The position numbers were made by a program, and so were the translations under genes. The notes below the pieces were generated by a model that had not been told where the DNA came from, did no database searches, and saw only the letters and a list, made by a program, of their open reading frames with translations. DNA of 64,000 nucleotides, taken from positions 62,001 through 126,000 of the forward strand of contig NZ_LGKP01000004.1 in assembly GCF_001306135.1 (NCBI RefSeq), read 5' to 3'. Numbering within the stretch: position 1 is the first letter of the stretch; every line of letters begins with the position of its first letter. Source of the DNA: Herpetosiphon geysericola (lineage in GTDB: Bacteria > Chloroflexota > Chloroflexia > Chloroflexales > Herpetosiphonaceae). Positions 1 to 64,000 of this stretch are shown here, one piece after another.

Positions 1-3000
1 AATGCAGCGACCGTGGTTGGGGTTGGCTTGTATATCGCCAATATGGTGCACAAATTCTATACCCTCTACCAAACGGGTATGGGCGTAAGCGCGGTCTTAA
101 AATCGACGACCATGGCCAATTTTAAAGCGGTGGGCAAGTTTGGCTTGCTGCTTGGAGTGCTCATTCCATGGATCATTTTTCTCGCCACGTCAGGGGATGT
201 GTTGTGGAGCATGATTACAACTGGTGATGGGGGCAGCATTGCCTTTACGGTCTATGTGGCCTATACCATCGCCAGCACCATTATTACCGTGGTGATGTTT
301 GCCTTGGAATATGTGCCAGGGATTGGCCAATTGTTCTCGTTCCTGTTCTTTATGGTCTATTTTATCGATGGCATTCTGGCGATTGTTGGCCAGCAAACGG
401 TCTTTGACCGTATGACCGAAGCGCTTGCCAAGCTGCTCTACGATGTTGACTTAGTGATCAAAAACATGGATTCGTCAGATCGCTTAACGCTTGATATTGT
501 CAATCGCAGCCTTGGCACACCCGAAGATGGGTTTATCGTGACCAATAGCATCTCGTACACGATGCGGGTCACCAACACCCTGCTCTATGGCACGCAATAT
601 TCAGCAGCCGATGCCAATAAGGCCTCGTTCCTCTACACCCTCGACGATGAGCCAGTCGATTATCATACTCAAATTAACAAGGGCGATATGCGTGGCGACT
701 GGGTTGCGATTGGCGGGCGCAAAATTCAATTGACCAAAACGATTGAATCGGTCGAGGCATTAGCTTTGACGCGGGTTGGCGTTGGCATCAATCGCTCGCT
801 CGATGGCTTGCTCTATTTGAGCGAAGCCTATCAGGTGCCCTACTCTGGCTGTTGGCTTGATCTGTTTAGTTGTAGCACCGAAACCGTTGGTGGCTCCAGT
901 GAAATTAATATTGGGGCTAGCGAAACCCTCGATATTTTGCCCGCAAGCATAAGCGAATTTTATGCCCTCGACTGGAACGAGGATGGAGCGTTGCAGTTTC
1001 CCAGCCAACGCGATCATGATGGTGATGGCTTGCTCAGCAGCGCTGCGGGCGGAGTAGACCCTGAGGATCTAAGCCGCGATGCTGATGGGGATATCTTGCT
1101 TGATAGCTACGAATTGGCCCAAGGCAGCGACCCAGAAGCAAGCGATAGCGATGGCGATGGGCTTGATGATGCCCGCGAATTGAGCCTTGGCACCAATCCT
1201 TTGCGCAACGATAGCGATGGCGATGGGCTTGACGACAAAACCGAAAGCACCACCGGCTGGATCATCAGCTACAGTGATACTGCGGACAATCGCCGTTATA
1301 CACGAGTTTGGTCGAATCCCAATGTTGGCGATATTGATGATGATGGTTTGAACGATTTACAAGAGTTCGTCTATGGCTTCAACCCATGGGTCGCCACCGA
1401 TGCCTCATTAATTGACAATCTTGTGCAATTTGCCGAAATGAACGTGCAGGAAACTGCGGCGGCAACAGTGTTGCTACGGCTAGAAGAACCTGCCGATGCA
1501 ACCGTGTTTGCCAATAGTGCCAGCGCCACCAGCTTTAACTGTGCCAGCACCGCCACTTGCCCAATCGCGGCCCAAAGTGGGCGTTATGGCACTGCGGCCA
1601 ATTTCGATGGCAGCAACGATTATCTCGAAGCCAGCGTTCAGCTCAATCCCACGGCCTATACCCAAGCAGCTTGGGTCTATCCCACCAGCAGCGATACGAA
1701 CTTTCATGGGATTGTTGGCTATGACAACGGGGTGTTGGCCCAACGCGCACCAAGCATCTACCTGTTTCAGGCGGGACGGGTGCAAGTTGGCTTTGGCGAT
1801 GGCAGCACATGGAACAGCCTTTCAATCAGCAGTGCCATGCTCAGCAGCAACACGTGGAATCACATTGCCAGCACCTTTGATGGCAGCACCATGCGCATCT
1901 ATATCAATGGGGTTGAGCAAGCGAATTCAACCGCAGCCAGCGGCAAAGTGCCCTATCCAATTAGCAATTTGCGGGTTGGCCGCATCGATAACTATTTCAA
2001 AGGCACAATCGACGAAGTAAGCCTGTTTGATCGGGCACTGTCGGCCAGCGAAGTGGTTGCGCTCAAGGATGGCCGCTACAATCCCAATGATCTGATCGTG
2101 CAACCAGGCGCAGCCTTGCAGTATTCAACCAACGTCACCAATACGCTGGCAGCCCAAGGCATTCATGGCCATTTGCTGGGTAGCACTAGCACCAGCGATC
2201 CAGTTGTTGCCGAGCCGAAGATTGCCTTGCGCTTCGAGGATGCTGACCGCAAGAGCGGCTTTAGCCCAGCTTCTGGCGAGAGCGAAGCGGCAACCTGTGT
2301 TGGCACGACCTGCCCAGCAAGCGATCTTGTGAGTGGCAGCGATCGGTCGTTGGCCTTCGATGGCGTTGACGATCTGCTTTCGATCGGCACGCTAGCCTAC
2401 GAAACCGCCTTCCAAGCCTCAAGCTTTTCGTTCAACGTGAAATTAAATGCCTGGCCAAGCGCTGGCAAAACTATGAGTTTGATTGCGACCGACCCAACCC
2501 AAACCTATGGGCTGAATGTCTCGGTTAATAGCAGCGGCAAGCTGATGGTAGGCTTAAATGATGTAAACCCAGCCTTGACTGGTGGCATCACTATGCCAAC
2601 CAATACTTGGATAACGATCACCGTGACTGTCAACGACAAGCAATTGCGCGTCTATCAAAACGGCACCTTAGATAGCGGATTGAACAACAATCTGCGCTTG
2701 CGCCTCGTAGTTGGGGCTGGCACATTGGGCAATAGCATCGATGGAACTAGCCCATTGCATGGCAATCTCAACGCCATCAGCATCATCAACAATAATGCAG
2801 AAACGGTCTTTGCGCTTGGCTTCGATGAAAATAATAGCAGCCTGCGCACCAGTTTTGTCAACACTGCGAGCGGCGGCAGCACCGTTACCTGTGCCTCGGC
2901 AGCGACGTGCCCAAGCTTAACCGCTGGCGCAACCAACGAAGGCCTGTGGTTCGATGGCAGCGACGATTATTTGCCCTTGCCTGCCACAGTAAGTAACGCA

Positions 3001-6000
3001 GCAGGGACGAGCGGATCGCTAAGCTTTAAACTTAAATTGACGACGCTCCCAGCCAGCGGTTCCTACTATTATTTGCTCGATAACGGCTGTTCAAGCTCGG
3101 CGGGCGCAGGCTATTGTTTACGGGCCTTCGTTGATTCAGCTGGGCTGGTCACGCTTGGCTTGATAAATCGCAGTACAACCAACATTGCTTTTGGGCCATT
3201 CGCAACCACTGCCGCCGGAGGCTTCAGTGGCAAACTTGGTAGTTGGGTAACGGTGACGATCAGCTGGAATCTGGCCGCAGCGGCAGGCGCAACCAGCAGC
3301 TTCAGCATCGCCACAACCTATAATGGCACCACCACAACGGCCAGCAGTAGCGGCACCAGCACCTATTGGCCCTTGATCACAACCGATAGCAATGCGCGGT
3401 TTGGGCGACGTGGTGGCGGTGGAATGCCGCTGAACGGGGCGCTTGACGATTTCATTGCCACAAGCTACGCGCTTAATTTCGACCAACCAAGCTTCAACGT
3501 CGAACAGATTAACCGAGTCAATGCAGGTCGGGTTGCAGCATGTCGAGCGTTCTATAGCTGTCCCACATCAACCAGCGCTGGCAAATTTGGTGCGGCGCTC
3601 CGCTTCGATGGCAGCGATGATTACATGGTGCTTGATCATACGTTAGCCGACGATTTCAGCATCGCATTTTGGATGCAAACGAGCCAAACCACAGGCAGTG
3701 CCAGCGCGTGGTGGCAGGGCAATGGCTTGGTCGATGGTGAGGTTTCAGGCAATGGTAACGACTTTGGGATCGCCCTTGGCGATGGTGGCAAAGTCTTGTT
3801 TGGGATTGGCAACCCGACTGCCAGCGACACAACCATCAAAGGCGGCAGCGTCGCCAATGGCAGTTGGCATCATGTGGTGGCAACTAGGGTCAAGCAAAGT
3901 GGGGCGATGCGGCTGTATATTGATGGGACGTTGGTTGCCAGCGGCACCGGTAACACAGCTAGCCTGAGCGCGCCACCCTTCTTGCGCCTTGGCATGATTC
4001 AAACAGGCTATAACGCCTACGCAGGCTTGCTCGATGAAGTTGTGCTGCTTCCCGCAGCGGTTGATCTGGCAGGTGCGCAATTGCTGATGCAAACTACCTA
4101 TCCCATGATCGAGTTTGCCAACGCTGTTACAACCTTCCAACTCAATGCACTTTCGGCAAGCACGCTGAGCGCCGCTGCCAGCGTGAGCAGCAATGCGGTT
4201 ACTAGCCGCCATACGTTTACCCAAGAGGTAGAGGCGGCAATCGATCTCCAATCGGCAATCGCCTATCCGGTAACTGATAGCAATGCAGCCAGCATGCCGT
4301 TGCTTATGCCGTTTGAGGAAGTGCCAGGCGAAACCATATTCAACAATTATGGCACGCTAACAGGCTATAGCCAAAGCAACGACATGAAAACCCCAACCTG
4401 TTATAGCACGATTGGCTGCCCAACCACAGGCATGCAAGGCGTGGTCGGGCGGGCTGCATGGTTCAATGGCAGCGGCGATTGGCTCAGCTGTACCTATGCT
4501 GGAGTTTTGGGCTTGCCCTGTGGATTGAGTGAAATTAACATTCGCAGCGTGGCAGCCTGGGTCAAGGCCGATCGCGGCACGATTGCCGATTTCCGTAACT
4601 CGCTCGGTAGTAGCGGACTTGAGTTGGATTACAACAGCTTCAAGGTCACAATCAACGGGACGACCTATCGAATCGCGATTGATCTGCCAGAAAACGAGTG
4701 GGTCCATGTCGCAGCAACCGTTGACCTGACCAGCCGAATTGCGAAGGTTTATGTCAATGGAGCGCTATATGGCTCGACCAGCCTTGGCAGCAGCGGCACC
4801 TACGAAGGCAGTTTCCCATCGATTGGAGCCAATCGGGCAGGAACATTTGGGAACTTGGGGGCTGATGGCGATTTTTTCCATGGCGCGATGGATGATCTGC
4901 GCGGCTATACTATCACGCTCTCAGCCAGCCAAATCAAACAACTCTACACCGAATCAGCGCCCACCATGGCCTTCGATTTCAATGCCGATTCAAGCAATGC
5001 CAGCAGCGTTCACGATACCTCGGTCAATGGCTATCCTGGCGTGCTGCGCGGCTCGTTCTGCAATACGGTCACCCTCGATTCCGCCGATTTTAGCAACTTT
5101 GGCGCTGATGGGATTAACATTCGTTTGGAAAGTACCGATCAGCTGATTCTGAGCATTCCTTTGATCGCAACAGCGGTGCAGCAATTGAATGTAAGCGTGC
5201 CAATCTGTGGTATGGATAGCCTGCGAATTGAGCAAATTGCAAGCAATGCAGCAATCTCCTACTATGGAACAGCGAGCTTCAATCCAACCCTGTCGGGAAC
5301 CACGGCGAGCGTTATCATTGGCTCCTATCCAATCGATCATATGGTGCTGAACTACCGATATGCGACGCCAACGAGTAGCAGCGCGCCGAGCCTAACCGAT
5401 GGCAAAATTGGCCAAACAATGACCTTTGGCGGGGCTGGTGCGATTGAAGTCCAAAGCCCAACCACGGTTTCGGCCTTGACCAGCACCTTTAGCTTAATCG
5501 GCTGGATCAACCCTGATGATATTGCTGGCTTCCAGCAGATCATCGCTAGCGGCACCGATGCGAGCAGCAACAATGGTTTCAGTCTTGAATTGAACGATAA
5601 TACACTTCAATTCCGTACCTTGGGAGTAAAAACCTATGCCAGTAGTGCCAGCGTGCGCGCCGGGATTTGGCAGCATATTGCCGTGGTTTTCGATAGCAAC
5701 TACGATGCGTTGTTTTATGTCAATGGTGCATTGCAAGCAACGATCGATGGCTCGGCAGTTGCCAAAGCAAACACCGATGATCCAACCTATCTTGGTGGCA
5801 GCGCAAGCACGATTGGGGTTTTGCAAAACTTCTTCCGTGGCCAACTTGATGAGCTAGCGATCTACGACCGTCAACTGACCACTGGCGAAATCTATGGCAT
5901 CTATCTCCGCGATTTGCGCTGGTATAGCGCCCGTAGCACAGTTGAGCTTCAGGTTGACACCGATGCGCCAAGCATCACCCTGCTTAGCGATGCGGCCTAT

Positions 6001-9000
6001 ATGGCCAATCAACCAACTAGCATTGTAGTCTCGACAATTGATCCAACCTCAGGGGTGCGCTTGCTCGACGTTGGGGTTAAACGCCCAAATACAAGTAGTT
6101 ATACGTGGTCGAGCGCAGCACTCTGTGCCGAATCGCTTAGCCTCGCACGTAACGCCGCGTGGTGTTACAGTTTTGATCCAACCAGCCTCAGCGGCCCAGG
6201 CAGCTATAGCCTTCAATTCCGCGCGGTCGATGCAGTCGGCAACCAAACAATCTCGCCTGCCTATCAAATTAACATCGATCAGACAGCGCCAACTGCTGCC
6301 AGCACCTACAGCGACCATTGGCAACCGCTCGTCGCCAGTGTCAGCGATAATCTGGCATGGACAGTGGCGCTCAGCGGCACACTCAGTGATCCTGGCAGTG
6401 GCATTGATCCAAGTGCAGCGCAATTGAGCTTACTTGATAGCACAGGCGCCGTAGCTGGGCTGGATCATGCGCAAACGGTCAGCGTCAGCGGCAATAGTTG
6501 GAGCATCAATTATGGCTTTGCCAACAAACGTCCGGCGGGCCGTTATCAACTGCGTTTCAGTGTCGCCGATGCAGTTGGCAATCAATGGTTGGGGCTGATT
6601 GGCAGCATCATGCTTGATGGACGCGCGCCCACTATGGAGCTTGCGCCCGACCTGCTGGCTTCGCGGATTATCAGTACAACTCCAAGCCTGAATGGACTGG
6701 TGGTCGAACAACCACACTGGGGGGGCGAGATTGCCGCCTTCCCGTTTGCCGAAGCCAGCGGCGCGACCAGCTTTGCCGACTACTCCGCTAGCCAGCTGAA
6801 CGCAACCTGTACAGGCCAAAGCTGTCCAAGCGGCGTGAGCGGGATCTTTGGCCGTGCGCTTAGCTTCGATGGTAGCAACGATAGCCTGACCATCGCGCCG
6901 ACCACAACCATCGATCTGCACACAGCAACCCTGAGCGTGTGGATCAAACCAAGCTGGATTTCGGGCACGCTTGGCTATGCCCCAACACTTGCAGCCCAGA
7001 GCACTGCAAGCACGCCAAACTGGCGCTGGCAGATCGCGGCCAATTACCGTAGCATGCAATTAACCACAGGCAATTCAACCACCAGCCTCCCCCTGAATCT
7101 AGCACCCAACCAATGGGCACACCTTGCCTTGGTGCAAGCAGGCGATAGCTGGACAGGCTATCTGAATGGGGTTGAACTTGGCATCGTTGATCAAGCGTTT
7201 GGAACGACGATCAACCTGCCGCTGCACCTTGGCTCAAATGGCAGCAGCCAATTCTTTGCTGGCCAACTCGATCAATTCACCCTCTACGACCGGGCCTTGT
7301 CGGCGGCGGAAGTCTATGCATTGGCCCAAAGCTCGGTCGCTGGAATTAGCAATGCTCAAATCTGGCTTGCCCCCGACGAAACGATGCTACCCGCCAGCCC
7401 ACTGATCAGCTACGATTTTACCGAAGTCCCTGGCGCAACCAATTTTGCCGATGCAAGTGGCAATAGCTATCCTGCAACCTGCACCACTTGTCCAACAGCA
7501 ACCACTGGCTGGACTGATAGCGACGCACTCTGGTTTGATGGGGTTAACGATGGTCTGAGTGTAACGATTACCAACAATCTGAGCTTGGCAAACTTTACTC
7601 AAGCAGCATGGATCTACCCAACAGGCAGCGATTCAGGCTATCACGCGGTAATGGGCTATCAACCAGGTTCGCTCAATCAGCGCCGCCCACCAAGCATTTA
7701 TATCAATCAAAAGAATCGCATTCACGCAGGATTTGGCGATGGCAGTGTCTTTACATCGCTGCAAACAGGCCCAGTTTTGACCATCAATGCCTGGAATCAT
7801 CTTGCGACAACCTTTGATGGCAACGCTTATCGGGTTTATGTCAATGGCACGGCGGTCTATACCTCGACAGCGAGCGCAGGCCGCACCCCGTATCCGGTTT
7901 CCAAACTCGAAATTGGCAAGGCTGATACCTATTTCAACGGGGCCATCGATCAGGTTCGCATCTATGATCGCGCATTATCAGCCAAGGATATTGGCTTGCT
8001 AGCATCAGGCTGGACAACCGCCCCGATCACAGGGGCAAGCACGGCCAGCGCCGACTGGAACTATTCGATTCCACATGGGCTTCAAGGCTTGTATAGCCTG
8101 CGCATGCGAGGCACAGATAGCTTCAGCAATACCGAAGCGATGGCAACGAGATGGCGCGGCATGATCGATAGCATTACACCCACAATCAACCTCAGTGCGG
8201 TCCATCGCGGTGGTGGCTATGCAGCCTCAACCGTCTATACCGTAACCGCCAGCGATCTCTTCCTTGATTCTGCGACCCTTAGCATGCCATGTCAAGGGCT
8301 CAGCAGTAGCTTAACCTCCAATCCAATGGGCGGCACGAGCACACTGACGGCAACATGCAGTCTTCCAGGCCATCAACAAGGACTGGTGAGCGCAAGCATT
8401 GATGATCTAGCGGGCAATCACGCTAGTGCTTCGTTGCAGCTGCCAACCCCAACCCCAAGCCCCGCAATTGTGATTACCGCACCATCGAGTATCATCACAG
8501 GGACGGCACCGATCAGCATCACTGGCGGAGCGTATGCGCCTGCTGGCATTCAACAAATAACAGTCGTTATCGCTGGAAATAGCGTGGCTACCCTACAGTT
8601 TGGTACGGGCGTTACAAATACCCTCTGGGCAACAACGTGGCAGCCACAAGCAAGCGGTCGCTACACGTTGACTACTATGTTGATGGCAAATGATGGTAGC
8701 ATCGCTAGCGATAGCATGAGCATCACCGTGCGCGACGCGTATCAGCTACAGGTTGATCGAGACGGGAGCGGCAATGGTCAGATCATCAGCACGCCCACAG
8801 GTATTGATTGTGGCAATCTGTGTGCAGCCCTTTTTGCAGCCAGCACGATAATCACGCTCACCGCAACGCCGGATGCAACTTCGGTCTTCAGTGGCTGGAG
8901 CGGCGCGTGTAATGGCCAAACAAGCTGTATTGTGACCATGAATCAGTCGCAGCATGTGACCGCAACCTTTGAGGTAAAGAGCTACCCACTCAGTGTCGAT

Positions 9001-9558
9001 TTCGCAGGCGATGGCGCTGGCACAATTACAATCATGCCAGCAGGCATCCAATGTACTCGCCAAACCGCCCCATGTTTGAGCATGGTCAATGCAGGCACTG
9101 TCGTGACCATCACCGCCGCGCCAATGCCAAATACACGTTTTGTTGGCTGGAGTGACGATTGCAGCGGCACAACGATCCTCTGCATCCTACCGATCAATCA
9201 GGCGCGTCAGGTGACAGCTAACTTTGCGCTGCTTCCACCAACTGTCACCCCAACCATGGCCCCGACGAGTACCGCAACCGCGACTCCAACAGCCATGCCA
9301 ACCACAACCAGCACGCCAAACCAGCTACCGACCTTAACAACAACCGCTCTTCCATCAAGTTCAGCAACAGCAACCCTGACTGCCATTGCGACGGTCATAC
9401 CAAGCGTTTCAGCAACGGCAACAACCAGTCCAACCAGTTCCGCAACCATACCCGTTCCGAGCACACCAACCCACACGCCAACGGCAACAATAACTCCCAG
9501 CATGGTTGCGCCAAGTTATCGCATCTATCTTCCAATGACGATCCATGGAACCCCATAA
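1..9558 (+). CDS. Giant secreted multi-LamG surface protein (5' end outside window)
   Basis: The frame is open from base 1, so the N-terminus is missing; 3185 codons are visible. The first part has hydrophobic segments (about 120-210 and 240-400). Next come acidic DxDxDGxxD thrombospondin type 3-like calcium repeats (1012-1360). About eight LamG/concanavalin-like jellyrolls follow, near 1480-2075, 2220-2800, 2820-3470, 3490-4090, 4300-4945, 5390-5905, 6720-7325 and 7410-8005. Most carry an FDGS[ND]D start and an [RS]VDG/YVNG strand. Two InlB-like repeats with GWSGxC/GWSDDC lie at 8740-9225, then a Pro/Thr-rich stalk (9235-9500). The protein ends in YRIYLPMTIHGTP, resembling the LPL-type tails of many Chloroflexota exported proteins. 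Likely an extracellular adhesin or carbohydrate-binding surface protein. The substrate cannot be told from sequence. The first and last jellyrolls are most alike, suggesting internal duplication. Confidence 0.9.
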   Translation, partial: NAATVVGVGLYIANMVHKFYTLYQTGMGVSAVLKSTTMANFKAVGKFGLLLGVLIPWIIFLATSGDVLWSMITTGDGGSIAFTVYVAYTIASTIITVVMFALEYVPGIGQLFSFLFFMVYFIDGILAIVGQQTVFDRMTEALAKLLYDVDLVIKNMDSSDRLTLDIVNRSLGTPEDGFIVTNSISYTMRVTNTLLYGTQYSAADANKASFLYTLDDEPVDYHTQINKGDMRGDWVAIGGRKIQLTKTIESVEALALTRVGVGINRSLDGLLYLSEAYQVPYSGCWLDLFSCSTETVGGSSEINIGASETLDILPASISEFYALDWNEDGALQFPSQRDHDGDGLLSSAAGGVDPEDLSRDADGDILLDSYELAQGSDPEASDSDGDGLDDARELSLGTNPLRNDSDGDGLDDKTESTTGWIISYSDTADNRRYTRVWSNPNVGDIDDDGLNDLQEFVYGFNPWVATDASLIDNLVQFAEMNVQETAAATVLLRLEEPADATVFANSASATSFNCASTATCPIAAQSGRYGTAANFDGSNDYLEASVQLNPTAYTQAAWVYPTSSDTNFHGIVGYDNGVLAQRAPSIYLFQAGRVQVGFGDGSTWNSLSISSAMLSSNTWNHIASTFDGSTMRIYINGVEQANSTAASGKVPYPISNLRVGRIDNYFKGTIDEVSLFDRALSASEVVALKDGRYNPNDLIVQPGAALQYSTNVTNTLAAQGIHGHLLGSTSTSDPVVAEPKIALRFEDADRKSGFSPASGESEAATCVGTTCPASDLVSGSDRSLAFDGVDDLLSIGTLAYETAFQASSFSFNVKLNAWPSAGKTMSLIATDPTQTYGLNVSVNSSGKLMVGLNDVNPALTGGITMPTNTWITITVTVNDKQLRVYQNGTLDSGLNNNLRLRLVVGAGTLGNSIDGTSPLHGNLNAISIINNNAETVFALGFDENNSSLRTSFVNTASGGSTVTCASAATCPSLTAGATNEGLWFDGSDDYLPLPATVSNAAGTSGSLSFKLKLTTLPASGSYYYLLDNGCSSSAGAGYCLRAFVDSAGLVTLGLINRSTTNIAFGPFATTAAGGFSGKLGSWVTVTISWNLAAAAGATSSFSIATTYNGTTTTASSSGTSTYWPLITTDSNARFGRRGGGGMPLNGALDDFIATSYALNFDQPSFNVEQINRVNAGRVAACRAFYSCPTSTSAGKFGAALRFDGSDDYMVLDHTLADDFSIAFWMQTSQTTGSASAWWQGNGLVDGEVSGNGNDFGIALGDGGKVLFGIGNPTASDTTIKGGSVANGSWHHVVATRVKQSGAMRLYIDGTLVASGTGNTASLSAPPFLRLGMIQTGYNAYAGLLDEVVLLPAAVDLAGAQLLMQTTYPMIEFANAVTTFQLNALSASTLSAAASVSSNAVTSRHTFTQEVEAAIDLQSAIAYPVTDSNAASMPLLMPFEEVPGETIFNNYGTLTGYSQSNDMKTPTCYSTIGCPTTGMQGVVGRAAWFNGSGDWLSCTYAGVLGLPCGLSEINIRSVAAWVKADRGTIADFRNSLGSSGLELDYNSFKVTINGTTYRIAIDLPENEWVHVAATVDLTSRIAKVYVNGALYGSTSLGSSGTYEGSFPSIGANRAGTFGNLGADGDFFHGAMDDLRGYTITLSASQIKQLYTESAPTMAFDFNADSSNASSVHDTSVNGYPGVLRGSFCNTVTLDSADFSNFGADGINIRLESTDQLILSIPLIATAVQQLNVSVPICGMDSLRIEQIASNAAISYYGTASFNPTLSGTTASVIIGSYPIDHMVLNYRYATPTSSSAPSLTDGKIGQTMTFGGAGAIEVQSPTTVSALTSTFSLIGWINPDDIAGFQQIIASGTDASSNNGFSLELNDNTLQFRTLGVKTYASSASVRAGIWQHIAVVFDSNYDALFYVNGALQATIDGSAVAKANTDDPTYLGGSASTIGVLQNFFRGQLDELAIYDRQLTTGEIYGIYLRDLRWYSARSTVELQVDTDAPSITLLSDAAYMANQPTSIVVSTIDPTSGVRLLDVGVKRPNTSSYTWSSAALCAESLSLARNAAWCYSFDPTSLSGPGSYSLQFRAVDAVGNQTISPAYQINIDQTAPTAASTYSDHWQPLVASVSDNLAWTVALSGTLSDPGSGIDPSAAQLSLLDSTGAVAGLDHAQTVSVSGNSWSINYGFANKRPAGRYQLRFSVADAVGNQWLGLIGSIMLDGRAPTMELAPDLLASRIISTTPSLNGLVVEQPHWGGEIAAFPFAEASGATSFADYSASQLNATCTGQSCPSGVSGIFGRALSFDGSNDSLTIAPTTTIDLHTATLSVWIKPSWISGTLGYAPTLAAQSTASTPNWRWQIAANYRSMQLTTGNSTTSLPLNLAPNQWAHLALVQAGDSWTGYLNGVELGIVDQAFGTTINLPLHLGSNGSSQFFAGQLDQFTLYDRALSAAEVYALAQSSVAGISNAQIWLAPDETMLPASPLISYDFTEVPGATNFADASGNSYPATCTTCPTATTGWTDSDALWFDGVNDGLSVTITNNLSLANFTQAAWIYPTGSDSGYHAVMGYQPGSLNQRRPPSIYINQKNRIHAGFGDGSVFTSLQTGPVLTINAWNHLATTFDGNAYRVYVNGTAVYTSTASAGRTPYPVSKLEIGKADTYFNGAIDQVRIYDRALSAKDIGLLASGWTTAPITGASTASADWNYSIPHGLQGLYSLRMRGTDSFSNTEAMATRWRGMIDSITPTINLSAVHRGGGYAASTVYTVTASDLFLDSATLSMPCQGLSSSLTSNPMGGTSTLTATCSLPGHQQGLVSASIDDLAGNHASASLQLPTPTPSPAIVITAPSSIITGTAPISITGGAYAPAGIQQITVVIAGNSVATLQFGTGVTNTLWATTWQPQASGRYTLTTMLMANDGSIASDSMSITVRDAYQLQVDRDGSGNGQIISTPTGIDCGNLCAALFAASTIITLTATPDATSVFSGWSGACNGQTSCIVTMNQSQHVTATFEVKSYPLSVDFAGDGAGTITIMPAGIQCTRQTAPCLSMVNAGTVVTITAAPMPNTRFVGWSDDCSGTTILCILPINQARQVTANFALLPPTVTPTMAPTSTATATPTAMPTTTSTPNQLPTLTTTALPSSSATATLTAIATVIPSVSATATTSPTSSATIPVPSTPTHTPTATITPSMVAPSYRIYLPMTIHGTP

Positions 9559-9580
9559 AATACTGCAAGCAGCAAAAAAC

Positions 9581-9614
9581 GACCATGTTCCCAAGAGTAC
9601 TTGGGAGCATGGTC
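9581..9614. terminator. Strong hairpin after the giant surface protein
   Basis: A 15-bp stem (9581-9595 with 9600-9614, one G-U wobble) closes a 4-base loop, 22 bases after the stop codon. A run of six A precedes it on the plus strand and no T-run follows. It therefore has the form of an intrinsic terminator only when read on the minus strand. For the plus-strand gene it may act as a 3' end stabiliser. Confidence 0.6.
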
Positions 9615-9823
9615 ACGAATTGCGAACGAGCGCAAACTCAAGCCGCAGCCCTCAGCAGCAAAGGCCCAAGCATTCAGCAAGCGGAGAAATTCAGCCATCC
9701 TTAAATTAATCCAGTCGCTGCGCTCTATGCTCAACAAAACATATGTGCTATGATAACCATGCGTTTGGCCTTGGGATTCAGCCTAGTTCAATGAAGTAGC
9801 TTGATTCAGGATCGGAGATGCAG

Positions 9824-10315
9824 ATGAATGTTGCAGCGTTTCGCCATTTCTACGAATATCACTTTGCAGAAAACCGCCAGCTCTTGGAGAATTATGTCGC
9901 TCAATTATCTGATGAACAATTTGTGCAAGAAGTAGTGTATTCGCTTGGCTCAGTGCGCAACCAACTTGTGCATTTGATGAGTGTTGATCAAACTTGGTTT
10001 AGTGGCTTGCGTGGCATAGAATTTCCCGAACCGCTTGATCCCAACGCGTTCCCTAATCTGGCCACCTTGCGCAGCTATTGGGCTGGGGTTGAAGCTATGA
10101 TGCGCGAGTATTTAGCGAATTTGCAGGATGCAGATTTGCAAACCAAACCGCTTGATGGCGAAGATGAAAATTTGATTGTCTGGCAAGTGTTGTTGCAAGT
10201 TGTCAACCACGGCACCGATCATCGCGCCCAAGTGCTGCGCATGTGCCACGATTTTGGAGTCAAAACCAGTTCACAAGATTATATTTTTTATGTCTATGCC
10301 AATCCTTCAGCCTAA
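9824..10315 (+). CDS. DinB-like metal-binding four-helix protein
   Basis: A 163-residue protein of the DinB/YfiT superfamily. It has the family's length and three well-placed histidines: H50 in the second helix (LVHLM) and H129 and H133 in the last helix (NHGTDHR), the usual metal-binding triad. Relatives act as thiol-dependent transferases or damage-inducible proteins; the substrate here is unknown. The start at 9824 is chosen because GGAG at 9814-9817 sits six bases upstream. An in-frame ATG two codons earlier (9818) is possible. The gene stands alone between a hairpin and a convergent terminator. Confidence 0.85.
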   Translation: MNVAAFRHFYEYHFAENRQLLENYVAQLSDEQFVQEVVYSLGSVRNQLVHLMSVDQTWFSGLRGIEFPEPLDPNAFPNLATLRSYWAGVEAMMREYLANLQDADLQTKPLDGEDENLIVWQVLLQVVNHGTDHRAQVLRMCHDFGVKTSSQDYIFYVYANPSA

Positions 10316-10322
10316 AGAAATC

Positions 10323-10352
10323 GGCGAGCCACCTCAAAATAGGTAGCTCGCC
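10323..10352. terminator. Convergent terminator hairpin
   Basis: A 12-bp stem with one mismatch (10323-10334 with 10341-10352) and a six-base loop lies between the stop codons of the DinB gene (plus) and the NarK gene (minus), where a shared terminator would be expected. Confidence 0.6.
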
Positions 10353-10362
10353 AAACTACCTT

Positions 10363-11556
10363 TTAGGCGAGTTGCGCGGTTGGGCGGCGCGGGCGATTGT
10401 TGAAGTAGAGCACCAGCCAGCAAACCAGCGTAAAGACCGCCAAGGCCACAAAACCATAACTAAACGAGCCAGTTTGTTGGCGAATATAGCCCAACAGCAA
10501 TGGCGGAAAAAAGCCACCCAAGCCGCCAGCAGCACCCACTAAGCCAGTCACAATTCCAACTGATTGCGGGAAATACTCAGGCACTAATTTGAAAACTGCC
10601 CCATTGCCCAAGCCAATTGCCGCAGCCATGCCCAATGCGCCAATTGTAAAAGGCACAACATTGTTGAAGGCCATCAAGCCAGCCATACAGGTGGTGATCG
10701 GAAATACCCATTTCAAAATGGTATTACCGCCAACTTTATCGGCCAAAATCCCGCCAACTGGGCGTAACGCCGTCGCCACTAGCACAAAGCCAGCGGTACG
10801 CAAACCTGCATCGGTTTTGCTCAGGCCAAATAAATCGGTCAACAAAGTTGGCAAATAGACCGCCATGGCCACAAAACCACCAAATGTTAGAAAATAGTAC
10901 AAACTCAGAATCCAGCTTTTGGGGCTGCTCATTGGCTGCAAAATTTGGCTTAGGCTTTTGACTTGGCCTTGGCGCGGCGCATTGCGGGCAAAGAACATAA
11001 AGCACATCAGCCAAACCACAGTCAAGGCCGAAAAAACCCAAAAGCCCCATTGATAGCCCAAGTTGGCCGCCAATACTGGCGCACCAAACGCCGCCAACGA
11101 TTGGCCTGCATTGCCAGCACCATACACCCCCAAGGCAAAACCTTGGCGTTGCGGCGGATACCAACCACTAACAAAGCCAACCCCAACCGAAAAACTCGCC
11201 AGCGCTAAGCCACAACCAAAGGCCGCAATCAGCAATTGATTGTAACTTTGCACCCAGCCCATGCCAAGCGATGGGATAATCGCGCCAGCCATCACAGCAC
11301 TAAACACGATCCGGCCACCATAGCGATCAGTCAACATCCCCAGCGGAATCCGCCCTAAACTACCAAGCAGCACGGGTAAGGCCAGCGCAATGCTGACCTG
11401 AACAGGCGTGAGATTCAAATCAGTTTTAATTGTTGGCATCATGGCCGAAACCGAGCCAAATATTGCAAAACAGACGGCAAATGCGCCGGTTGCGAGAATC
11501 AGTTGGCCAAGATTGCCACGGGGTTGGCCCTCGTTGGCCGTTGCTTGAGCATTCAT
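10363..11556 (-). CDS. narK: Nitrate/nitrite MFS transporter, NarK family
   Basis: A 397-residue, twelve-helix major facilitator protein. Two glycine-rich nitrate-signature segments are visible: [11 protein letters not shown] after the fifth helix and [14 protein letters not shown]...GAAGGLGGF in the second half. The loop between helices two and three carries [10 protein letters not shown], the MFS signature. It is expected to import nitrate or export nitrite at the cytoplasmic membrane. The start at 11556 has TAGGAG seven bases upstream; a start at 11589 would overlap the preceding gene and has no such site. It is the last gene of the minus-strand nitrate operon, directly before a terminator. 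Specificity for nitrate is inferred from the signatures and from the adjacent molybdoenzyme. Confidence 0.9.
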
Positions 11557-11569
11557 TGCAAGGCTCCTA

Positions 11570-11800
11570 TCAGTTGGGCTTTCGATCAAGCTTGTAGAGA
11601 AATCTCAGCAAGCCAAGGTTGAGCAGCAAACAGATGCAGCTAAAAATCAGGGCTGGCAGGGGCACACCACTATCACCACCAAGATACGAGTTCATGGTGG
11701 CGGTCAAGAGCCAAAGCTGCACAATATCGATGATCAACACAATGCTCAAAATGCCATGGACGATGGTCATTTTTTGCTGGCGAGGAAAACGTTGTTTCAT
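11570..11800 (-). CDS. Small two-helix membrane protein of the nitrate operon
   Basis: A 76-residue protein with two predicted membrane helices (about residues 13-36 and 48-68), the conserved-looking segment [11 protein letters not shown] between them, and a basic tail. It resembles a small uncharacterised family (possibly DUF6755) that I associate with respiratory or assimilatory gene sets; this recognition is uncertain. Its ATG overlaps the stop of the Rieske gene in an ATGA arrangement, so the two are translationally coupled. It may be a small membrane partner of the Rieske protein or the cytochrome. Confidence 0.7.
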
Positions 11801-12342
11801 ATGCTGCGTAGCTCCACGGCTGTTGCAAAAATCTCATCACCACGCACTTCGAGCTGAATCCTTGGCAATGGGCGTTGCGGCGGTCCGGCGAGTGGGCGAC
11901 CTTCAGCCAAGCTAAACGAGCCATTATGGCATGGGCAGCCAATCTGGTTTTCGGCAACGTTGGGAATCACGGCGCACGAAAGATGGGTACATTTTTGGCT
12001 ATAGGCCAGCAAGGTATCAGCATCGGGGCGCACCAAAATGCATGGCTCATGCTCGTTGGGATAGTGGAACACCAAGGTGCCGCCAACCGGAATCTCGGTA
12101 AGGCTGGCAATTTTTTGGGCTGGTGGTGGCGCTGCTTGGTTGCGCTGCCAATTTTTAAACAAAATCCAAAATTGGCCTGCACTAAATGCCGAGCTAATCA
12201 GCACCAAAAATTTGGCAAATTCCCGCCGCGAAACATAATTATCTTGGGCAACATCAATCGGAAAGTCTTGCCGCCATTGCGGCTGTTCGCTCAATGGCAA
12301 GCCATCGGGTGCAAGCGAAAGTTCATCGTGGTCGCGAGGCAT
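11797..12342 (-). CDS. Membrane-anchored Rieske [2Fe-2S] protein with Tat-type signal
   Basis: A 181-residue Rieske protein. The cluster motifs are C118-T-H120-L-S-C123 and C136-P-C138-H139, so all four ligands (C118, H120, C136, H139) and the disulfide cysteines (C123, C138) are present. The N-terminal region carries SRREFAKFL followed by a hydrophobic helix, a good twin-arginine motif with an uncleaved anchor. The Rieske domain should therefore fold in the cytoplasm and be exported. The start at 12342 is chosen because AAAGGA lies ten bases upstream; the ATG at 12351 is only one base from it. The gene lies between the ferredoxin and NarK genes, implying an electron-transfer role in the same pathway. 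Which donor it uses is not shown. Confidence 0.88.
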   Translation of the reverse strand: MPRDHDELSLAPDGLPLSEQPQWRQDFPIDVAQDNYVSRREFAKFLVLISSAFSAGQFWILFKNWQRNQAAPPPAQKIASLTEIPVGGTLVFHYPNEHEPCILVRPDADTLLAYSQKCTHLSCAVIPNVAENQIGCPCHNGSFSLAEGRPLAGPPQRPLPRIQLEVRGDEIFATAVELRSI

Positions 12343-12392
12343 AATCAGCATGTCCTTTCAATTTCAGGTTTTAACAAACAGCGTTTGGTGGC

Positions 12393-13013
12393 TTATTCGT
12401 CGTGCATCATCAAGAAAATATCGTGGCCGCTGGTGTGATCATGCATAGCCGAAAGCACGTCAATGTGTTCTGGGTGGGCTGTTCGCGGCACCATCATGTG
12501 GACTTTGGTGCTAATTGTTTGCTGACCAAATTGAAATTGATTGACTGGCATTGAGCGAGGACGTTGGGCTTCGATTTGCTCGCGTGTGCCATAGTATAAA
12601 GCACCGCTTGGGCAGACCGAGGCGCACATCGGTGCTTTTCCTATCGAAGTTCGGTCATAACACATATCACATTTCATCATCAGTTCAGCGCCACTATTCA
12701 TCTTGGGCACGCCAAACGGGCAGGCCAGCACACAGTTGTTGCAGGCAATACAGCGTGGTTTTCGCGCAGTTTGCACCACGCCATCGGGCGTTTTCTTAAT
12801 TGCATCAGCAGGGCAAACCTCGGCACACGTTGGCGAATCGCAGTGCATACACACCACAGGCGCAGTTTGGGTCGAATAATGCCGATTCACAAATTCAAGG
12901 TGAATCATGGCCTGACCTTTGTGCGTGTCGCACTCGCTACAGGCTTGGACACACGATTGGCAGCCGATGCAACGGCTAGGATCGATAAAAAATTCATACT
13001 GGGCTTCAGGCAT
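12393..13013 (-). CDS. Four-cluster [4Fe-4S] ferredoxin subunit (DmsB/NrfC type)
   Basis: A 206-residue protein with four cysteine groups: [37 protein letters not shown] and [21 protein letters not shown]-type spacing. This is the standard layout of the electron-transfer subunit of molybdopterin oxidoreductases (DmsB, NrfC, PsrB, NarH-like). It has no signal peptide, so it should work in the cytoplasm. AGGAG precedes the ATG by a suitable distance. It sits directly downstream of the molybdoenzyme (nine bases between them) and upstream of the Rieske gene, so it probably passes electrons to the catalytic subunit. The His-rich C-terminus ([16 protein letters not shown]) is unusual. Confidence 0.9.
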
Positions 13014-13022
13014 GGCAGGCTC

Positions 13023-15269
13023 CTATTGCTGAGGCTCAAGTTGGCTAGCATAGGCCGGTGCTTGGGTCGCTTTGATCAAGCGCACCGCACAAACCTTGTA
13101 CTCAGGAATTTTCGAAATTGGGTCTTGAGCGGCGATCGTTAGGCGATTGATGCTCTTTTGTCCAGCCCAGTGATAGGGCACAAAAATCGTATCTGGGCGA
13201 ATCGTGCGCACAACTTGCGCCCGCAAAGTGATTTCACCGCGCCGCGTTTGGGCCGTCACCCAATCGCCTTCTTTGATGTTGAGCCGCAGCGCCAGTTGCG
13301 GATGCAGCTCAATTCGTGGCTCGGCATATTGATCAACCAACGGGCCAATGCGGCGGGTTTGGGTTCCCGAAAGGAAGTGGCTAATCACGCGGCCAGTCGT
13401 CAGCATCAAGGGATATTCTGGATCAACATCTTCGGCGGGCGGCGTGTAGGGCGCAACATTGAAGCGCGCTTTGCCATCAGGGAAGTAGAACGGGCCAGCG
13501 CCTTTGGCAACTGGATTCCAAGAATTTGGCTCGAACAGACGCGGCGTTCCCGGATGATCATCGCTAGGGCACGGCCAGAACACTCCATTTTGGGCTTCAA
13601 TTTTTTCGTACGTAATGCCTGAATAATCGGCAACTCCACCTTTCGAAGCGCGGCGTAATTCCTCAAAAATCGCTCGTGGCCCATCGAAGGTAAAGCCTTT
13701 GCTACGGCCCAAAGCTTGGGCAATATCCTGAATGATGCGCCAATCTTGGCGAGCCTCGCCTGGGCATTCAATTGCTTGATTAATTTTAATCACCCGACCT
13801 TCTGCTTGGGTCACCGTCCCTTCATCTTCCTCTTGTAGCGAGCCAGGCAACACAATATCAGCATGACGCGCGCTATCGTTCAAGAAGAAATCGATTGAGG
13901 TGTAGAATTCCAGTTTATCGAGCATCGCGCTGACGTAATCGCTATCGGGCAGCGAAACCTTGGGATTGAAGCACAAGCTCAGCAAGCCTTTGATCTCGCC
14001 AGTTTCGATTTTGCGAAAAATTTCGTAGGCATCAACCCCAGGCTGCGGCATTTCCTCGACAGGCATATCCCAAATGTTGGCAATATGTTGGCGATGTTCA
14101 GGGTTGGCCAAATCGCGCCAGCCTGGCAATTGGTCGCATTTTTGGCCATGTTCGCGGCCACCTTGGCCATTAGCTTGGCCAGTAATCGTGGCATAACCAC
14201 AATTTGGCCGCCCGATACGGCCCGAGGCCAGCACAAGGCTAATCGCGCCCAGCACGTTTTGCACGCCATGGGTGTGGTGCTCAATGCCACGGGCGTGAGT
14301 CATAAACGAGGTTTTGGCCGTGCCCCACCATTCTGCTGCTTGTTGAATGCCCTTTTCAGCAATCCCTGTCACCTCGGCAGTGCGCTTGGGAGTCCAATCG
14401 GCAACGTGTTCGGCTACTGCTTCAAAGCCAACCGTGTGATTGTTAATAAATTCATGATCAAGCCAATCGTGTTTGATCATGAGGTGCAAAATGCCGTTGA
14501 AGAGCGCAATATCGCGGCCTGGTTTAATTGGCAAATACAAGTCGCAAGTACGGGCAATCGGTGTGATGCGCGGATCGACGACAATAATTTTGGCTCCGTT
14601 TTCGCGTGCCCGCCAAACATAGCTGGTGGTGATTGGCGCACATTCGGCCACATTCGCGCCGCTAATCCAAACCACATCGGTGTGCAGCATATCGTCCCAT
14701 GCGTTGGCGGCGCGGTCGATGCCGAATGATTTTTTGTTGGCAGCGCCAGCACTGACCATGCACAAGCGCCCGTTATAATCGATATAGGGCGTTTTGAGGC
14801 ACATGCGGGCAAATTTGCCCATCAAATAGGTTTTTTCGGTGGTCAAACTTGCGCCAGAGAGAATCCCGAAGGCGCTGTTGCCATATTGAGCTTGAATGCG
14901 GCTAATTTCATCAGCCACGCGCTGAATTGCAGCATCGTAGCCGATTGGCCGAAAACCGCCGCTACTGGCTGGATCACGCTCCAAGGCGGTCAACAAGCGG
15001 TCGGGATGCGCTCCTTGCAAATAGCGTTTTACACCTTTGGGGCAGAGCATCCCTTGATTAAACGGGAAGTCATACCACGGCTCAAAGCCAATCACAGTAT
15101 TATCTTTGACTTTCAGTTGAATGCCACATTGCTGGCCACAAAAGCAACAGTGGGTTTTGACCAAGCGATCTGGCTCAACGCCAGCCTCAAGCCGTTGGCC
15201 TTGGGCGTGGGCCACATGCGGGCCATACGCTGCAATCATCTCTAGTTCAGAACGGGGAAGCTGTGCCAT
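13023..15269 (-). CDS. Molybdopterin oxidoreductase, NasA/NapA-like nitrate reductase
   Basis: A 748-residue bis-MGD enzyme. The N-terminal [4Fe-4S] site is C41-x2-C44-x3-C48-x27-C76. The likely molybdenum ligand is C170 in NGRLCMVSA, as in NapA/NasA nitrate reductases rather than the aspartate of NarG. The C-terminal dinucleotide-binding domain begins near [20 protein letters not shown]. No Tat signal is present, so it is cytoplasmic and best matches an assimilatory nitrate reductase. GAGGAG lies eight bases upstream of the ATG. The NarK gene in the same operon supports nitrate as substrate. The formate dehydrogenase FdhF-like family is related, so formate or another oxyanion cannot be fully excluded. 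Confidence 0.88.
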
Positions 15270-15289
15270 ATCGAAAACTCCTCACAAAC

Positions 15290-16444
15290 CTAAAAATGCA
15301 GATTGGCCTGATCTTCATGGCCAAGCGGGCCTTCGCTAATGACGGGGTTACCAAAGCGCGGGGCGGCTGGTTGCTCGTGCATGCTCGAAAACATTTGATC
15401 GCCAAAATTGCCTTGCCACTGTTTGGTTTGGGCCAAAACGAACATCGCGCGGCGGCATGGCGGGCAAATCCATTGATAATGTTCGACTTCGCCCGCAACT
15501 TCGTAGCGAAAACCAAGTTGCTTTTGCACGCTAATCAAATCTTCGACGTGCATGCGCGAGGAATAAGCTTCGCCACAACGGCGGCAATGGGCTTGCTCGC
15601 TGGTTGCGCCTGCATCTTTATAGAAGGTTGCGCCAAGCTGAGCGGGGCGCTGGAAGATGTGAAAAAACTTGCCAAACGGCATATACAGCAAGGTGAAAAT
15701 CACCGTAATTGCGTGCAGAATCGCAATAAAATCGAAGGCATAGCCACGCATCCAGGTGTAGCTGGCGGTCAGCATCACGCCAGTCACGCTAATCGCAAAC
15801 AGCAGAATCAATGGCAAAATATCTTCAACAAATTGCTGGACTGAGGCCGCGCCATGGTCGCGCATGCGCCGCCACATCGCCAACATCACGCCGAAAATCA
15901 CCGCGAACGACGACCAAACCAAGCCATGAAACATCAAAAAGGCAAAAATCGAATCGACGGGAAAGTCGAAGAGCGCAAAGCCAAACAGATAGGCTCGATA
16001 CGAATCTAATGAGCCGGGCACGCTGGCAAAGTGCAGCCAGCCAAAAACTAAGGGAAACGTGATTGCGACAGCGACAATGCAGCCCCACATAATGAACCAG
16101 TGGGCCAGCCAGCGCAGCTTGCCACGCTTCCAAATAAAGCGATTAGCGGCAAAATCGCTACTGGTACGGGTAAATAAATTGCGAATGTTGGTCAATAAGC
16201 GCTGGGGTTTGAAAAACATTTGCCAGCCGCGTTTCCAATACATGGCGGTTGGCGGGCGTTGCAGCCACATCGTGTAGCGGTAGGTAATGCCAAAGGTGGC
16301 AAAAAGCGTGGCAAAGGTATACGCGACAAGGGCTGCATCAAAATGCGCCAGATCGCGTGAACCAACCGCAATCATAATCGCAAGACTGATCGTTGTCATG
16401 CAGCCCCAAAGCAGTGCTTTGCGAACGGGGTGGCGTTTGACCAT
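15290..16444 (-). CDS. b-type cytochrome membrane subunit with C-terminal Cys4 ribbon
   Basis: A 384-residue membrane protein of the NarI/DsrM/HdrE-like type with about six helices. Histidines fall within or at the edges of helices ([30 protein letters not shown]) and are candidate haem b ligands. The soluble C-terminal domain has CRRCG and CPPCR, a four-cysteine rubredoxin- or zinc-ribbon-like site. It probably takes electrons from the quinone pool for the adjacent iron-sulfur and molybdenum subunits. The start at 16444 has AAGGAG six bases upstream; an upstream in-frame ATG at 16504 lacks one. It is 20 bases upstream of the molybdoenzyme gene. Confidence 0.83.
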
Positions 16445-16569
16445 CGGGTGCTCCTTGAACCAAAACGACACTGTTGTTTTAAGTTGGCACATTTGGGGAT
16501 TCACTAGCAGGGTACTTGCTAGCTCTCCACAACAATGTAATCAGCTAAATACCTGTGGTTAGAAACTCC

Positions 16570-17346
16570 TTACAATGCAGTAATTAATGTCAGATAGGCT
16601 TGCTTGATGTGGCCTAACGACTCAAACGAATAGCCTTCGTCGCTGAGGGTTTCGTGCAAAATCACCGGAATTCGGTCGGTCACACCAATTAAATAGCTCG
16701 TTGGCGGCAACCGTTTGAGCGTGGTTATGGTGCGGACCATCGGTTCTGGCGGCTTAAGTCCACGATTATCCAAAACAACACATGGCTTAGCCGGATTGAG
16801 TTGGTTGGATTGTTGGGCTTCGTTGTTGGCAACGCGCCCAATAAAAACCAACCAATCATCGCTGGTATGTTGATAGGCCCAAGCTTGGTAGCCACGCCGC
16901 GCAAGCCATTGATACAGCGGCACTGGCTCGAAACCACTGCGCAACAGCAAGAGCTGATCGGCGGCAAGGGCAAGGGTTGCTGGAGTAATGAGCGCCAGTG
17001 GATTTTGGGCATTTGCTTGGGCTTCACGCACATCAAGCAGCGCTGTAATGTGGTGCAAGTGCAGCCAAGCTGGAGGAGTGGTTGGATCGGGCTGCTCAGC
17101 AAAATCTTCGGCAAGTGGCGTACCCGCAACAGGATCAGGTTGGGCTTGATTGAGCGCTTGCAGCAAGCGCGCAGGCTCAATCTTGGCAATTTGGGCTGCC
17201 TGTTCAACCGTAACCATGCGCGCAAACACCCGCCGCAACAGCGGATTGCGTAGCCGTTGAAAGGCTGTATGTTGGGCCACAAACACCTCAAGCAAATTGG
17301 GATAGCGCTTGAGAATATCGGCAACCGTCATTGTAGCAGTAATCAT
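16570..17346 (-). CDS. DUF1858/DUF2249-type protein, nitrogen-oxide metabolism associated
   Basis: A 258-residue soluble protein. Its N-terminus, MTVADILKRYPNLLEVF, is typical of the DUF1858 domain found in ScdA/RIC-like and hybrid-cluster-associated proteins. The middle (LHLHHITALLDVRE) and the later segment with FEPVPLYQWLARRGY look like DUF2249-type modules. Such proteins often accompany nitric-oxide or nitrite-related genes. The start at 17346 has GAGG five bases upstream; the longer open frame to 17448 runs through the inverted repeat of the promoter and is not likely to be used. It is the first gene of the minus-strand nitrate operon, 125 bases ahead of the cytochrome gene. Confidence 0.75.
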   Translation of the reverse strand: MITATMTVADILKRYPNLLEVFVAQHTAFQRLRNPLLRRVFARMVTVEQAAQIAKIEPARLLQALNQAQPDPVAGTPLAEDFAEQPDPTTPPAWLHLHHITALLDVREAQANAQNPLALITPATLALAADQLLLLRSGFEPVPLYQWLARRGYQAWAYQHTSDDWLVFIGRVANNEAQQSNQLNPAKPCVVLDNRGLKPPEPMVRTITTLKRLPPTSYLIGVTDRIPVILHETLSDEGYSFESLGHIKQAYLTLITAL

Positions 17347-17411
17347 GAAAACCTCGTTGGGCTGAATGCCTTGTTTGGCGATTCTAGCTTCAGCAACGTG
17401 CTTCGGGCAGC

Positions 17412-17446
17412 GACTTTTCTCACATGACGGTGGTGTGAGAAAAGTC
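17412..17446. promoter_or_regulatory. 13-bp perfect inverted repeat in divergent promoter region
   Basis: GACTTTTCTCACA (17412-17424) and its exact reverse complement (17434-17446) flank nine bases, in the 163-base gap between the divergent starts at 17346 and 17510. The size and position fit an operator for a dimeric regulator controlling both the nitrate operon and the NnrS-like gene. It does not match the FNR (TTGAT-N4-ATCAA) or CRP (TGTGA-N6-TCACA) layouts. It could also fold as a hairpin in the minus-strand leader. Confidence 0.7.
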
Positions 17447-17509
17447 ACGCCCTTAATTAACTCAATTTGCTAGGCTCATGCAGAGGTTAATTGTTGAAAC
17501 GAGGATGCT

Positions 17510-18793
17510 ATGCATGTCCCCAGCCAAAACTATAATCATGCTCGCAACGTGTTGATTTTGCTGCTGATAGCTCAAGGCTTTCTGTTGGCTTGGGCTGGAC
17601 TACAAGCCAGCATTGCCCCGCAGCTGATTGGCTTTCCCTACAGCCCCAACATCTTAAGTTTGACCCACCTAATTACGCTTGGATGGGCGAGCTTAATCTG
17701 TTTGGCGGCCTTGTATCAACTCTTGCCAGTGCTGTTGCAACAACCCTTGCTGTGGCGCAGCATGGTCGATTGGAGCTTTGGCGGGTTTGTGCTTGGCAGC
17801 GGCATCTTCAGTTGGGCGTTTAGTCAAACGGCAACTCATTGGCTGATAAGCGGGGCTGGCTTGATGAGTATTGGCTTGGTGGGCATTTTGGCAAGCTATG
17901 GTCGCACGTTATGGCAAGCACGCCAGTGGGATGTAACGACGATTGGGATTAGTTTAGCATTAACTGCCTTGACAATTCAACTCCTGATTGGAATTATGCT
18001 TGTGATCAATCGTTCGGTCTTGCTTTGGCCAAGTTTGGTTGCTTATGGCCCACTCGGCCATGCCACGCTGGGAGTGCTCGGTTGGTTTAGCACGCTAACC
18101 TTGGCCTTGAGCTATCGATTATTGGCAATGTTCAGTTTGGCCCATGGCTACGTTTGCCGCTGGCGCTGGATTGCAGTTGTGGGCATGAACGTCGCAGCCT
18201 ATGCAACTAGCGTAGCCTTATGGCTCCAAGCATCAAACATTATTATATTAAGTTGCGCCAGTTTAATGTTGCTCAGTCTTGGAGCATGGCTGGCTGATGT
18301 GCGTTCGATTTTGCGCCATCGGATTCGCCGCCAAATCGAAGGCCCGATTAAACTGTTTATTGCTGCTGGCGTATGGCTGCTCTTCTGTAGCGGCTGGGCT
18401 TTTAGCGCAGCGTTGGGTTGGCTCCCCGGCAGCGGAGTAAAGCAATTCCAAGTTTTGTTTTTGGCTGGCATGCAAGGCTGGATTGGGCTAGCAATCATGA
18501 CGATGTTGCACAAAATTATTCCATTTTTAATTTGGATTGATCGCGCCAATCGCCCAACCCAGCATGTGCCAACCACTGCCCGCGAATTGTTCATGCCCCA
18601 CCTAACCACTACCTCAATCGCAAGTTATGGCTTGGGCAGCGGCTTGGTGATTATCGCTGTGATGATTAATAGCGTTTGGGGCTTGCGCTTGGGCAGTGGC
18701 TTGATTGCCGCTAGCGGCCTAGCACTGTTGCTCAATTGCTGGCATGGGCTGCGTACAGAACATAGAGCAAAGAACATAGAACATAGAGCATAG
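17510..18793 (+). CDS. Haem-copper-oxidase-I-like / NnrS-like membrane protein
   Basis: A 427-residue protein with about twelve hydrophobic segments. Histidines in membrane segments (LTHLITLGW, GPLGHATLGVLGW, MLHKIIPFLIW) resemble the haem-ligand pattern of CcoN-like and NnrS-like proteins. GAGG lies five bases before the ATG. It is divergent to a DUF1858/DUF2249-type gene and shares its promoter region, suggesting a role in nitrogen-oxide response or in haem-copper handling. No copper-site or proton-channel motif could be confirmed, so it is not called an oxidase. The last codons (HRAKNIEHRA) run into a repetitive intergenic element, so the original C-terminus may have been shorter. Confidence 0.75.
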   Translation: MHVPSQNYNHARNVLILLLIAQGFLLAWAGLQASIAPQLIGFPYSPNILSLTHLITLGWASLICLAALYQLLPVLLQQPLLWRSMVDWSFGGFVLGSGIFSWAFSQTATHWLISGAGLMSIGLVGILASYGRTLWQARQWDVTTIGISLALTALTIQLLIGIMLVINRSVLLWPSLVAYGPLGHATLGVLGWFSTLTLALSYRLLAMFSLAHGYVCRWRWIAVVGMNVAAYATSVALWLQASNIIILSCASLMLLSLGAWLADVRSILRHRIRRQIEGPIKLFIAAGVWLLFCSGWAFSAALGWLPGSGVKQFQVLFLAGMQGWIGLAIMTMLHKIIPFLIWIDRANRPTQHVPTTARELFMPHLTTTSIASYGLGSGLVIIAVMINSVWGLRLGSGLIAASGLALLLNCWHGLRTEHRAKNIEHRA

Positions 18794-18990
18794 CGAAAGG
18801 ATGAGGGATGAAGGATGAGGCAGAAGGCTATAGGCTATTGACCATTGGCGTTGGCAAAGAATAATTTGGGCCAATCTGTGACACTCTATGGCTAAAAACC
18901 GTGCTTCGTGCTCTTCGTGTCCTTCGTGGATCAAAAAATTAACCCTCGTGATCTGCGCATTTTTTGCGCTTTCAACGCGAGGGTTGGGAG
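18765..18990. repeat. Modular oligomer repeat element 1
   Basis: This stretch is built of short near-repeats: AGAACATAGAGCA units (18768-18792), GGATGAGGGATGAAGGATGA (18799-18818), GGCTATAGGCTATTG (18827-18841), an AATCTGTG word, and CTTCGTGCTCTTCGTG with TCCTTCGTGGATCAAAA (18904-18937). The same words recur at 27.4, 39.7 and 41.7 kb. It overlaps the 3' end of the preceding gene. No coding signal is evident. Confidence 0.75.
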
Positions 18991-18997
18991 TCAAACA

Positions 18998-19573
18998 TTA
19001 AACATCATCCTCAGCATGAACGATATTGCAGAGTGGCAGCACCTCGCTACGCTTGACCCGTCGCCGATGACGGGGATTGGGCGCAAGCTCAGCGCTAGCG
19101 GTATATTCGTGGAGTTTGCCGCTATGAATCAGCCGAATAACCCGTTGAGTCGCCACATTGCTGCCAACCAGCGCTGCATCGGGGTAGAGCAGCTGCGCCG
19201 CCTCGGTGATCGTAATTAAATCGTCTGCATCAAGCCATGCCAGCACCGCCCCACAAACCGCGCCAATCCCAGGCTGAGTCCAAAATTCTGCGGGGATAAC
19301 TGGTTCTGCGCTCAACGGCGCTTGCCACAACAACCGACAAACATCATCGAGCACGCCTTTAATTTCAAAATAACGAGCCACGCCCGCAGTTTCGCGCTCA
19401 ATTTCGCCATTAGCAACCTGCACCAAAAGCGTCAGTTCTTGCTCCAACAAACTTGGAGCCATTGTTGAATTGGCTGAAGCGCCACCCCACCACAAATGCT
19501 CGGCCAACCGTTGTTGCGCTTGCATCACCGTCGCCAAGGTTGTTTGAATAATCAGCGTAGCATCAAATTGCAT
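18998..19573 (-). CDS. Putative DNA-binding regulator (excisionase-like helix-turn-helix)
   Basis: A 191-residue protein not recognised as a named family. The C-terminal half has DLITITEAAQLLYPD followed by RVIRLIHSGKLHEY and the basic stretch NPRHRRRVKRSEV, the layout of a MerR/excisionase-type helix-turn-helix in which a tandem 'wing' follows. The N-terminal half is helical and acidic. AAGGATGG precedes the ATG. Two identical 14-bp palindromes lie just upstream and could be its own operator. The neighbour 19662-20228 is upstream on the same strand. Function beyond likely DNA binding is unknown. Confidence 0.65.
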   Translation of the reverse strand: MQFDATLIIQTTLATVMQAQQRLAEHLWWGGASANSTMAPSLLEQELTLLVQVANGEIERETAGVARYFEIKGVLDDVCRLLWQAPLSAEPVIPAEFWTQPGIGAVCGAVLAWLDADDLITITEAAQLLYPDAALVGSNVATQRVIRLIHSGKLHEYTASAELAPNPRHRRRVKRSEVLPLCNIVHAEDDV

Positions 19574-19599
19574 ATCCCATCCTTACGAAATTATTTTTC

Positions 19600-19632
19600 A
19601 ATATACGTATATTACATCAATATACGTATATT
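19600..19632. promoter_or_regulatory. Twin 14-bp palindromic operators
   Basis: The perfect palindrome AATATACGTATATT occurs at 19600-19613 and again at 19619-19632, 19 bases apart centre to centre (just under two helical turns). They lie 27 bases upstream of the start of the putative regulator gene at 19573, between two minus-strand genes. This is a typical layout for cooperative repressor binding and autoregulation. Confidence 0.75.
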
Positions 19633-19661
19633 ATCAAGTAATAGTAGGATGTGGATTGTGG

Positions 19662-20228
19662 CTAGGGTTCTGCATAATAATCCTCGCTATACGGATCATC
19701 ATACAAATAGCCCAATTCAACCACCTCATGGCGTTTGCGGCGGCGCGGTGGGCGCGGCGTAGCCAGCGGATCAACGGCTGGTTGGGCCGATCTTTTGGGC
19801 TTGGTTTGGACTTGCTGACGCACTTCGTCGCTAATATCGTGATAAAAGCTAAGATTATCGATTTCCCACGGCTCATCAGGGAAAAGGATTTGCCAAACGC
19901 GCAGCAAAAAAGCATGAACATCACTCGGTTGGTCAAACTGGATTTGCATTGAATCCCATGCACGATAAAATTCATGCCTCATCTGTTCATCATAGATATT
20001 CAAGCAATAGCGCAGGGATTCTTTCATCCAATACTGAGAACGAATATAACTTGGATGGCGCGCTGGTTCAAAATATGGTTTCGCATAGGTTTCGATAAAT
20101 CGCACCTGATTTGCCACGTCGTCCATGGGGAGCCATTCTGACAAATGCTCAATACTACTGTTCCAAGTACTAAACCATAAGTTCTCATAGACGAGTCGGC
20201 GATCAACCTTAATTGGCTTAAACCCCAT
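19662..20228 (-). CDS. Hypothetical protein with basic Pro-rich linker
   Basis: A 188-residue soluble protein, not recognised. The first 125 residues look helical and rich in aromatic residues (YENLWFSTWNSS, YIRSQYWMKESLRYC). A basic proline-rich stretch (PRPPRRRKRHE) follows, then an acidic tyrosine-rich tail (YLYDDPYSEDYYAEP). The ATG at 20228 is chosen because GGGAG lies nine bases upstream; a GTG five codons earlier is the alternative. It lies upstream of the putative regulator gene on the same strand but is separated from it by the twin operators. Confidence 0.65.
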   Translation of the reverse strand: MGFKPIKVDRRLVYENLWFSTWNSSIEHLSEWLPMDDVANQVRFIETYAKPYFEPARHPSYIRSQYWMKESLRYCLNIYDEQMRHEFYRAWDSMQIQFDQPSDVHAFLLRVWQILFPDEPWEIDNLSFYHDISDEVRQQVQTKPKRSAQPAVDPLATPRPPRRRKRHEVVELGYLYDDPYSEDYYAEP

Positions 20229-20332
20229 AGCCCAAACTCCCACTAGATAACCATCCTTGCTCTATTCTACCCACGTTTTACTGCAATAGTTCATAATTTC
20301 AAAAATACCAAAAATTTCCGTATATTTAACTC

Positions 20333-20362
20333 TTGACAATACTGTGTAATACACAGTATTAT
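20333..20362 (+). promoter_or_regulatory. PadR promoter with embedded operator
   Basis: TTGACA at 20333-20338 and TATTAT at 20357-20362 are 18 bases apart. The spacer is filled by an 11+1+11 palindrome (20338-20360) with ATACTGTGTA as half-site, the ATACT...AGTAT form known for PadR operators. The expected transcription start (about 20369) coincides with the ATG at 20370, so the mRNA would be leaderless and repressor binding would occlude the promoter. Confidence 0.8.
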
Positions 20363-20369
20363 AAAAGAC

Positions 20370-20723
20370 ATGATAGTACAAGCAACAGAACAAGAGGGAT
20401 ACGAAAAGTTATCCCAAGAATTACGCCGGGGAGTGGTGATTTTGGCGGCGCTAAGCCAGCTGCAAACGCCCCAATATGGCTACTCGCTGATTGATCGCTT
20501 GGCTGAACGAGGCTTTAACATCGACCAAGGCACGCTGTATCCGCTTTTGCGCCGCTTAGAAAGCCAAGGCTTTTTGGATAGCATGTGGAATGTCGAAGGC
20601 TCTCGTCCACGCCGTTACTATGTGATTAACGAGGCAGGTCGCACAATTCTGGCCCAACTTAGTCACGATTGGCAAAGCTTGGCCGAAGTTATGCAGCGCC
20701 TCTTGAATGATGAAGGAGTTTAA
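20370..20723 (+). CDS. PadR-family transcriptional regulator
   Basis: A 117-residue protein with the PadR winged helix: QYGYSLIDRLAERGFNIDQGTLYPLLRRLESQGFLDSMW and then RPRRYYVINEAGR. Members repress small operons, usually including their own gene and a membrane protein, and respond to a ligand or stress. No ribosome-binding site precedes the ATG and the promoter places the mRNA 5' end at or next to it, so leaderless translation is likely. The next gene starts two bases after the stop, giving a two-gene operon of the PadR-HAAS type. Confidence 0.93.
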   Translation: MIVQATEQEGYEKLSQELRRGVVILAALSQLQTPQYGYSLIDRLAERGFNIDQGTLYPLLRRLESQGFLDSMWNVEGSRPRRYYVINEAGRTILAQLSHDWQSLAEVMQRLLNDEGV

Positions 20724-20724
20724 G

Positions 20725-21732
20725 GTGGATTTGATTGAACGCTACCTTGGTGCAGTCAGCAATTATTTGCCAGCGAAACAGCGCAACGATATTTTGGCTG
20801 AATTACGCTCGTCGATTTACGATAGCCTTGAGCGCAACGATCAAGCGCTCGATGATCAAGCAGCAGTGGTCGCCGCCTTGCAAGCGCTGGGCGAGCCAGC
20901 CAAGGTTGCTGCCGCCTATGGCAATAATCGCCAATATTTAATTAGCCCAGCGCTGTTTCCGCAGTTTCGTTCGGTTGTATTGCTGGTGTTTAGCATTATG
21001 ATTGCGACCCAGCTTGGCTTGGCGTTGCTTGGCTCGCTCGGCAATCAACGGCTCAATATCATTAATACAATCTGGGGCGTAATTGGCAATCTGCCTGCAA
21101 CCTTTGGGCTGATCGTAGCAATTTTTTGGGGCTTACAACAGCTCGAAGTTGACACCGAATTTGAACCGAAAAAGCCTTTTGATCCGCGCAAATTGCCAGC
21201 GATCACCCCAGCCAGCGAAAAAGTTGGCCGTGGCTCGCAATTATTTGGGATTGCAGCGCAGGTTATTTTGCTCGGCTGGCTGATGCAATTTCAGGCTGAA
21301 GGTGGCTTTCGCTGGTTCAGCGGCCAAGGCTTGTTTGAAAATCCAGTCATTAGCCAATACTTTGCCTTAGTTGTGGTTGCCAGTATTGTCAATATTGTGG
21401 TCGATTTGGTTGTATTGTGGCGCGGTGTTTGGCAAACAAGCACCAGAATTGCTTCGCTAGCAGCCAGTGGCTTGAGCTTGATCGTGCTGTTCTTGCTGAT
21501 TCAAGGCCATTCCGCCTGGCTGGCAAATGCTGGTTATCCGCGCTCGTTGCTCAAACTAAGCAGGCTTGGCGATATGATTCGCGAGAGTAATATGGCAATT
21601 GGCATGAGTGCGTTCTACTATGGCCTGACATTCACGGCATTCTTTGTGATTGTCGATGCAGGCTATACCGCCTACAAGCTGTATCAAGAACGTCGCCGGA
21701 TGCAGAACTATGAGCTGGTAGCAAACACCTAG
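20725..21732 (+). CDS. HAAS-domain-type membrane protein partnered with PadR
   Basis: A 335-residue protein. The N-terminal cytoplasmic part (IERYLGAVSNYLPAKQRNDILAELRSSIYDSLE) matches the HAAS/DUF1700-type domain usually encoded next to PadR regulators. About six membrane helices follow from residue 80 on. The GTG at 20725 is chosen because AAGGAG (20713-20718) is six bases upstream. ATG codons at 20707 and 20710 would overlap that site and the PadR gene. A membrane-stress or signalling role controlled by PadR is inferred from context only. Confidence 0.8.
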   Translation: MDLIERYLGAVSNYLPAKQRNDILAELRSSIYDSLERNDQALDDQAAVVAALQALGEPAKVAAAYGNNRQYLISPALFPQFRSVVLLVFSIMIATQLGLALLGSLGNQRLNIINTIWGVIGNLPATFGLIVAIFWGLQQLEVDTEFEPKKPFDPRKLPAITPASEKVGRGSQLFGIAAQVILLGWLMQFQAEGGFRWFSGQGLFENPVISQYFALVVVASIVNIVVDLVVLWRGVWQTSTRIASLAASGLSLIVLFLLIQGHSAWLANAGYPRSLLKLSRLGDMIRESNMAIGMSAFYYGLTFTAFFVIVDAGYTAYKLYQERRRMQNYELVANT

Positions 21733-21793
21733 CATTGCAGCAATAAGCTATGGCATAATCAAGCGTGATTAACTTTGTGATTGAGGAACATTG

Positions 21794-22225
21794 ATGTCGC
21801 GGATTTATCCTAGCCAACCGTTAATTGGGGTTTCGGTCATGGTTTGGCACGCGCAACGGGTACTTTTGATCAAGCGATCCAAGGAGCCGCTAGCTGGCCA
21901 GTGGAGCGTGCCAGGTGGCGCGATTGAGCTTGGCGAGCCTATCGAGGCGGCTGCGCGGCGCGAAATTCGCGAAGAATGCAATGTTGAAATTAGCGCACCA
22001 CGCTTTATCACTGCCGTCGATGTCATTCATCGCGACCAAAGCGAGCGTATTCAATATCATTATGTCTTGTTGGAAATGCAAGCAGAGTGGCTGAGTGGCG
22101 AGCCGCAGGCTGGCGACGATGCGCTGGCGATTGGCTGGTTTGGGGTTGACGATTTAGCTGGTTTGGAGATTCACCCTGAAACCCGCTTATTGGTCGAAAC
22201 AGTTGCCGCCCAACGCCTTGGTTAA
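21794..22225 (+). CDS. Nudix hydrolase
   Basis: A 143-residue protein with a Nudix box, GGAIELGEPIEAAARREIREE followed by CNVEI, matching Gx5Ex7REUxEExGU except that the final Gly is Asn. The catalytic REIREE core is intact. It resembles ADP-ribose pyrophosphatase and MutT-like enzymes that cleave nucleoside diphosphate derivatives; the substrate cannot be assigned. The ATG at 21794 has GAGGA six bases upstream; a TTG three bases earlier is less well placed. Confidence 0.92.
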   Translation: MSRIYPSQPLIGVSVMVWHAQRVLLIKRSKEPLAGQWSVPGGAIELGEPIEAAARREIREECNVEISAPRFITAVDVIHRDQSERIQYHYVLLEMQAEWLSGEPQAGDDALAIGWFGVDDLAGLEIHPETRLLVETVAAQRLG

Positions 22226-22229
22226 ACGC

Positions 22230-22266
22230 AAAACCCCGTCATGCCTAGCCAGCACAACGGGGTTTT
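22230..22266. terminator. Bidirectional terminator
   Basis: AAAACCCCGT at 22230-22239 pairs with ACGGGGTTTT at 22257-22266 around a 17-base loop, with A and T runs on both sides. It lies between the convergent Nudix (plus) and SufT-like (minus) genes and can stop both. Confidence 0.85.
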
Positions 22267-22279
22267 GGCTGAGTTCAAT

Positions 22280-22597
22280 TTAGAAATAGCCTAGTTCATC
22301 TTTGGCATCTTGGCTCATCATTTCTGGGTTCCAGAAGGGCGTCCAAACCAAGTTGATATTAACATCGTTCAAGCTTGGGTGAATCACTTCGAGCGCCTTG
22401 ACCTCTTTATGGGCTTGGTCGATAATTTGCGGGCCAGCTGGGCAAGCAGGCGTGGTCAGGGTCATATCAACGACCACTTGGCGACCTTCATCGCGAATAT
22501 CGACGTTATAAATCAGACCCAAATCAACGATATTCACCCCAATTTCAGGGTCAACCACGTTTTTGAGCGCTGAACGAACCATATCATCACTAAGCAT
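22280..22597 (-). CDS. sufT: SufT/MIP18-family iron-sulfur assembly protein (DUF59)
   Basis: A 105-residue single-domain protein with VVDPEIGVNIVDLGLIY and MTLTTPACPAGP, the two hallmark segments of the MIP18/SufT/PaaD family; C53 in TTPACP is the conserved cysteine. Relatives help mature [4Fe-4S] proteins. GGAAGGA lies upstream of the ATG. It directly follows the SufU-like scaffold gene on the same strand, as in many Suf loci, though no sufBCD genes are in view. Confidence 0.92.
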   Translation of the reverse strand: MLSDDMVRSALKNVVDPEIGVNIVDLGLIYNVDIRDEGRQVVVDMTLTTPACPAGPQIIDQAHKEVKALEVIHPSLNDVNINLVWTPFWNPEMMSQDAKDELGYF

Positions 22598-22635
22598 TGA
22601 AATTCCTTCCTATAGCTCACACCACGCAGGTGTGC

Positions 22636-23079
22636 TTAATTTGAGAATGTTTCAGGTGGGGTTTGGGCCGACTCCGCGCCAAGCTCCGCCCGAATTTGAT
22701 CGTTGCGATATTTCTTGATCGCGGCTTTGAGCGTGCCGAGGGCCAAGGTTGCACAGCGTGGGCGCGATTGCACCACCTCGCGGCCTAGCTCATCGATCAT
22801 CCAATTAAAATCAAGGCCTTCGACTGCTGTCAGGCTTTGGCCTTGCATTTGTTCAAGCAAAATCGAGGCAGCTGCTTGGCTGATAGTGCAGCCCTCGCCG
22901 ACGAATGCCACATCTTGAATTGCATCGTTGGCTGAATCGACCTTGAGATAGATTGTCACGACATCGCCGCAACCAGGATTACCACCAGGCATGGTCACAT
23001 CCGGATCGGCCAGTTCGCCACGATGGCGGGGTTGTTCGTAGTGTTCAATTAAAAACTCGAAAGCTTCTTGGCGATCCAC
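22636..23079 (-). CDS. sufU: SufU-type iron-sulfur scaffold / sulfur transfer protein
   Basis: A 147-residue protein with all three conserved cysteine sites: NPGCGD, GEGCTISQA and RPRCATLAL. The SufU-type insertion is present between the second and third cysteines. SufU accepts sulfur from SufS for cluster assembly. The GTG at 23079 is preferred because GGAGG lies five bases before it; the ATG four codons upstream (23091) contains that site and has none of its own. The sufT-like gene follows 38 bases downstream. Confidence 0.9.
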   Translation of the reverse strand: MDRQEAFEFLIEHYEQPRHRGELADPDVTMPGGNPGCGDVVTIYLKVDSANDAIQDVAFVGEGCTISQAAASILLEQMQGQSLTAVEGLDFNWMIDELGREVVQSRPRCATLALGTLKAAIKKYRNDQIRAELGAESAQTPPETFSN

Positions 23080-23152
23080 ATTCGCCTCCATAACTGGTGC
23101 TAATATCTATTTGTATTGTACACGATTATGCCTAAAAATTGGCTAGCTAAAC

Positions 23153-23187
23153 GGCCAAACACCACCCCCAAAGGATGGTGTTTGGCC
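23153..23187. terminator. Terminator of the secreted lipase gene
   Basis: A perfect 12-bp stem (23153-23164 with 23176-23187) with an 11-base loop lies 23 bases past the lipase stop codon on the minus strand. A T-rich stretch follows further on. Confidence 0.7.
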
Positions 23188-23209
23188 AAAGCGTTAGTTT
23201 ATTCGCGGT

Positions 23210-24853
23210 TTAGCGGCCAGCAGGCAAGCTATCGGCGGCATTCTTGGCAGCGCTATCAACAACCCCAATATTTAATGGAATTGAGCGCTCGAAGCTGCTG
23301 CCATCGGCGGTTGTACCCGTAACCGTTACTGCCAGTTGATACAAACCAAAGGCTTGTGGGCTACTGAGATTGAGAGTTGCGCGATCAACGCCTTTAGCAG
23401 CCAAGCTGCGGTTGGTTGGCATTGCGCTGTGCAATTCAGTGTCCTGTGGTGTACCAGTCAATTGAGCTTTGATGCTCAAGGCTTGGGCATTGGCAGCATT
23501 GACCTTGAAGCCCAAGTTTTGGTTGGGTTGGGCCAACAAATTGGCAGCGTCAAGCTGCACCTTCAGGCTGCTTTCAAGCGTGGCATTGAACAAATAGGCG
23601 GTATCTGCTTTGCCACCACTCACAACCACTGACCAAGTACCGCTTGCAGGTGCAGCTACTTCGGCGCTGTAGTGATATGCGCCACGGAAGAATTCGCCAT
23701 CAAGCGCTGGTTTGTTGGCAGCATAGCGCTGGCCTTGGCTATCAACAAAGCTCACATCCAGATCTGCACTGTTGCTGACAAAATCAAAGCTGGCAGTTTT
23801 GACCCCAGTTTCGAGCTTGAAGCGAATACCGCTGCGGCTGGCGCTTTCGAGCATTCCCCCGCGCAAAATGCTATTGGCTTCGATGCTCGTTGCTTGCTCA
23901 GCAACCGGACTGGCGCTTGCAGATTCGACAGCTTTGCTGCGGAAGGTGCTGCGCACGCTTGGCTCGATTGAACTCCAAACCACGCTGCCCAAGCGAATAT
24001 TATCGTGATCGTAGTTGCGGGTGAAGAGGCGAGTCGTTTGACGGGGGTGAATTGAGCTGCTAACCTGCACAACTCCATCGTTATCGCCGGAGATGTAGGC
24101 GCCACCAAACCACATTGCCGAGAAGAATGGGCCATGGTTGGTACCGCCAGCCGTGTGGAAGCGCACATTATTGTAGTTGGCGCTGCCATCGGTTTGGGCT
24201 CGGAAGTTGTTCATGTACGAGGTTTGCATTGAATAGGTGCCATCATCGCGCTGACCAAGCAACGAAGCCAGCCAACCAGCCCACCAGCTGTTGGCCAAAT
24301 CGGCCAGTTGCGAGCCACGATGTGGCGAGCTAAGGGTGACGATATTTTGCACTTTGCTGCTTGCGCCATAGTGAATAACTGCGCTATTGGTATCGACACC
24401 ACCTTTGCTATGGGCGATAATGTTAACCGAACTAACCCCATAATGGCTTAAAATAACGTCTAATTGGCGATTGAGGGTTGCGCCGTTCGTCCAAATTGTT
24501 GATGAAGGGCCATCAACTTCGTCGTCAATACTGACAAAGGCTGTACGATAGCCAGCGGCATAGGCTTTATCATACATATCGTTCGTGCCGTGATACATGG
24601 TTTCGCCCCACCAGTTAGGAGCCTTGCCGTGCAGACCATGAACAAAGACCAAAACTGGCTTGCTACTGCTGTTGGCGGGCACAGCGCCAACCCAAACCCG
24701 ACCCTTGCCAGCCCCATTGACCTCGGCAATAATCCGTGGCGCTGGTGCGGCCAGTAACTGATTGGTTTGAGCTTGAACTGCTTGCGGGGGAAGGCTAAAT
24801 GTGGCCAACATGAGCGCGATCAGGGCCAAAATAATAACAATCCGACGTTTCAC
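23210..24853 (-). CDS. Secreted lipase/esterase-like alpha/beta hydrolase
   Basis: A 547-residue exported protein. Residues 1-28 form a clear Sec signal (VKRRIVIILALIALMLATFS with a likely AVQA cleavage site). The hydrolase domain has the oxyanion strand VFVHGLHG and the nucleophile elbow IAHSKGG (S149), as in secreted bacterial lipases and PGAP1-like hydrolases; the catalytic acid and histidine probably lie in GDNDGVV and the DHDNIRLG region. The last 240 residues look like two beta-sandwich modules. The GTG at 24853 is chosen because AAGGAG lies six bases upstream; longer starts would put a soluble decapeptide before the signal. It fits a predatory or scavenging lifestyle. Confidence 0.88.
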   Translation of the reverse strand: MKRRIVIILALIALMLATFSLPPQAVQAQTNQLLAAPAPRIIAEVNGAGKGRVWVGAVPANSSSKPVLVFVHGLHGKAPNWWGETMYHGTNDMYDKAYAAGYRTAFVSIDDEVDGPSSTIWTNGATLNRQLDVILSHYGVSSVNIIAHSKGGVDTNSAVIHYGASSKVQNIVTLSSPHRGSQLADLANSWWAGWLASLLGQRDDGTYSMQTSYMNNFRAQTDGSANYNNVRFHTAGGTNHGPFFSAMWFGGAYISGDNDGVVQVSSSIHPRQTTRLFTRNYDHDNIRLGSVVWSSIEPSVRSTFRSKAVESASASPVAEQATSIEANSILRGGMLESASRSGIRFKLETGVKTASFDFVSNSADLDVSFVDSQGQRYAANKPALDGEFFRGAYHYSAEVAAPASGTWSVVVSGGKADTAYLFNATLESSLKVQLDAANLLAQPNQNLGFKVNAANAQALSIKAQLTGTPQDTELHSAMPTNRSLAAKGVDRATLNLSSPQAFGLYQLAVTVTGTTADGSSFERSIPLNIGVVDSAAKNAADSLPAGR

Positions 24854-25036
24854 GAACGACTCCTTTGCATTGCTCATCGTCACTGACGAACGATCATCGA
24901 GAGAAGCGACTGACGGATATTTGTGAGAATCAACTAGCGGATAGGTTGGAGAAATTGGTGGATAGCAGCATCATAATGCAGAATGTCAAAATAGTCAAAA
25001 TTTTATTAATAGCACATGGTTGAGGAGAATTTGGCA

Positions 25037-27433
25037 ATGACCCAGCATCTTTGGCAGGTTGAATGGCTTCAGCAACTGCTCCAACAACCGCATACGGCAC
25101 TCAATCAGACAGCAATTCAACAACTTGTAAGCGCCAAGGGCGGCCTGAATTCCTTTCTCCAAGCGCTTTGTCAGCAAGCTTTACAGCCCGATCAACAGCG
25201 CTTGCTGCACTTAATTGTGGCCGAACCACAACGCAGTATTGCTTATTACGCCGATAGTTTGGGCATTCACAGCACAACCTATCATCGACACTTTAAAAAG
25301 TTATGTCAACAATTAACTACTCGTTTGAATGATGGCATTGCTGAGAGCCAACCAAATGCTAGCTTCAGCCTGCCAATTCCGCCAACCAGCTGTTTGGGGC
25401 GCAATAACGAGCAGCAAACCGTGAATCAACTCTTGACAAAAGGCCAGCGCTTAATCAGCATTCTGGGCTTTGGTGGGGTTGGCAAAACCCGCTTGGCCCT
25501 TGCCATTGCCGAAGCACAGCAGGCCAACTATCGCGATGGCGTGTGTTTCTGTGGGCTAGCCAGCATCAGCCAACCGCACTTGGTTTTAGCCACAATTGCC
25601 GAGGCCTTGGGGGTGGCGATTGGCCCACAGCAAACTGCCGAAAAAGCCCTGCAACAGTTTTTGGCCCACCGTCACTTATTGCTAATTTTGGATAATGTTG
25701 AGCATGTAGTTGAAGGCGTGACCGCAATTGGCCAGCTATTACGCGAAGCACCACAATTGCAAATTGTCGCCACCAGCCGCGTGCCGCTCAATTTGTATGG
25801 CGAATATATGCTGCAACTTCAGCCTTTGGCAGTGCCAAGCAAACCGATTGCGAGCGAAGATTTGGCTGAAACGCCAGCGATTGCCTTATTTCTTGAACGT
25901 GCCCAAAGCCATGCAGCAGCATTGCAACCAGATGCAGCAACGCTTGAAGCGATTCGCCAAATTTGCAGCCAACTTGAAGGTTTACCCTTGGCGCTCGAAT
26001 TAGCTGCCGCCCACACGCGCGTGCTGTCGCCGCAACGCTTAGCCCAACAATTAACCAACCATGTGCTTGGGCTAAAAACCAGCATTCGCGATTTGCCCGA
26101 ACGCCAGCGCAGCCTGCGCAATCTGATTAGCTGGAGCCTCGATCTACTAGAGCCAAGCCAACAACAAGCGCTCTATGCCTTGGCAATTTGGCCTGCTGGC
26201 TGGACAATCAGCAGTGCCAGCTTTGCGCTTAATCTGGAAGAAACAGACCCTGCGCTATATGAAATTTTGGGCAATTTGGTCGATCATCATTTGATTATGC
26301 AAGTGCCACAAACTGAGCGCTGGGTGTTGCACCCATTTGTGCGCGACTATGTGCTCGAACAATTAGCAAGCGCCCAACAGCAACAGTTAGCGCAACAGCA
26401 TTTAGCTTGGGCCAGCCAACTCAGCGAGGCGTTTAATCAACATTTTGCCAGCGATCAACAACATTGGCTCGATCTCTTTGAGGCTGAGCACGATAATTTG
26501 CGCGCGGCACTTGCCTGGGCCAGCAGCAATCATTATCCCATTGCGGCCCTGAATATTGCGGTCAATAGCTGGCGCTTTTGGTGGGCACGCAACTATTTCC
26601 ACGAAGGCCAACAATGGCTTGATCAAGCCCTGGCCCAGGCTACCAGCCAAGCGCAACCGCTTGAGCCAACCCTCCATTCGCGAGCACTGAACGCATGTGG
26701 TGCTATGGCCTGGAGTCGGGGCGATATTGCTGCGGCCCAAGCCAGCTTTAGCCAGAGCCTTGCGCTCTACGATGCCAACAATAACCCAATTGGCGCAGCC
26801 ATGGCGCGCAATAATTTGGCGCTGGTGGCGATTAAACAACAAGCCTATAGCCAAGCAGAAGCCTTGTTTGAATTGAATGCCGCCGTCTTTGGCCCCAATC
26901 CTGATCAAGCTGCCAACTATGCGGCAACCTTGAGCAACTTATCGATGCTAGCACGCTATCGCGGCGATTTGCAACGCGCCTATGATCTGGCCCAGCAAAC
27001 CCTCAGCTTACGCCAACAGCTCAATAACCAGTGGGCTAGCGCAACCTCGCTCACCAATCTTGGCGCCATTAGCTTGCAACGCGGCGAGTATCAGCAAGCC
27101 CAAGCCTACTATCAACAGAGCTTGCAGGCCTTACAACAACTTGGCGAGCGCGAAAGTATTGCCGAATGTTTGGAGGGCATGGCAATTTTGGCAATTCAGG
27201 CGGGCAACTATCAGCTAGGAGCCCAACGCTTAATAATGGTCGAACAACTACGCGAATCGATTGGCGCGCCACGCTCCGAGCCAGAACAAGCCTTATTAGC
27301 TCCATGGCTTGCTCAGCTTGAGCAACAATTGGATGCACCAGTCTATCAACAAATCAAACAGCAAACCAGCCTTGAGATGCTCAAACCCATAATTGAACAA
27401 GCGCTGGGCGAGGGATCAGGGGCCAGGGATTAG
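25037..27433 (+). CDS. AfsR/LuxR-type ATPase regulator with TPR repeats
   Basis: A 798-residue STAND-class protein. The N-terminus has a winged-helix-like segment (SIAYYADSLGIHSTTYHRHFKKL). The NB-ARC-type ATPase has Walker A GFGGVGKTR at residues 144-152, Walker B LLILDNVEH and sensor ATSRVPL. Tetratricopeptide repeats fill roughly residues 500-770. The layout is that of bacterial signal-transduction ATPases that sense a ligand through TPRs and act on transcription. ATG at 25037 has GAGGAG nine bases upstream. The C-terminal residues GEGSGARD are encoded inside a repetitive intergenic element, so the native end may be a few codons earlier. Confidence 0.85.
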   Translation: MTQHLWQVEWLQQLLQQPHTALNQTAIQQLVSAKGGLNSFLQALCQQALQPDQQRLLHLIVAEPQRSIAYYADSLGIHSTTYHRHFKKLCQQLTTRLNDGIAESQPNASFSLPIPPTSCLGRNNEQQTVNQLLTKGQRLISILGFGGVGKTRLALAIAEAQQANYRDGVCFCGLASISQPHLVLATIAEALGVAIGPQQTAEKALQQFLAHRHLLLILDNVEHVVEGVTAIGQLLREAPQLQIVATSRVPLNLYGEYMLQLQPLAVPSKPIASEDLAETPAIALFLERAQSHAAALQPDAATLEAIRQICSQLEGLPLALELAAAHTRVLSPQRLAQQLTNHVLGLKTSIRDLPERQRSLRNLISWSLDLLEPSQQQALYALAIWPAGWTISSASFALNLEETDPALYEILGNLVDHHLIMQVPQTERWVLHPFVRDYVLEQLASAQQQQLAQQHLAWASQLSEAFNQHFASDQQHWLDLFEAEHDNLRAALAWASSNHYPIAALNIAVNSWRFWWARNYFHEGQQWLDQALAQATSQAQPLEPTLHSRALNACGAMAWSRGDIAAAQASFSQSLALYDANNNPIGAAMARNNLALVAIKQQAYSQAEALFELNAAVFGPNPDQAANYAATLSNLSMLARYRGDLQRAYDLAQQTLSLRQQLNNQWASATSLTNLGAISLQRGEYQQAQAYYQQSLQALQQLGERESIAECLEGMAILAIQAGNYQLGAQRLIMVEQLRESIGAPRSEPEQALLAPWLAQLEQQLDAPVYQQIKQQTSLEMLKPIIEQALGEGSGARD

Positions 27434-27800
27434 GAGCAAAGGCAGAAGGCAAAATAGATGTCAGGGATGGGAGGCTATGGGCTATGGGCTATTCGGGGAG
27501 CAGCAACAGAATCCCAATCATCTGTGCCAATCTGTGGCAAAAATAAGCAGTATTCGTGGAATTCGTGGCGAAACAATGTTCTTCGCGGTTTCCATCATTC
27601 GTGGCCCTTCATGCCCTTCGTGGATCAATGCTTTAACGCAGCGGCGCAGAGAACAGATGGCTATAGACTTTTGGCTATGGGTCTAGACGAGCACCCGATC
27701 CCTAGTCCCCGACCTCTGATCCCTTGCCCTTTGACTTTTGCCTTTTGATTTGTTCTCTGTTCTTAACTTCATCCCTCATAATTCATCCTTCATCCTTATC
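27413..27800. repeat. Modular oligomer repeat element 2
   Basis: Non-coding stretch made of short recurring words: GGGATCAGGGGCCAGGGATTAGG (positions 27413-27435), AAGGCAGAAGGCAAAA, GGCTATGGGCTATGGGCTATT (27473-27493), TTCGTGGAATTCGTGGCGAAA, CCCTTCGTGGATCAA, TTTGACTTTTGCCTTTTGA (27730-27748) and TCATCCCTCATAATTCATCC (27770-27790). It begins inside the stop region of the regulator gene and ends just before the promoter of the YYY protein gene. Confidence 0.75.
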
Positions 27801-27833
27801 TTTATTTCGTTCCCATGCAAGCCAATTTTGCGC

Positions 27834-27839
27834 TATAAT
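27834..27839 (+). promoter_or_regulatory. TATAAT box for the YYY membrane protein operon
   Basis: A consensus TATAAT lies 31 bases before the ATG at 27870, placing transcription start near 27846. This argues against the upstream in-frame ATG at 27738, which lies within the repeat element. No clear -35 match is seen. Confidence 0.5.
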
Positions 27840-27869
27840 TCGCCCGTTGTTGAGTTCAGGGTGATAACT

Positions 27870-30800
27870 ATGCCACGTTTCGCTGCGCTGCGTGCCTTGG
27901 GGCGACGCTTCCCCGATTTGATCAGCTTGCTTTTATTGTTGGTAATCCTTTGGATGGCTTGGGGAGTACGATCGATCAATCGTGCTGATTGGGATGGCTA
28001 CGCGCCGCTCATCCACCCAGACGAGTATTACCTCAAGGATGCGATTACGCCCAACCTGCGAGTACCCGATTCGTTTTTGAGCTATCTCAGAACCGAATGT
28101 GAGATAGTGCAGAACGATCAAGGCGTGGCGCAGCTGAAGAATGCGCGCAATCCGGAAGAGCCTGATGTGAGCAAACAACGGCCTAGCGCAACCAGCGGCT
28201 GTAACTCACTCAACCCACGCACGATTGATCAAGGCTATGTCTATGGCTCGTTGCCAGTTGCCAGCGTGCGCTACTTAACCGAAAAATTCTACCCTGAAAT
28301 TGAACCAGATCAACTATCGAGCCGCCAAATTGCCGTGGTTGGTCGCACTGTCTCAACAATTGCCGATTTGATCTCAATTGTCATTTTGTTTTTGCTTGGC
28401 CGCACGCTCAACAGCCGCCGGATTGGCTTGTTAGCTGGCTTTTGTTTTGCCTGGTCGCCAGCGCTCATTCAACATGCTCACTTTTTTGTCGTCGATGGTC
28501 AGGCAGCGATGTATGGACTGTTGACGTTGTATGCTAGCACGCGCTTGGCCCAATCGCGCCGCTGGTGGAGCGCCGTGCTTAACACCATGTTTGCTGGCGC
28601 AGCCCTCGCCTTGGCAATTTCCTGCAAAATTACCCTCGCGCCGCTTGGCGGGATTGTTGCAATTGCAGCGATGGTGGCCTATTGGCACAACCCTGCCTAT
28701 TTGCATGGTGATCGTTCTCCTTGGGCCATGTTTGTACGCTTGCTGATTAGCAGTTTGTATGGGGTTGGCTTTGGGCTGTTGGCCTTCTTGGTTATGCTCT
28801 TTACCCTGCGCTTTAGCATGCCCGATGCTTTCAATGGTTTTTGGCCTGATAGCCGTTTCCTTGAGGCAATTGGCCGTGCTAGTGCAACTTCATCTGGTGA
28901 TGTTGACGCACCTTCATCGCATCAATGGGCTGGTCGCAGCAACTATACCTACGAATTGACCAACATGATTCGTTGGGGCATGGGTGTGCCTTTGGGCGTG
29001 GCTGCTTGGCTTGGCTGGCTGGCATTTGGGGTTGCGCTGTGGCGCGCAAAATCACGCCAGCGTTTGCTTGGCCTCGTGCCAATGTGGCTTTGGACAGGGA
29101 TTTATTTCTTTTGGCAGGGCGGCTTGATGATCAAGCCGATGCGCTATTTACTGCCGATCTATGGCCCGTTAATTTTATTTGCTGCTTGGGGCTTGATTAG
29201 CTTTGTTGATTGGGCGCGGCGCGAAGGCACACCGTTGCTATTTCGCAAAGTGCCGTTGCATGGGTTGGCAGTGGGCCTAACCAGCATGGTCGCACTGGTG
29301 ACGTTGCTCTGGGGCTGGGGTTTTAGCCGGATCTATGAGCGACCACATACCCGGATTCAAGCTTCTGCTTGGGCGCATGCTAACCTGCCGCCGGGCAGCA
29401 CCCACACCTCCGATTCGTGGGATATTGGCATTCCAGGCATGGAAAATTGGATCTGGACTGATGTGCAGTTGCCAATTGTCAATGAAAATGATGCTGGCTC
29501 GATTGAGCAAATTCTGCAAGTTGCCAACCAAGCCAACTATTTGGCCTTCACCTCGAATCGCGCCTACGATTCGCTTGATCAATTGCCGATGCGCTTTCCG
29601 GCGACGCTCAATTTCTTCAAGGGCATTTTCGATGGCTCGCTGGGCTACGAAAAAGTTGCCGATTTTAGCTCGTATCCATCGTTTTTGGGCATCAGCATTC
29701 CCGATGATCACGCTACCGAAGATTGGAGCGTCTACGATCATCCTCGGGTAACGATTTGGAAGCGCACTGAGCGCTGGAATCTTGATGCGGCGCGCCAGCA
29801 AATTTTGCGCGATGTGAATGTTGATGAAATTTATAAGCTGCGGCCTAAAGTTGCCACGCCAATGCCAACTATGTTGCAACAAACCGTGGCCGAATGGCGT
29901 GCCCAACTGACTTCTGGTACCTGGGCTTGGGTTTTCGATGGCATTGCCAATGTTGCGCCATTGATTTTCTGGGTTTTGGCGCTTGAAGTGCTGGGCTTGG
30001 CAGCGTTCGGCTTGCTCTGGCGCTTAAAATTGCCCTTGCCTGATCGTGGCTTGGGCATGGCGCGGCTGGTTGGCTTATTTGCTCTGACCTTGATTGCATG
30101 GCTGCCAGCAGCATGGCATTGGTGGTCGTTCAATCGCTTCTGGATTGCTGGGGTCTATCTGGTTTTGGTCGGCTTGGGCGGGGTTAGTTTGCTGCGTTCG
30201 CGCCACGAATTACGCTTGTGGTGGCAGACACGGCGGGCGGCAATTCTCACGTCGCAGGCGATTTACCTGGTTGGCTTTTTGATTTTGCTGACGATTCGCT
30301 ACCTAAACTCCGATTTATGGCACCCAGCCATGGGTGGCGAAAAGCCCATGAATTTGGCCTACCTCACCGCGACGCTCAAATCGGTGCAGTTCCCGCCCTA
30401 TGACCCATGGTTTGCTGGCGGCTATATGAACTATTACTATTGGGGCTATGTGCTGATGGGCACGCCAATGAAGCTGTTGGCGATTCGCCCAGAGGTTGGC
30501 TTCAATCTGGCCTTGATTTCGCTATTTGCCATGACCGCGCAACTAAGTGGCAGTTTTGGCTACAATCTGCTCTCGACGCTTGGGCGAGCCGCCAAAAAGA
30601 TCGAGCGCCGCGCCTGCGTGACGGCGGTTGGGGCGGCGGTAGCCTTGATGCTGTTGGGCAATTTGGTCCAGCCAATCTTCTATTTCAATAGTGCGCGAAT
30701 TTTGGGCAACAGCGAGTTAAGTTGGTCGAATCCTGAGCAATCGAGCCAAGGTATTTGGCTAGAAGGTGGCTCGCCGTTGGCTGATGCGGCGGCTGGCTTT

Positions 30801-33800
30801 GCCAAACGGCTCGACGGCGAATCGTTCAATTTGCGCCCAGAATGGCCGTATTGGAATGCAACGCGGGTGATTCCGCCCAGCACAATTAGCGAATTTCCCT
30901 TCTTTTCGTTTTTATATGGCGATTTGCATGCTCACATCATTGGGCTTTCGCTACTCGTCTTGCTCTTGCTCTGCTTGGTTGGCTTGTACAAAGCGCCCAA
31001 GATTTCGGCCAAAGCTTTGGCTGGTTGGAGCGTGGCGCTGGGTATTTTGGTTGGCGCACTCAAGGCCACCAATGTGTGGGATTATCCGCTGAGCCTGGCT
31101 TTGGCGGCGGTTGCGCTGTTGGTGGTTGGGGTCCAACAAAGCCGCAACGTCGCTTGGCCCAAGCGCTGGCTGTGGATTGTGCTGCCACCGCTGGCTGTAT
31201 TTGTGGTGATGACCGTGGTTTGGTCGCCGTTCAACCGTTATTTGGCGACTGGCGACTACGGCAAGCCCCAATTGCTAACCAACGATCAGCGCATGACGAT
31301 TCGCGAGTTCACCGCGCTGTATGGCTTGTGGTTCTGGATTTTGATTCCATGGATGCTGCTGCTGGCGCGGCGGATTTGGGGCATGCGCAGCACCTTGATT
31401 GGGGTTAGCGCCAGCCTGATCTGGATGGCGTTGATGAGCCTGTTGCAAAATGTGGTAATGCCACTTGATATGAGCGTTGAGCCAAACAAAGCAGCGCTGT
31501 TGATTGATAATTTATTCAAGCAGGCAATTGCCCAACGTGCTGCCTCAATTGTGGTTCTATTGCCGCTGGCAGTTTGGGGAATTTCGCTGTTGTGGAGTGC
31601 TTTGGCTGGCCGCACCCGTCGGCGCGAAGTTGTGCCCTTGGCCTTGACGACTGCTGGCATTTTGCTCGTGCTCTTGACCGAAACGATTGTCTTGCCCGGG
31701 GCTGGGCGCATGAACGTCGTTTTTAAGCTGGGCTATGAGGCTTGGGCCTTGTTGGCCTTGGCAGCGGCCAGCGTTGTGCCATTGACCTTGAGCGCCTTCC
31801 GCAGCGGGTTGCGTTCTGGTTTGGCGGCTCCGTTGCGCATCTCGTGGGCAACCGTCACCGGTTTGTTGGTGCTTGGCGCATTGGTCTATCCAATTACCGC
31901 TACCCAAGCCAAAGTTGCCGACCGCTATGTGGCCGATGCGCCGCGTGGGCTTGATGGCATGGCTTGGATGGAAGGCGCGACGTGGGTTGAAAATCGCGAA
32001 ATCGCAATTAAAGATGATGCAGCGGCGATTCGCTGGTTGCGTGCCAACGTCGAAGGCACGCCAACCGTGCTCGAAGCCAGCACCTCGGCCTATCGTTGGA
32101 ACAGCCGGATTGCAACCTGGACTGGCCTACCAACCTTGATTGGTTGGGATGGTCACGAGAATCAACAACGTGCACCAGCAGAAGCAGCGGGCATTATTGC
32201 TAATCGCAAAAATATTATTCAGCAAATCTATACCGCCTTTGATCCAAACACCGCCCAAAATTACCTCGACCGCTATGGCGTGAGTGTGATTTACCTTGGC
32301 GGCTTGGAGCGCGCGGTCTACGGCGATTTGTTGCCAGTTTTTGATCAACTGAAGGCCTCAGGGCGCTGGCGCATTGGCTACGATAGCGGCTCAACCCAAA
32401 TCTACCTGCGTACCGATGCCAACGTGCCTGAGCCAAGTGCCTTGCCGCCGACCGAATTGCCGGGCATACCGCCAGCCAATCCAGTTGCGGCGATTAGCAT
32501 GGCTGAAAAGCCCTTGCCCCAAGCCACAGTCGATAACAAAGTCGAAACCCCGCGCGTCGATGGCTTCTCAGATTGGGCTTGGATCAACCAAAATCAGGGC
32601 GCTGCAATCGTCTTGTGGTTGCTATTCTTTGAATTAGTGGGCTTGCTAGCCTTCCCAATTGTGGCCCAAGCCTTGCGTTCGTCGTTGGCCGCAGCCTGGA
32701 GTGCCAGCAAAATTGCTGGGATCTTGCTGCTTGGCTGGCTGATTTGGCTGCCAACCAGCCTTGGCTTCTGGCAGTGGACGCGGCTCAGCGTAGTTGTCGG
32801 CTTCGCAATGTTGGCGGCCTTAGCGGTTGCAGCATGGTATTTTGGAGCGGACCAACGGATTCGCGCTGGCTGGCGGCAACAACGACGCAACATCATCATC
32901 AGCGAGCTGGTTTTTATCAGCTTGTTTGCGCTTTGGACCTTGGTTCGGGCGGCCAATCCTGATTTGTGGCATCCCTACTGGGGTGGCGAAAAGCCGTTTG
33001 AATTTGGCTTTTTGAATGCAGTGCTGCGCTCGCCCAACATGCCACCACTTGATCCGTTCTATTCGCAAGGCACGATCAACTACTACTATTATGGCCTGTA
33101 TTTGATGGCCTTGCCGATGAAGTTGTTTGGCCTAAACTCGGCAATTGGCTTTAATTTGGCGGTTGCTACGGTTGGGGCGTTGATCGGCATTGGTGCTTGG
33201 GCCGTGGGCTTGGTGGTTACGCGGCGGCTCAAAGTTGCTGCCATGGCCTTAGTTGCAGTAGCCATCATCGGCAATTTAGCAGGCGTATTGCCAATTGGCA
33301 CCTCGACCGGAATTGGCGGCGTGGTGCGGGCTTGGCAAGCTTGCGAGTTGGGTGGCGAAGGCCGCGAAGCTGCTTGTGCGCCGCTCGATAGTGAAACCAG
33401 CTTGGGTGCGATGCTCGGCGATGCGCTGGCCAATGGCACGGGCGAAAACTTTACCCGCCGTTTGGGTGGTGGCGTGCCATGGTTCTGGGGGCCAAGTCGG
33501 GTTACCGTCAGCGATAAGCTCAACACAATTAATGAATTCCCTGCTTGGAGCATCATTTTTGCCGATTTACACCCGCACCTCATTGCCTTGCCAATAACCT
33601 TGTTAGTGGTGGCCTTGGCATGGGAAGTGAGCCGACGACGACGTTTGCGGCGACAATTGCCAGCCTTTGGCTTAGCGGCCTTGGCAGTTGGCTCGTTGGC
33701 TGCGGCCAATGCTTGGGATGTGCCGACCTACGGCTTGGTGCTCATTGTTGGTTTGATGGCGCGCGGTTGGCAAGCGCCGCACCGCCGTTGGTGGGCGACG

Positions 33801-35660
33801 CTTGGCTATAGCTTGCTTGGCGTAGCAACTGTTGCGCTTGGTTTGCTGCTGTATGCGCCATTCTTGGGCAGCTATAAAGCCCCCGTTGGCGGCGTGTGGC
33901 CCATTCGGGTTGGCACGGCGCTTGTGCCGTGGCTGGCGATTTATGGCCTGTTTGTGCTGGTAATTACTGCTTGGCTGTTGTTGCCGCTGAAGCGCGCCGA
34001 ACCTACGCCATTTTTGGATTGGGTGAAAGCGACGCGCGGGCGCTGGCTGATTGGCTATGGTTTGGCTGCGGCGGCCTTGGTTGTGTTGCTCTTAACGCGC
34101 AGTAATGCTGGCAAAAGTGCGCTGACTGAGCCTTCGGTTTTGCCAGGCTTGGCAGCAATCTATAAGCCAATTTTCAGCGCTGGGATTCCGGTGCGCTTGG
34201 TGATCGGCTTGCTATTGGCGGGCCTCATTCGGCGCTTTATCAATCGGGTAGCCTCGCCATCGGCGCGCTGGGCGATTGTACTGGGATTGGTTGGCGGCTT
34301 AGTGGCCTTGGGTGTCGAGATGCTGTTCATTCGTGATCACCTTGCCCCTGGTACGTGGGAAGGTGGCCCCGGCGATTCAGAGCGCATGAACACGGTCTTC
34401 AAATTTGGTTATCAAGTTTGGGTACTGTGGGCTTTGAGTGCGAGCCTGCTGCTGCCGCATATTGCTTCGGCCCTGCGCAGCTCGCGGGCAGCCAAATATA
34501 GTTGGCAAACGGTGGTGACCGTTGGGGTTGTGATTGGCCTGTTCTTCCCGATTTTTGGCACGCTCAGTCGGGTTGGCATGCGTTTCGATAAACCAGTGCC
34601 AGGCTTGACCCTTGATGGCTTGGCCTATATGCAAACCGCTGAATATAACGTCAACAATGGCGTGGTCAATCTGGCCGACGATCTGGCGGCCATTCGCTGG
34701 ATTACCGATAACATTACTGGCACCGAAATTCTGCTGCAATCGGAGCAAGAATTCTATCGCGCTTTTGGAATTCGGATCACGGCCAATACTGGCTTGCCAA
34801 CAATCATCAGCGCCTTGCATGCTGGCGAACAACGGCCCGGGCCATTGGTTGATCAACGCATTCGCGATGTGCTGGAGATTTATAGCAGCCTTGATGTATT
34901 GCGCACCCAGTGGTTGCTGAATAAATATGGCGTAGATTATGTGTATGTTGGCCAGATTGAGCGCTTGCGCGACCCAATGGGCGTTGATAAATTTGTGACT
35001 ATGCCTGGTGTGCAGCAAGTTTATCAACAGAATAGCGTCACGATTTATAAGACAACCTCGCAATTGCGCGAACTAGCAATGCAATGGCGTGATGGCGTGC
35101 CTGCGACTCCCGCAGTCCCGAATAACCCCGTTGATCAAGCTGGCAACCAAGTCGAGGCGGCGGTTGCGCTCTACGAAAGCGACCCCAACAATGCTGGCTA
35201 TGCCTTCGAGGCTGGTAAGCAATTGTGGCAATCGGGCCAGGCTGATCGCGCGGCGGCAATTTTGAGCCGCGCTGCCGACGTGCACCCCAATGATATTGGC
35301 TTGCACCATCTCTTGGGCGATGTGCTGCTCGCGCTGAAGCGCTACGATCAGGTGGTGTTGGCCTACGAACAAGCCTATAATGCAGGGCCAAGCCCGCAAA
35401 ACCAAACCAAACTTGGCCAAGGCTATTTGGCTTGGGCCGAGGTTGATAGCACCAAACTTGATGCGGCAGCGGCTCAATTTAGCGCGGCGATTCTGGCTGA
35501 TAGCCAATTTGCCGACCCGCACTATCATCTGGCCGAAGTGTATCGTTTGCAAAATAATTCTGCCGAGGCTCGCCGCGAATACGAAACCTATTTGAGTATC
35601 GCCCCGCCCGAGGGCTTGTGGGTAGGTTCGGCGCAGGAGCGCTTGAAGAACCTGCCATAG
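27870..35660 (+). CDS. Giant glycosyltransferase-like membrane protein with two YYY modules and TPRs
   Basis: A 2596-residue polytopic protein with three parts and a tail. The first (27870-29860) resembles a PMT/ArnT-like glycosyltransferase with an HPDEYY motif in the first external loop. Two modules follow (about 30240-32400 and 32580-35080) of the chloroflexal/archaeal YYY family (DUF2298). Each has a GGEKP loop, NYYYWG or NYYYYG (30429 and 33080 regions), EFPxxSxxxxDxHxH (30890 and 33535 regions) and RMNxVFK. The tail (35130-35650) carries TPR-like helices. It probably transfers lipid-linked sugars outside the membrane, but no activity is proven for the family. The long form from 27738 is rejected because its first 44 residues come from repeat sequence. 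Confidence 0.88.
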   Translation: MPRFAALRALGRRFPDLISLLLLLVILWMAWGVRSINRADWDGYAPLIHPDEYYLKDAITPNLRVPDSFLSYLRTECEIVQNDQGVAQLKNARNPEEPDVSKQRPSATSGCNSLNPRTIDQGYVYGSLPVASVRYLTEKFYPEIEPDQLSSRQIAVVGRTVSTIADLISIVILFLLGRTLNSRRIGLLAGFCFAWSPALIQHAHFFVVDGQAAMYGLLTLYASTRLAQSRRWWSAVLNTMFAGAALALAISCKITLAPLGGIVAIAAMVAYWHNPAYLHGDRSPWAMFVRLLISSLYGVGFGLLAFLVMLFTLRFSMPDAFNGFWPDSRFLEAIGRASATSSGDVDAPSSHQWAGRSNYTYELTNMIRWGMGVPLGVAAWLGWLAFGVALWRAKSRQRLLGLVPMWLWTGIYFFWQGGLMIKPMRYLLPIYGPLILFAAWGLISFVDWARREGTPLLFRKVPLHGLAVGLTSMVALVTLLWGWGFSRIYERPHTRIQASAWAHANLPPGSTHTSDSWDIGIPGMENWIWTDVQLPIVNENDAGSIEQILQVANQANYLAFTSNRAYDSLDQLPMRFPATLNFFKGIFDGSLGYEKVADFSSYPSFLGISIPDDHATEDWSVYDHPRVTIWKRTERWNLDAARQQILRDVNVDEIYKLRPKVATPMPTMLQQTVAEWRAQLTSGTWAWVFDGIANVAPLIFWVLALEVLGLAAFGLLWRLKLPLPDRGLGMARLVGLFALTLIAWLPAAWHWWSFNRFWIAGVYLVLVGLGGVSLLRSRHELRLWWQTRRAAILTSQAIYLVGFLILLTIRYLNSDLWHPAMGGEKPMNLAYLTATLKSVQFPPYDPWFAGGYMNYYYWGYVLMGTPMKLLAIRPEVGFNLALISLFAMTAQLSGSFGYNLLSTLGRAAKKIERRACVTAVGAAVALMLLGNLVQPIFYFNSARILGNSELSWSNPEQSSQGIWLEGGSPLADAAAGFAKRLDGESFNLRPEWPYWNATRVIPPSTISEFPFFSFLYGDLHAHIIGLSLLVLLLLCLVGLYKAPKISAKALAGWSVALGILVGALKATNVWDYPLSLALAAVALLVVGVQQSRNVAWPKRWLWIVLPPLAVFVVMTVVWSPFNRYLATGDYGKPQLLTNDQRMTIREFTALYGLWFWILIPWMLLLARRIWGMRSTLIGVSASLIWMALMSLLQNVVMPLDMSVEPNKAALLIDNLFKQAIAQRAASIVVLLPLAVWGISLLWSALAGRTRRREVVPLALTTAGILLVLLTETIVLPGAGRMNVVFKLGYEAWALLALAAASVVPLTLSAFRSGLRSGLAAPLRISWATVTGLLVLGALVYPITATQAKVADRYVADAPRGLDGMAWMEGATWVENREIAIKDDAAAIRWLRANVEGTPTVLEASTSAYRWNSRIATWTGLPTLIGWDGHENQQRAPAEAAGIIANRKNIIQQIYTAFDPNTAQNYLDRYGVSVIYLGGLERAVYGDLLPVFDQLKASGRWRIGYDSGSTQIYLRTDANVPEPSALPPTELPGIPPANPVAAISMAEKPLPQATVDNKVETPRVDGFSDWAWINQNQGAAIVLWLLFFELVGLLAFPIVAQALRSSLAAAWSASKIAGILLLGWLIWLPTSLGFWQWTRLSVVVGFAMLAALAVAAWYFGADQRIRAGWRQQRRNIIISELVFISLFALWTLVRAANPDLWHPYWGGEKPFEFGFLNAVLRSPNMPPLDPFYSQGTINYYYYGLYLMALPMKLFGLNSAIGFNLAVATVGALIGIGAWAVGLVVTRRLKVAAMALVAVAIIGNLAGVLPIGTSTGIGGVVRAWQACELGGEGREAACAPLDSETSLGAMLGDALANGTGENFTRRLGGGVPWFWGPSRVTVSDKLNTINEFPAWSIIFADLHPHLIALPITLLVVALAWEVSRRRRLRRQLPAFGLAALAVGSLAAANAWDVPTYGLVLIVGLMARGWQAPHRRWWATLGYSLLGVATVALGLLLYAPFLGSYKAPVGGVWPIRVGTALVPWLAIYGLFVLVITAWLLLPLKRAEPTPFLDWVKATRGRWLIGYGLAAAALVVLLLTRSNAGKSALTEPSVLPGLAAIYKPIFSAGIPVRLVIGLLLAGLIRRFINRVASPSARWAIVLGLVGGLVALGVEMLFIRDHLAPGTWEGGPGDSERMNTVFKFGYQVWVLWALSASLLLPHIASALRSSRAAKYSWQTVVTVGVVIGLFFPIFGTLSRVGMRFDKPVPGLTLDGLAYMQTAEYNVNNGVVNLADDLAAIRWITDNITGTEILLQSEQEFYRAFGIRITANTGLPTIISALHAGEQRPGPLVDQRIRDVLEIYSSLDVLRTQWLLNKYGVDYVYVGQIERLRDPMGVDKFVTMPGVQQVYQQNSVTIYKTTSQLRELAMQWRDGVPATPAVPNNPVDQAGNQVEAAVALYESDPNNAGYAFEAGKQLWQSGQADRAAAILSRAADVHPNDIGLHHLLGDVLLALKRYDQVVLAYEQAYNAGPSPQNQTKLGQGYLAWAEVDSTKLDAAAAQFSAAILADSQFADPHYHLAEVYRLQNNSAEARREYETYLSIAPPEGLWVGSAQERLKNLP

Positions 35661-35669
35661 TGAGTTGTT

Positions 35670-38084
35670 ATGATTGCTTGGTGGTTAAGCATCGTTTTAA
35701 TCGGAATTCTCGCGCTACCGCTGAGTATGCGCGTGTTTGGCTATTTGCCAGGGCGGGGCTTGGCGTGGAGCAAGGCGCTGGGCCTGTTGGTTGTTGCATG
35801 GATCGCTTGGATGGGCGCGATGCTCAATCTTTCGGGCTTCGATGGCGTGACGGTTGGCTTGGGCTTAATCGGCCTTGGCACGCTCAGTTGGTTTGTGCAA
35901 AAACCTTTGGATAAAGCGCGCATGCTGGCGGCAGTTCGCCAACATTGGCCTGAATGGCTGGCCTACGAACTGTTGTTTGGGCTGGTTTTCTGGCTGGGCA
36001 TTCAGTTGCGCTTGCATGGGCTTTATGGATCGGGGATTCATTCCACCGAAAAACCGATGGAAGCGATGCTGTTTAGCGCCGTGTTGAATAGCTCCAACTA
36101 CCCCCCGAGCGATTTATGGTTGGCGGGATTTAGCGTTAATTATTATTATTTTGGCTATGTGCTGATCAGCGTCTTGAGCGTGCTGAGTGGCGCGACGCTT
36201 GGCGAAACCTTCAATCTCGGCTTGGCCACGATTATGGCCTTGGCCAGCGTTGGGGTAGCTGGTTTAGTCACAACGATGGTGCGTTTGTGGTGGCACGATT
36301 ATGTGCTATCGCGGTTGCGCTTGGTAGGGATTGGCGCGCTGGCCTTGCTTGGCTGTGTGTTGGTGCTGATGGTGGGCAACCAAATGGGAGCCTTGCAAAC
36401 TATCATCAATTCTGCCGAGGTTAATAAACTCACTGATAGCCAACGGGTTTCGGTGCTGTGGCAAGCATTGCAAGGCATTGAGCCTGCTACCGTCGATCCT
36501 GCGACGCTCAAATCGGATAATCCAGGCGAGTCCAAAAGCTCGACCTTGCCACCAATGGGCGAGAAATTTAATGCTTGGTGGCCATCACGCGTGATCTACG
36601 ACGATAGCGAAGAAACGACGATCATCGTTGATAACCAGCAACGCATGGGGATGTTTCAGCGCGAGATTATCACCGAATTTCCCTTCTTCAGCTTCTATCT
36701 GGCCGATATGCACCCGCATGTGCTCGCGATTCCGCTGACGCTGTTGGCAATTGCCTTAGCCTTGGCGCTGTTTGTGCGGCCTGCGATGCTGCGCTTTCCC
36801 AAGCACGATTGGCTTGAATTGGCGATGGCTGGCTTGGTGATTGGCGGCTTGTACGCTGCTAATTCATGGGATGCGCCAACCTTTGGTGTATTGTATGCCT
36901 TGGGCCTGGTCAACTTGTGGCGCGGGCATACACCGCAGCCAACGCGCCGTGATTGGTTGCATGTGGCTGGTCAAGTTGGTTTGGTGGTGTTGGCAGCGGT
37001 TTTGCTCTATATGCCATTCCTGCTGACCTTCACCTCGTTTGCTGGCCGCGATACGATTCCTGAACCCTTCGCCAATATCCCAATTATCAACAGTTTGGGC
37101 AAAATTATGGCTCCAGCCCGTGATCATTCAGGCTGGACTGATTTGCTGATCATTTTTGGTTTGTTCTTGGTGCCAATCGTTGCTTGGCTAACGCGCATCG
37201 TCAACGCATGGCAACAATGGGCAGTGATTGGGGTGGTGCTGCTCATTGGCTTGATCGTGGGGATTCCAGCGGTCGTGTTTTTACCAATTGCCGTGATCTG
37301 TTGGCAAACAGCGTGGCAACGCAACCAGCGCGATGTGCAAAACTTTAGCTTGATCGTGGTTGGTTTGGCTGCATTAATTATTGTCGTCGTCGATTTTCTG
37401 TATCTACGCGATATCTTTGATAATCGCATGAACACAGTTTTCAAGGTTTATTACCAAGCTTGGATGCTGTTGGGGATTACTGCGACTGCCAGTATTTGGG
37501 GCTTGTTGAGCAATGGCCAATGGCGCCGCTGGACAAATGGCATTTGGTTGCCGTTGTTTGGGCTCTTATTGGCTGGCGGCTTGGTCTACCCAATTTCAGT
37601 GATCAATCCGCGAACCTCGCCCTCGTGGGATTCGAGCGGCGCGAAACTAGATGGGATTGAAAGCTCTCAACACTTTTCCGAGCCAATTCGCAAAGCCGCA
37701 GCTTGGCTTGAAGCCAACACACCGCGCAACAGCGTTTTGGCAAACGCGCCTGGCAGTAGCTATCAAGATGGCGGTGAATTGGCGACCTTGAGTGCTCGGC
37801 CAACCCTTTTGGCCTGGCCTGGTTCTCACGAAGGCTTGTGGCGCAGCAAGCAGCCCGATGCCAATCAGCAAGTGGCGCAGCGCCAAGGCGATCTGAATGC
37901 GATTTATAATGCGACTGATCTAAATCAACTACGCGAAGTGCTGACTCGCCAAAAAGTTAATTATGTGGTTTGGGGGCCGAATGAGCAAAGAGCCTATCCC
38001 CAAGCCAATATTGGCTTAATCGAACAAGCAGCGACCAAAGTCTACGAAGCCGATGGCTGGATTATTTATCAGGTACAACCCTAG
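35670..38084 (+). CDS. YYY-domain (DUF2298) polytopic membrane protein
   Basis: An 804-residue membrane protein holding a third copy of the YYY module. It has the STEKPMEAMLFSAVL loop, SVNYYYFGYVL (near 36132), EFPFFSFYLADMHPHVLAIPLT (key residues E, S, D, H, H; near 36678) and RMNTVFKVYYQAW. It starts nine bases after the stop of the giant protein, so the two are one operon and may act as a complex on cell-surface glycan or lipid-linked sugar. A stretch of about 90 residues after the fifth helix (near 36400-36650) is hydrophilic and has no counterpart in the other two copies. Confidence 0.88.
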   Translation: MIAWWLSIVLIGILALPLSMRVFGYLPGRGLAWSKALGLLVVAWIAWMGAMLNLSGFDGVTVGLGLIGLGTLSWFVQKPLDKARMLAAVRQHWPEWLAYELLFGLVFWLGIQLRLHGLYGSGIHSTEKPMEAMLFSAVLNSSNYPPSDLWLAGFSVNYYYFGYVLISVLSVLSGATLGETFNLGLATIMALASVGVAGLVTTMVRLWWHDYVLSRLRLVGIGALALLGCVLVLMVGNQMGALQTIINSAEVNKLTDSQRVSVLWQALQGIEPATVDPATLKSDNPGESKSSTLPPMGEKFNAWWPSRVIYDDSEETTIIVDNQQRMGMFQREIITEFPFFSFYLADMHPHVLAIPLTLLAIALALALFVRPAMLRFPKHDWLELAMAGLVIGGLYAANSWDAPTFGVLYALGLVNLWRGHTPQPTRRDWLHVAGQVGLVVLAAVLLYMPFLLTFTSFAGRDTIPEPFANIPIINSLGKIMAPARDHSGWTDLLIIFGLFLVPIVAWLTRIVNAWQQWAVIGVVLLIGLIVGIPAVVFLPIAVICWQTAWQRNQRDVQNFSLIVVGLAALIIVVVDFLYLRDIFDNRMNTVFKVYYQAWMLLGITATASIWGLLSNGQWRRWTNGIWLPLFGLLLAGGLVYPISVINPRTSPSWDSSGAKLDGIESSQHFSEPIRKAAAWLEANTPRNSVLANAPGSSYQDGGELATLSARPTLLAWPGSHEGLWRSKQPDANQQVAQRQGDLNAIYNATDLNQLREVLTRQKVNYVVWGPNEQRAYPQANIGLIEQAATKVYEADGWIIYQVQP

Positions 38085-38093
38085 GAGCATGCA

Positions 38094-38606
38094 ATGCGCT
38101 TAACTGAACAATTACGCCAAGTCGGGCGTTGGCTCTGCATCGCTGGCGGCATCTTGCTCGCTTTGGGTGTGCTGTTTCTTGGCTCTGACATTAGCCAAAG
38201 TGGCTTTAAACTTGCTGATTTGGCGGGCATAATCGGCATCAGTATTGTGATTCCAGTGGCAATTTATTTTTATCAAATTAAATTCCATTGGCGCAAATTG
38301 CGCGAGCGCTTGCTGAAGGCCGAAACCGCTCGCGATTTTCAACAATTGCCAGCGCTCAAGCCCTTACCAATTTGGGCTTGGCTGATTTGGGCAGTGATTG
38401 CATTTGTTTGTGCCTACTTCTTTCGTGGGGCCTTTACGATCTTTTTCGGCGCCTTTTTAATGGGTTTTGGGCTGGCCAACCCTCAACTTTCCAAGAATGT
38501 TGAAGAACTCGAAGCTGGCAGAGCGTTGTTCTATGCTCAGCGCGATTTGCGCGGTCGGCCAATTGTGGTCCGAGTTTTGCCAGAGATGCTTTTGGCACGC
38601 GATTGA
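38094..38606 (+). CDS. Hypothetical four-helix membrane protein
   Basis: A 170-residue protein with two pairs of predicted helices (about residues 12-32, 38-58, 92-108 and 112-128) separated by a basic cytoplasmic loop (HWRKLRERLLKAE). AGGAG precedes the ATG. It starts nine bases after the YYY gene and so belongs to the same operon. No family is recognised. Confidence 0.75.
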   Translation: MRLTEQLRQVGRWLCIAGGILLALGVLFLGSDISQSGFKLADLAGIIGISIVIPVAIYFYQIKFHWRKLRERLLKAETARDFQQLPALKPLPIWAWLIWAVIAFVCAYFFRGAFTIFFGAFLMGFGLANPQLSKNVEELEAGRALFYAQRDLRGRPIVVRVLPEMLLARD

Positions 38607-38650
38607 CGTTACAGGTATAATTAAAGCTCAATCTATGCAATGAGGTCTCC

Positions 38651-39709
38651 ATGCGATCTGAATCCGCTTCACACCGTTATGGCGAACATCGCATTTATTT
38701 GAGCTTAGCACCAGGCATTGGCTGCACCCGTCGGTTGATGGCCGATGCCCAACTGCTGGCAGCCCAAGGCTATGATGTTGGGATTGCCTTTAATGCTTCA
38801 AGCGATTATTTATGTGATTTTGCCCGTGGTTTGCGGCCTTTACCTTTAATTTATGAGCGCCAAAACAATCAACGGGTTGAAGCGCTTGATCTTGAAACGA
38901 TTCTGCGCGATCCACCCCAAATTATTGTGCTTGGCAACTTAGCGCATCAACATGGCTTGCCAGATCAGCCAATCGAGCCGTTGAAGTTGGTCGAGCAACT
39001 GCGTATGGCCGGAGTTGCGGTTTGGTCAACGATTTATGCCTATAATTTGACCACGATTGCGCCTATTTTTACCCGTTTGACTGATATTACGCCAACGCCG
39101 ATTATTCCTGAAACAGCCTTGGAGCAAGCCAGCGAGTTGGTGCTGATCGATCCTGAGCCAATTGATATTATTCGCCAACTCGATGAAGGGATTTTGCTGG
39201 CTCCGCCAGAAGCAGAGCAAGCGCGTAGCACCTCGCTACGCCTTGATGTGTTGAATCAACTGCGGGCTGCAACCCATGCCTTGCTCGAAATTCGCCGCCC
39301 ATTGAGCGATAGCGCCGAACGTCCGCGTTGGTTGGTGGGGATTGGATTCAATCCTAGTGCCATGTATTTGTTGCAACGGGCCGCCGATTTGGCCTATGGC
39401 ATGGGCGCATTGTTGATTGGGGTGCATATTCGCCCGCCTGGTGGTGGCTCCAGTGGCTATCGTTTGGCGGCCCGCGAACACATCGATTATGCAGAGGAGT
39501 TGTGCCACGAGGTGGTGATTATCGAGGAAAAAGATGTGGCAGCGGCGATGCTCCAAGTGGCGCACGAGCAGCATGCAACTGGGATCTTTATTGGGCGGCC
39601 TGTGCGCTCACGCTGGGATGAGCTGCGCGGCGGCTCGTTGCTGACCAAACTGATCAATAGCGACCGCGATTTGGATATTTTTGTCTTGGCTGATGCACCG
39701 CTGCGGTAA
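38651..39709 (+). CDS. KdpD-like sensor domain protein without kinase, degenerate P-loop
   Basis: A 352-residue soluble protein. Residues 13-200 resemble the N-terminal domain of KdpD (LSLAPGIGCTRRLMADAQLL; KdpD has APGVGKT). Residues 230-352 resemble the universal stress protein (Usp) domain that follows it in KdpD, starting WLVGIGFNPSAMYLL. The P-loop lysine is replaced by cysteine (C25), so classical ATP binding there is doubtful. No transmembrane region, GAF or histidine kinase domain follows. Kdp transport genes are absent. GAGGTCTCC precedes the ATG. Its stop codon is directly followed by repeat element 3. A role in turgor or cyclic-di-AMP-type sensing is only a guess from the family. 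Confidence 0.78.
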   Translation: MRSESASHRYGEHRIYLSLAPGIGCTRRLMADAQLLAAQGYDVGIAFNASSDYLCDFARGLRPLPLIYERQNNQRVEALDLETILRDPPQIIVLGNLAHQHGLPDQPIEPLKLVEQLRMAGVAVWSTIYAYNLTTIAPIFTRLTDITPTPIIPETALEQASELVLIDPEPIDIIRQLDEGILLAPPEAEQARSTSLRLDVLNQLRAATHALLEIRRPLSDSAERPRWLVGIGFNPSAMYLLQRAADLAYGMGALLIGVHIRPPGGGSSGYRLAAREHIDYAEELCHEVVIIEEKDVAAAMLQVAHEQHATGIFIGRPVRSRWDELRGGSLLTKLINSDRDLDIFVLADAPLR

Positions 39710-40235
39710 AAATTCAGCCGTTGAAACCGCGAAGAGCGCAAAGGCGAGAGGCTGTAGGCTATAGGCTAGCGGAATGCTTGAGCTACCACAACCATATTCC
39801 GTTAGCCAAAATCCTCGCATCCTCTGCGCTGATCATTGATCCACGAAGGACACGAAGGTTAAGTTTTTTTGGCACAGATTGTTTTGATTTTATTCCTGCT
39901 CCCTAATAGCCCACAGTCTAGAGCCATGATTTCTCTGCGCCTCTGTGTTAAAATTCAGCCGTTGAAACCACGAAGCGCACGAAGAACGCGAAGGTTAAGT
40001 TTTTCGCCACGAATTCCACGAATGCTGCTTATTTTCGCCACAGATTACCACAGATGGTGAGGATTGGGCTTTGGGCTATTGGGTTTCATCCTTCATCCCT
40101 CATCCTTTCGCGATGTTCTGTGTTCTTTTTTGATTTCTGCCTTTTGACTTTTGCCTGCATTCCTCATCCTTTCGTTCTCTGCGCCTCTGCGTTAAAACTA
40201 ACTTCTGAATCCTTCGTGCTCTTCGTGGATTAATT
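39708..40235. repeat. Modular oligomer repeat element 3 (largest)
   Basis: About 530 non-coding bases of recurring short words. AAAATTCAGCCGTTGAAACC occurs twice (near 39710 and 39951), each followed by a CGAAG-word series. Other words are GGCTGTAGGCTATAGGCTA, TCTCTGCGCCTCTGTGTTAAAA (near 39934), GCCACAGATTACCACAGATG (near 40036), TCATCCTTCATCCCTCATCC (40088-40107), CTGCCTTTTGACTTTTGCCT and CCTTCGTGCTCTTCGTGGAT. The element starts at the stop codon of the KdpD-like gene. Confidence 0.8.
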
Positions 40236-40289
40236 ATCTATTTATTAATATTTTTTACAAATTCACTAAAATCGGCTAGTATACAGTGG

Positions 40290-40437
40290 CTAGTTCATTA
40301 AACGAAAGGAGCGAAAACGTCGATCTGCTGGCCTCGCCGTGTTGTGCTCAACATCGTTGCTCAGGTAGAGGTACGACCGCCTTGTTGGAAGCGTACTGGA
40401 TAACTGTGGGTTGCAACTCGTTGTTGAGGAGGCTTAT
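40290..40437 (+). promoter_or_regulatory. Candidate long untranslated leader of the subtilase gene
   Basis: About 150 bases of GC-richer sequence between the repeat-rich region and the subtilase start. It contains a short hairpin TGTTG-TGCT-CAACA (near 40343) and ends in GAGGAGGCTTAT before the ATG. No open frame fits it and no known riboswitch consensus is recognised. Confidence 0.3.
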
Positions 40438-41643
40438 ATGAAGCGTCTATGGCTACGAACATTGGTTGTTGGCTGTATCCTTGGCTTGGCAGCACCGACA
40501 ATCACTGCTGGGCAGACTCGTTTGAAGGAAAAAACACCTGAAAATTTGGCGGCAGCAGAAGCGCCCGCCGTTGCAGGCCAATATCTGATTAAGTTCAACA
40601 ATTCCCTCTCCAAAGCAGACCGCAAGACCACCCTCAAAAACCTCGGCGCCGATCAACTCCAACACCTCGATAGCCTTGATCTTGAGCTAATCGAATTTGC
40701 TGCGCTCAAAAACAATGCTTCGATCGAGCAAACCGAGCGCGTTTTAGCCGAGCTGAAAAATAATCCAGCGGTTGAGTATGTCGAACCAAACTACATCTAT
40801 GTGCCGCTGTACACGCCCAACGATCCGGGCATTGCCCAACAATGGGCTTGGGGCGTTATCAAAGCTTACGATGGCTGGAATATTACCCAAGGTAATTCCA
40901 GCGTGATTATCGCGATCGTTGATACAGGCATTCAAATCAATCACCCTGATCTTGATGCCAACATTGTGGCTGGCTACGATTTTGTGGATAACGACACCAA
41001 TGCAACCGATGGCAACGGCCATGGCACGCACTTGGCTGGCACAGCCGCCGCCGAAACCAACAATAGCACTGGTGGCGCTGGCTTATGTCCAAATTGTCGC
41101 TTGATGCCAATTCGGGTGTTTAATAATAATGGGAGTGGCACGCTTGCCGCCGTGGCGCAAGGCATCACCTATGCTGCCAACAATGGAGCCAAAGTTATCA
41201 ACTTAGGGCTTGGTGGCAGTGCCTCAACCACCTTAAAAAATGCTGTTGATTATGCCTGGAACAAAGGTGCATTCCTCAGCTGTGCAGTTGGTGGCAGCAA
41301 CAGTGGTACGCCAACTTATCCTGCTGGCTATGCCAACTGCTTCCCCGTGGCAGCCAGCGGCAAGACCGACATTAAAACTCCCTCATCGGGCTATGGCACA
41401 TGGGTCAAAGTTGCAGCCCCAGGAGTCAGCATCTATTCAACTTGGCTCAATGGCGGCTACAACACCATTAGCGGCACCTCAACTGCAACCGCCCATGTTG
41501 CTGGTTTAGCAGGCCTGTTGGCCTCGCAAAACCGCACCAACGCCCAAATTCGCGATCGCATTTGCGCCACCGCCAACCCAATTGCAGGCACTGGCACCTA
41601 TTGGTCGTGTGGCCGGATTAATGTCTATGCAGCAGTTCAGTAA
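40438..41643 (+). CDS. Secreted subtilisin-like serine protease (S8)
   Basis: A 401-residue preproenzyme. Residues 1-25 form a Sec signal, then an I9-type propeptide (GQYLIKFN...NPAVEYVEPNY) ends near residue 121. The catalytic domain has D162 (AIVDTGI), H195 (GHGTHLAG) and S348 (SGTSTATAHVAG). The oxyanion-hole asparagine, normally in AAGN, appears to be glycine (AVGGSNS). If real this would lower activity, though the nearby Asn could substitute. Two cysteine pairs (LCPNC and others) suggest disulfides in the exported enzyme. The ATG at 40438 has GAGGAG upstream. It is followed by a strong terminator, so it is a single-gene unit. Confidence 0.93.
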   Translation: MKRLWLRTLVVGCILGLAAPTITAGQTRLKEKTPENLAAAEAPAVAGQYLIKFNNSLSKADRKTTLKNLGADQLQHLDSLDLELIEFAALKNNASIEQTERVLAELKNNPAVEYVEPNYIYVPLYTPNDPGIAQQWAWGVIKAYDGWNITQGNSSVIIAIVDTGIQINHPDLDANIVAGYDFVDNDTNATDGNGHGTHLAGTAAAETNNSTGGAGLCPNCRLMPIRVFNNNGSGTLAAVAQGITYAANNGAKVINLGLGGSASTTLKNAVDYAWNKGAFLSCAVGGSNSGTPTYPAGYANCFPVAASGKTDIKTPSSGYGTWVKVAAPGVSIYSTWLNGGYNTISGTSTATAHVAGLAGLLASQNRTNAQIRDRICATANPIAGTGTYWSCGRINVYAAVQ

Positions 41644-41680
41644 TCATTAATTATGTCAAATTAATAATATGAAACGCCCT

Positions 41681-41719
41681 AAGCCCCTTGCCTGTCTAAC
41701 TAACGAGCAAGGGGCTTTA
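41681..41719 (+). terminator. Intrinsic terminator of the subtilase gene
   Basis: AAGCCCCTTGC (41681-41691) pairs with GCAAGGGGCTT (41707-41717) and is followed by T residues, 38 bases after the stop codon. Confidence 0.85.
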
Positions 41720-41734
41720 ATCCATGGTTGGTCT

Positions 41735-41965
41735 GCACCTCTGCGTTAAAATATGATCCACGAAGCGCACGAAACCACGAAGAACACGAAGCGCACGAAG
41801 GCTCTGGCTGTTGGCTATTGGCTATTGGTTTTGGTATTCCATCCTATTCCCGATAGCCCATAGCCTGAAGCCTATAGCCTTTATGCTCTATGCTCTATGC
41901 TCTGTGCTCTTCATCCCTCATCCCTCATAATTCATAATTCATCCTTCGGTTGCTCTTCATCCCTC
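41735..41965. repeat. Modular oligomer repeat element 4
   Basis: Begins with CACCTCTGCGTTAAAATATG, then a CACGAAG-type series (41758-41802), TTGGCTATTGGCTATTGG (41811-41828), TAGCCCATAGCCTGAAGCCTATAGCC (41853-41878 region), TATGCTCTATGCTCTATGCTC (41881-41901) and CATCCCTCATCCCTCATAATTC (41913-41934). Its right end encodes the last three codons and stop of the MarR gene on the minus strand (GATGAGGGATGA read from there). Confidence 0.78.
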
Positions 41966-42412
41966 ATCGGCGCGCTTCGCCAAATCGAGCAGGCGTTGCA
42001 AGGCGGGCAAGGCCGCTGCCAAAATGCTCAATTCGACCTCGCTCAAACCAGCGACGTGGGCAGTAAGCTGCTTATGGGCTTGAGTTTGGGCTTGGCGCAC
42101 CGCAGTTAAGCCAGCAGCAGTTAATTGCAAAAGCTGTTGCCGCCGATCTTGCGGATGCGGAATCCGCTCGATCCAACAGCGCTCAACTAAGGCAGGCAGC
42201 AGCTCGCTAATGGCCTGCGGGCTAACATGTTGTTGCCGCGCCAAGCCACTCAACGATTGTGGGCCATGCTGAAGTTCATTCAACATGCGTAATTGGGCGG
42301 CGCTGGTTGAGCCATCGAGTTGCCGTCGCACCTCAAGATCGACCAAGCGATGCAGTTGGGGCGCGAGAACAAATAAATCTTCGACCAGTCGATCAATATG
42401 ATGTCGCTGCAT
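41957..42412 (-). CDS. MarR-family transcriptional regulator
   Basis: A 151-residue protein with the MarR winged helix: SAAQLRMLNELQHGPQSLSGLARQQHVSPQAISELLPALVERCWIER, then HPQDRRQQLLQLTAAG for the wing. Members are dimers that repress nearby genes and release DNA on binding small molecules. AAAGGGG precedes the ATG. A 20-bp palindrome lies 29 bases upstream of its start and a second one overlaps the divergent promoter of the membrane protein/antiporter operon, so it probably controls both. The last residues (DEG) are encoded by repeat element 4. Confidence 0.92.
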   Translation of the reverse strand: MQRHHIDRLVEDLFVLAPQLHRLVDLEVRRQLDGSTSAAQLRMLNELQHGPQSLSGLARQQHVSPQAISELLPALVERCWIERIPHPQDRRQQLLQLTAAGLTAVRQAQTQAHKQLTAHVAGLSEVELSILAAALPALQRLLDLAKRADEG

Positions 42413-42440
42413 AATTCCCCTTTATTATTCAAGTAACTTG

Positions 42441-42460
42441 ATGATTTTTATAAAAATCAT
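42441..42460. promoter_or_regulatory. 20-bp perfect palindrome, candidate MarR operator
   Basis: ATGATTTTTATAAAAATCAT is a perfect palindrome upstream of the MarR gene start at 42412, in the 223-base gap to the divergent operon. Size and symmetry fit a MarR-dimer site. Confidence 0.7.
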
Positions 42461-42518
42461 GCTTCATCTACAGGACTAAAACTCAATTATTAAGAAAATA
42501 TTTTCAAGCAGATTGAAC

Positions 42519-42547
42519 TTGACAACGATCATAAAGATCTTTATTAT
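42519..42547 (+). promoter_or_regulatory. Promoter of the antiporter operon with internal palindrome
   Basis: TTGACA (42519-42524) and TATTAT (42542-42547) are separated by 17 bases. The perfect 14-bp palindrome ATAAAGATCTTTAT (42531-42544) covers the spacer and -10 box, so a bound regulator, likely the divergent MarR protein, would block the promoter. Confidence 0.75.
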
Positions 42548-42635
42548 ACGCATAGATACTCATTCATCAAGCAGCACCCGTCTAGCAGGCAGCTTCGCTC
42601 TGTGAAGCTAGCTCGTGTGCTTTATGGAGGTGTTA

Positions 42636-43205
42636 ATGCCTATATCTTCATTGTCACCACCGTTAGTATTGCTCGATCGGCTGCTACGCTGGTGTTTTAT
42701 GATGAGCGCTGGCTTAACCATCCTGTTGCTTTTTGCTGAGCTTGCCCCGCGTTGGAGCCATGTTGGCATTGCAATTCAGCTTCTTAGCCTTGGCTTATTA
42801 ATTGCCCTCAAGCCGCTTAAACGCCCGGGTCATCTTTTTCTCTACCCGCTGCTGCTTGCCCTAGCAATTAGCATGTGCGAACCAACCCTGCCGCCCTATC
42901 AGTTGCCGACGATCATTAGCCAAGCAGCACCGTTCGCGGTCGTTACGCTAATTCTTGGCGATCTGATTCAGCGGCGGGTCGTGCCAATCTGGCGCCCAAA
43001 ACGCTTGGTTGTGGCCAATGGCACCGTCGATCTGATCGAGGCTGCCTGTTTTTTCCAACTTGATCCAGTCCAACTGCGGCAAGAACTCGAACAACAAGGC
43101 TGCCCGTTGCGCAATGCAAGCGATGGCAGCACACTCGTCAAATTAGCCCCAATTCTAACAGTTTTAGCAACTACAACTCATTCAGGAGGTGCCGATGCCC
43201 CATGA
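42636..43205 (+). CDS. Hypothetical membrane protein upstream of Kef-type antiporter
   Basis: A 189-residue protein with about four hydrophobic segments in its first 115 residues and a soluble C-terminal part (VVANGTVDLIEAACFFQLDPVQLRQELEQQG) with a helical domain. The ATG at 42636 has GGAGG five bases upstream. It overlaps the antiporter start by 11 bases, so the two are translationally coupled and probably functionally linked. No known family is recognised. Confidence 0.75.
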   Translation: MPISSLSPPLVLLDRLLRWCFMMSAGLTILLLFAELAPRWSHVGIAIQLLSLGLLIALKPLKRPGHLFLYPLLLALAISMCEPTLPPYQLPTIISQAAPFAVVTLILGDLIQRRVVPIWRPKRLVVANGTVDLIEAACFFQLDPVQLRQELEQQGCPLRNASDGSTLVKLAPILTVLATTTHSGGADAP

Positions 43206-45237
43206 TATATCGTTGATCACCAATATCTCGGTTGCTTTGGTTGCGGCCTTTGCTGGCGGCTTACTTGCCCGCCGCCTCGGCCTGCCAACAATCGTTGGCT
43301 ACCTTTTAGCAGGCATGCTCATTGGCCCGTTCACGCCCGGCTTCAAAGGCGATGTTGGTGATATTAGCCAGCTTGCAGAAATTGGGGTTATTTTCCTCAT
43401 GTTTGGAGTCGGCCTTCACTTTTCGCTCAAAGATTTATGGGCTGTGCGCAAAGTCGCAATTCCAGGTGCAGCCCTGCAAATGCTGTTGGCCACAGGCTTG
43501 GGCTTTGGGCTAACGCGTTTGTGGGGCTGGTCTACTGCCGCAGGCTTGGTTATGGGCCTAGCGCTTTCGATCGCCAGTACGGTGGTGTTGCTGCGCGGCT
43601 TGATGGATGCAGGCGAGCTGAATACGCCAGCTGGCCAAACCGCCGTTGGCTGGTTGGTGCTTGAAGATTTAGCTACTGTGCTCATTTTGGTCTTGCTGCC
43701 AGCCTTTTTCGGCAGCAGTGGCGGTAATCCTTGGGCCGCTGGTGGCATCGCCTTGCTCAAAACCACCATCTTTGTGGTTTTGATTCTATTTGCTGGCGGA
43801 CGCTTCTTGCCCTGGTTGCTGACTTGGATCTCTCATTCGCGCTCACGCGAGCTGTTTATTTTGGCCTCGGTGGCGGTCGCACTTGGCACAGCCTTTGCAG
43901 CAACCGCAGCCTTTGAGGTTTCATTGGCGCTTGGAGCCTTCTTGGCGGGCGTGGTTTTGGGCGAATCCGACCTCAGTCACCAAATTGGCGATGAAGTGCT
44001 GCCCTTCCGCGAAATCTTTGCAGTGATTTTCTTTGTTTCGGTGGGAATGTTGGTCAATCCAATCTATGTGTGGAACAATATTGGCCAAGTTATCGCCCTC
44101 ACCGCCTTGATCGTCTTCGGCAAGGCCATCTTCACCCTGTTTTTGGGCCTGATTTTGCCTTCATCTGGCCGCACAATGATTGTGGTGGCCGCAGGACTCA
44201 GCCAAATTGGTGAATTTTCGTTTATTGTCGGCCAAGCTGGGGTTGGCTTAGGTGTTTTGACCCAAGATCAATATTCGCTGCTTTTGGCTGGAGCGATCTT
44301 CTCAATTATGCTCAATCCAGTGATGTTCTGGTCGATTCCGCATGTTGAAACATGGCTCAAGCGCTATCCACGGCTGTGGGCACGCTTCGAACGCCACGCA
44401 GCAATCGAACCTGAAAAAACCAAATTACCAGAAACCGATCATGTGGTCGTGGTTGGCTACGGGCGGGTCGGCGAACACATTGGCACGGTGTTGCAGCGCT
44501 TAAAAATCCCCTTTGTGGTTGTCGAAGCAGATAATCATCGCGCCGACGATTTTATGACCAAAAATATTCCAACCTTGATTGGCGATGCTGCCAACTCGGA
44601 AGTGCTGACACACGCTAAGCTCGATAAAGCCAAGGCCTTGGTTGTGACCTTGCCCAATGAGGCAGCAAGTGAATTAGTCGTTGCCGCTGCCCGCGATCTT
44701 GCGCCAAACTTGCCAATTGTGGCCCGCGCTGCAACCAATTCTGGCGTAGAACGCTTAGCAAAATTAGGTGCTCACGATGTGATTCACCCAGAACTAGAGG
44801 GTGGCTTAGAAATTATTCGCCATACCCTTTTGCGCTTGGGCTATGCAGCAACCCAAGTTCAAGGCTATACCGATGCTGTACGCCGCGATCAATATCACAC
44901 CAACATTGTGCCAACTGAACATCTGGTGCTTGAACAATTGATCCAGAGTGTGCGTGGCTTTGAGATTGCATGGCGCAGTATTAACGCCAATAGCAGCTTA
45001 GTTGGCCAAAGTTTGGCGATGCTCAACTTTCGCGCCCAAACCGGAGCTTCGGTCATTGCCGTATTGCGCAATCAACAATTGATTAGCAATCCAGAATCGC
45101 AATTGACCCTCGAACCAGGCGATACGTTGGGCGTGATTGGCGACGAAAGCCAAATTCAGGCGGTCGATGGCTTGATTAGCAACAGTCAAGCAGCAAATCC
45201 GCCGCCCACCAACCGCTTCGCTCCAAGCGGCGCGTAG
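43195..45237 (+). CDS. Kef-type CPA2 cation/proton antiporter with TrkA-N and TrkA-C domains
   Basis: A 680-residue protein. The first 390 residues form a twelve-helix CPA2 exchanger (RRLGLPTIVGYLLAGMLIGP; GLALSIASTVVLLRGL; LEDLATVLILVLLP; GAFLAGVVLGES). A TrkA-N nucleotide-binding domain follows near residue 420 (VVVGYGRVGEHIGTVL, a GxGxxG fold), then a TrkA-C ligand domain at the end (EPGDTLGVIGDESQI). It resembles E. coli YbaL/KefB and should exchange potassium or sodium for protons under nucleotide control. ATG at 43195 has AGGAGG five bases upstream. A strong terminator ends the operon. Confidence 0.93.
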   Translation: MPHDISLITNISVALVAAFAGGLLARRLGLPTIVGYLLAGMLIGPFTPGFKGDVGDISQLAEIGVIFLMFGVGLHFSLKDLWAVRKVAIPGAALQMLLATGLGFGLTRLWGWSTAAGLVMGLALSIASTVVLLRGLMDAGELNTPAGQTAVGWLVLEDLATVLILVLLPAFFGSSGGNPWAAGGIALLKTTIFVVLILFAGGRFLPWLLTWISHSRSRELFILASVAVALGTAFAATAAFEVSLALGAFLAGVVLGESDLSHQIGDEVLPFREIFAVIFFVSVGMLVNPIYVWNNIGQVIALTALIVFGKAIFTLFLGLILPSSGRTMIVVAAGLSQIGEFSFIVGQAGVGLGVLTQDQYSLLLAGAIFSIMLNPVMFWSIPHVETWLKRYPRLWARFERHAAIEPEKTKLPETDHVVVVGYGRVGEHIGTVLQRLKIPFVVVEADNHRADDFMTKNIPTLIGDAANSEVLTHAKLDKAKALVVTLPNEAASELVVAAARDLAPNLPIVARAATNSGVERLAKLGAHDVIHPELEGGLEIIRHTLLRLGYAATQVQGYTDAVRRDQYHTNIVPTEHLVLEQLIQSVRGFEIAWRSINANSSLVGQSLAMLNFRAQTGASVIAVLRNQQLISNPESQLTLEPGDTLGVIGDESQIQAVDGLISNSQAANPPPTNRFAPSGA

Positions 45238-45243
45238 CTATCT

Positions 45244-45278
45244 GCCCCTCGACTGAACTCAGTCGAGGGGCATTTTTT
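45244..45278 (+). terminator. Intrinsic terminator of the antiporter operon
   Basis: A 13-bp perfect stem (45244-45256 with 45259-45271) followed by TTTTTT, starting six bases after the stop codon. Confidence 0.93.
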
Positions 45279-45368
45279 GCCCCAATGATCACAAACCAAT
45301 CGTTAGACCGATGTTGGCAGCCAGCCATCGACCTACACTAGCCACTGTTTTTGTCGAAGGAGGTCTGG

Positions 45369-46373
45369 ATGCAAGCCCCAACTACCCAATTGCCATGGGA
45401 TCAAGCCGACTGGTTTAGCACAATCAGCAGCTGGATTGAGCAACAGCTTAGCGCTCATGGTCGCCAGCTCAACGCGCCAATCGAACTTATTCATCAACGC
45501 CCATGGTCGGCCTTTGCCCAAATGAGCACCGACCAAGGCTTGGTCTATTTCAAAGCTCCGGCTCCAGCCTTTCGCTATGAGGCTGGCCTAACCCAAGCCC
45601 TAGCCACGTGGCAACCAGCCTGTAATGTGCCTGTTTTAGCCATCGAGCCAAGCCAAGGCTGGATTCTTTCCGCCGATGCTGGCACAACCTTACGTCAACT
45701 TGGCCAAGATCGCAGCCAACTTGCGCACTGGGATGCATTGTTACCCCAGTATAGCGAATTGCAAATCCAGCTTGCTGCCCGCGTGCCAGCATTGCTCGAT
45801 TTAGGCCTGCCTGATCGGCGTTTGGCTCATTTTCCTAAGCTCTTTGCTGAATTGCTGAACGATCATGCCAACTTGTTGATCGATCAAGCATCTGGCTTGA
45901 GCACTGCCGAACATCAACAACTGCAAGCCTTGCAGCCAATTGTTCAAGAGCAATGTCAAGCTTTGGCTGGATTTGGCTTGCCAGAAACCCTGACTCACGA
46001 GGAAATTCACGAAAATAATGTGCTTTATGCAGCGCGTGGCTACACCTTCACTGATTGGAGCGATTGCAGCGTGAGCCATCCTTTCTTTTCGATGGTGGTG
46101 ACGCTGCGTGCCGCCGCCCATTGGCTCAAACTCGATGAGCAAGGCCCAGAGTTGCAACGCCTGCGCGATGCCTATTTGGAGCCATGGACCCAATTTGCTC
46201 CGCGCCAGCAACTTGACCAAGCCCTGGATCTTGCCTATCGGCTTGGCATGATCAATCGAGCGCTTTCGTGGCGCCAAGCGCTGAATGGCCTTGATCCAGC
46301 TCAAACCAAAGACTATCAAGATAATGTTTCAGGGTGGTTGCAAGATTATTTAGCCATCCAAAATGCTGGGTAG
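45369..46373 (+). CDS. Aminoglycoside phosphotransferase-like small-molecule kinase
   Basis: A 334-residue protein of the APH/choline kinase fold. The catalytic loop reads LTHEEIHENNVLY (family: HGDLHxGN) and the metal site FTDWSD (family: DWE). The catalytic-loop aspartate is replaced by glutamate (HEE), a variant that may still work. AAGGAGG lies five bases before the ATG. The substrate is unknown; many such proteins in environmental bacteria do not confer resistance. The next gene begins six bases downstream and may be co-transcribed. Confidence 0.83.
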   Translation: MQAPTTQLPWDQADWFSTISSWIEQQLSAHGRQLNAPIELIHQRPWSAFAQMSTDQGLVYFKAPAPAFRYEAGLTQALATWQPACNVPVLAIEPSQGWILSADAGTTLRQLGQDRSQLAHWDALLPQYSELQIQLAARVPALLDLGLPDRRLAHFPKLFAELLNDHANLLIDQASGLSTAEHQQLQALQPIVQEQCQALAGFGLPETLTHEEIHENNVLYAARGYTFTDWSDCSVSHPFFSMVVTLRAAAHWLKLDEQGPELQRLRDAYLEPWTQFAPRQQLDQALDLAYRLGMINRALSWRQALNGLDPAQTKDYQDNVSGWLQDYLAIQNAG

Positions 46374-46379
46374 CCCACA

Positions 46380-47114
46380 ATGCATAAACAAACCATTATC
46401 GAGCAGATTAGCCCTGAGATATATGAGCTCGAAGCTGAGGATGCGCGTTGGTATGGCTCGCAAACCAATAACCCACATGGGCTGTTCTATAGTTCAGACA
46501 CGCTGCATGAAATTGATAGCTTAATTTGGGATGCAGCCAATGAGCTAACTGATAGCGAAAAGCTCTTGCTCATGGTTGCGATCTACGAAGATTTGCCAGG
46601 CTATGCGTTGCTCATGCTGAATTGGAGCCGTTATCAACATTTTGATCCGCCAACCCAAGCCCTTTTTTGGGCAGAGGTTCGACGCATTTTGGCCCAAGGC
46701 GATCCTGCTTGGGCTGGCCCGCTCGAATATCACCTAGCGCTTGATTGGTTTGAACTTTGTAGCAATTGTGATTCAATTTGGCATCGCTTAACGCATGATG
46801 CCAATACTGCGCTTTTGGCAAGCGTTCTGCGAAGTTCAGCTACTACTGCTTGGCATTTAAAAGCGCCGCTGTATGCCCGATTGATTGCCGATGTAGGTTG
46901 GCATGAAGCTATTTATGCGAGTTTGCACGCTAGCTACTATACACTTTATGGCCAAATTGATAAACATGAAGCGCTAGGCTATCTCCAGCAATTGGTTATA
47001 GCCGATCCAGATCAGGCACTTGCCACATTGATCAGCACTTTTCAAGTAGGCGAGCGCTATACAAATGCCTTTGGGGTTGAAGCGATGCAGCGGGCTGCAA
47101 AGAAGCCAAACTGA
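46380..47114 (+). CDS. Hypothetical helical protein
   Basis: A 244-residue soluble protein, largely helical, with no signal or membrane segment. Segments such as ELTDSEKLLLMVAIYEDLPGYALLML and ADPDQALATLISTFQVGERY suggest a HEAT/TPR-like solenoid. It starts six bases after the kinase gene without a clear ribosome-binding site and is convergent to the small genes of the toxin region. Not recognised; it could belong to either neighbour set. Confidence 0.65.
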   Translation: MHKQTIIEQISPEIYELEAEDARWYGSQTNNPHGLFYSSDTLHEIDSLIWDAANELTDSEKLLLMVAIYEDLPGYALLMLNWSRYQHFDPPTQALFWAEVRRILAQGDPAWAGPLEYHLALDWFELCSNCDSIWHRLTHDANTALLASVLRSSATTAWHLKAPLYARLIADVGWHEAIYASLHASYYTLYGQIDKHEALGYLQQLVIADPDQALATLISTFQVGERYTNAFGVEAMQRAAKKPN

Positions 47115-47127
47115 GCATTCGTCAGCT

Positions 47128-47436
47128 TCAATAGTGACCTTTAACCCGATAGGTATATTCAATCTGATATTCAGTGCCGAGTTCTGCTTGCAGTCGTTGG
47201 GCCAACGCCAAGCCTTGCTCGGCAAATTGCTGCTCTGCGGCACGAGTTGCAAAGCCCGAACTCGCCGGATCATCATCAACATAAATCGCATCAAATGTAT
47301 CCGACCAAGCCATCAAATCGGCAATGAGGTTTGGGCTGAGTGGCAACTCGCTGGGATCAATATCGCCAAACTGAATGCCATCATTCCACCAGACCGGATA
47401 ACACCAATAATCAGCAGCTAAACGGAGCTTTTGCAT
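47128..47436 (-). CDS. Small hypothetical protein, possible immunity-type
   Basis: A 102-residue soluble acidic protein (CYPVWWNDGIQFGDIDPSELPLSP...YVDDDPASSGF) with a lysine-poor, Trp-rich N-terminus. The start at 47436 has AAGGG upstream; the longer frame to 47478 lacks a site. Its size, acidity and place downstream of a polymorphic toxin gene suggest an immunity-like protein. A terminator at 47930-47966 separates it from the toxin operon proper. Confidence 0.65.
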   Translation of the reverse strand: MQKLRLAADYWCYPVWWNDGIQFGDIDPSELPLSPNLIADLMAWSDTFDAIYVDDDPASSGFATRAAEQQFAEQGLALAQRLQAELGTEYQIEYTYRVKGHY

Positions 47437-47480
47437 GAACACCCTTCCATGAAATACGGATGAGGTAATTGCTGGCACGT

Positions 47481-47888
47481 TTAAGCCTGCTCAAACGGCG
47501 GATCAATCTGCCATTCGACCGTCTGATAACAAATTTGAGTTTGGATAAATTCTTCAGTCTGTTTCGCAGGATCAAAAAAATTCAGCAGGATTTCAAGCGT
47601 TGTAGAAGTATAATTATTGTTCCAGTTGCATTCCAAAATATCGCCATAGCAATCAGCATTATCAGCGATAGCTTGAATAATTCGTGCTAGTTCTGATGGA
47701 ATTACTTCAACTCCGGCCAAGAGTAATCGCGTTTGGCGAAAATCATCGTCTGGCGATGCAGGATCATAATTAACTGCTAAATTAAGGTTATATTCGATAT
47801 GTAATATTAATTGCTGTAGTTGAGCATCATATTCAATTGCCTCAATTATACCATCATGCAACCTATAGCGTGTTGGATCATACTGCAT
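47481..47888 (-). CDS. Small acidic hypothetical protein, possible immunity-type
   Basis: A 135-residue acidic protein with beta-rich character (HDGIIEAIEYDAQLQQLILHIEYNLN) and a segment ECNWNNNYTSTTLEILLNFF. No family is recognised. It lies after the terminator of the toxin operon and 44 bases before the 47436 gene on the same strand. Base composition is more AT-rich than the surrounding housekeeping genes, as is common for immunity genes. Confidence 0.62.
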   Translation of the reverse strand: MQYDPTRYRLHDGIIEAIEYDAQLQQLILHIEYNLNLAVNYDPASPDDDFRQTRLLLAGVEVIPSELARIIQAIADNADCYGDILECNWNNNYTSTTLEILLNFFDPAKQTEEFIQTQICYQTVEWQIDPPFEQA

Positions 47889-47929
47889 ATTGATTCGTTT
47901 AACTAAGCAGGTTAACCGATTAAATAAAG

Positions 47930-47966
47930 AATCCCAGGATCAACAATTATAATTGATCCTGGGATT
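47930..47966 (-). terminator. Terminator of the toxin operon
   Basis: A perfect 14-bp stem (47930-47943 with 47953-47966) with a nine-base loop. On the minus strand it is followed by a T-rich stretch (CTTTATTTAA). It lies right after the stop at 47971. Confidence 0.88.
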
Positions 47967-47970
47967 AAAT

Positions 47971-48528
47971 TTAGAAGCTTGTTTGTTCAACCTGACCATC
48001 AGCAAAGCTCATAGTCAGGCGCAGTGGTTGTTGCGGGCTGGTCACAAGCTCGATTGCGTTCCAAGCAGGCTTGGAGCGTTCGCGCAGCTCGCGCAGAATG
48101 AAAAAGAGTTGATAATCGACCTCAAAGCCTTGCTCGTGGCGCAATTGGTTGGCCGAGCTAAATCGCCCGTAGAGCAAGCCATGGTCAGCTGCCGGAATTT
48201 CGGCAACCACGCGAGCGCTAACCCATGGTTGAGGAATTCGCTGCTCAATTGTGCTACGCAAGGCTGCCAACAATTGCTCAGTAGTGGCATCACTTAAATC
48301 ATAGACAGCATCATTATGGTAATGAAACGCCTTATAGAACGGCAACCCATCAACCTGATAGCGCGCAGCAAGGATAATTGGGCGTTGATCAGCATTCGGC
48401 AAGTTAATCACTTGCAGATCAAGCGCAACCTCGTGGCCAGCTTGGCGTTGTGCATCAAGCGTTTGCTCAAATTGCTGCCACGCTTGCTGGTTGATTTCGG
48501 TTGGCTTAAATACATCCATTTGATCCAT
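47971..48528 (-). CDS. Hypothetical protein, candidate immunity protein
   Basis: A 185-residue soluble protein (FKPTEINQQAWQQFEQTLDAQRQAGH...VDYQLFFILRELRERSKPAWNAIEL). It has the mixed alpha/beta look and length of YezG/DUF600-like immunity proteins, but no defining motif could be confirmed. The ATG at 48528 has AAAGGA five bases upstream. It is the third gene of the toxin operon, directly before its terminator. Confidence 0.65.
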   Translation of the reverse strand: MDQMDVFKPTEINQQAWQQFEQTLDAQRQAGHEVALDLQVINLPNADQRPIILAARYQVDGLPFYKAFHYHNDAVYDLSDATTEQLLAALRSTIEQRIPQPWVSARVVAEIPAADHGLLYGRFSSANQLRHEQGFEVDYQLFFILRELRERSKPAWNAIELVTSPQQPLRLTMSFADGQVEQTSF

Positions 48529-48549
48529 ATTAATCCTTTTCGTGTTCAA

Positions 48550-48864
48550 TTATCCAATGTAAATGCTATCAAAGTCCTGATCAACCAATAATTGTAATTG
48601 TTCGTTGATTGCATCAAGGCGTTCATTAATAATTGAACTTTGTTGTCCAGTCTTTGAAAGATTATTCCTGAAAATTTTAATTTCATCTAAAATATAAGGA
48701 ATATCTTCTTTTTCAACTGGAAGTCCTGTTTGAAATAAGCGAAGAAATTGTAAATTATGCTCCTCAATAATTGGCAGCCAATAGCTGCTAAATATTGCTT
48801 CGGTTGCAATCGGAAAAAGCGTATCTTTGCCATCTGCTGATGTAATAAGCAAAGCGATAGACAT
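48550..48864 (-). CDS. Small protein next to toxin, candidate cognate immunity protein
   Basis: A 104-residue protein, AT-rich in coding sequence, with helical acidic character (LDEIKIFRNNLSKTGQQSSIINERLDAINEQLQLLVDQDFDSIYIG). GAGGT precedes the ATG by nine bases. It is the first gene downstream of the WXG100-type toxin, the usual position of the cognate immunity gene. No family is recognised. Confidence 0.7.
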   Translation of the reverse strand: MSIALLITSADGKDTLFPIATEAIFSSYWLPIIEEHNLQFLRLFQTGLPVEKEDIPYILDEIKIFRNNLSKTGQQSSIINERLDAINEQLQLLVDQDFDSIYIG

Positions 48865-48885
48865 ATAACATTGACCTCAATGCTT

Positions 48886-48917
48886 AGGCTAGCTATTTGG
48901 TGAAACATAGCTAGCCT
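48886..48917 (-). other. Hairpin between toxin and candidate immunity gene
   Basis: A perfect 11-bp stem AGGCTAGCTAT (48886-48896) with its complement at 48907-48917 and a ten-base loop lies in the 68-base gap. It is directly upstream of the ribosome-binding site of the 48864 gene. There is no T-run after it, so it may be a processing or stability element rather than a terminator. Confidence 0.55.
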
Positions 48918-48932
48918 TCAATAAAAAACCGA

Positions 48933-50021
48933 TTATAAGCCATACTCCGCGTCAAAATTCCAATCAGGATAGCGTTGTTTCAGTGCATCCATTTGTTTTT
49001 GCACCGCACTCCGCAGTTCTGGAGAATCACCATTTAAATGGAAGCGAATATCGCGGATTGTTTTGATATCTTCTAATGAAGGCACATCAGGCGAGCCATT
49101 TACGGTTGGCCGCGAACTCACAGCCTCATCGAGATTATCAATCCGAACTTGAGTTTTCTTGTAAATTTGCTTTTCGGCCCATTGATCGGCAGTTTGAGCA
49201 GGTAGACCTGTACGAGGATTAACCCTATCAAGTCCTTGCGCAGCTTTTTCTTCAACGATAATACCATTATCGATCTTATCAAATTCGCCCAGTGGGCTAC
49301 CCTTCGCATCGACAATTTCGACTTCACGATAGGTTCGATTAGCTAAAGCTTCAGGAACCTGTTTGGCAGCCCGTTCAGCTCCTTCTTCGACAACTTCCTC
49401 AGCGACCTCTTTGACAACCCGCTCGGCTCCTTCTTCGACAACTTCCTCGACGATTTCTTTGCCAGCTTTAACGCCCCATTTGCCAAGTTTGCCTGCATCA
49501 CCGACAATCGGAATCATCGCAGCAGCCGAGATCGCGGCCTCAAGATGGCGACCCTCGGCGAGGTAAATCAGGGCATTGGCGCCATCGGCAATTTCACCAA
49601 ACCCAGGGATAAAGCCGAGAACATCAAGCCCACCATGGACCCATTCGCTCGCTTTGCCCCAAGTTTTGCTCCACCAACTGCCTTCATCATTCTTCGGTGC
49701 AGCCGCCGCCGCAGCAACCATTTTGCCTTTAAACAGGCCAGCAGCTTCTTCCTCTGCTTGGCGAAAGATTTTGCTAATCTCACCAGTGACACTTTGGGCT
49801 ACGCTAAAGTTGTTTTCAAGCCGCTTTAATGCTGGCACAACCTCGCCAGTATATTCATGCTCAAAGGCTTTAAAGGCATCGCCATGCCAGTTGTTGGCTA
49901 ATTGCTGATGCAATTGATTAAGTTGTTGTTGTAAGCTTGAAACTCGGTCTCTCAATTGACCAAATTTGGTTGCAATTTGCTTCAGCTGCTCATACTCAGC
50001 TTGAACGATTGGTGCCGTCAT
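48933..50021 (-). CDS. WXG100-type polymorphic toxin with PD-(D/E)xK-like C-terminus
   Basis: A 362-residue protein in three parts. Residues 1-100 form a WXG100/ESX-type helical hairpin (NNWHGDAFKAFEHEY, WxG turn). Residues 115-185 form a hydrophobic pre-toxin region (LDVLGFIPGFGEIADGANAL...IPIVGDAGKLGKWGVKAGKE). A duplicated EEVVEEGAER linker follows. The C-terminal 140 residues carry GEFDKIDNGIIVEEKAA, spaced like the D...ExK active site of restriction-endonuclease-fold nucleases. This is a standard type VII or contact-dependent toxin layout. GGAGG lies four bases before the ATG at 50021. The two genes downstream in the operon are candidate immunity genes. No secretion genes are in view. 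Confidence 0.82.
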   Translation of the reverse strand: MTAPIVQAEYEQLKQIATKFGQLRDRVSSLQQQLNQLHQQLANNWHGDAFKAFEHEYTGEVVPALKRLENNFSVAQSVTGEISKIFRQAEEEAAGLFKGKMVAAAAAAPKNDEGSWWSKTWGKASEWVHGGLDVLGFIPGFGEIADGANALIYLAEGRHLEAAISAAAMIPIVGDAGKLGKWGVKAGKEIVEEVVEEGAERVVKEVAEEVVEEGAERAAKQVPEALANRTYREVEIVDAKGSPLGEFDKIDNGIIVEEKAAQGLDRVNPRTGLPAQTADQWAEKQIYKKTQVRIDNLDEAVSSRPTVNGSPDVPSLEDIKTIRDIRFHLNGDSPELRSAVQKQMDALKQRYPDWNFDAEYGL

Positions 50022-50039
50022 CCTGCCTCCCAATACCAA

Positions 50040-50222
50040 TAGAAAAGATCAACGTGTCAGGCGAGTTACTGGGAGCAATGTTCTACTAGAATTGTAATCG
50101 TTGACATGTCACATTAAAAGTGCCTCGCTAGCATAACACACTCAATAGCTAGCTAGATTAATCGAAGCTTAAGCTTAAGCTTTGAAGAGTTAGGGTTTAC
50201 GGGCCAGAATCGTAGGCTTAAA
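50040..50222. other. Intergenic region upstream of toxin gene
   Basis: 183 bases with no open frame of note. AAGCTTAAGCTTAAGCTT at 50165-50182 is an 18-bp perfect palindrome of a tripled hexamer. Otherwise it probably holds the toxin promoter. Confidence 0.4.
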
Positions 50223-50261
50223 TAGCAACACACGGATCAAATGTTGATCCGTGTGTTGCTA
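50223..50261 (-). terminator. Terminator of the ETF operon
   Basis: A perfect 18-bp stem (50223-50240 with 50244-50261) with a three-base loop, fourteen bases after the etfA stop codon on the minus strand. Confidence 0.88.
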
Positions 50262-50275
50262 TAACCAGAAACTAA

Positions 50276-51253
50276 TTAGCGGCCAGTTTTGGCTTTTACT
50301 TCAGCAGTCAAAGCTGGCAAGATTTCGTTAATATCGCCAACAATCCCGTAGGTTGCAACCTTGAAAATTGGGGCTTCGGGATCTTTGTTGATTGCCACAA
50401 TGGTGTTTGATGAGCGCATACCAGCGAGGTGCTGAATTGCGCCTGAAATCCCACAGGCAACATACAATTTTGGCGCAACGGTTTTGCCGGTTTGACCAAC
50501 TTGGCGCTCGTAGGCGATCCAGCCAGCATCGACAACTGCGCGCGAAGCGCCGTGCGTGCCACCCATCACCCGAGCTAATTCAGGGATGAGTTTTTCGTAG
50601 TTTTCAGGCGAGCCAAGGCCACGGCCACCAGAAACAATCACGGTTGCATCGGCTAAGTTCACAGCGCCCGTGCGTTGCTCAACATTGCGCACTTTGGTCC
50701 GAATCGTGACCGCAGGCATTGCCACATTCACCACTTCGCCAGCGCCAGCGCCAGCAATTGGCTTACCAACTTGGCGACGCACCGAAGCGATTGCTGGGCG
50801 AGCAGCGCCGAAGCTCAAGCTATTGATAACGTTTGCGCCGTGTGAAGGACGAACAGCGGTCAATTGGCCTGCTTCTACGCTCACATTGGTTACATCGGGA
50901 GCCAAGCCTACGCCCAACTCAGCAGCCAATGCGCCAGTGAAATCGCGCATTTGCAACGATGAACCAGTCAAAAACAGTTCTGGTTGGTGGGCTTCGATTG
51001 CAGCTTTGGCCGCAGCAACATAGCCATCGGTGGTATATTGCGCCAAATTAGCATCATCAACCACATAGGCTTTGCTTGCGCCAGCAGCAAATGCTTGCTC
51101 GACCAAGCTAGCCGTATTGCTGCCAAGCACTAAGCCTGCAACGCTTTGCCCAAGCGCATCGGCAATTTCTTTGCCCTTGCCCAACAATTCTTTGGAAATT
51201 GCGCTCACTTCGCCATTTTTATGTTCAATTAAGACCCAAACGCCACTAGCCAT
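50276..51253 (-). CDS. etfA: Electron transfer flavoprotein alpha subunit
   Basis: A 325-residue FAD-binding subunit. The C-terminal signature reads [20 protein letters not shown] then [25 protein letters not shown], near the family ideal. It pairs with ETF-beta to carry electrons from acyl-CoA and other dehydrogenases to the membrane ETF-quinone oxidoreductase. GAGGTGTTTTC precedes the ATG. It follows etfB on the minus strand, but repeat element 5 fills the 119-base gap between them. Confidence 0.97.
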
Positions 51254-51255
51254 GA

Positions 51256-51371
51256 AAACACCTCATTGTGAAAGTCAAAAGTCAAAAGTCAAAAGTCAAG
51301 ATCATCAATCATTGAAGACAAATAGTGCATTGCTGCAAGTATTTTGCCTTCTGATTTTTGCCTTTTGACTT
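51256..51371. repeat. Modular oligomer repeat element 5 inside the ETF operon
   Basis: AAAGTCAAAAGTCAAAAGTC (from 51270) and the inverted counterpart TTGCCTTCTGATTTTTGCC/TTTTGACTT (51347-51370) flank about 50 bases. The element lies between the etfA start and the etfB stop codon and abuts the latter. The words are the same as in elements 2 and 3. The inverted ends could pair in the transcript. Confidence 0.75.
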
Positions 51372-51372
51372 A

Positions 51373-52146
51373 CTAAAGGATTTGATTTTCAACCAATTTT
51401 TGAACCAAGCTGCTCACTTGAGTTTGCACGTTACCACTAATCATCTCGCCTGATGGGCGGGCTGGTGGTGGCACGCGATCAGCAACTTGCACATTGCCAG
51501 CAACATCGCTGCCGCCAAGGCCAAGGTCGCCTAAACTCCAAGTTGGGATTGGTTGCTTGCTAACTTTGCGAATCTTCAACAATGATGGGTAGCGCGGCTC
51601 GTTCAAATCTTTAACCGCCGTCACGACGACTGGCAACGAGGCTTCCACGGTTTCGAGGGTGTCTTCCAAAGCACGATCGACCACAATGCTGGTGTCACTC
51701 AATTCGTGCACTTTGAAAACATAGGTCAGTTGTGGCCAACCAAGGAAGCGGGCCAAGGCTGGGCCAAATTGGCCGGTTTCGTCGTCGGTGCTTTGCTTGC
51801 CACAGAAGACGATATTAACATTATCAAGTTTCTTGATCGCAGCAGCGACAACTTTAGCAGCGCTTTGCGAATCAACATGCTCCAAAGCTGGGTCGTTGAT
51901 CAAGACTGCTTCGTTCGCACCCATTGCCAAGGCTTTTTTCAGTGAATCAGTGGCATCGTCGCTGCCAAGGCTGATGACCGTTACTTGGCCATCGTTCTTT
52001 TCAGCCCACTGCAAGGCTTCTTCAATCGCATATTCATCAAACAAATTGATAATTGGATTGATTCCGTCGCTGTTAATCTGCTTATCGGCAGTGATTTTGA
52101 CACTATTTTGTTCAGGAACTTGCTTAACACAAACTACTGCGTGCAT
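51373..52146 (-). CDS. etfB: Electron transfer flavoprotein beta subunit
   Basis: A 257-residue AMP-binding subunit. It starts MHAVVCVKQVPE, with NLFDEYAIEEALQW and the ETF-beta signature around VDRALEDTLETVEASLPVVVTAVKDLNEPRYPSL. GGAGG lies eight bases before the ATG. First gene of the etfBA operon. Confidence 0.97.
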   Translation of the reverse strand: MHAVVCVKQVPEQNSVKITADKQINSDGINPIINLFDEYAIEEALQWAEKNDGQVTVISLGSDDATDSLKKALAMGANEAVLINDPALEHVDSQSAAKVVAAAIKKLDNVNIVFCGKQSTDDETGQFGPALARFLGWPQLTYVFKVHELSDTSIVVDRALEDTLETVEASLPVVVTAVKDLNEPRYPSLLKIRKVSKQPIPTWSLGDLGLGGSDVAGNVQVADRVPPPARPSGEMISGNVQTQVSSLVQKLVENQIL

Positions 52147-52394
52147 TCAAGAAACCTCCGTTGGTTTGCTGAGTGGCTCTTTTGCCACAAGCATGCGCTG
52201 TGGCTTTGGCCATAGTATACCATAGACTGACGGAACATGACGCACTGCGTTGAACTAGCAGTAGCTTTTGATTTTGTACAATTGGCGTGCATTTGGCTGG
52301 CGTATACTCATACTAGGCCATAATCTACTCAAGTATTGCATGAGCCATAAAGCGTTCTTGGGTTGGCTTTGGCGCACAAATGAGGAGTTTTTGG

Positions 52395-54104
52395 ATGGAT
52401 TTAAATAGCTTTGAATCGGTGCGTAAGTTGCGCAAAACAGCATTTAACTATTGCTGCGGGATTGCCTTAGGATTAACCTTATATGCAATCCAGTTTGGAT
52501 TCTTTACTCAGAACGCTATTGATTACAATGTTATTAGCATGGCAATTCTCTATATATTTATGCTATTCCTTTTCAAGGAAAAATATACAATTAAGGGTGT
52601 TATTTTAGGTTTTACAGGATTTGTATATTTTATTTATATAGCTGATACTGCTGATCGTTTAAATATGCTAATATCTGACCATACGTTATTACTTTTATTA
52701 TCTATTATCATGGTTGGGTTAATTAGTGGATCTTTTACGATGATTACAAGTGGTTTTTTATATATAATTTCGATCTTTATCTTTTTTTATATTTACCAAA
52801 CTGAAATTCTTTCAACAACATATTACAATTTACTATTTTTAAGTATAGTTATGTTCTTAATCTGGCTGCTTGTACGGGCGCTTGAAAACGCGCTGCGTCA
52901 ATCGTTGCATCTTCAGGCCAATTTGCAAGATTTGGTCGACGAGCGCACTGCTCAATTAGCGGTCAGCGTCCACGAGGCCAAATCGGCGCAACACGTTGCG
53001 GAGCAAGCCAATCTGCGCAAATCGCAGTTTCTGGCCACAATGAGCCACGAATTGCGCACCCCGCTGAATGCAATTATCAACATGACCGAGTTTATCGATT
53101 GGTTTGGACCGCTCAACAGCCAACAAAAAAGCTATCAAGATCAGGTTCGCGGCGCTGGTGAACATTTGTTACACCTGATCAACGATATTCTCGATCTTTC
53201 CAAAATCGAGGCTGGACGGGTTGAATTGCATTTTGGCCCAGTCGATTGTGCAGCGATTGCCCAAGAAGTGCTGGAAACCGTGCGACCCTTGGCTGAAGCT
53301 AAAGGCTTGCAGGTCGATTATCGTCAAGCGGCTCAGCTTGATTGGGCTTGGGCTGATAGTAAAGCGATCAAGCAAATTGTGCTCAATCTTTTGTCGAATG
53401 CAATTAAATTTACCGAAACTGGCCGCATTAGCGTAGCTCTTGAGAGTACAGCAGACACAGTTATGGTGTTGATTCACGATACAGGCATTGGCATCGCGCT
53501 CGAACAGCAGCAATTTATCTGGGAATCGTTTCGCCAAATTCAAAGCAGCGACGATCGCGAGTACGAAGGCACTGGCTTGGGCATGAGCATCACCAAGCAG
53601 CTGGTCGATTTACACGGTGGCGACATTACGGTCGAAAGCGAGATCAATCGCGGCACCCAATTTCGGGTTTGCTTGCCAACCAAAGCAGCCTGGCAGCAAC
53701 GCCACAGTAAATATGCCCAAGTTGAGAGCAAGCAAACGCTGGTGATCGTTGATGACAACCCAAATACGGTTGAAGAATTTGGCACCCAGCTAGCGGCCAG
53801 CGATTGGCGCATCATTGGCTGCTTAGATAGCCGCGAAGCTTTAGCAATTTACCGCCACGAGCAACCAAGCTTGGTTGTGCTTGATGCAACTTTAGCCTTT
53901 GTTAGCGCCCATAGCCTAATTGACGAAATGTTGGCGATTAATCCTGATCAGGCAATTGTGATCGTCGCACCAACCAATGAGTATAGCCTTGGCTTGGAAA
54001 GCTGGCCGCATATCAGTCGGCCATGGCCGCACACGTTAGAGCCAGTGTTGCAACAAACTGTGACAACTGCTCAGCAGCAGCGGCAAATCGCAACAATCCC
54101 ATAA
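52395..54104 (+). CDS. Membrane hybrid histidine kinase with degenerate receiver
   Basis: A 569-residue sensor. About six membrane helices (residues 17-165) form an unclassified sensor. A coiled coil leads to HisKA with FLATMSHELRTPLNA (phosphoacceptor H218). HATPase_c follows with N box NLLSNAIKF, G1 DTGIGI and G2 GTGLGMSIT. The C-terminal receiver starts TLVIVDDNPN and has the phosphoacceptor VVLDATL, but the conserved lysine appears replaced (SRPWP). The ATG at 52395 has GAGGAG seven bases upstream. The membrane part is encoded by notably AT-rich DNA (52450-52870), unlike the rest. Two receiver genes follow, so the three act as one phosphorelay. Confidence 0.92.
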   Translation: MDLNSFESVRKLRKTAFNYCCGIALGLTLYAIQFGFFTQNAIDYNVISMAILYIFMLFLFKEKYTIKGVILGFTGFVYFIYIADTADRLNMLISDHTLLLLLSIIMVGLISGSFTMITSGFLYIISIFIFFYIYQTEILSTTYYNLLFLSIVMFLIWLLVRALENALRQSLHLQANLQDLVDERTAQLAVSVHEAKSAQHVAEQANLRKSQFLATMSHELRTPLNAIINMTEFIDWFGPLNSQQKSYQDQVRGAGEHLLHLINDILDLSKIEAGRVELHFGPVDCAAIAQEVLETVRPLAEAKGLQVDYRQAAQLDWAWADSKAIKQIVLNLLSNAIKFTETGRISVALESTADTVMVLIHDTGIGIALEQQQFIWESFRQIQSSDDREYEGTGLGMSITKQLVDLHGGDITVESEINRGTQFRVCLPTKAAWQQRHSKYAQVESKQTLVIVDDNPNTVEEFGTQLAASDWRIIGCLDSREALAIYRHEQPSLVVLDATLAFVSAHSLIDEMLAINPDQAIVIVAPTNEYSLGLESWPHISRPWPHTLEPVLQQTVTTAQQQRQIATIP

Positions 54105-54135
54105 CGCGGTGCAACCGATCACCTTAGGAGGAATA

Positions 54136-54546
54136 ATGCATCCATCGACGACCCAGATTTCTGCAGGAGTGATTGAAGATAACCCGCAAAACCTAGAAAT
54201 TGCGCGGGTCTGTTTGATTCATCAACTGCACGCTCAGTATCAAGGCGGTTGGAACTCAGGCACTAGTTTCTTTGCTTGGCATAGCGCGCATTCCAATATT
54301 GACTTAGACATTTTATTATTGGATATTCACATGCCCAAGGAGAGCGGGATTAAACTCTATCAAACAGTGCGTAAAGCCTTGCCCCATACCAAAATCATTG
54401 CCTGGACAGCAGATGTAGTGCCGCAACGGGTTGTAGTCTATCAACAAATTGGCTTTGATGGTATGATCGGCAAACCGATTAATACCAAATATTTTCCGTT
54501 ACAGATCCAGCGCATTTTGGCTGGCGAAGCTGTCTGGGAGATTTAA
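54136..54546 (+). CDS. Single-domain response regulator
   Basis: A 136-residue receiver: acidic pocket GVIEDNPQN, phosphoacceptor LLLDIHMPKESG, switch AWTAD, lysine GKPI. All catalytic positions are present. There is no output domain, as in CheY- or Spo0F-like relay proteins. AGGAGG lies four bases before the ATG. It probably receives phosphate from the upstream hybrid kinase. Confidence 0.92.
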   Translation: MHPSTTQISAGVIEDNPQNLEIARVCLIHQLHAQYQGGWNSGTSFFAWHSAHSNIDLDILLLDIHMPKESGIKLYQTVRKALPHTKIIAWTADVVPQRVVVYQQIGFDGMIGKPINTKYFPLQIQRILAGEAVWEI

Positions 54547-54551
54547 TTGTT

Positions 54552-55406
54552 ATGTTGGCCAATGCTGAGCCGATTTTGCTGTTTGCCGAAGATGCCCAGA
54601 CCGATGCCACGATTGTGCAGGTGATTGCGCAACGTTGTGGCTGGCAGGTTGTTTGGCTCAAAAGTCTGTTTGCTATGTGGCAATATTGTGTCAGTATGTT
54701 AGATCGTGAGCAACCAGCGCTTAATTGTGTGATTATGCTCGATATGAAAATGCCCGACCCTGCTTATCGCCATTTGGAAGGCTCGGTTTTGGCTACTTGG
54801 CTGAGCCATGCCATGCACGAACAACGCTTGCAAACAGTGCCAATTTTTGGTATGACCACCGATAAAACCGTGCATCGCGAATGGGAAGCACGGATTGCAG
54901 GCTGCTACCAACTTTTTGAAAAGCCCTTGCGGCCTGAACATTTTCAGCAGTTGCAGCAGTATTTGGGCAAGCCCAGCCCACCAGCAATCGATGGCGTTGA
55001 TCAAATCGCGGTTGAAATTATTCGCAAGCAACATTTAGATATTATGCACACCGTGATTGCAGCCTATCAAAACCAGGCAATTCCGGCGAATACTGCGGCG
55101 TGGTCGCTCGATGAATTACGGGTTTTATTGAGTTTTCTGACCAATTCAATTTACTGCCCACGCCATTTGCAACAGCAACGTGAGCAAATTCTTGAGCGCG
55201 CTGGGGGCTTGATTCAGCTCCAACGCTCGATGCGCAATTTTTTGAGCAATCCACAGCTCTCAACGTTTGAGCTGAAAATTCTTAATCGGATTTTGCAAGG
55301 CGTTTCGCAGGAGCGCATCGCCGCCCAAGAGGCGCTTGGGCGACGCAAGCTTGAAAGTACAATTGAACAGATTTTAGTGGCGTTTGGGCTATTCATCAGC
55401 AATTAA
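54552..55406 (+). CDS. Receiver-domain protein with unclassified helical C-terminus
   Basis: A 284-residue protein. Residues 1-140 form a receiver (LFAEDAQTD; phosphoacceptor MLDMKMPDP; switch FGMTTD; lysine FEKPL). Residues 150-284 are helical. The last 70 (FELKILNRILQGVSQERIAAQEALGRRKLESTIEQILVAFG) resemble a LuxR/GerE-like helix-turn-helix in spacing: QGVSQERIAAQEALGRRKLE. It is probably the DNA-binding output of the three-gene relay; the assignment of the helix-turn-helix is tentative. It starts five bases after the preceding gene. Confidence 0.8.
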   Translation: MLANAEPILLFAEDAQTDATIVQVIAQRCGWQVVWLKSLFAMWQYCVSMLDREQPALNCVIMLDMKMPDPAYRHLEGSVLATWLSHAMHEQRLQTVPIFGMTTDKTVHREWEARIAGCYQLFEKPLRPEHFQQLQQYLGKPSPPAIDGVDQIAVEIIRKQHLDIMHTVIAAYQNQAIPANTAAWSLDELRVLLSFLTNSIYCPRHLQQQREQILERAGGLIQLQRSMRNFLSNPQLSTFELKILNRILQGVSQERIAAQEALGRRKLESTIEQILVAFGLFISN

Positions 55407-55454
55407 TCACCCGAAATGTACAATTTACATCCATTTGGGCGCTTTATACTCTTA

Positions 55455-55570
55455 ATTGAGCGATGAATAGGGGTTCTTTCAGCAGAGATTAGAAAGAACT
55501 AACTCCACGGGCGTGGAAACATATGGCGTAGCAATCCTAAGGTTTAGGCGAGCTACGCCGTTGGTTTTTA
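55455..55570. ncRNA. Candidate structured RNA or complex terminator
   Basis: Three hairpins in series: 55473-55480 with 55492-55499; 55505-55509 with 55512-55516; and a long one, 55525-55532 with 55552-55559 with an inner CCTAA/TTAGG stem, followed by GTTGGTTTTT. The last alone could be a terminator. All three together, with TATACT at 55445-55450 upstream, could be a small RNA. No known family is recognised. Confidence 0.35.
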
Positions 55571-55634
55571 ACGCTGTTCAAGCCATTGATTTGCAAACAT
55601 TGAAGCTCGCTCAATTGACCGATCTGCGAATCAA

Positions 55635-57425
55635 TTAGGCTTGCAAGGCTTGCAACTGGGCGTAGGCTCCGTGTTGCTCAACCAAACTTTGATGATTGCC
55701 GACCTCGATAATTTGGCCATGCTCAATCACGACAATGCGGTCAGCATTGCGCACGGTCGAAAGTCGGTGGGCAACCACAAAGGTTGTGCGACCTTGCATC
55801 AAGCGTTCTAAAGCCTCTTGAATCAAGCCTTCCGAGATGCTATCGAGGGCCGAAGTGGCTTCATCCAAAATCAGCACCCGTGGGTTGCGAATGAGCGCGC
55901 GGGCAATGGCCAAGCGCTGGCGTTGCCCGCCAGAAAGCCGCGTGCCGCGCTCGCCGATAATCGTATCGAGGCCATCAGGCATATCGAGCACAAATTCCAA
56001 GGCGTTGGCATCGCGCAAAGCTTGCTCAATTGTCGCTTCGCTAACATTATTCAAGCCATAGCAAATATTATCGCGCACCGAGCCATCAAACAGCAGAGTT
56101 TCTTGCGAAACCACCGAAATATGGCGGCGATAGCTGCGCAAATCAATCCGTTGCAAATCATGGCCATCAAGCAAAATTGTGCCAGCAGTTGGCTGCAAAA
56201 AGCCAATCACCAAGTTAAGCAAGGTCGATTTGCCCGAACCAGATGGGCCAACGAAGGCGATGGTCTCACCTGGCTGCACCTCAAGCGTCAAATCATATAA
56301 CGATGAGCGCTGGGTGTCGGGATAGCTAAAATGCACATGCTGAAACTGAAAGCGGCCTGCGACTTGATCAAGCCGTTGTTTGCCCTCATTATCCTCAATA
56401 TCTTCGTTATCGAGAATTTCGCCGACCGAATGCACCGATTCTAAGCCTTTGGTAATTTGCGGCGCAAGATTGGCCAACTCCATCACGGCCCCAGTTAAAA
56501 TTGAGAAATAACTGGTCATCAGCACCACATCGCCAATCGCCAAGGGCAAAAATTGGGTATAGCAAGCCCACGCTGCTACAATCAAACACAAACCATTAAA
56601 GAGGTTAAAACTGACCCACGAAGCTGCACCAAACAGCGAATTAACTGCATCAAGCCGCAAGCCAGCATTTTGAAACTGCACCAAGCGGCGGTCGAGCTTG
56701 AGCATTTCTTCTTCTTCAGCGGCATGGGCACGGGTGATGGGAATCAGCTGGATCATTTCGCTTAGGCGCGCGGCCAAGCGTTCAACTTGATGCCGAAAGG
56801 CGCTATTGCTTGATTGAATTGGATTGCGTGTCGTGCGCAACACAATTGCCGCCAAGGGCACAGTTGCCACAAAAAACACCAAGAACCATGGCGAGCGAAA
56901 GGCCACCACAATAATCGCTGCCAGCAAGTTTAATAGGGCAGCCGGAAAACTCTGGAATACATTGCGGGTTAATTGCTCGATAATTTCCACATCGCGCAGC
57001 ACTTTGGCTTGCAAAACCCCGCTGCTGCGTTGATTGTAAAAACCAATCGACATTAATTGTAGTTGTTGGGCCAACATTGAACGCAATTTGCTTTCCATAC
57101 GTCGAATTGCCAAACTCAGCAAGCGAATATACATATATTGGGTTGGAATATTTTGCAGCAACACGATTAACAATAAGAAGCCATCGAACCATAAACGCCC
57201 CAAGCCAATTTGGCCTTGGCTCGAAATAATATTAATAATGTCGGCGGTAATTAAAGGCATAATCCAAACCGGACTATGCTTGACAATATAGATCAGGCTG
57301 GCTAGCGCCAATTTACCCCAATCTTCGCGATATAAATTGAATAAAAGCCCCAATGGATGTTGGCTGGTTGCTTTGGCTACGACTGGTGAACGGCGGGCGG
57401 CAATTGATTGATTGGTCATCGGCAT
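55635..57425 (-). CDS. ABC exporter, fused membrane and ATPase domains
   Basis: A 596-residue half-transporter of the MsbA/MDR type. Six helices (residues 25-330) precede an ATPase with Walker A GPSGSGKST, Q-loop VSQETLLFDGSVRDN, signature LSGGQRQRLAIARAL, Walker B VLILDEATSALD and H-loop VAHRLSTV, all intact. The substrate cannot be told. AGGG lies eight bases before the ATG. It is a single-gene unit. Confidence 0.93.
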   Translation of the reverse strand: MPMTNQSIAARRSPVVAKATSQHPLGLLFNLYREDWGKLALASLIYIVKHSPVWIMPLITADIINIISSQGQIGLGRLWFDGFLLLIVLLQNIPTQYMYIRLLSLAIRRMESKLRSMLAQQLQLMSIGFYNQRSSGVLQAKVLRDVEIIEQLTRNVFQSFPAALLNLLAAIIVVAFRSPWFLVFFVATVPLAAIVLRTTRNPIQSSNSAFRHQVERLAARLSEMIQLIPITRAHAAEEEEMLKLDRRLVQFQNAGLRLDAVNSLFGAASWVSFNLFNGLCLIVAAWACYTQFLPLAIGDVVLMTSYFSILTGAVMELANLAPQITKGLESVHSVGEILDNEDIEDNEGKQRLDQVAGRFQFQHVHFSYPDTQRSSLYDLTLEVQPGETIAFVGPSGSGKSTLLNLVIGFLQPTAGTILLDGHDLQRIDLRSYRRHISVVSQETLLFDGSVRDNICYGLNNVSEATIEQALRDANALEFVLDMPDGLDTIIGERGTRLSGGQRQRLAIARALIRNPRVLILDEATSALDSISEGLIQEALERLMQGRTTFVVAHRLSTVRNADRIVVIEHGQIIEVGNHQSLVEQHGAYAQLQALQA

Positions 57426-57633
57426 AGCGATACCCTACGCTGGTAAAAAGATGATCGGCGCGACGCTGCGTAGCCCTAGTCTACCGCAGATGTAAAAATT
57501 CGCATAGCCCAATTGATCTGAGATTACAGCCTAATTTATGGCCCCAATTCCACCATTTGATTGATGCATTAGCCTATGCAGACCACTATACTGAGAGCAA
57601 ACAAATTCGCCTAGGATTGAGCAGGAGAAACCT

Positions 57634-58077
57634 ATGCTGCGCAAGCTTAAGCAATGGTGGTTTTTGCGGCGGATTGAACAGAGTGCCAAGGCTACCATCA
57701 ATAATCATCGGGGCTTCAGTGCCAAAGGCTGGGACGTAACGCCAACGCTAGCCTTCGAACCTCGCCAGCACATCGCTGATGCAGTACAAACATGGCTGCA
57801 TGCAGAACTACCCTACACCGCCACGCCGTATGGCATTGCTGACTATAAAGTCACCCTTGGCTATGCCCACATGGACGGAGCCAAGCGCACCTACCTTGGT
57901 CAAGAACCCTTACCAAGATTTGAGCGCAAAGAAGCAATTGAAGCTATCGAAGCGATTCATGCCCATATTATGGCCGCCGATTGGACAACAATGCCAACGC
58001 TTACCACCCTCGAAGTCTATTTACTCAGCTATGGCGACGTGCTAAAACCCTTCTTTGATGCTGAAGCCAAGCGCTAA
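57634..58077 (+). CDS. Hypothetical protein
   Basis: A 147-residue soluble protein with a basic N-terminus (MLRKLKQWWFLRRIEQSAK) and a mixed alpha/beta body (YKVTLGYAHMDGAKRTYLGQEPL). It ends LLSYGDVLKPFFDAEAKR. AGGAG precedes the ATG. No family is recognised. Confidence 0.65.
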   Translation: MLRKLKQWWFLRRIEQSAKATINNHRGFSAKGWDVTPTLAFEPRQHIADAVQTWLHAELPYTATPYGIADYKVTLGYAHMDGAKRTYLGQEPLPRFERKEAIEAIEAIHAHIMAADWTTMPTLTTLEVYLLSYGDVLKPFFDAEAKR

Positions 58078-58190
58078 ACAGTCTGGTTAAACGCCCAATA
58101 CAAACCTGAATAAAAGAAGCGCAGCTGGTCTTAGCAGCGAATATGCAGCCGGCGCGGAGATTCGTTAACGTTGAACATTTAATCGCCTAG

Positions 58191-58226
58191 TGCCATGCCC
58201 AATAACTTAATGTGCATGGCAGATTT
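58191..58226 (+). terminator. Putative terminator of the 57634 gene
   Basis: TGCCATGC (58191-58198) pairs with GCATGGCA (58214-58221), followed by GATTTGTTT. Confidence 0.55.
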
Positions 58227-58935
58227 GTTTAAGTAGCCAATTTTTAATGCTTTATTTACCAATCTTTCTTAAAGTAATCAACAAAAGATTAAAAAGCGCT
58301 TGTAGTAGCCAGCTATACGGTTTTTTTAGGCCAAAAGTTGACAGTATTTCAAGTTATTGTTATGATGGCTCGCATACCGCAATTCTACCCATACCATATT
58401 CCCCTACGCGGTTATCCCAACTCGATCGTAACAGATAAACCATTGGCAAACGTATGGGCACTCCCATCGGTTGTTTTTGCTTTCCCAAAGGCATTATGTG
58501 GTTGTTATAATCGAAAAATTCACCCTGTTCGTGATTTAGGAATCTTCTTGCTCCCCTTCCGCATGTTCCTAAACCGACCAGTAAAATCTCGGCAAATCTT
58601 GCTCAATCACACAACCCTTAATCAATAACTTGGCTGGATGTTCGGATAGGTAGCTGATTAAATGCTCTGAATTGGCATTGATTCAGATGTATTTAATCAG
58701 GTTATTACCACACGTTTCAAGGTTTTATTTAAGCCTTGATCAACGCTTTTTAGCGCTATTCGTCGCAATACCCAACCTGCATGCTCATTGAGCACGCAGC
58801 ATCGTTAAGCTTGGCTAAAATTAAGTATATCGCTTAATTGATCCAACTGCTGTGCCAAGCGTAGCTTTGCTATACCCAAAAATATTGATTGCCCTATAAA
58901 ATTCATGTGACGCTACACATAGCAAGGAGTTCGCA
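58227..58935. other. Intergenic region upstream of the ATP-grasp gene
   Basis: About 700 bases without a convincing gene. A 96-codon frame at 58338-58628 has no ribosome-binding site and its first Met codons overlap the promoter at 58338-58366; it is not called. The sequence is AT-rich and may hold the leader of the peptide cluster or a decayed gene. Confidence 0.45.
58338..58366 (+). promoter_or_regulatory. Near-consensus sigma-70-type promoter
   Basis: TTGACA (58338-58343), 17 bases, TATGAT (58361-58366). It points toward the ATP-grasp gene, with an implied leader of about 560 bases. Confidence 0.65.
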
Positions 58936-59994
58936 GTGATCTTAATCATTACCAAGCTTTTAACCGATACAACGGTGGTTAGTGTCCGTGAGCTTTTGGA
59001 GGCGCAGGGTCAAGAAGTTGTGGTATTAAGCCAAGAAATTATGGAGCAAAACGCCTCATTTCGGATTAATCGGGCAGCAGATGGTACAGCTCAAGCAATT
59101 TTACGCTTAGCTGAACGTGAAATTAATTTTGCAACTGATGTGAGTGCTGCATGGATTTGGCGTAGCTGGCGACCAGAACCATTACTTGAACGCTATCAGC
59201 AATTAGCCAAACAACACGACGAATGGAATTTCTTTTCTGGCGAATGGGGTGCGTTATATAAAGGTATTGTCTTAGCACTCAAATGTCATAATATTTTCTG
59301 CATCAATCCGCCACCATTTCACGATGCCTTTGAAGAAAAATGTGCGCAGTTATGGGTTGCCGCTGATGTAGGGTTTAATATCCCCGATACACTTTTTACC
59401 GCCCACCTGCCCTATGCCCAAGATTTCTATGAGCAACACTCTGATTCAATTATTTATAAGCCGTTTCGCCCATTTTTCAAGATGATTCCTGCAAAAGATG
59501 AAGAACCAAGCAAAATTGCTAAGTTATTAACTAATCGAGTCTCGAAGCAACACTTTAGTAATGCACGTAATGCAGTTCCTACGCCTGGTATTTTCCAACC
59601 TTATGTCGATAAAGCCTTTGAACTGCGGATTGTAGTGGTTGGCCGTGAGATTTTTGCCTGCTCGATTCACTCGCAAAGCAGTGACCGCGCACGCGAAGAT
59701 TGGCGACGTTACGATATTCCCAACACGCCGCATCAAGTATATACCTTGCCTGATGATTTAGCCGCCAAAGTGCGCAACTATATGGATCGTTTGCAGCTGG
59801 TATTTGGCAGCATCGACATGATTGTCACACCTGAAGGCGAGCATATTTTCCTCGAAATCAATCCCAATGGCCAATTCGATTGGATTGCTCGCCTGACTGG
59901 GATGCCAATTTATGAACATTTTGCAGCAATGTTGCAAGCTGCCAGCATCGATTATCCGATTCCTTTGGCTCAGGAGGCTGTTAATGCTCAATAA
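58936..59994 (+). CDS. ATP-grasp ligase of the graspetide (MvdC/MvdD-like) type
   Basis: A 352-residue ATP-grasp enzyme. It has the nucleotide-binding lysine region SIIYKPFRPFFKM, FELRIVVVGREIFA, and the metal site FGSIDMIVTPEGEHIFLEINPNGQFDWI-type end (key residues D, E, N). The EINPNGQ ending and the overall length match the MvdC/MvdD-type ligases that form ester or amide macrocycles in microviridin-like peptides. It should activate Asp/Glu side chains of the precursors encoded at 62579-63199 and join them to Ser/Thr. The GTG start has AAGGAG six bases upstream. The exporter gene overlaps its end by 11 bases. Confidence 0.9.
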   Translation: MILIITKLLTDTTVVSVRELLEAQGQEVVVLSQEIMEQNASFRINRAADGTAQAILRLAEREINFATDVSAAWIWRSWRPEPLLERYQQLAKQHDEWNFFSGEWGALYKGIVLALKCHNIFCINPPPFHDAFEEKCAQLWVAADVGFNIPDTLFTAHLPYAQDFYEQHSDSIIYKPFRPFFKMIPAKDEEPSKIAKLLTNRVSKQHFSNARNAVPTPGIFQPYVDKAFELRIVVVGREIFACSIHSQSSDRAREDWRRYDIPNTPHQVYTLPDDLAAKVRNYMDRLQLVFGSIDMIVTPEGEHIFLEINPNGQFDWIARLTGMPIYEHFAAMLQAASIDYPIPLAQEAVNAQ

Positions 59995-62203
59995 GACGTT
60001 AATTTATCGCCGCTTACCATGGATTCGCGCCTCAGAAGGGCGAGATTGCGGCCCCTCGGTCTTTGCATCGGTAGCGCATTTCTACAAACACCGCATTACC
60101 TTGGAGCAAGCACGCAATTTGGTTGGCGCGGATCGCAATGGCACAAGTTTGGCCGGTTTACGCGATGGCGGGCGGGCAATCGGGCTTGAATCGCGGCCAG
60201 CCCAAGCCATTTATAGCGCCCTGCAACATGTGCAACTGCCAGCGATCGCCCACCTCAAAGGGGGCGAAGGCCATTATGTGGTGATTTACAAATGGTCGCC
60301 AACATCAGTGGTTGTGCTCGATCCCAGTAGAGGCTTGCGCACGCTCAGCAAAACCGAATTTGAAGCCATGTGGAGTGGCTATTTGGTTGAATTCAAGCCA
60401 ACCGCAGCCCTCAAACCGCGCGAACTTGAAGTTAAGCCGCTCAAAACCTTGCTCCAACTTGCGCGCCAACATAAGCTTATTTTGGGCATTGTGCTGTTTT
60501 TTGCGCTGCTCGCAACCTCTTTAGGCTGGATAACCTCGTTTTTTATGCAAATCTTGATCGACTCGATTATTCCAAATCGTGATCAGGCGTTGCTTTTTGC
60601 TTTAGGCGTAGGCTTGATTTTAGTTAGTGTCTTTCAATCGGCGCTGCAATTTGGCCGTTTATGGCTCAGTGCGCGGGTTGGTCAACAAGTGCATCAACGT
60701 TATTCAGCACAGTATATTGATCGCCTGTTACGCTTACCGATGAAAGTCTTTGATGTGCGCTGTATTCCTGGGCTTGTTTTACGCGTAACGCAGGCTGATG
60801 GAATTCAATTGGCACTCTCCGAAGGCTTAATTACAATTTTAGCTGATACGGTGATGTTTGTAACTGCATTAGGCATTATTGCCTTCTATAATCCAGTTGC
60901 TGCATCAATTGCTGCTGTGGCTCTGCCATTAGTCTGGTTTGTGCTCTTCTCGCTGAATGATCGCGTTTATAACGTTCAATTATCTTCGATCATTCATATG
61001 GAAGAATTCACTTCGCATATGGTTGATGTATTTGATTGTGTACGCACAATTAAAGTTTTTGGAGCAGAAGAACAATACAAAGCCTTGCTTAACGAGAAAT
61101 TAGCCAATTTCACCAAATCACGCATGGATAGTCGGATCAATATTGCTTTGCCTAGCGCATGGAGCGTCTTGGCAACCTCGTTAATTACAGCTTCGATTTT
61201 ATGGTATGGCAGTAGCCAAGTATTTGCAGGCAGCATGACACCAGGCGAACTGGTGGTGTTATTTGGAATGGTAGCCTTCTATTTACAACCAATTCAACGC
61301 TTGCCAGCGACAATTCTCAATCTGCGCACAGCATTATTGGGCATTGAGCGTATGGATGAAATTATGACCTTGCCTGATGAAGAATCACGGGCCAATGATG
61401 TCGTTGCTTTACCAGAAGTCAAAGGTGAGATTAAATTCAACGATGTACATTTTGCCTATCTGCGCAACAAAATGGTGCTGAAGAAACTTAATTTTGAAAT
61501 TAAACCTGGCGAAACAGTAGCAATTGTGGGTGAAACTGGCTCCGGTAAAACATCATTGGCAAATTTGATTGCAGGATTTTATTTGCCAACTCACGGCGAT
61601 GTATTAATTGATGGAATTAGTACGCGCCAGATTAAACCTGATGAATTACGTAACGCAATTAGTGCTGTTTTCCAAAATACGCGCTTGATGCAGCAATCGA
61701 TTCGCGACAACATCACATTAATGCGCGATTCTGACATAGAATTAATTCGGAATGCAGCAAAAATTGCTCAAGCAGATGAATTTATTACAGGCCAGATGTA
61801 TGGCTATGAATCGCAAGTAGCGCGCGGCGGCGATAATTTCTCCTCAGGCCAAGGCCAGCGAATCACGCTTGCGCGGGCATTGCTCAAAAACGCACCAATT
61901 TTGATTCTCGACGAGGCCACGAGCAACTTAGATAGCGCGACTGAACAAGGCTTTTTACAAGCGCTCGAAGAAAATCGCGCTGGCCGCACAACGGTGGTTA
62001 TTGCCCATAGGCTGAGCACAATTTTACGGGCCGACCGTATTTTGGTGATGGATGCAGGCGAAATTATCGAATCGGGCAGCCATGAGCAATTGTTAGCCCA
62101 AGCTGGCCACTACTACAATTTGATCAAGGGTCAGCTTACCAAGCCGCTCAGCGAGCCAGTGGAGCATATAGCCGCACCCAATTTGAATCAACTGACAGCC
62201 TAA
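59984..62203 (+). CDS. C39-peptidase ABC exporter (PCAT) for the peptide cluster
   Basis: A 739-residue protein. Residues 1-140 form a C39 peptidase with C22 (GRDCGPSVFAS), H97 (GEGHYVVIY) and D113 (LDPSRG). The oxyanion Gln normally six residues before the Cys is Ala16. A six-helix export domain follows, then an ATPase with Walker A GETGSGKTS, Q-loop VFQNTRLMQQSIRDN, signature FSSGQGQRITLARAL (a variant of LSGGQ) and Walker B ILILDEATSNLD. It should remove the leader of the precursors and export the product. The ATG at 59984 has AGGAGG six bases upstream and overlaps the ligase gene. A longer frame from 59912 has no such site. Confidence 0.92.
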   Translation: MLNKTLIYRRLPWIRASEGRDCGPSVFASVAHFYKHRITLEQARNLVGADRNGTSLAGLRDGGRAIGLESRPAQAIYSALQHVQLPAIAHLKGGEGHYVVIYKWSPTSVVVLDPSRGLRTLSKTEFEAMWSGYLVEFKPTAALKPRELEVKPLKTLLQLARQHKLILGIVLFFALLATSLGWITSFFMQILIDSIIPNRDQALLFALGVGLILVSVFQSALQFGRLWLSARVGQQVHQRYSAQYIDRLLRLPMKVFDVRCIPGLVLRVTQADGIQLALSEGLITILADTVMFVTALGIIAFYNPVAASIAAVALPLVWFVLFSLNDRVYNVQLSSIIHMEEFTSHMVDVFDCVRTIKVFGAEEQYKALLNEKLANFTKSRMDSRINIALPSAWSVLATSLITASILWYGSSQVFAGSMTPGELVVLFGMVAFYLQPIQRLPATILNLRTALLGIERMDEIMTLPDEESRANDVVALPEVKGEIKFNDVHFAYLRNKMVLKKLNFEIKPGETVAIVGETGSGKTSLANLIAGFYLPTHGDVLIDGISTRQIKPDELRNAISAVFQNTRLMQQSIRDNITLMRDSDIELIRNAAKIAQADEFITGQMYGYESQVARGGDNFSSGQGQRITLARALLKNAPILILDEATSNLDSATEQGFLQALEENRAGRTTVVIAHRLSTILRADRILVMDAGEIIESGSHEQLLAQAGHYYNLIKGQLTKPLSEPVEHIAAPNLNQLTA

Positions 62204-62207
62204 AATC

Positions 62208-62236
62208 CAATTCCCTGCTGAAACAGCAGGGAATTG
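62208..62236 (+). terminator. Hairpin after the exporter gene
   Basis: A perfect 13-bp stem (62208-62220 with 62224-62236) around AAA, four bases after the stop codon. No T-run follows, so it may be a partial terminator or an mRNA 3' end protector. Confidence 0.65.
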
Positions 62237-62476
62237 TCCCTCGGATTTACAAACGATCGTCAAGAAAGGTTGGGGCAACATCGAGCGTTCTATCAATCCG
62301 CTAAGCTGATAGAATAATCACGCGCAAGTATTTTTACCCTGAAATATCACCTATATGTACCAATAAATAGCAAAAATCATCTAAAATTGCTATTTTTGGA
62401 TAAACCTATTTAATACTCAATATAATTTCATACTTATTAAATTCATTATAAAATTCAAAATCTATTTCTATTACTA

Positions 62477-62504
62477 TTGACATTAACCAAATTATTTCTA
62501 TAAT
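62477..62504 (+). promoter_or_regulatory. Consensus promoter of the precursor peptide genes
   Basis: TTGACA (62477-62482), 16 bases, TATAAT (62499-62504): both hexamers are perfect. Transcription would start near 62511, 68 bases before the first precursor. The surrounding 62320-62520 is strongly AT-rich. The precursors can therefore be made in excess over the ligase and exporter. Confidence 0.85.
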
Positions 62505-62578
62505 CATAATCATTGCTGGAACGAACAAAAATATACCAAACATCGCCATTAATTTCGGTTATTAGAAGAGGAACGATC

Positions 62579-62767
62579 ATGCAAAAACAAACAATGCTGG
62601 AAACAAAAAGCGAAGAAGTCATCATTTTCGGCTTGACCTATCTCGAAGAAGAAGCTGCTGAAATTCAAGATGTTGTCGGATGTTTGATGCCAATTGGCAG
62701 CGATGGCTACACCGTCACAGGTTGCGACGATAGTGATGGCGGCAACCCAGGCGAACTGATTCCTTAA
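62579..62767 (+). CDS. Precursor peptide 1 (62 aa)
   Basis: A 62-residue acidic peptide. The leader block FGLTYLEEEAAEI (17-29) is shared by all three precursors. It is followed by QDVVGC (G34-C35), then LMPIGSDGYTVTGCDDSD with T47, C49, D50, D51, S52 and D53, and a tail GGNPGELIP. GAGGA lies six bases before the ATG. In-frame upstream codons have no ribosome-binding site. It is the likely ligase substrate: hydroxyl residues (T45, T47, S52) next to carboxylates. Confidence 0.88.
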   Translation: MQKQTMLETKSEEVIIFGLTYLEEEAAEIQDVVGCLMPIGSDGYTVTGCDDSDGGNPGELIP

Positions 62768-62817
62768 TCGACTTCGATATAGTCGTGCGGCGCGTTTGTG
62801 TAAAAGAGGAGCATTCA

Positions 62818-62976
62818 ATGGAATTCGAAACGAACACCAGCGAAGAACTGCCAGTTATTTTCGGCCTGACCTACCTTGAAGAAGAAGCTGCTGAAATCAA
62901 CGATATTGTTGGCTGCTTGATGCCAATTGATGGCTATAGCTCAACTGGTTGTGATGATACTGATGCGATTCCATAG
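62818..62976 (+). CDS. Precursor peptide 2 (52 aa)
   Basis: A 52-residue peptide, MEFETNTSEELPVI, then the shared leader FGLTYLEEEAAEI (15-27), NDIVGC (G32-C33) and LMPIDGYSSTGCDDTDAIP. Core residues are S41, S42, T43, C45, D46, D47, T48, D49. GAGGAG lies six bases before the ATG. The preceding 30 bases resemble those before precursor 3, a sign of tandem duplication. Confidence 0.88.
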   Translation: MEFETNTSEELPVIFGLTYLEEEAAEINDIVGCLMPIDGYSSTGCDDTDAIP

Positions 62977-63025
62977 GCCAATGCAGCTTTAACTAACGAC
63001 ATTTGTGTGTAAAGGAGTGCAATTC

Positions 63026-63199
63026 ATGGAATTTGAAACCACCCAAACCGATGAAACACCCATGATCTTCGGCCTGACCTACCTTGAAGAAGAAGCTGCT
63101 GAAATCAACGATATTGTTGGCTGTTTGGCCCCAATTAATGGCTATTCGGGCACTGGCTGCGACGATAGCGACGTTCCTCCAGGCACCCAAATTCCCTAA
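63026..63199 (+). CDS. Precursor peptide 3 (57 aa)
   Basis: A 57-residue peptide sharing its first five residues (MEFET) and the leader FGLTYLEEEAAEI with precursor 2, then NDIVGC (G32-C33) and LAPINGYSGTGCDDSDVPPGTQIP. Core residues are S41, T43, C45, D46, D47, S48, D49. AAGGAG lies eight bases before the ATG. Compared with precursor 2 the core keeps GYSxTGCDDxD and varies elsewhere. Confidence 0.88.
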   Translation: MEFETTQTDETPMIFGLTYLEEEAAEINDIVGCLAPINGYSGTGCDDSDVPPGTQIP

Positions 63200-63230
63200 A
63201 CCTACAGAAAATTGATCGCTTCCAGCAAGC

Positions 63231-63265
63231 AAACGAGCCGTGGATTTGCCATGGCTCATTTGGTT
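63231..63265 (+). terminator. Terminator of the precursor operon
   Basis: GAGCCGTGG (63235-63243) pairs with CCATGGCTC (63249-63257, one G-U), flanked by AAA and ATTTGGTTT, 36 bases after the last precursor stop. Confidence 0.75.
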
Positions 63266-63375
63266 TAATCAGCACTTATAGCGAGATTGGAGCGGTAAAT
63301 CCTACCTAGCCCCAAGCTCAGCACAAGAAACGAGCGAATAAGTGGCAAAAAGCTCTCGTGCCACCTGCGGATGCT

Positions 63376-64000
63376 GTTTAAATCCTCTCTGCGGATCGAT
63401 TATTGCGCTTGCTTCGCTTGGTCAATCGTTTCAGTATCCTCTCTGCGGATCGATTAATTGAAATATCATTGGCAATTCAACGAAAGTGAGGTGCTGTATG
63501 TTTCAGTATCCTCTCTGCGGATCGATTAATTGAAATCTCGCTTTATTGATTCTTGGCAAACAACACAGAATAGTTTCAGTATCCTCTCTGCGGATCGATT
63601 AATTGAAATATTCGCGCCACTGAATCGCTGTCATAAGCGCGTCTGGTTTCAGTATCCTCTCTGCGGATCGATTAATTGAAATTTTTCTCCTAGTTAGCCC
63701 CGTCCCTGCCTGCGACGGTTTCAGTATCCTCTCTGCGGATCGAATAATTGAAATCCCCAACCCGCCGCCCCGCAGCCGACGACCATCCAGCGTTTCAGTA
63801 TCCTCTCTGCGGATCGATTAATTGAAATGATGGCATCGTGCGCAAGGTCAGCGAGGCGGCCACGTTTCAGTATCCTCTCTGCGGATCGAATAATTGAAAT
63901 CATACTCGTTCTGATTCCGTTGATGCTTTGCTGAAGTTTCAGTATCCTCTCTGCGGATCGATTAATTGAAATACATACAGTAGCTCGCCAGTGCGATTTG
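63376..64000 (-). CRISPR. CRISPR array, eight full repeats plus one degenerate, runs off right edge
   Basis: A 37-base repeat beginning GTTTCAGTATCC and ending GATTAATTGAAAT occurs at 63428, 63500, 63573, 63646, 63718, 63792, 63864 and 63946 (start positions). The copies at 63718 and 63864 share one substitution (GAATAATTG). Spacers are 35, 36, 36, 35, 37, 35 and 45 bases. A degenerate, shortened copy lies at 63376-63409. Read on the minus strand the repeat ends in ACTGAAAC, the handle seen in cyanobacterial I-D/III-type arrays. This and the degenerate left end suggest minus-strand transcription, with the leader beyond the window. No cas gene is in view, so the type is not assigned. Confidence 0.96.

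Follow-up and report, generated by a model that had tools for sequence, protein, structure and literature searches.

A probable divergent pair of CRP/FNR-type sites at nitrogen-oxide gene promoters of Herpetosiphon geysericola

The inverted repeat located between the nitrate operon of Herpetosiphon geysericola and its divergent neighbour is, in our assessment, quite likely an operator pair for one activator of the CRP/FNR superfamily, probably a 222-aa protein, that would switch on nitrogen-oxide genes. Observed in this respect are the anatomy of the sites, their conservation, their distance to -10 boxes, the recurrence of the sites at further promoters, their linkage to a regulator gene and one correlated change in protein and DNA. 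In the mechanism that we propose, each arm of the repeat together with its outer flank would form one 16-bp dimer site (TGTGA-NAAAAG-TC(A/G)C) at the -35 place, centred about 41.5 bp upstream of the start that is expected for its own promoter. Once bound, a dimer would act as a class II activator and bring in RNA polymerase for transcription in both directions. The activator, probably the Crp/Fnr protein encoded near nirK (G000:C10:78461-79129), would jointly turn on the nitrate operon, the gene of a 427-aa protein, nirK, a ScdA_N gene and a second membrane protein. Going by the targets alone, it probably responds to NO or to some other nitrogen oxide.

Members of the Chloroflexota carry nirK, nosZ and nrfA (L059, L073 and L168), and no regulator of such genes was found described for the phylum in the literature searched. 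Given the motif, a candidate regulator and the promoter geometry, the regulation of these genes can be tested directly with one protein and five promoters. The proposed regulon would also link DUF1858/DUF2249 (Drp-like) proteins, a cupin and membrane proteins without a name to the handling of nitrogen oxides.

The repeat and its two promoters

All plain positions refer to the window, i.e. the whole stretch of 64,000 nucleotides that was analyzed. The arms GACTTTTCTCACA (17412-17424) and TGTGAGAAAAGTC (17434-17446) are complementary at 13/13 bases and enclose an N9 spacer (TGACGGTGG, 17425..17433, no strand assigned), which parts the centres of the two sites by 25 bp. Divergent start codons at 17346 (-) and 17510 (+) flank the 35-bp repeat. 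The initial annotation had reported an exact 13-bp inverted repeat with an N9 spacer, placed between the nitrate operon and a divergent gene; the complementarity and the start codons bear out both statements.

The leftward run opens with a 258-aa DUF1858-DUF2249(x2) protein (16570..17346, -) that shows the domain order of Thermus DrpB. It continues with a 404-aa protein without clear family (15290..16504, -), a molybdopterin nitrate-reductase-like subunit (13023..15269, -; best NCBIfam match NasC with 784 bits, under the cut-off of 1100), a 4Fe-4S ferredoxin-type electron-transfer subunit (12393..13013, -), a Rieske iron-sulfur protein (11797..12351, -) and a NarK-like MFS transporter (10363..11589, -; 220 bits, under the cut-off of 311.7). 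On the opposite side lies the gene of the 427-aa protein (17510..18793, +). The earlier label 'NnrS-like' for this gene is unsupported: its product yields no Pfam match up to an E-value of 0.1, be it NnrS (PF05940) or any other family. The best NnrS match in the host genome is a distant paralogue of this protein (E 0.076, under the cut-off), and the 427-aa protein itself may have a distant, unrecognised relationship to NnrS. No match to it was found in the ninth genome of the family (G007, 76% complete).

No further exact copy of the arm is present in the 64-kb window, one additional place with 2 mismatches is within chance, and the 35-bp layout, when up to 3 mismatches are allowed, has a single occurrence in the 6.14-Mb host genome. 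The window has 6 places with perfect arms of 13 bp or more and a loop of at most 30, compared to 1 such place altogether in 12 Markov-1 simulations (64 kb each). Because these 6 places carry comparable perfect arms, the symmetry is not specific to 17412-17446 and does not suffice by itself; the specificity of the repeat rests on its conservation. In six genomes of the genus the 18-bp blocks 17407-17424 and 17434-17451 are invariant at 36/36 bases, compared to 72/125 for the remaining intergenic bases, including 0/9 in the spacer (Fisher p 5e-8). Conservation in relatives, the lack of which the initial annotation had named as a refutation, is thus seen for the arms, unchanged in 6/6 genomes, with a diverged spacer. 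Being an exact inverted repeat, the element might also be taken for a transposon end or the remnant of a MITE. However, the genome has no second copy of the pair when up to 3 mismatches are allowed, and the pair stays invariant in place at the orthologous promoters of 6/6 genomes. On these two grounds a mobile-element end was rejected, and we leave it next to no probability.

The conserved blocks extend 5 bases beyond the repeat on either side, and this completes a TCRC half in each arm. Read in this way, an arm and its outer flank make up a 16-bp dyad TGTGA-GAAAAG-TC(A/G)C, with the two dyads oriented outwards. The site of the leftward (nitrate) operon, TGTGAGAAAAGTCGCT (17409..17424, -), is centred at 17416.5 and that of the rightward gene, TGTGAGAAAAGTCACG (17434..17449, +), at 17441.5; both are invariant in 6/6 genus genomes. 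A putative -10 box TAGAAT (17381..17386, -), which reads TAGACT in 4/5 relatives, lies 30.5 bp from the leftward centre. Its rightward counterpart, a putative TAGGCT (17471..17476, +) that reads TACGCT in 1/5 relatives, lies at 29.5 bp. Transcription is expected to start near 17374 (-) and near 17483 (+), and no sigma-70 promoter with a -35 box was found in 17300-17560. Class II activators bind at sites that are centred about 41.5 bp upstream of the transcription start, and with the starts predicted here both sites would have the class II spacing relative to their respective -10 boxes.

According to the initial annotation the repeat does not match FNR or CRP layouts. This is not borne out, as each arm with its outer flank gives a TGTGA-N6-TCRC site at the predicted class II distance; the layout escaped notice because the 35 bp had been taken as a single operator. 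The accompanying proposal of an undescribed nitrogen-oxide regulator stands in part. Nitrogen-oxide genes are very probably regulated through the repeat, of which no description was found in the literature searched, but the regulator most likely belongs to the Crp/Fnr family and not to a new class.

An RNA hairpin (terminator or attenuator) might be considered instead of a protein site, especially as the RNA folds very well (-29.4 kcal/mol, z -7.2). Yet a terminator-like site was looked for and none was found, and elsewhere lone arms that are unable to form this hairpin keep the same promoter geometry. Since the repeat is located upstream of the expected starts of both predicted promoters, this option was rejected and we regard it as very improbable.

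Shared promoters in the Herpetosiphonaceae and the candidate regulator

Searching for TGTGAGAAAAGTCRC with at most 1 mismatch gives 4 matches in each of the 6 genus genomes, at two loci each, against 0 in the control. A genome search for the motif, likewise suggested at the outset, thus yields positions that are not random. The other of these loci is the promoter region from which a nirK-like gene (186 bits with TIGR02376, for which the cut-off is 296) and a small ScdA_N gene diverge. A fifth site precedes a membrane gene that is COX1-like just below the Pfam cut-off; it is kept in place in 6/6 genus genomes and came from a relaxed search that yields mostly noise (64 matches against 41 in the control over six genomes). 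With the window pair and the nirK-like/ScdA_N pair, this brings the promoters with sites in the host genome to five. The relaxed search also shows TTTGAGAAAATTCGC to be present in 4/6 genus genomes. Another element, TGTGACAAATTTCGC at G000:C3:21092, is found in 6/6 genus genomes and was left out of the site list because its context reads by eye as an ordinary sigma-70 promoter (GTGACA-17-TATGAT). A general CRP regulon was rejected as well, given that the core TGTGAN6TCAC taken by itself is about as frequent in the host genome as expected by chance (18 matches against 14 in the control).

Similar sites are present in two sister genera, OHK22 and KatS3mg057. One site there precedes nirK and another DUF2249-ScdA_N and DUF1858-DUF2249 genes, and these sites are 9/10 or 10/10 CRP palindromes; the sister-genus element at L066:4918 is a full CRP-type palindrome (TGTGATAAAAGTCACA). 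Overall, the eight Herpetosiphonaceae genomes contribute 34 sites, of which 30 come from the six Herpetosiphon genomes and 2 each from OHK22 and KatS3mg057. All 34 read TG(T/C/A)GA-N6-TC(A/G)C, the only letters that the search pattern allowed. TANNNT is found at 34/34 sites, either 29.5 bp (29 sites) or 30.5 bp (5 sites) from the centre, with variable inner letters. After these two, the distance seen most often is 34.5, at 8 sites that all have a box at 29.5 as well. For nine promoters in three genera the probability of this placement is about 2e-11 or less under simple backgrounds, a figure that relies on a -10 pattern and two registers picked after the first cases had been seen, and on orthologous promoters, which are non-independent.

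These family-wide data also bear on the way in which the initial annotation had read the repeat, namely as one 35-bp palindromic operator whose arms are half-sites for a dimer or tetramer of another, undescribed kind. The perfect 13-bp symmetry would suit such an operator, and so would the AAAAG core inside the arms, which in the six genus genomes is as conserved as the arm ends. Centres within site pairs are 25, 35-36 or 46 bp apart, close to whole helical turns, which would suit cooperative binding. Nonetheless, this distance varies by locus, and the conservation runs beyond the repeat to complete one TCRC half per arm. Moreover, unpaired sites exist (the second membrane protein in six genomes and both KatS3mg057 sites) and keep the same distance to the -10 box. 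A single operator is therefore quite improbable, and we prefer two separate CRP/FNR-type dimer sites.

The candidate binder of these sites is the 222-aa Crp/Fnr protein, the gene of which (G000:C10:78461-79129) is located between the fifth site and the nirK site and is divergent from a cupin gene. Matches to PF00027 (6.8e-19) and PF13545 (2.5e-15), both above the cut-off, place it in the CRP/FNR superfamily. Orthologues are present in 8/8 genomes in which the locus was examined (six genus genomes and two sister genera), with an identity of 91-100% within the genus, 64% for OHK22 and 60% for KatS3mg057. In the latter two the regulator gene is within 2 kb of nirK and of a homologue of the 427-aa protein; NirK of OHK22 is 68% identical to that of the host. 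From these sequence data we infer that the 222-aa protein would bind the sites and act as an activator.

Its recognition helix VREMVGR holds, when mapped by eye, the equivalents of R180/E181/R185 of CRP, residues which in the available part of PMC1274295 are paired with G3/A6 of TGTGA sites. A regulator homologue from Anaerolineae MAG_32 (L116) has the helix VPDVLHR, with Pro in place of Arg. About 100 bp upstream of its gene we find TTCGACAAAAGTCGAA with a -10 box at 29.5; this is one case from a list of weak matches, with a score under the shuffle maximum. The site shows a G3-to-T change and a T-to-C change, of which the available part of PMC1274295 reports the former for Ser/Pro180 regulators and does not report the latter.

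An FNR-type cysteine cluster is absent from the host regulator: it has one Cys in 222 residues (C91), which is the only Cys invariant across the 8 orthologues. In CRP, a Gly-Glu stretch provides cAMP-contacting residues. The alignment gives Asn-Thr in the regulator for the Gly-Glu of its closest solved CRP-type relatives, so that these contacts would be lacking and cAMP is unlikely as the signal.

Two further Crp/Fnr genes exceed the Pfam cut-off in the host genome, namely C43:168229 (31% identity) and C12:339689 (24% identity). Both paralogues have Arg-Glu in the recognition helix, and the former is found in all six genus genomes. It might thus be argued that one of them, or several proteins, bind the sites, which would leave the site type unchanged. 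However, the neighbours of the C43 paralogue look by eye like a phosphoesterase and a Uma2 protein and not like nitrogen-oxide genes, whereas the favoured regulator adjoins sites in three genera. We consider a paralogue unlikely as the binder and retain the 222-aa protein as the candidate.

Comparison with described regulators

At class II promoters of E. coli CRP, a TGTGA-N6-TCACA site is centred about 41.5 bp upstream of the start and overlaps the -35 position. The sites described here resemble it in type and, with the starts predicted here, would do so in position, whereas the regulator differs in having Asn-Thr for Gly-Glu. As a separate observation, the N6 core (AAAAG) is conserved more strongly than expected of a CRP site.

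A second likeness is with HcpR of Desulfovibrio and relatives, a CRP/FNR-family nitrogen-oxide regulator with a CRP-like consensus and R180/E181. The available part of PMC1274295 gives its consensus as wTGTGAnnnnnnTCACAw for R180 and wyTTGACnnnnGTCAArw for Ser/Pro180, and includes dnrN among its targets in some species. TGTGA-N6-TCRC fits the R180 form, with TCRC for TCACA. Compared to the Ser/Pro180 form, the Pro-bearing L116 has the G3-to-T change, but reads TTCGAC instead of TTGAC. Differences from HcpR are the fixed AAAAG core and the targets, which here are nitrate-reductase-type genes, nirK, ScdA_N and DUF1858/DUF2249. Because no match to the hcp gene (PF03063) was found in the host genome, the system is not filed as HcpR.

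The same kind of targets is known for DNR and NnrR of the Proteobacteria, the latter with the consensus ctTTGcgnnnncgCAAag in the available part of PMC1274295. Compared to the PDB, the regulator profile matches DNR (3dkw) at an E-value of 1.2e-26, behind GlxR and mycobacterial CRP-type proteins. The DNR consensus is of the TTGAT type. In contrast to DNR and NnrR, the sites here are of the TGTGA type and are accompanied by Arg-Glu recognition residues.

DnrT of Thermus is a Crp/Fnr protein. In the available sections of PMC6282519 it is the master regulator on which drp expression depends, in a nitrate-respiration locus; DrpB consists of DUF1858 and two DUF2249 and DrpA of DUF2249, and both affect nitrate-reductase expression. 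The likeness lies, by that description, in DUF1858-DUF2249 genes within a nitrate locus, though in a different phylum (PMC6282519).

Such a regulon was not described for Herpetosiphon or the Chloroflexota among the matches listed, in an incomplete coverage of the literature without a regulon database. In the available main text of PMC8756737, which deals with nitrite reductases in Chloroflexi, the terms Crp, Fnr, Herpetosiphon and binding site occur 0 times. In summary, the kind of system is known (HcpR, DNR, NnrR, CRP), and a CRP/FNR nitrogen-oxide regulon of the Chloroflexota was not found described in the literature searched. More tentatively, and with considerable doubt, one may think of a nitrogen-oxide sensor subfamily of CRP/FNR proteins that is the phylum's own and not heme-DNR/FNR-like. 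It would read the A-tract core TGWGA-NAAAAG-TCRCA plus halves, as helically phased pairs at divergent promoters. If true, the phased pairs (25, 35-36 and 46 bp) would align two dimers and two RNA polymerases along the same face of the DNA and fire the nitrate and NO-handling arms together.

Sites in other Chloroflexota

The motif is also seen in some Chloroflexota outside the family, close to a regulator homologue or upstream of nirK, nrfA or DUF2249 genes. We sampled 301 genomes of the phylum, 7 from the Herpetosiphonaceae and 294 from outside the family (G001 and G007 were left out). Exact TGWGANAAAAGTCRC is present in all 7 sampled Herpetosiphonaceae and in 31 other genomes. Outside the family there are 35 matches against 15 in the reversed control, a modest phylum-wide enrichment. 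For at least 8 of these 35, among the matches listed, a regulator homologue is no more than 6 kb away (on simple assumptions p is about 1e-7 or less, and related genomes shrink the 8 linked cases to perhaps five independent ones). A regulator match at 1e-25, a cut-off that lets in other Crp/Fnr proteins too, is found in 25/31 motif-bearing outside genomes against 170/294 outside genomes overall (p 0.005). Such a match without the motif is seen in 145 outside genomes, and the motif without such a match in 6/31.

The -10 geometry could be followed for 23/35 outside matches, i.e. those that had a locus. In the forward reading, TANNNT at 29.5 or 30.5 is found at 8/23 sites, against about 0.6 per position elsewhere, and 15/23 are without such a box. 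The reverse reading gives 4/23, with one other distance (24.5) also reaching 3. Downstream genes assigned with Pfam include a copper nitrite-reductase-type protein (L181), NapC/NirT-type and cytochrome c552 (nrfA-type) proteins (L168), DUF2249 proteins (L178 and L179) and a sigma-70 factor (L175); the membrane proteins of L170, L179 and L183 matched nothing in Pfam. Judged by eye, some downstream genes are without a nitrogen link, such as the LysR regulator in L165.

At more distant loci weaker sites accompany, by Pfam, NosZ (L073) and a ScdA_N-hemerythrin-DUF2249 protein with a cupin (L079). Among 46 such loci only L074 and L079 exceed all 20 shuffles; the sites of L116, L072 and L073 do not exceed every shuffle, and regulator homologues from Desulfobacterota and Firmicutes show no motif above the shuffles. 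The -10 box is absent at L074 and L072b, and TANNNT is found at 29.5, in one orientation, for 5/7 of the candidate sites in L072, L073, L074, L079 and L116.

Paired sites, and the motif upstream of sigma-70 factor genes

Divergent pairs of the predicted CRP/FNR-type operators occur at L059:10929-10979 (the locus holding the regulator gene and nirK), at L065:9809-9870 and at window 17409-17449, with centre-to-centre distances of 25, 35-36 or 46 bp. The step from each spacing to the next is roughly a single turn of the helix, and such helical-turn spacing of the paired sites may reflect cooperative binding. Three small Chloroflexota genomes (L175, L176 and L177) carry the motif upstream of a sigma-70 factor gene (identity confirmed by Pfam for L175), with TATAAT at 29.5 bp from the motif's centre. 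A Crp/Fnr homologue is located 380-385 bp from the motif in these genomes.

Cupin genes near the regulator

A cupin gene (L059:8021-8404) is divergent from the regulator gene, and cupin-like genes adjoin it by eye in OHK22 and KatS3mg057, which represent two sister genera. At a further locus, L079, a cupin-like gene precedes a RIC-type gene. Possibly the cupin is a partner in sensing or NO handling.

Other features of the window

The region is flanked by very long ORFs of 3181 aa (window 13-9558) and 2640 aa (window 27738-35660). An inverted repeat with 88% complementary arms, TTGACAATACTGTGTA / TACACAGTATTATAAA (window 20333-20365), is directly followed by a PadR-family gene at window 20370; it resembles an autoregulatory operator of this gene that overlaps the promoter. 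Five further short-loop inverted repeats, whose arms pair perfectly over 13 to 19 bp, lie at window 45243-45272, 47930-47966, 50222-50262, 62208-62236 and 19590-19642, some of which may be terminators.
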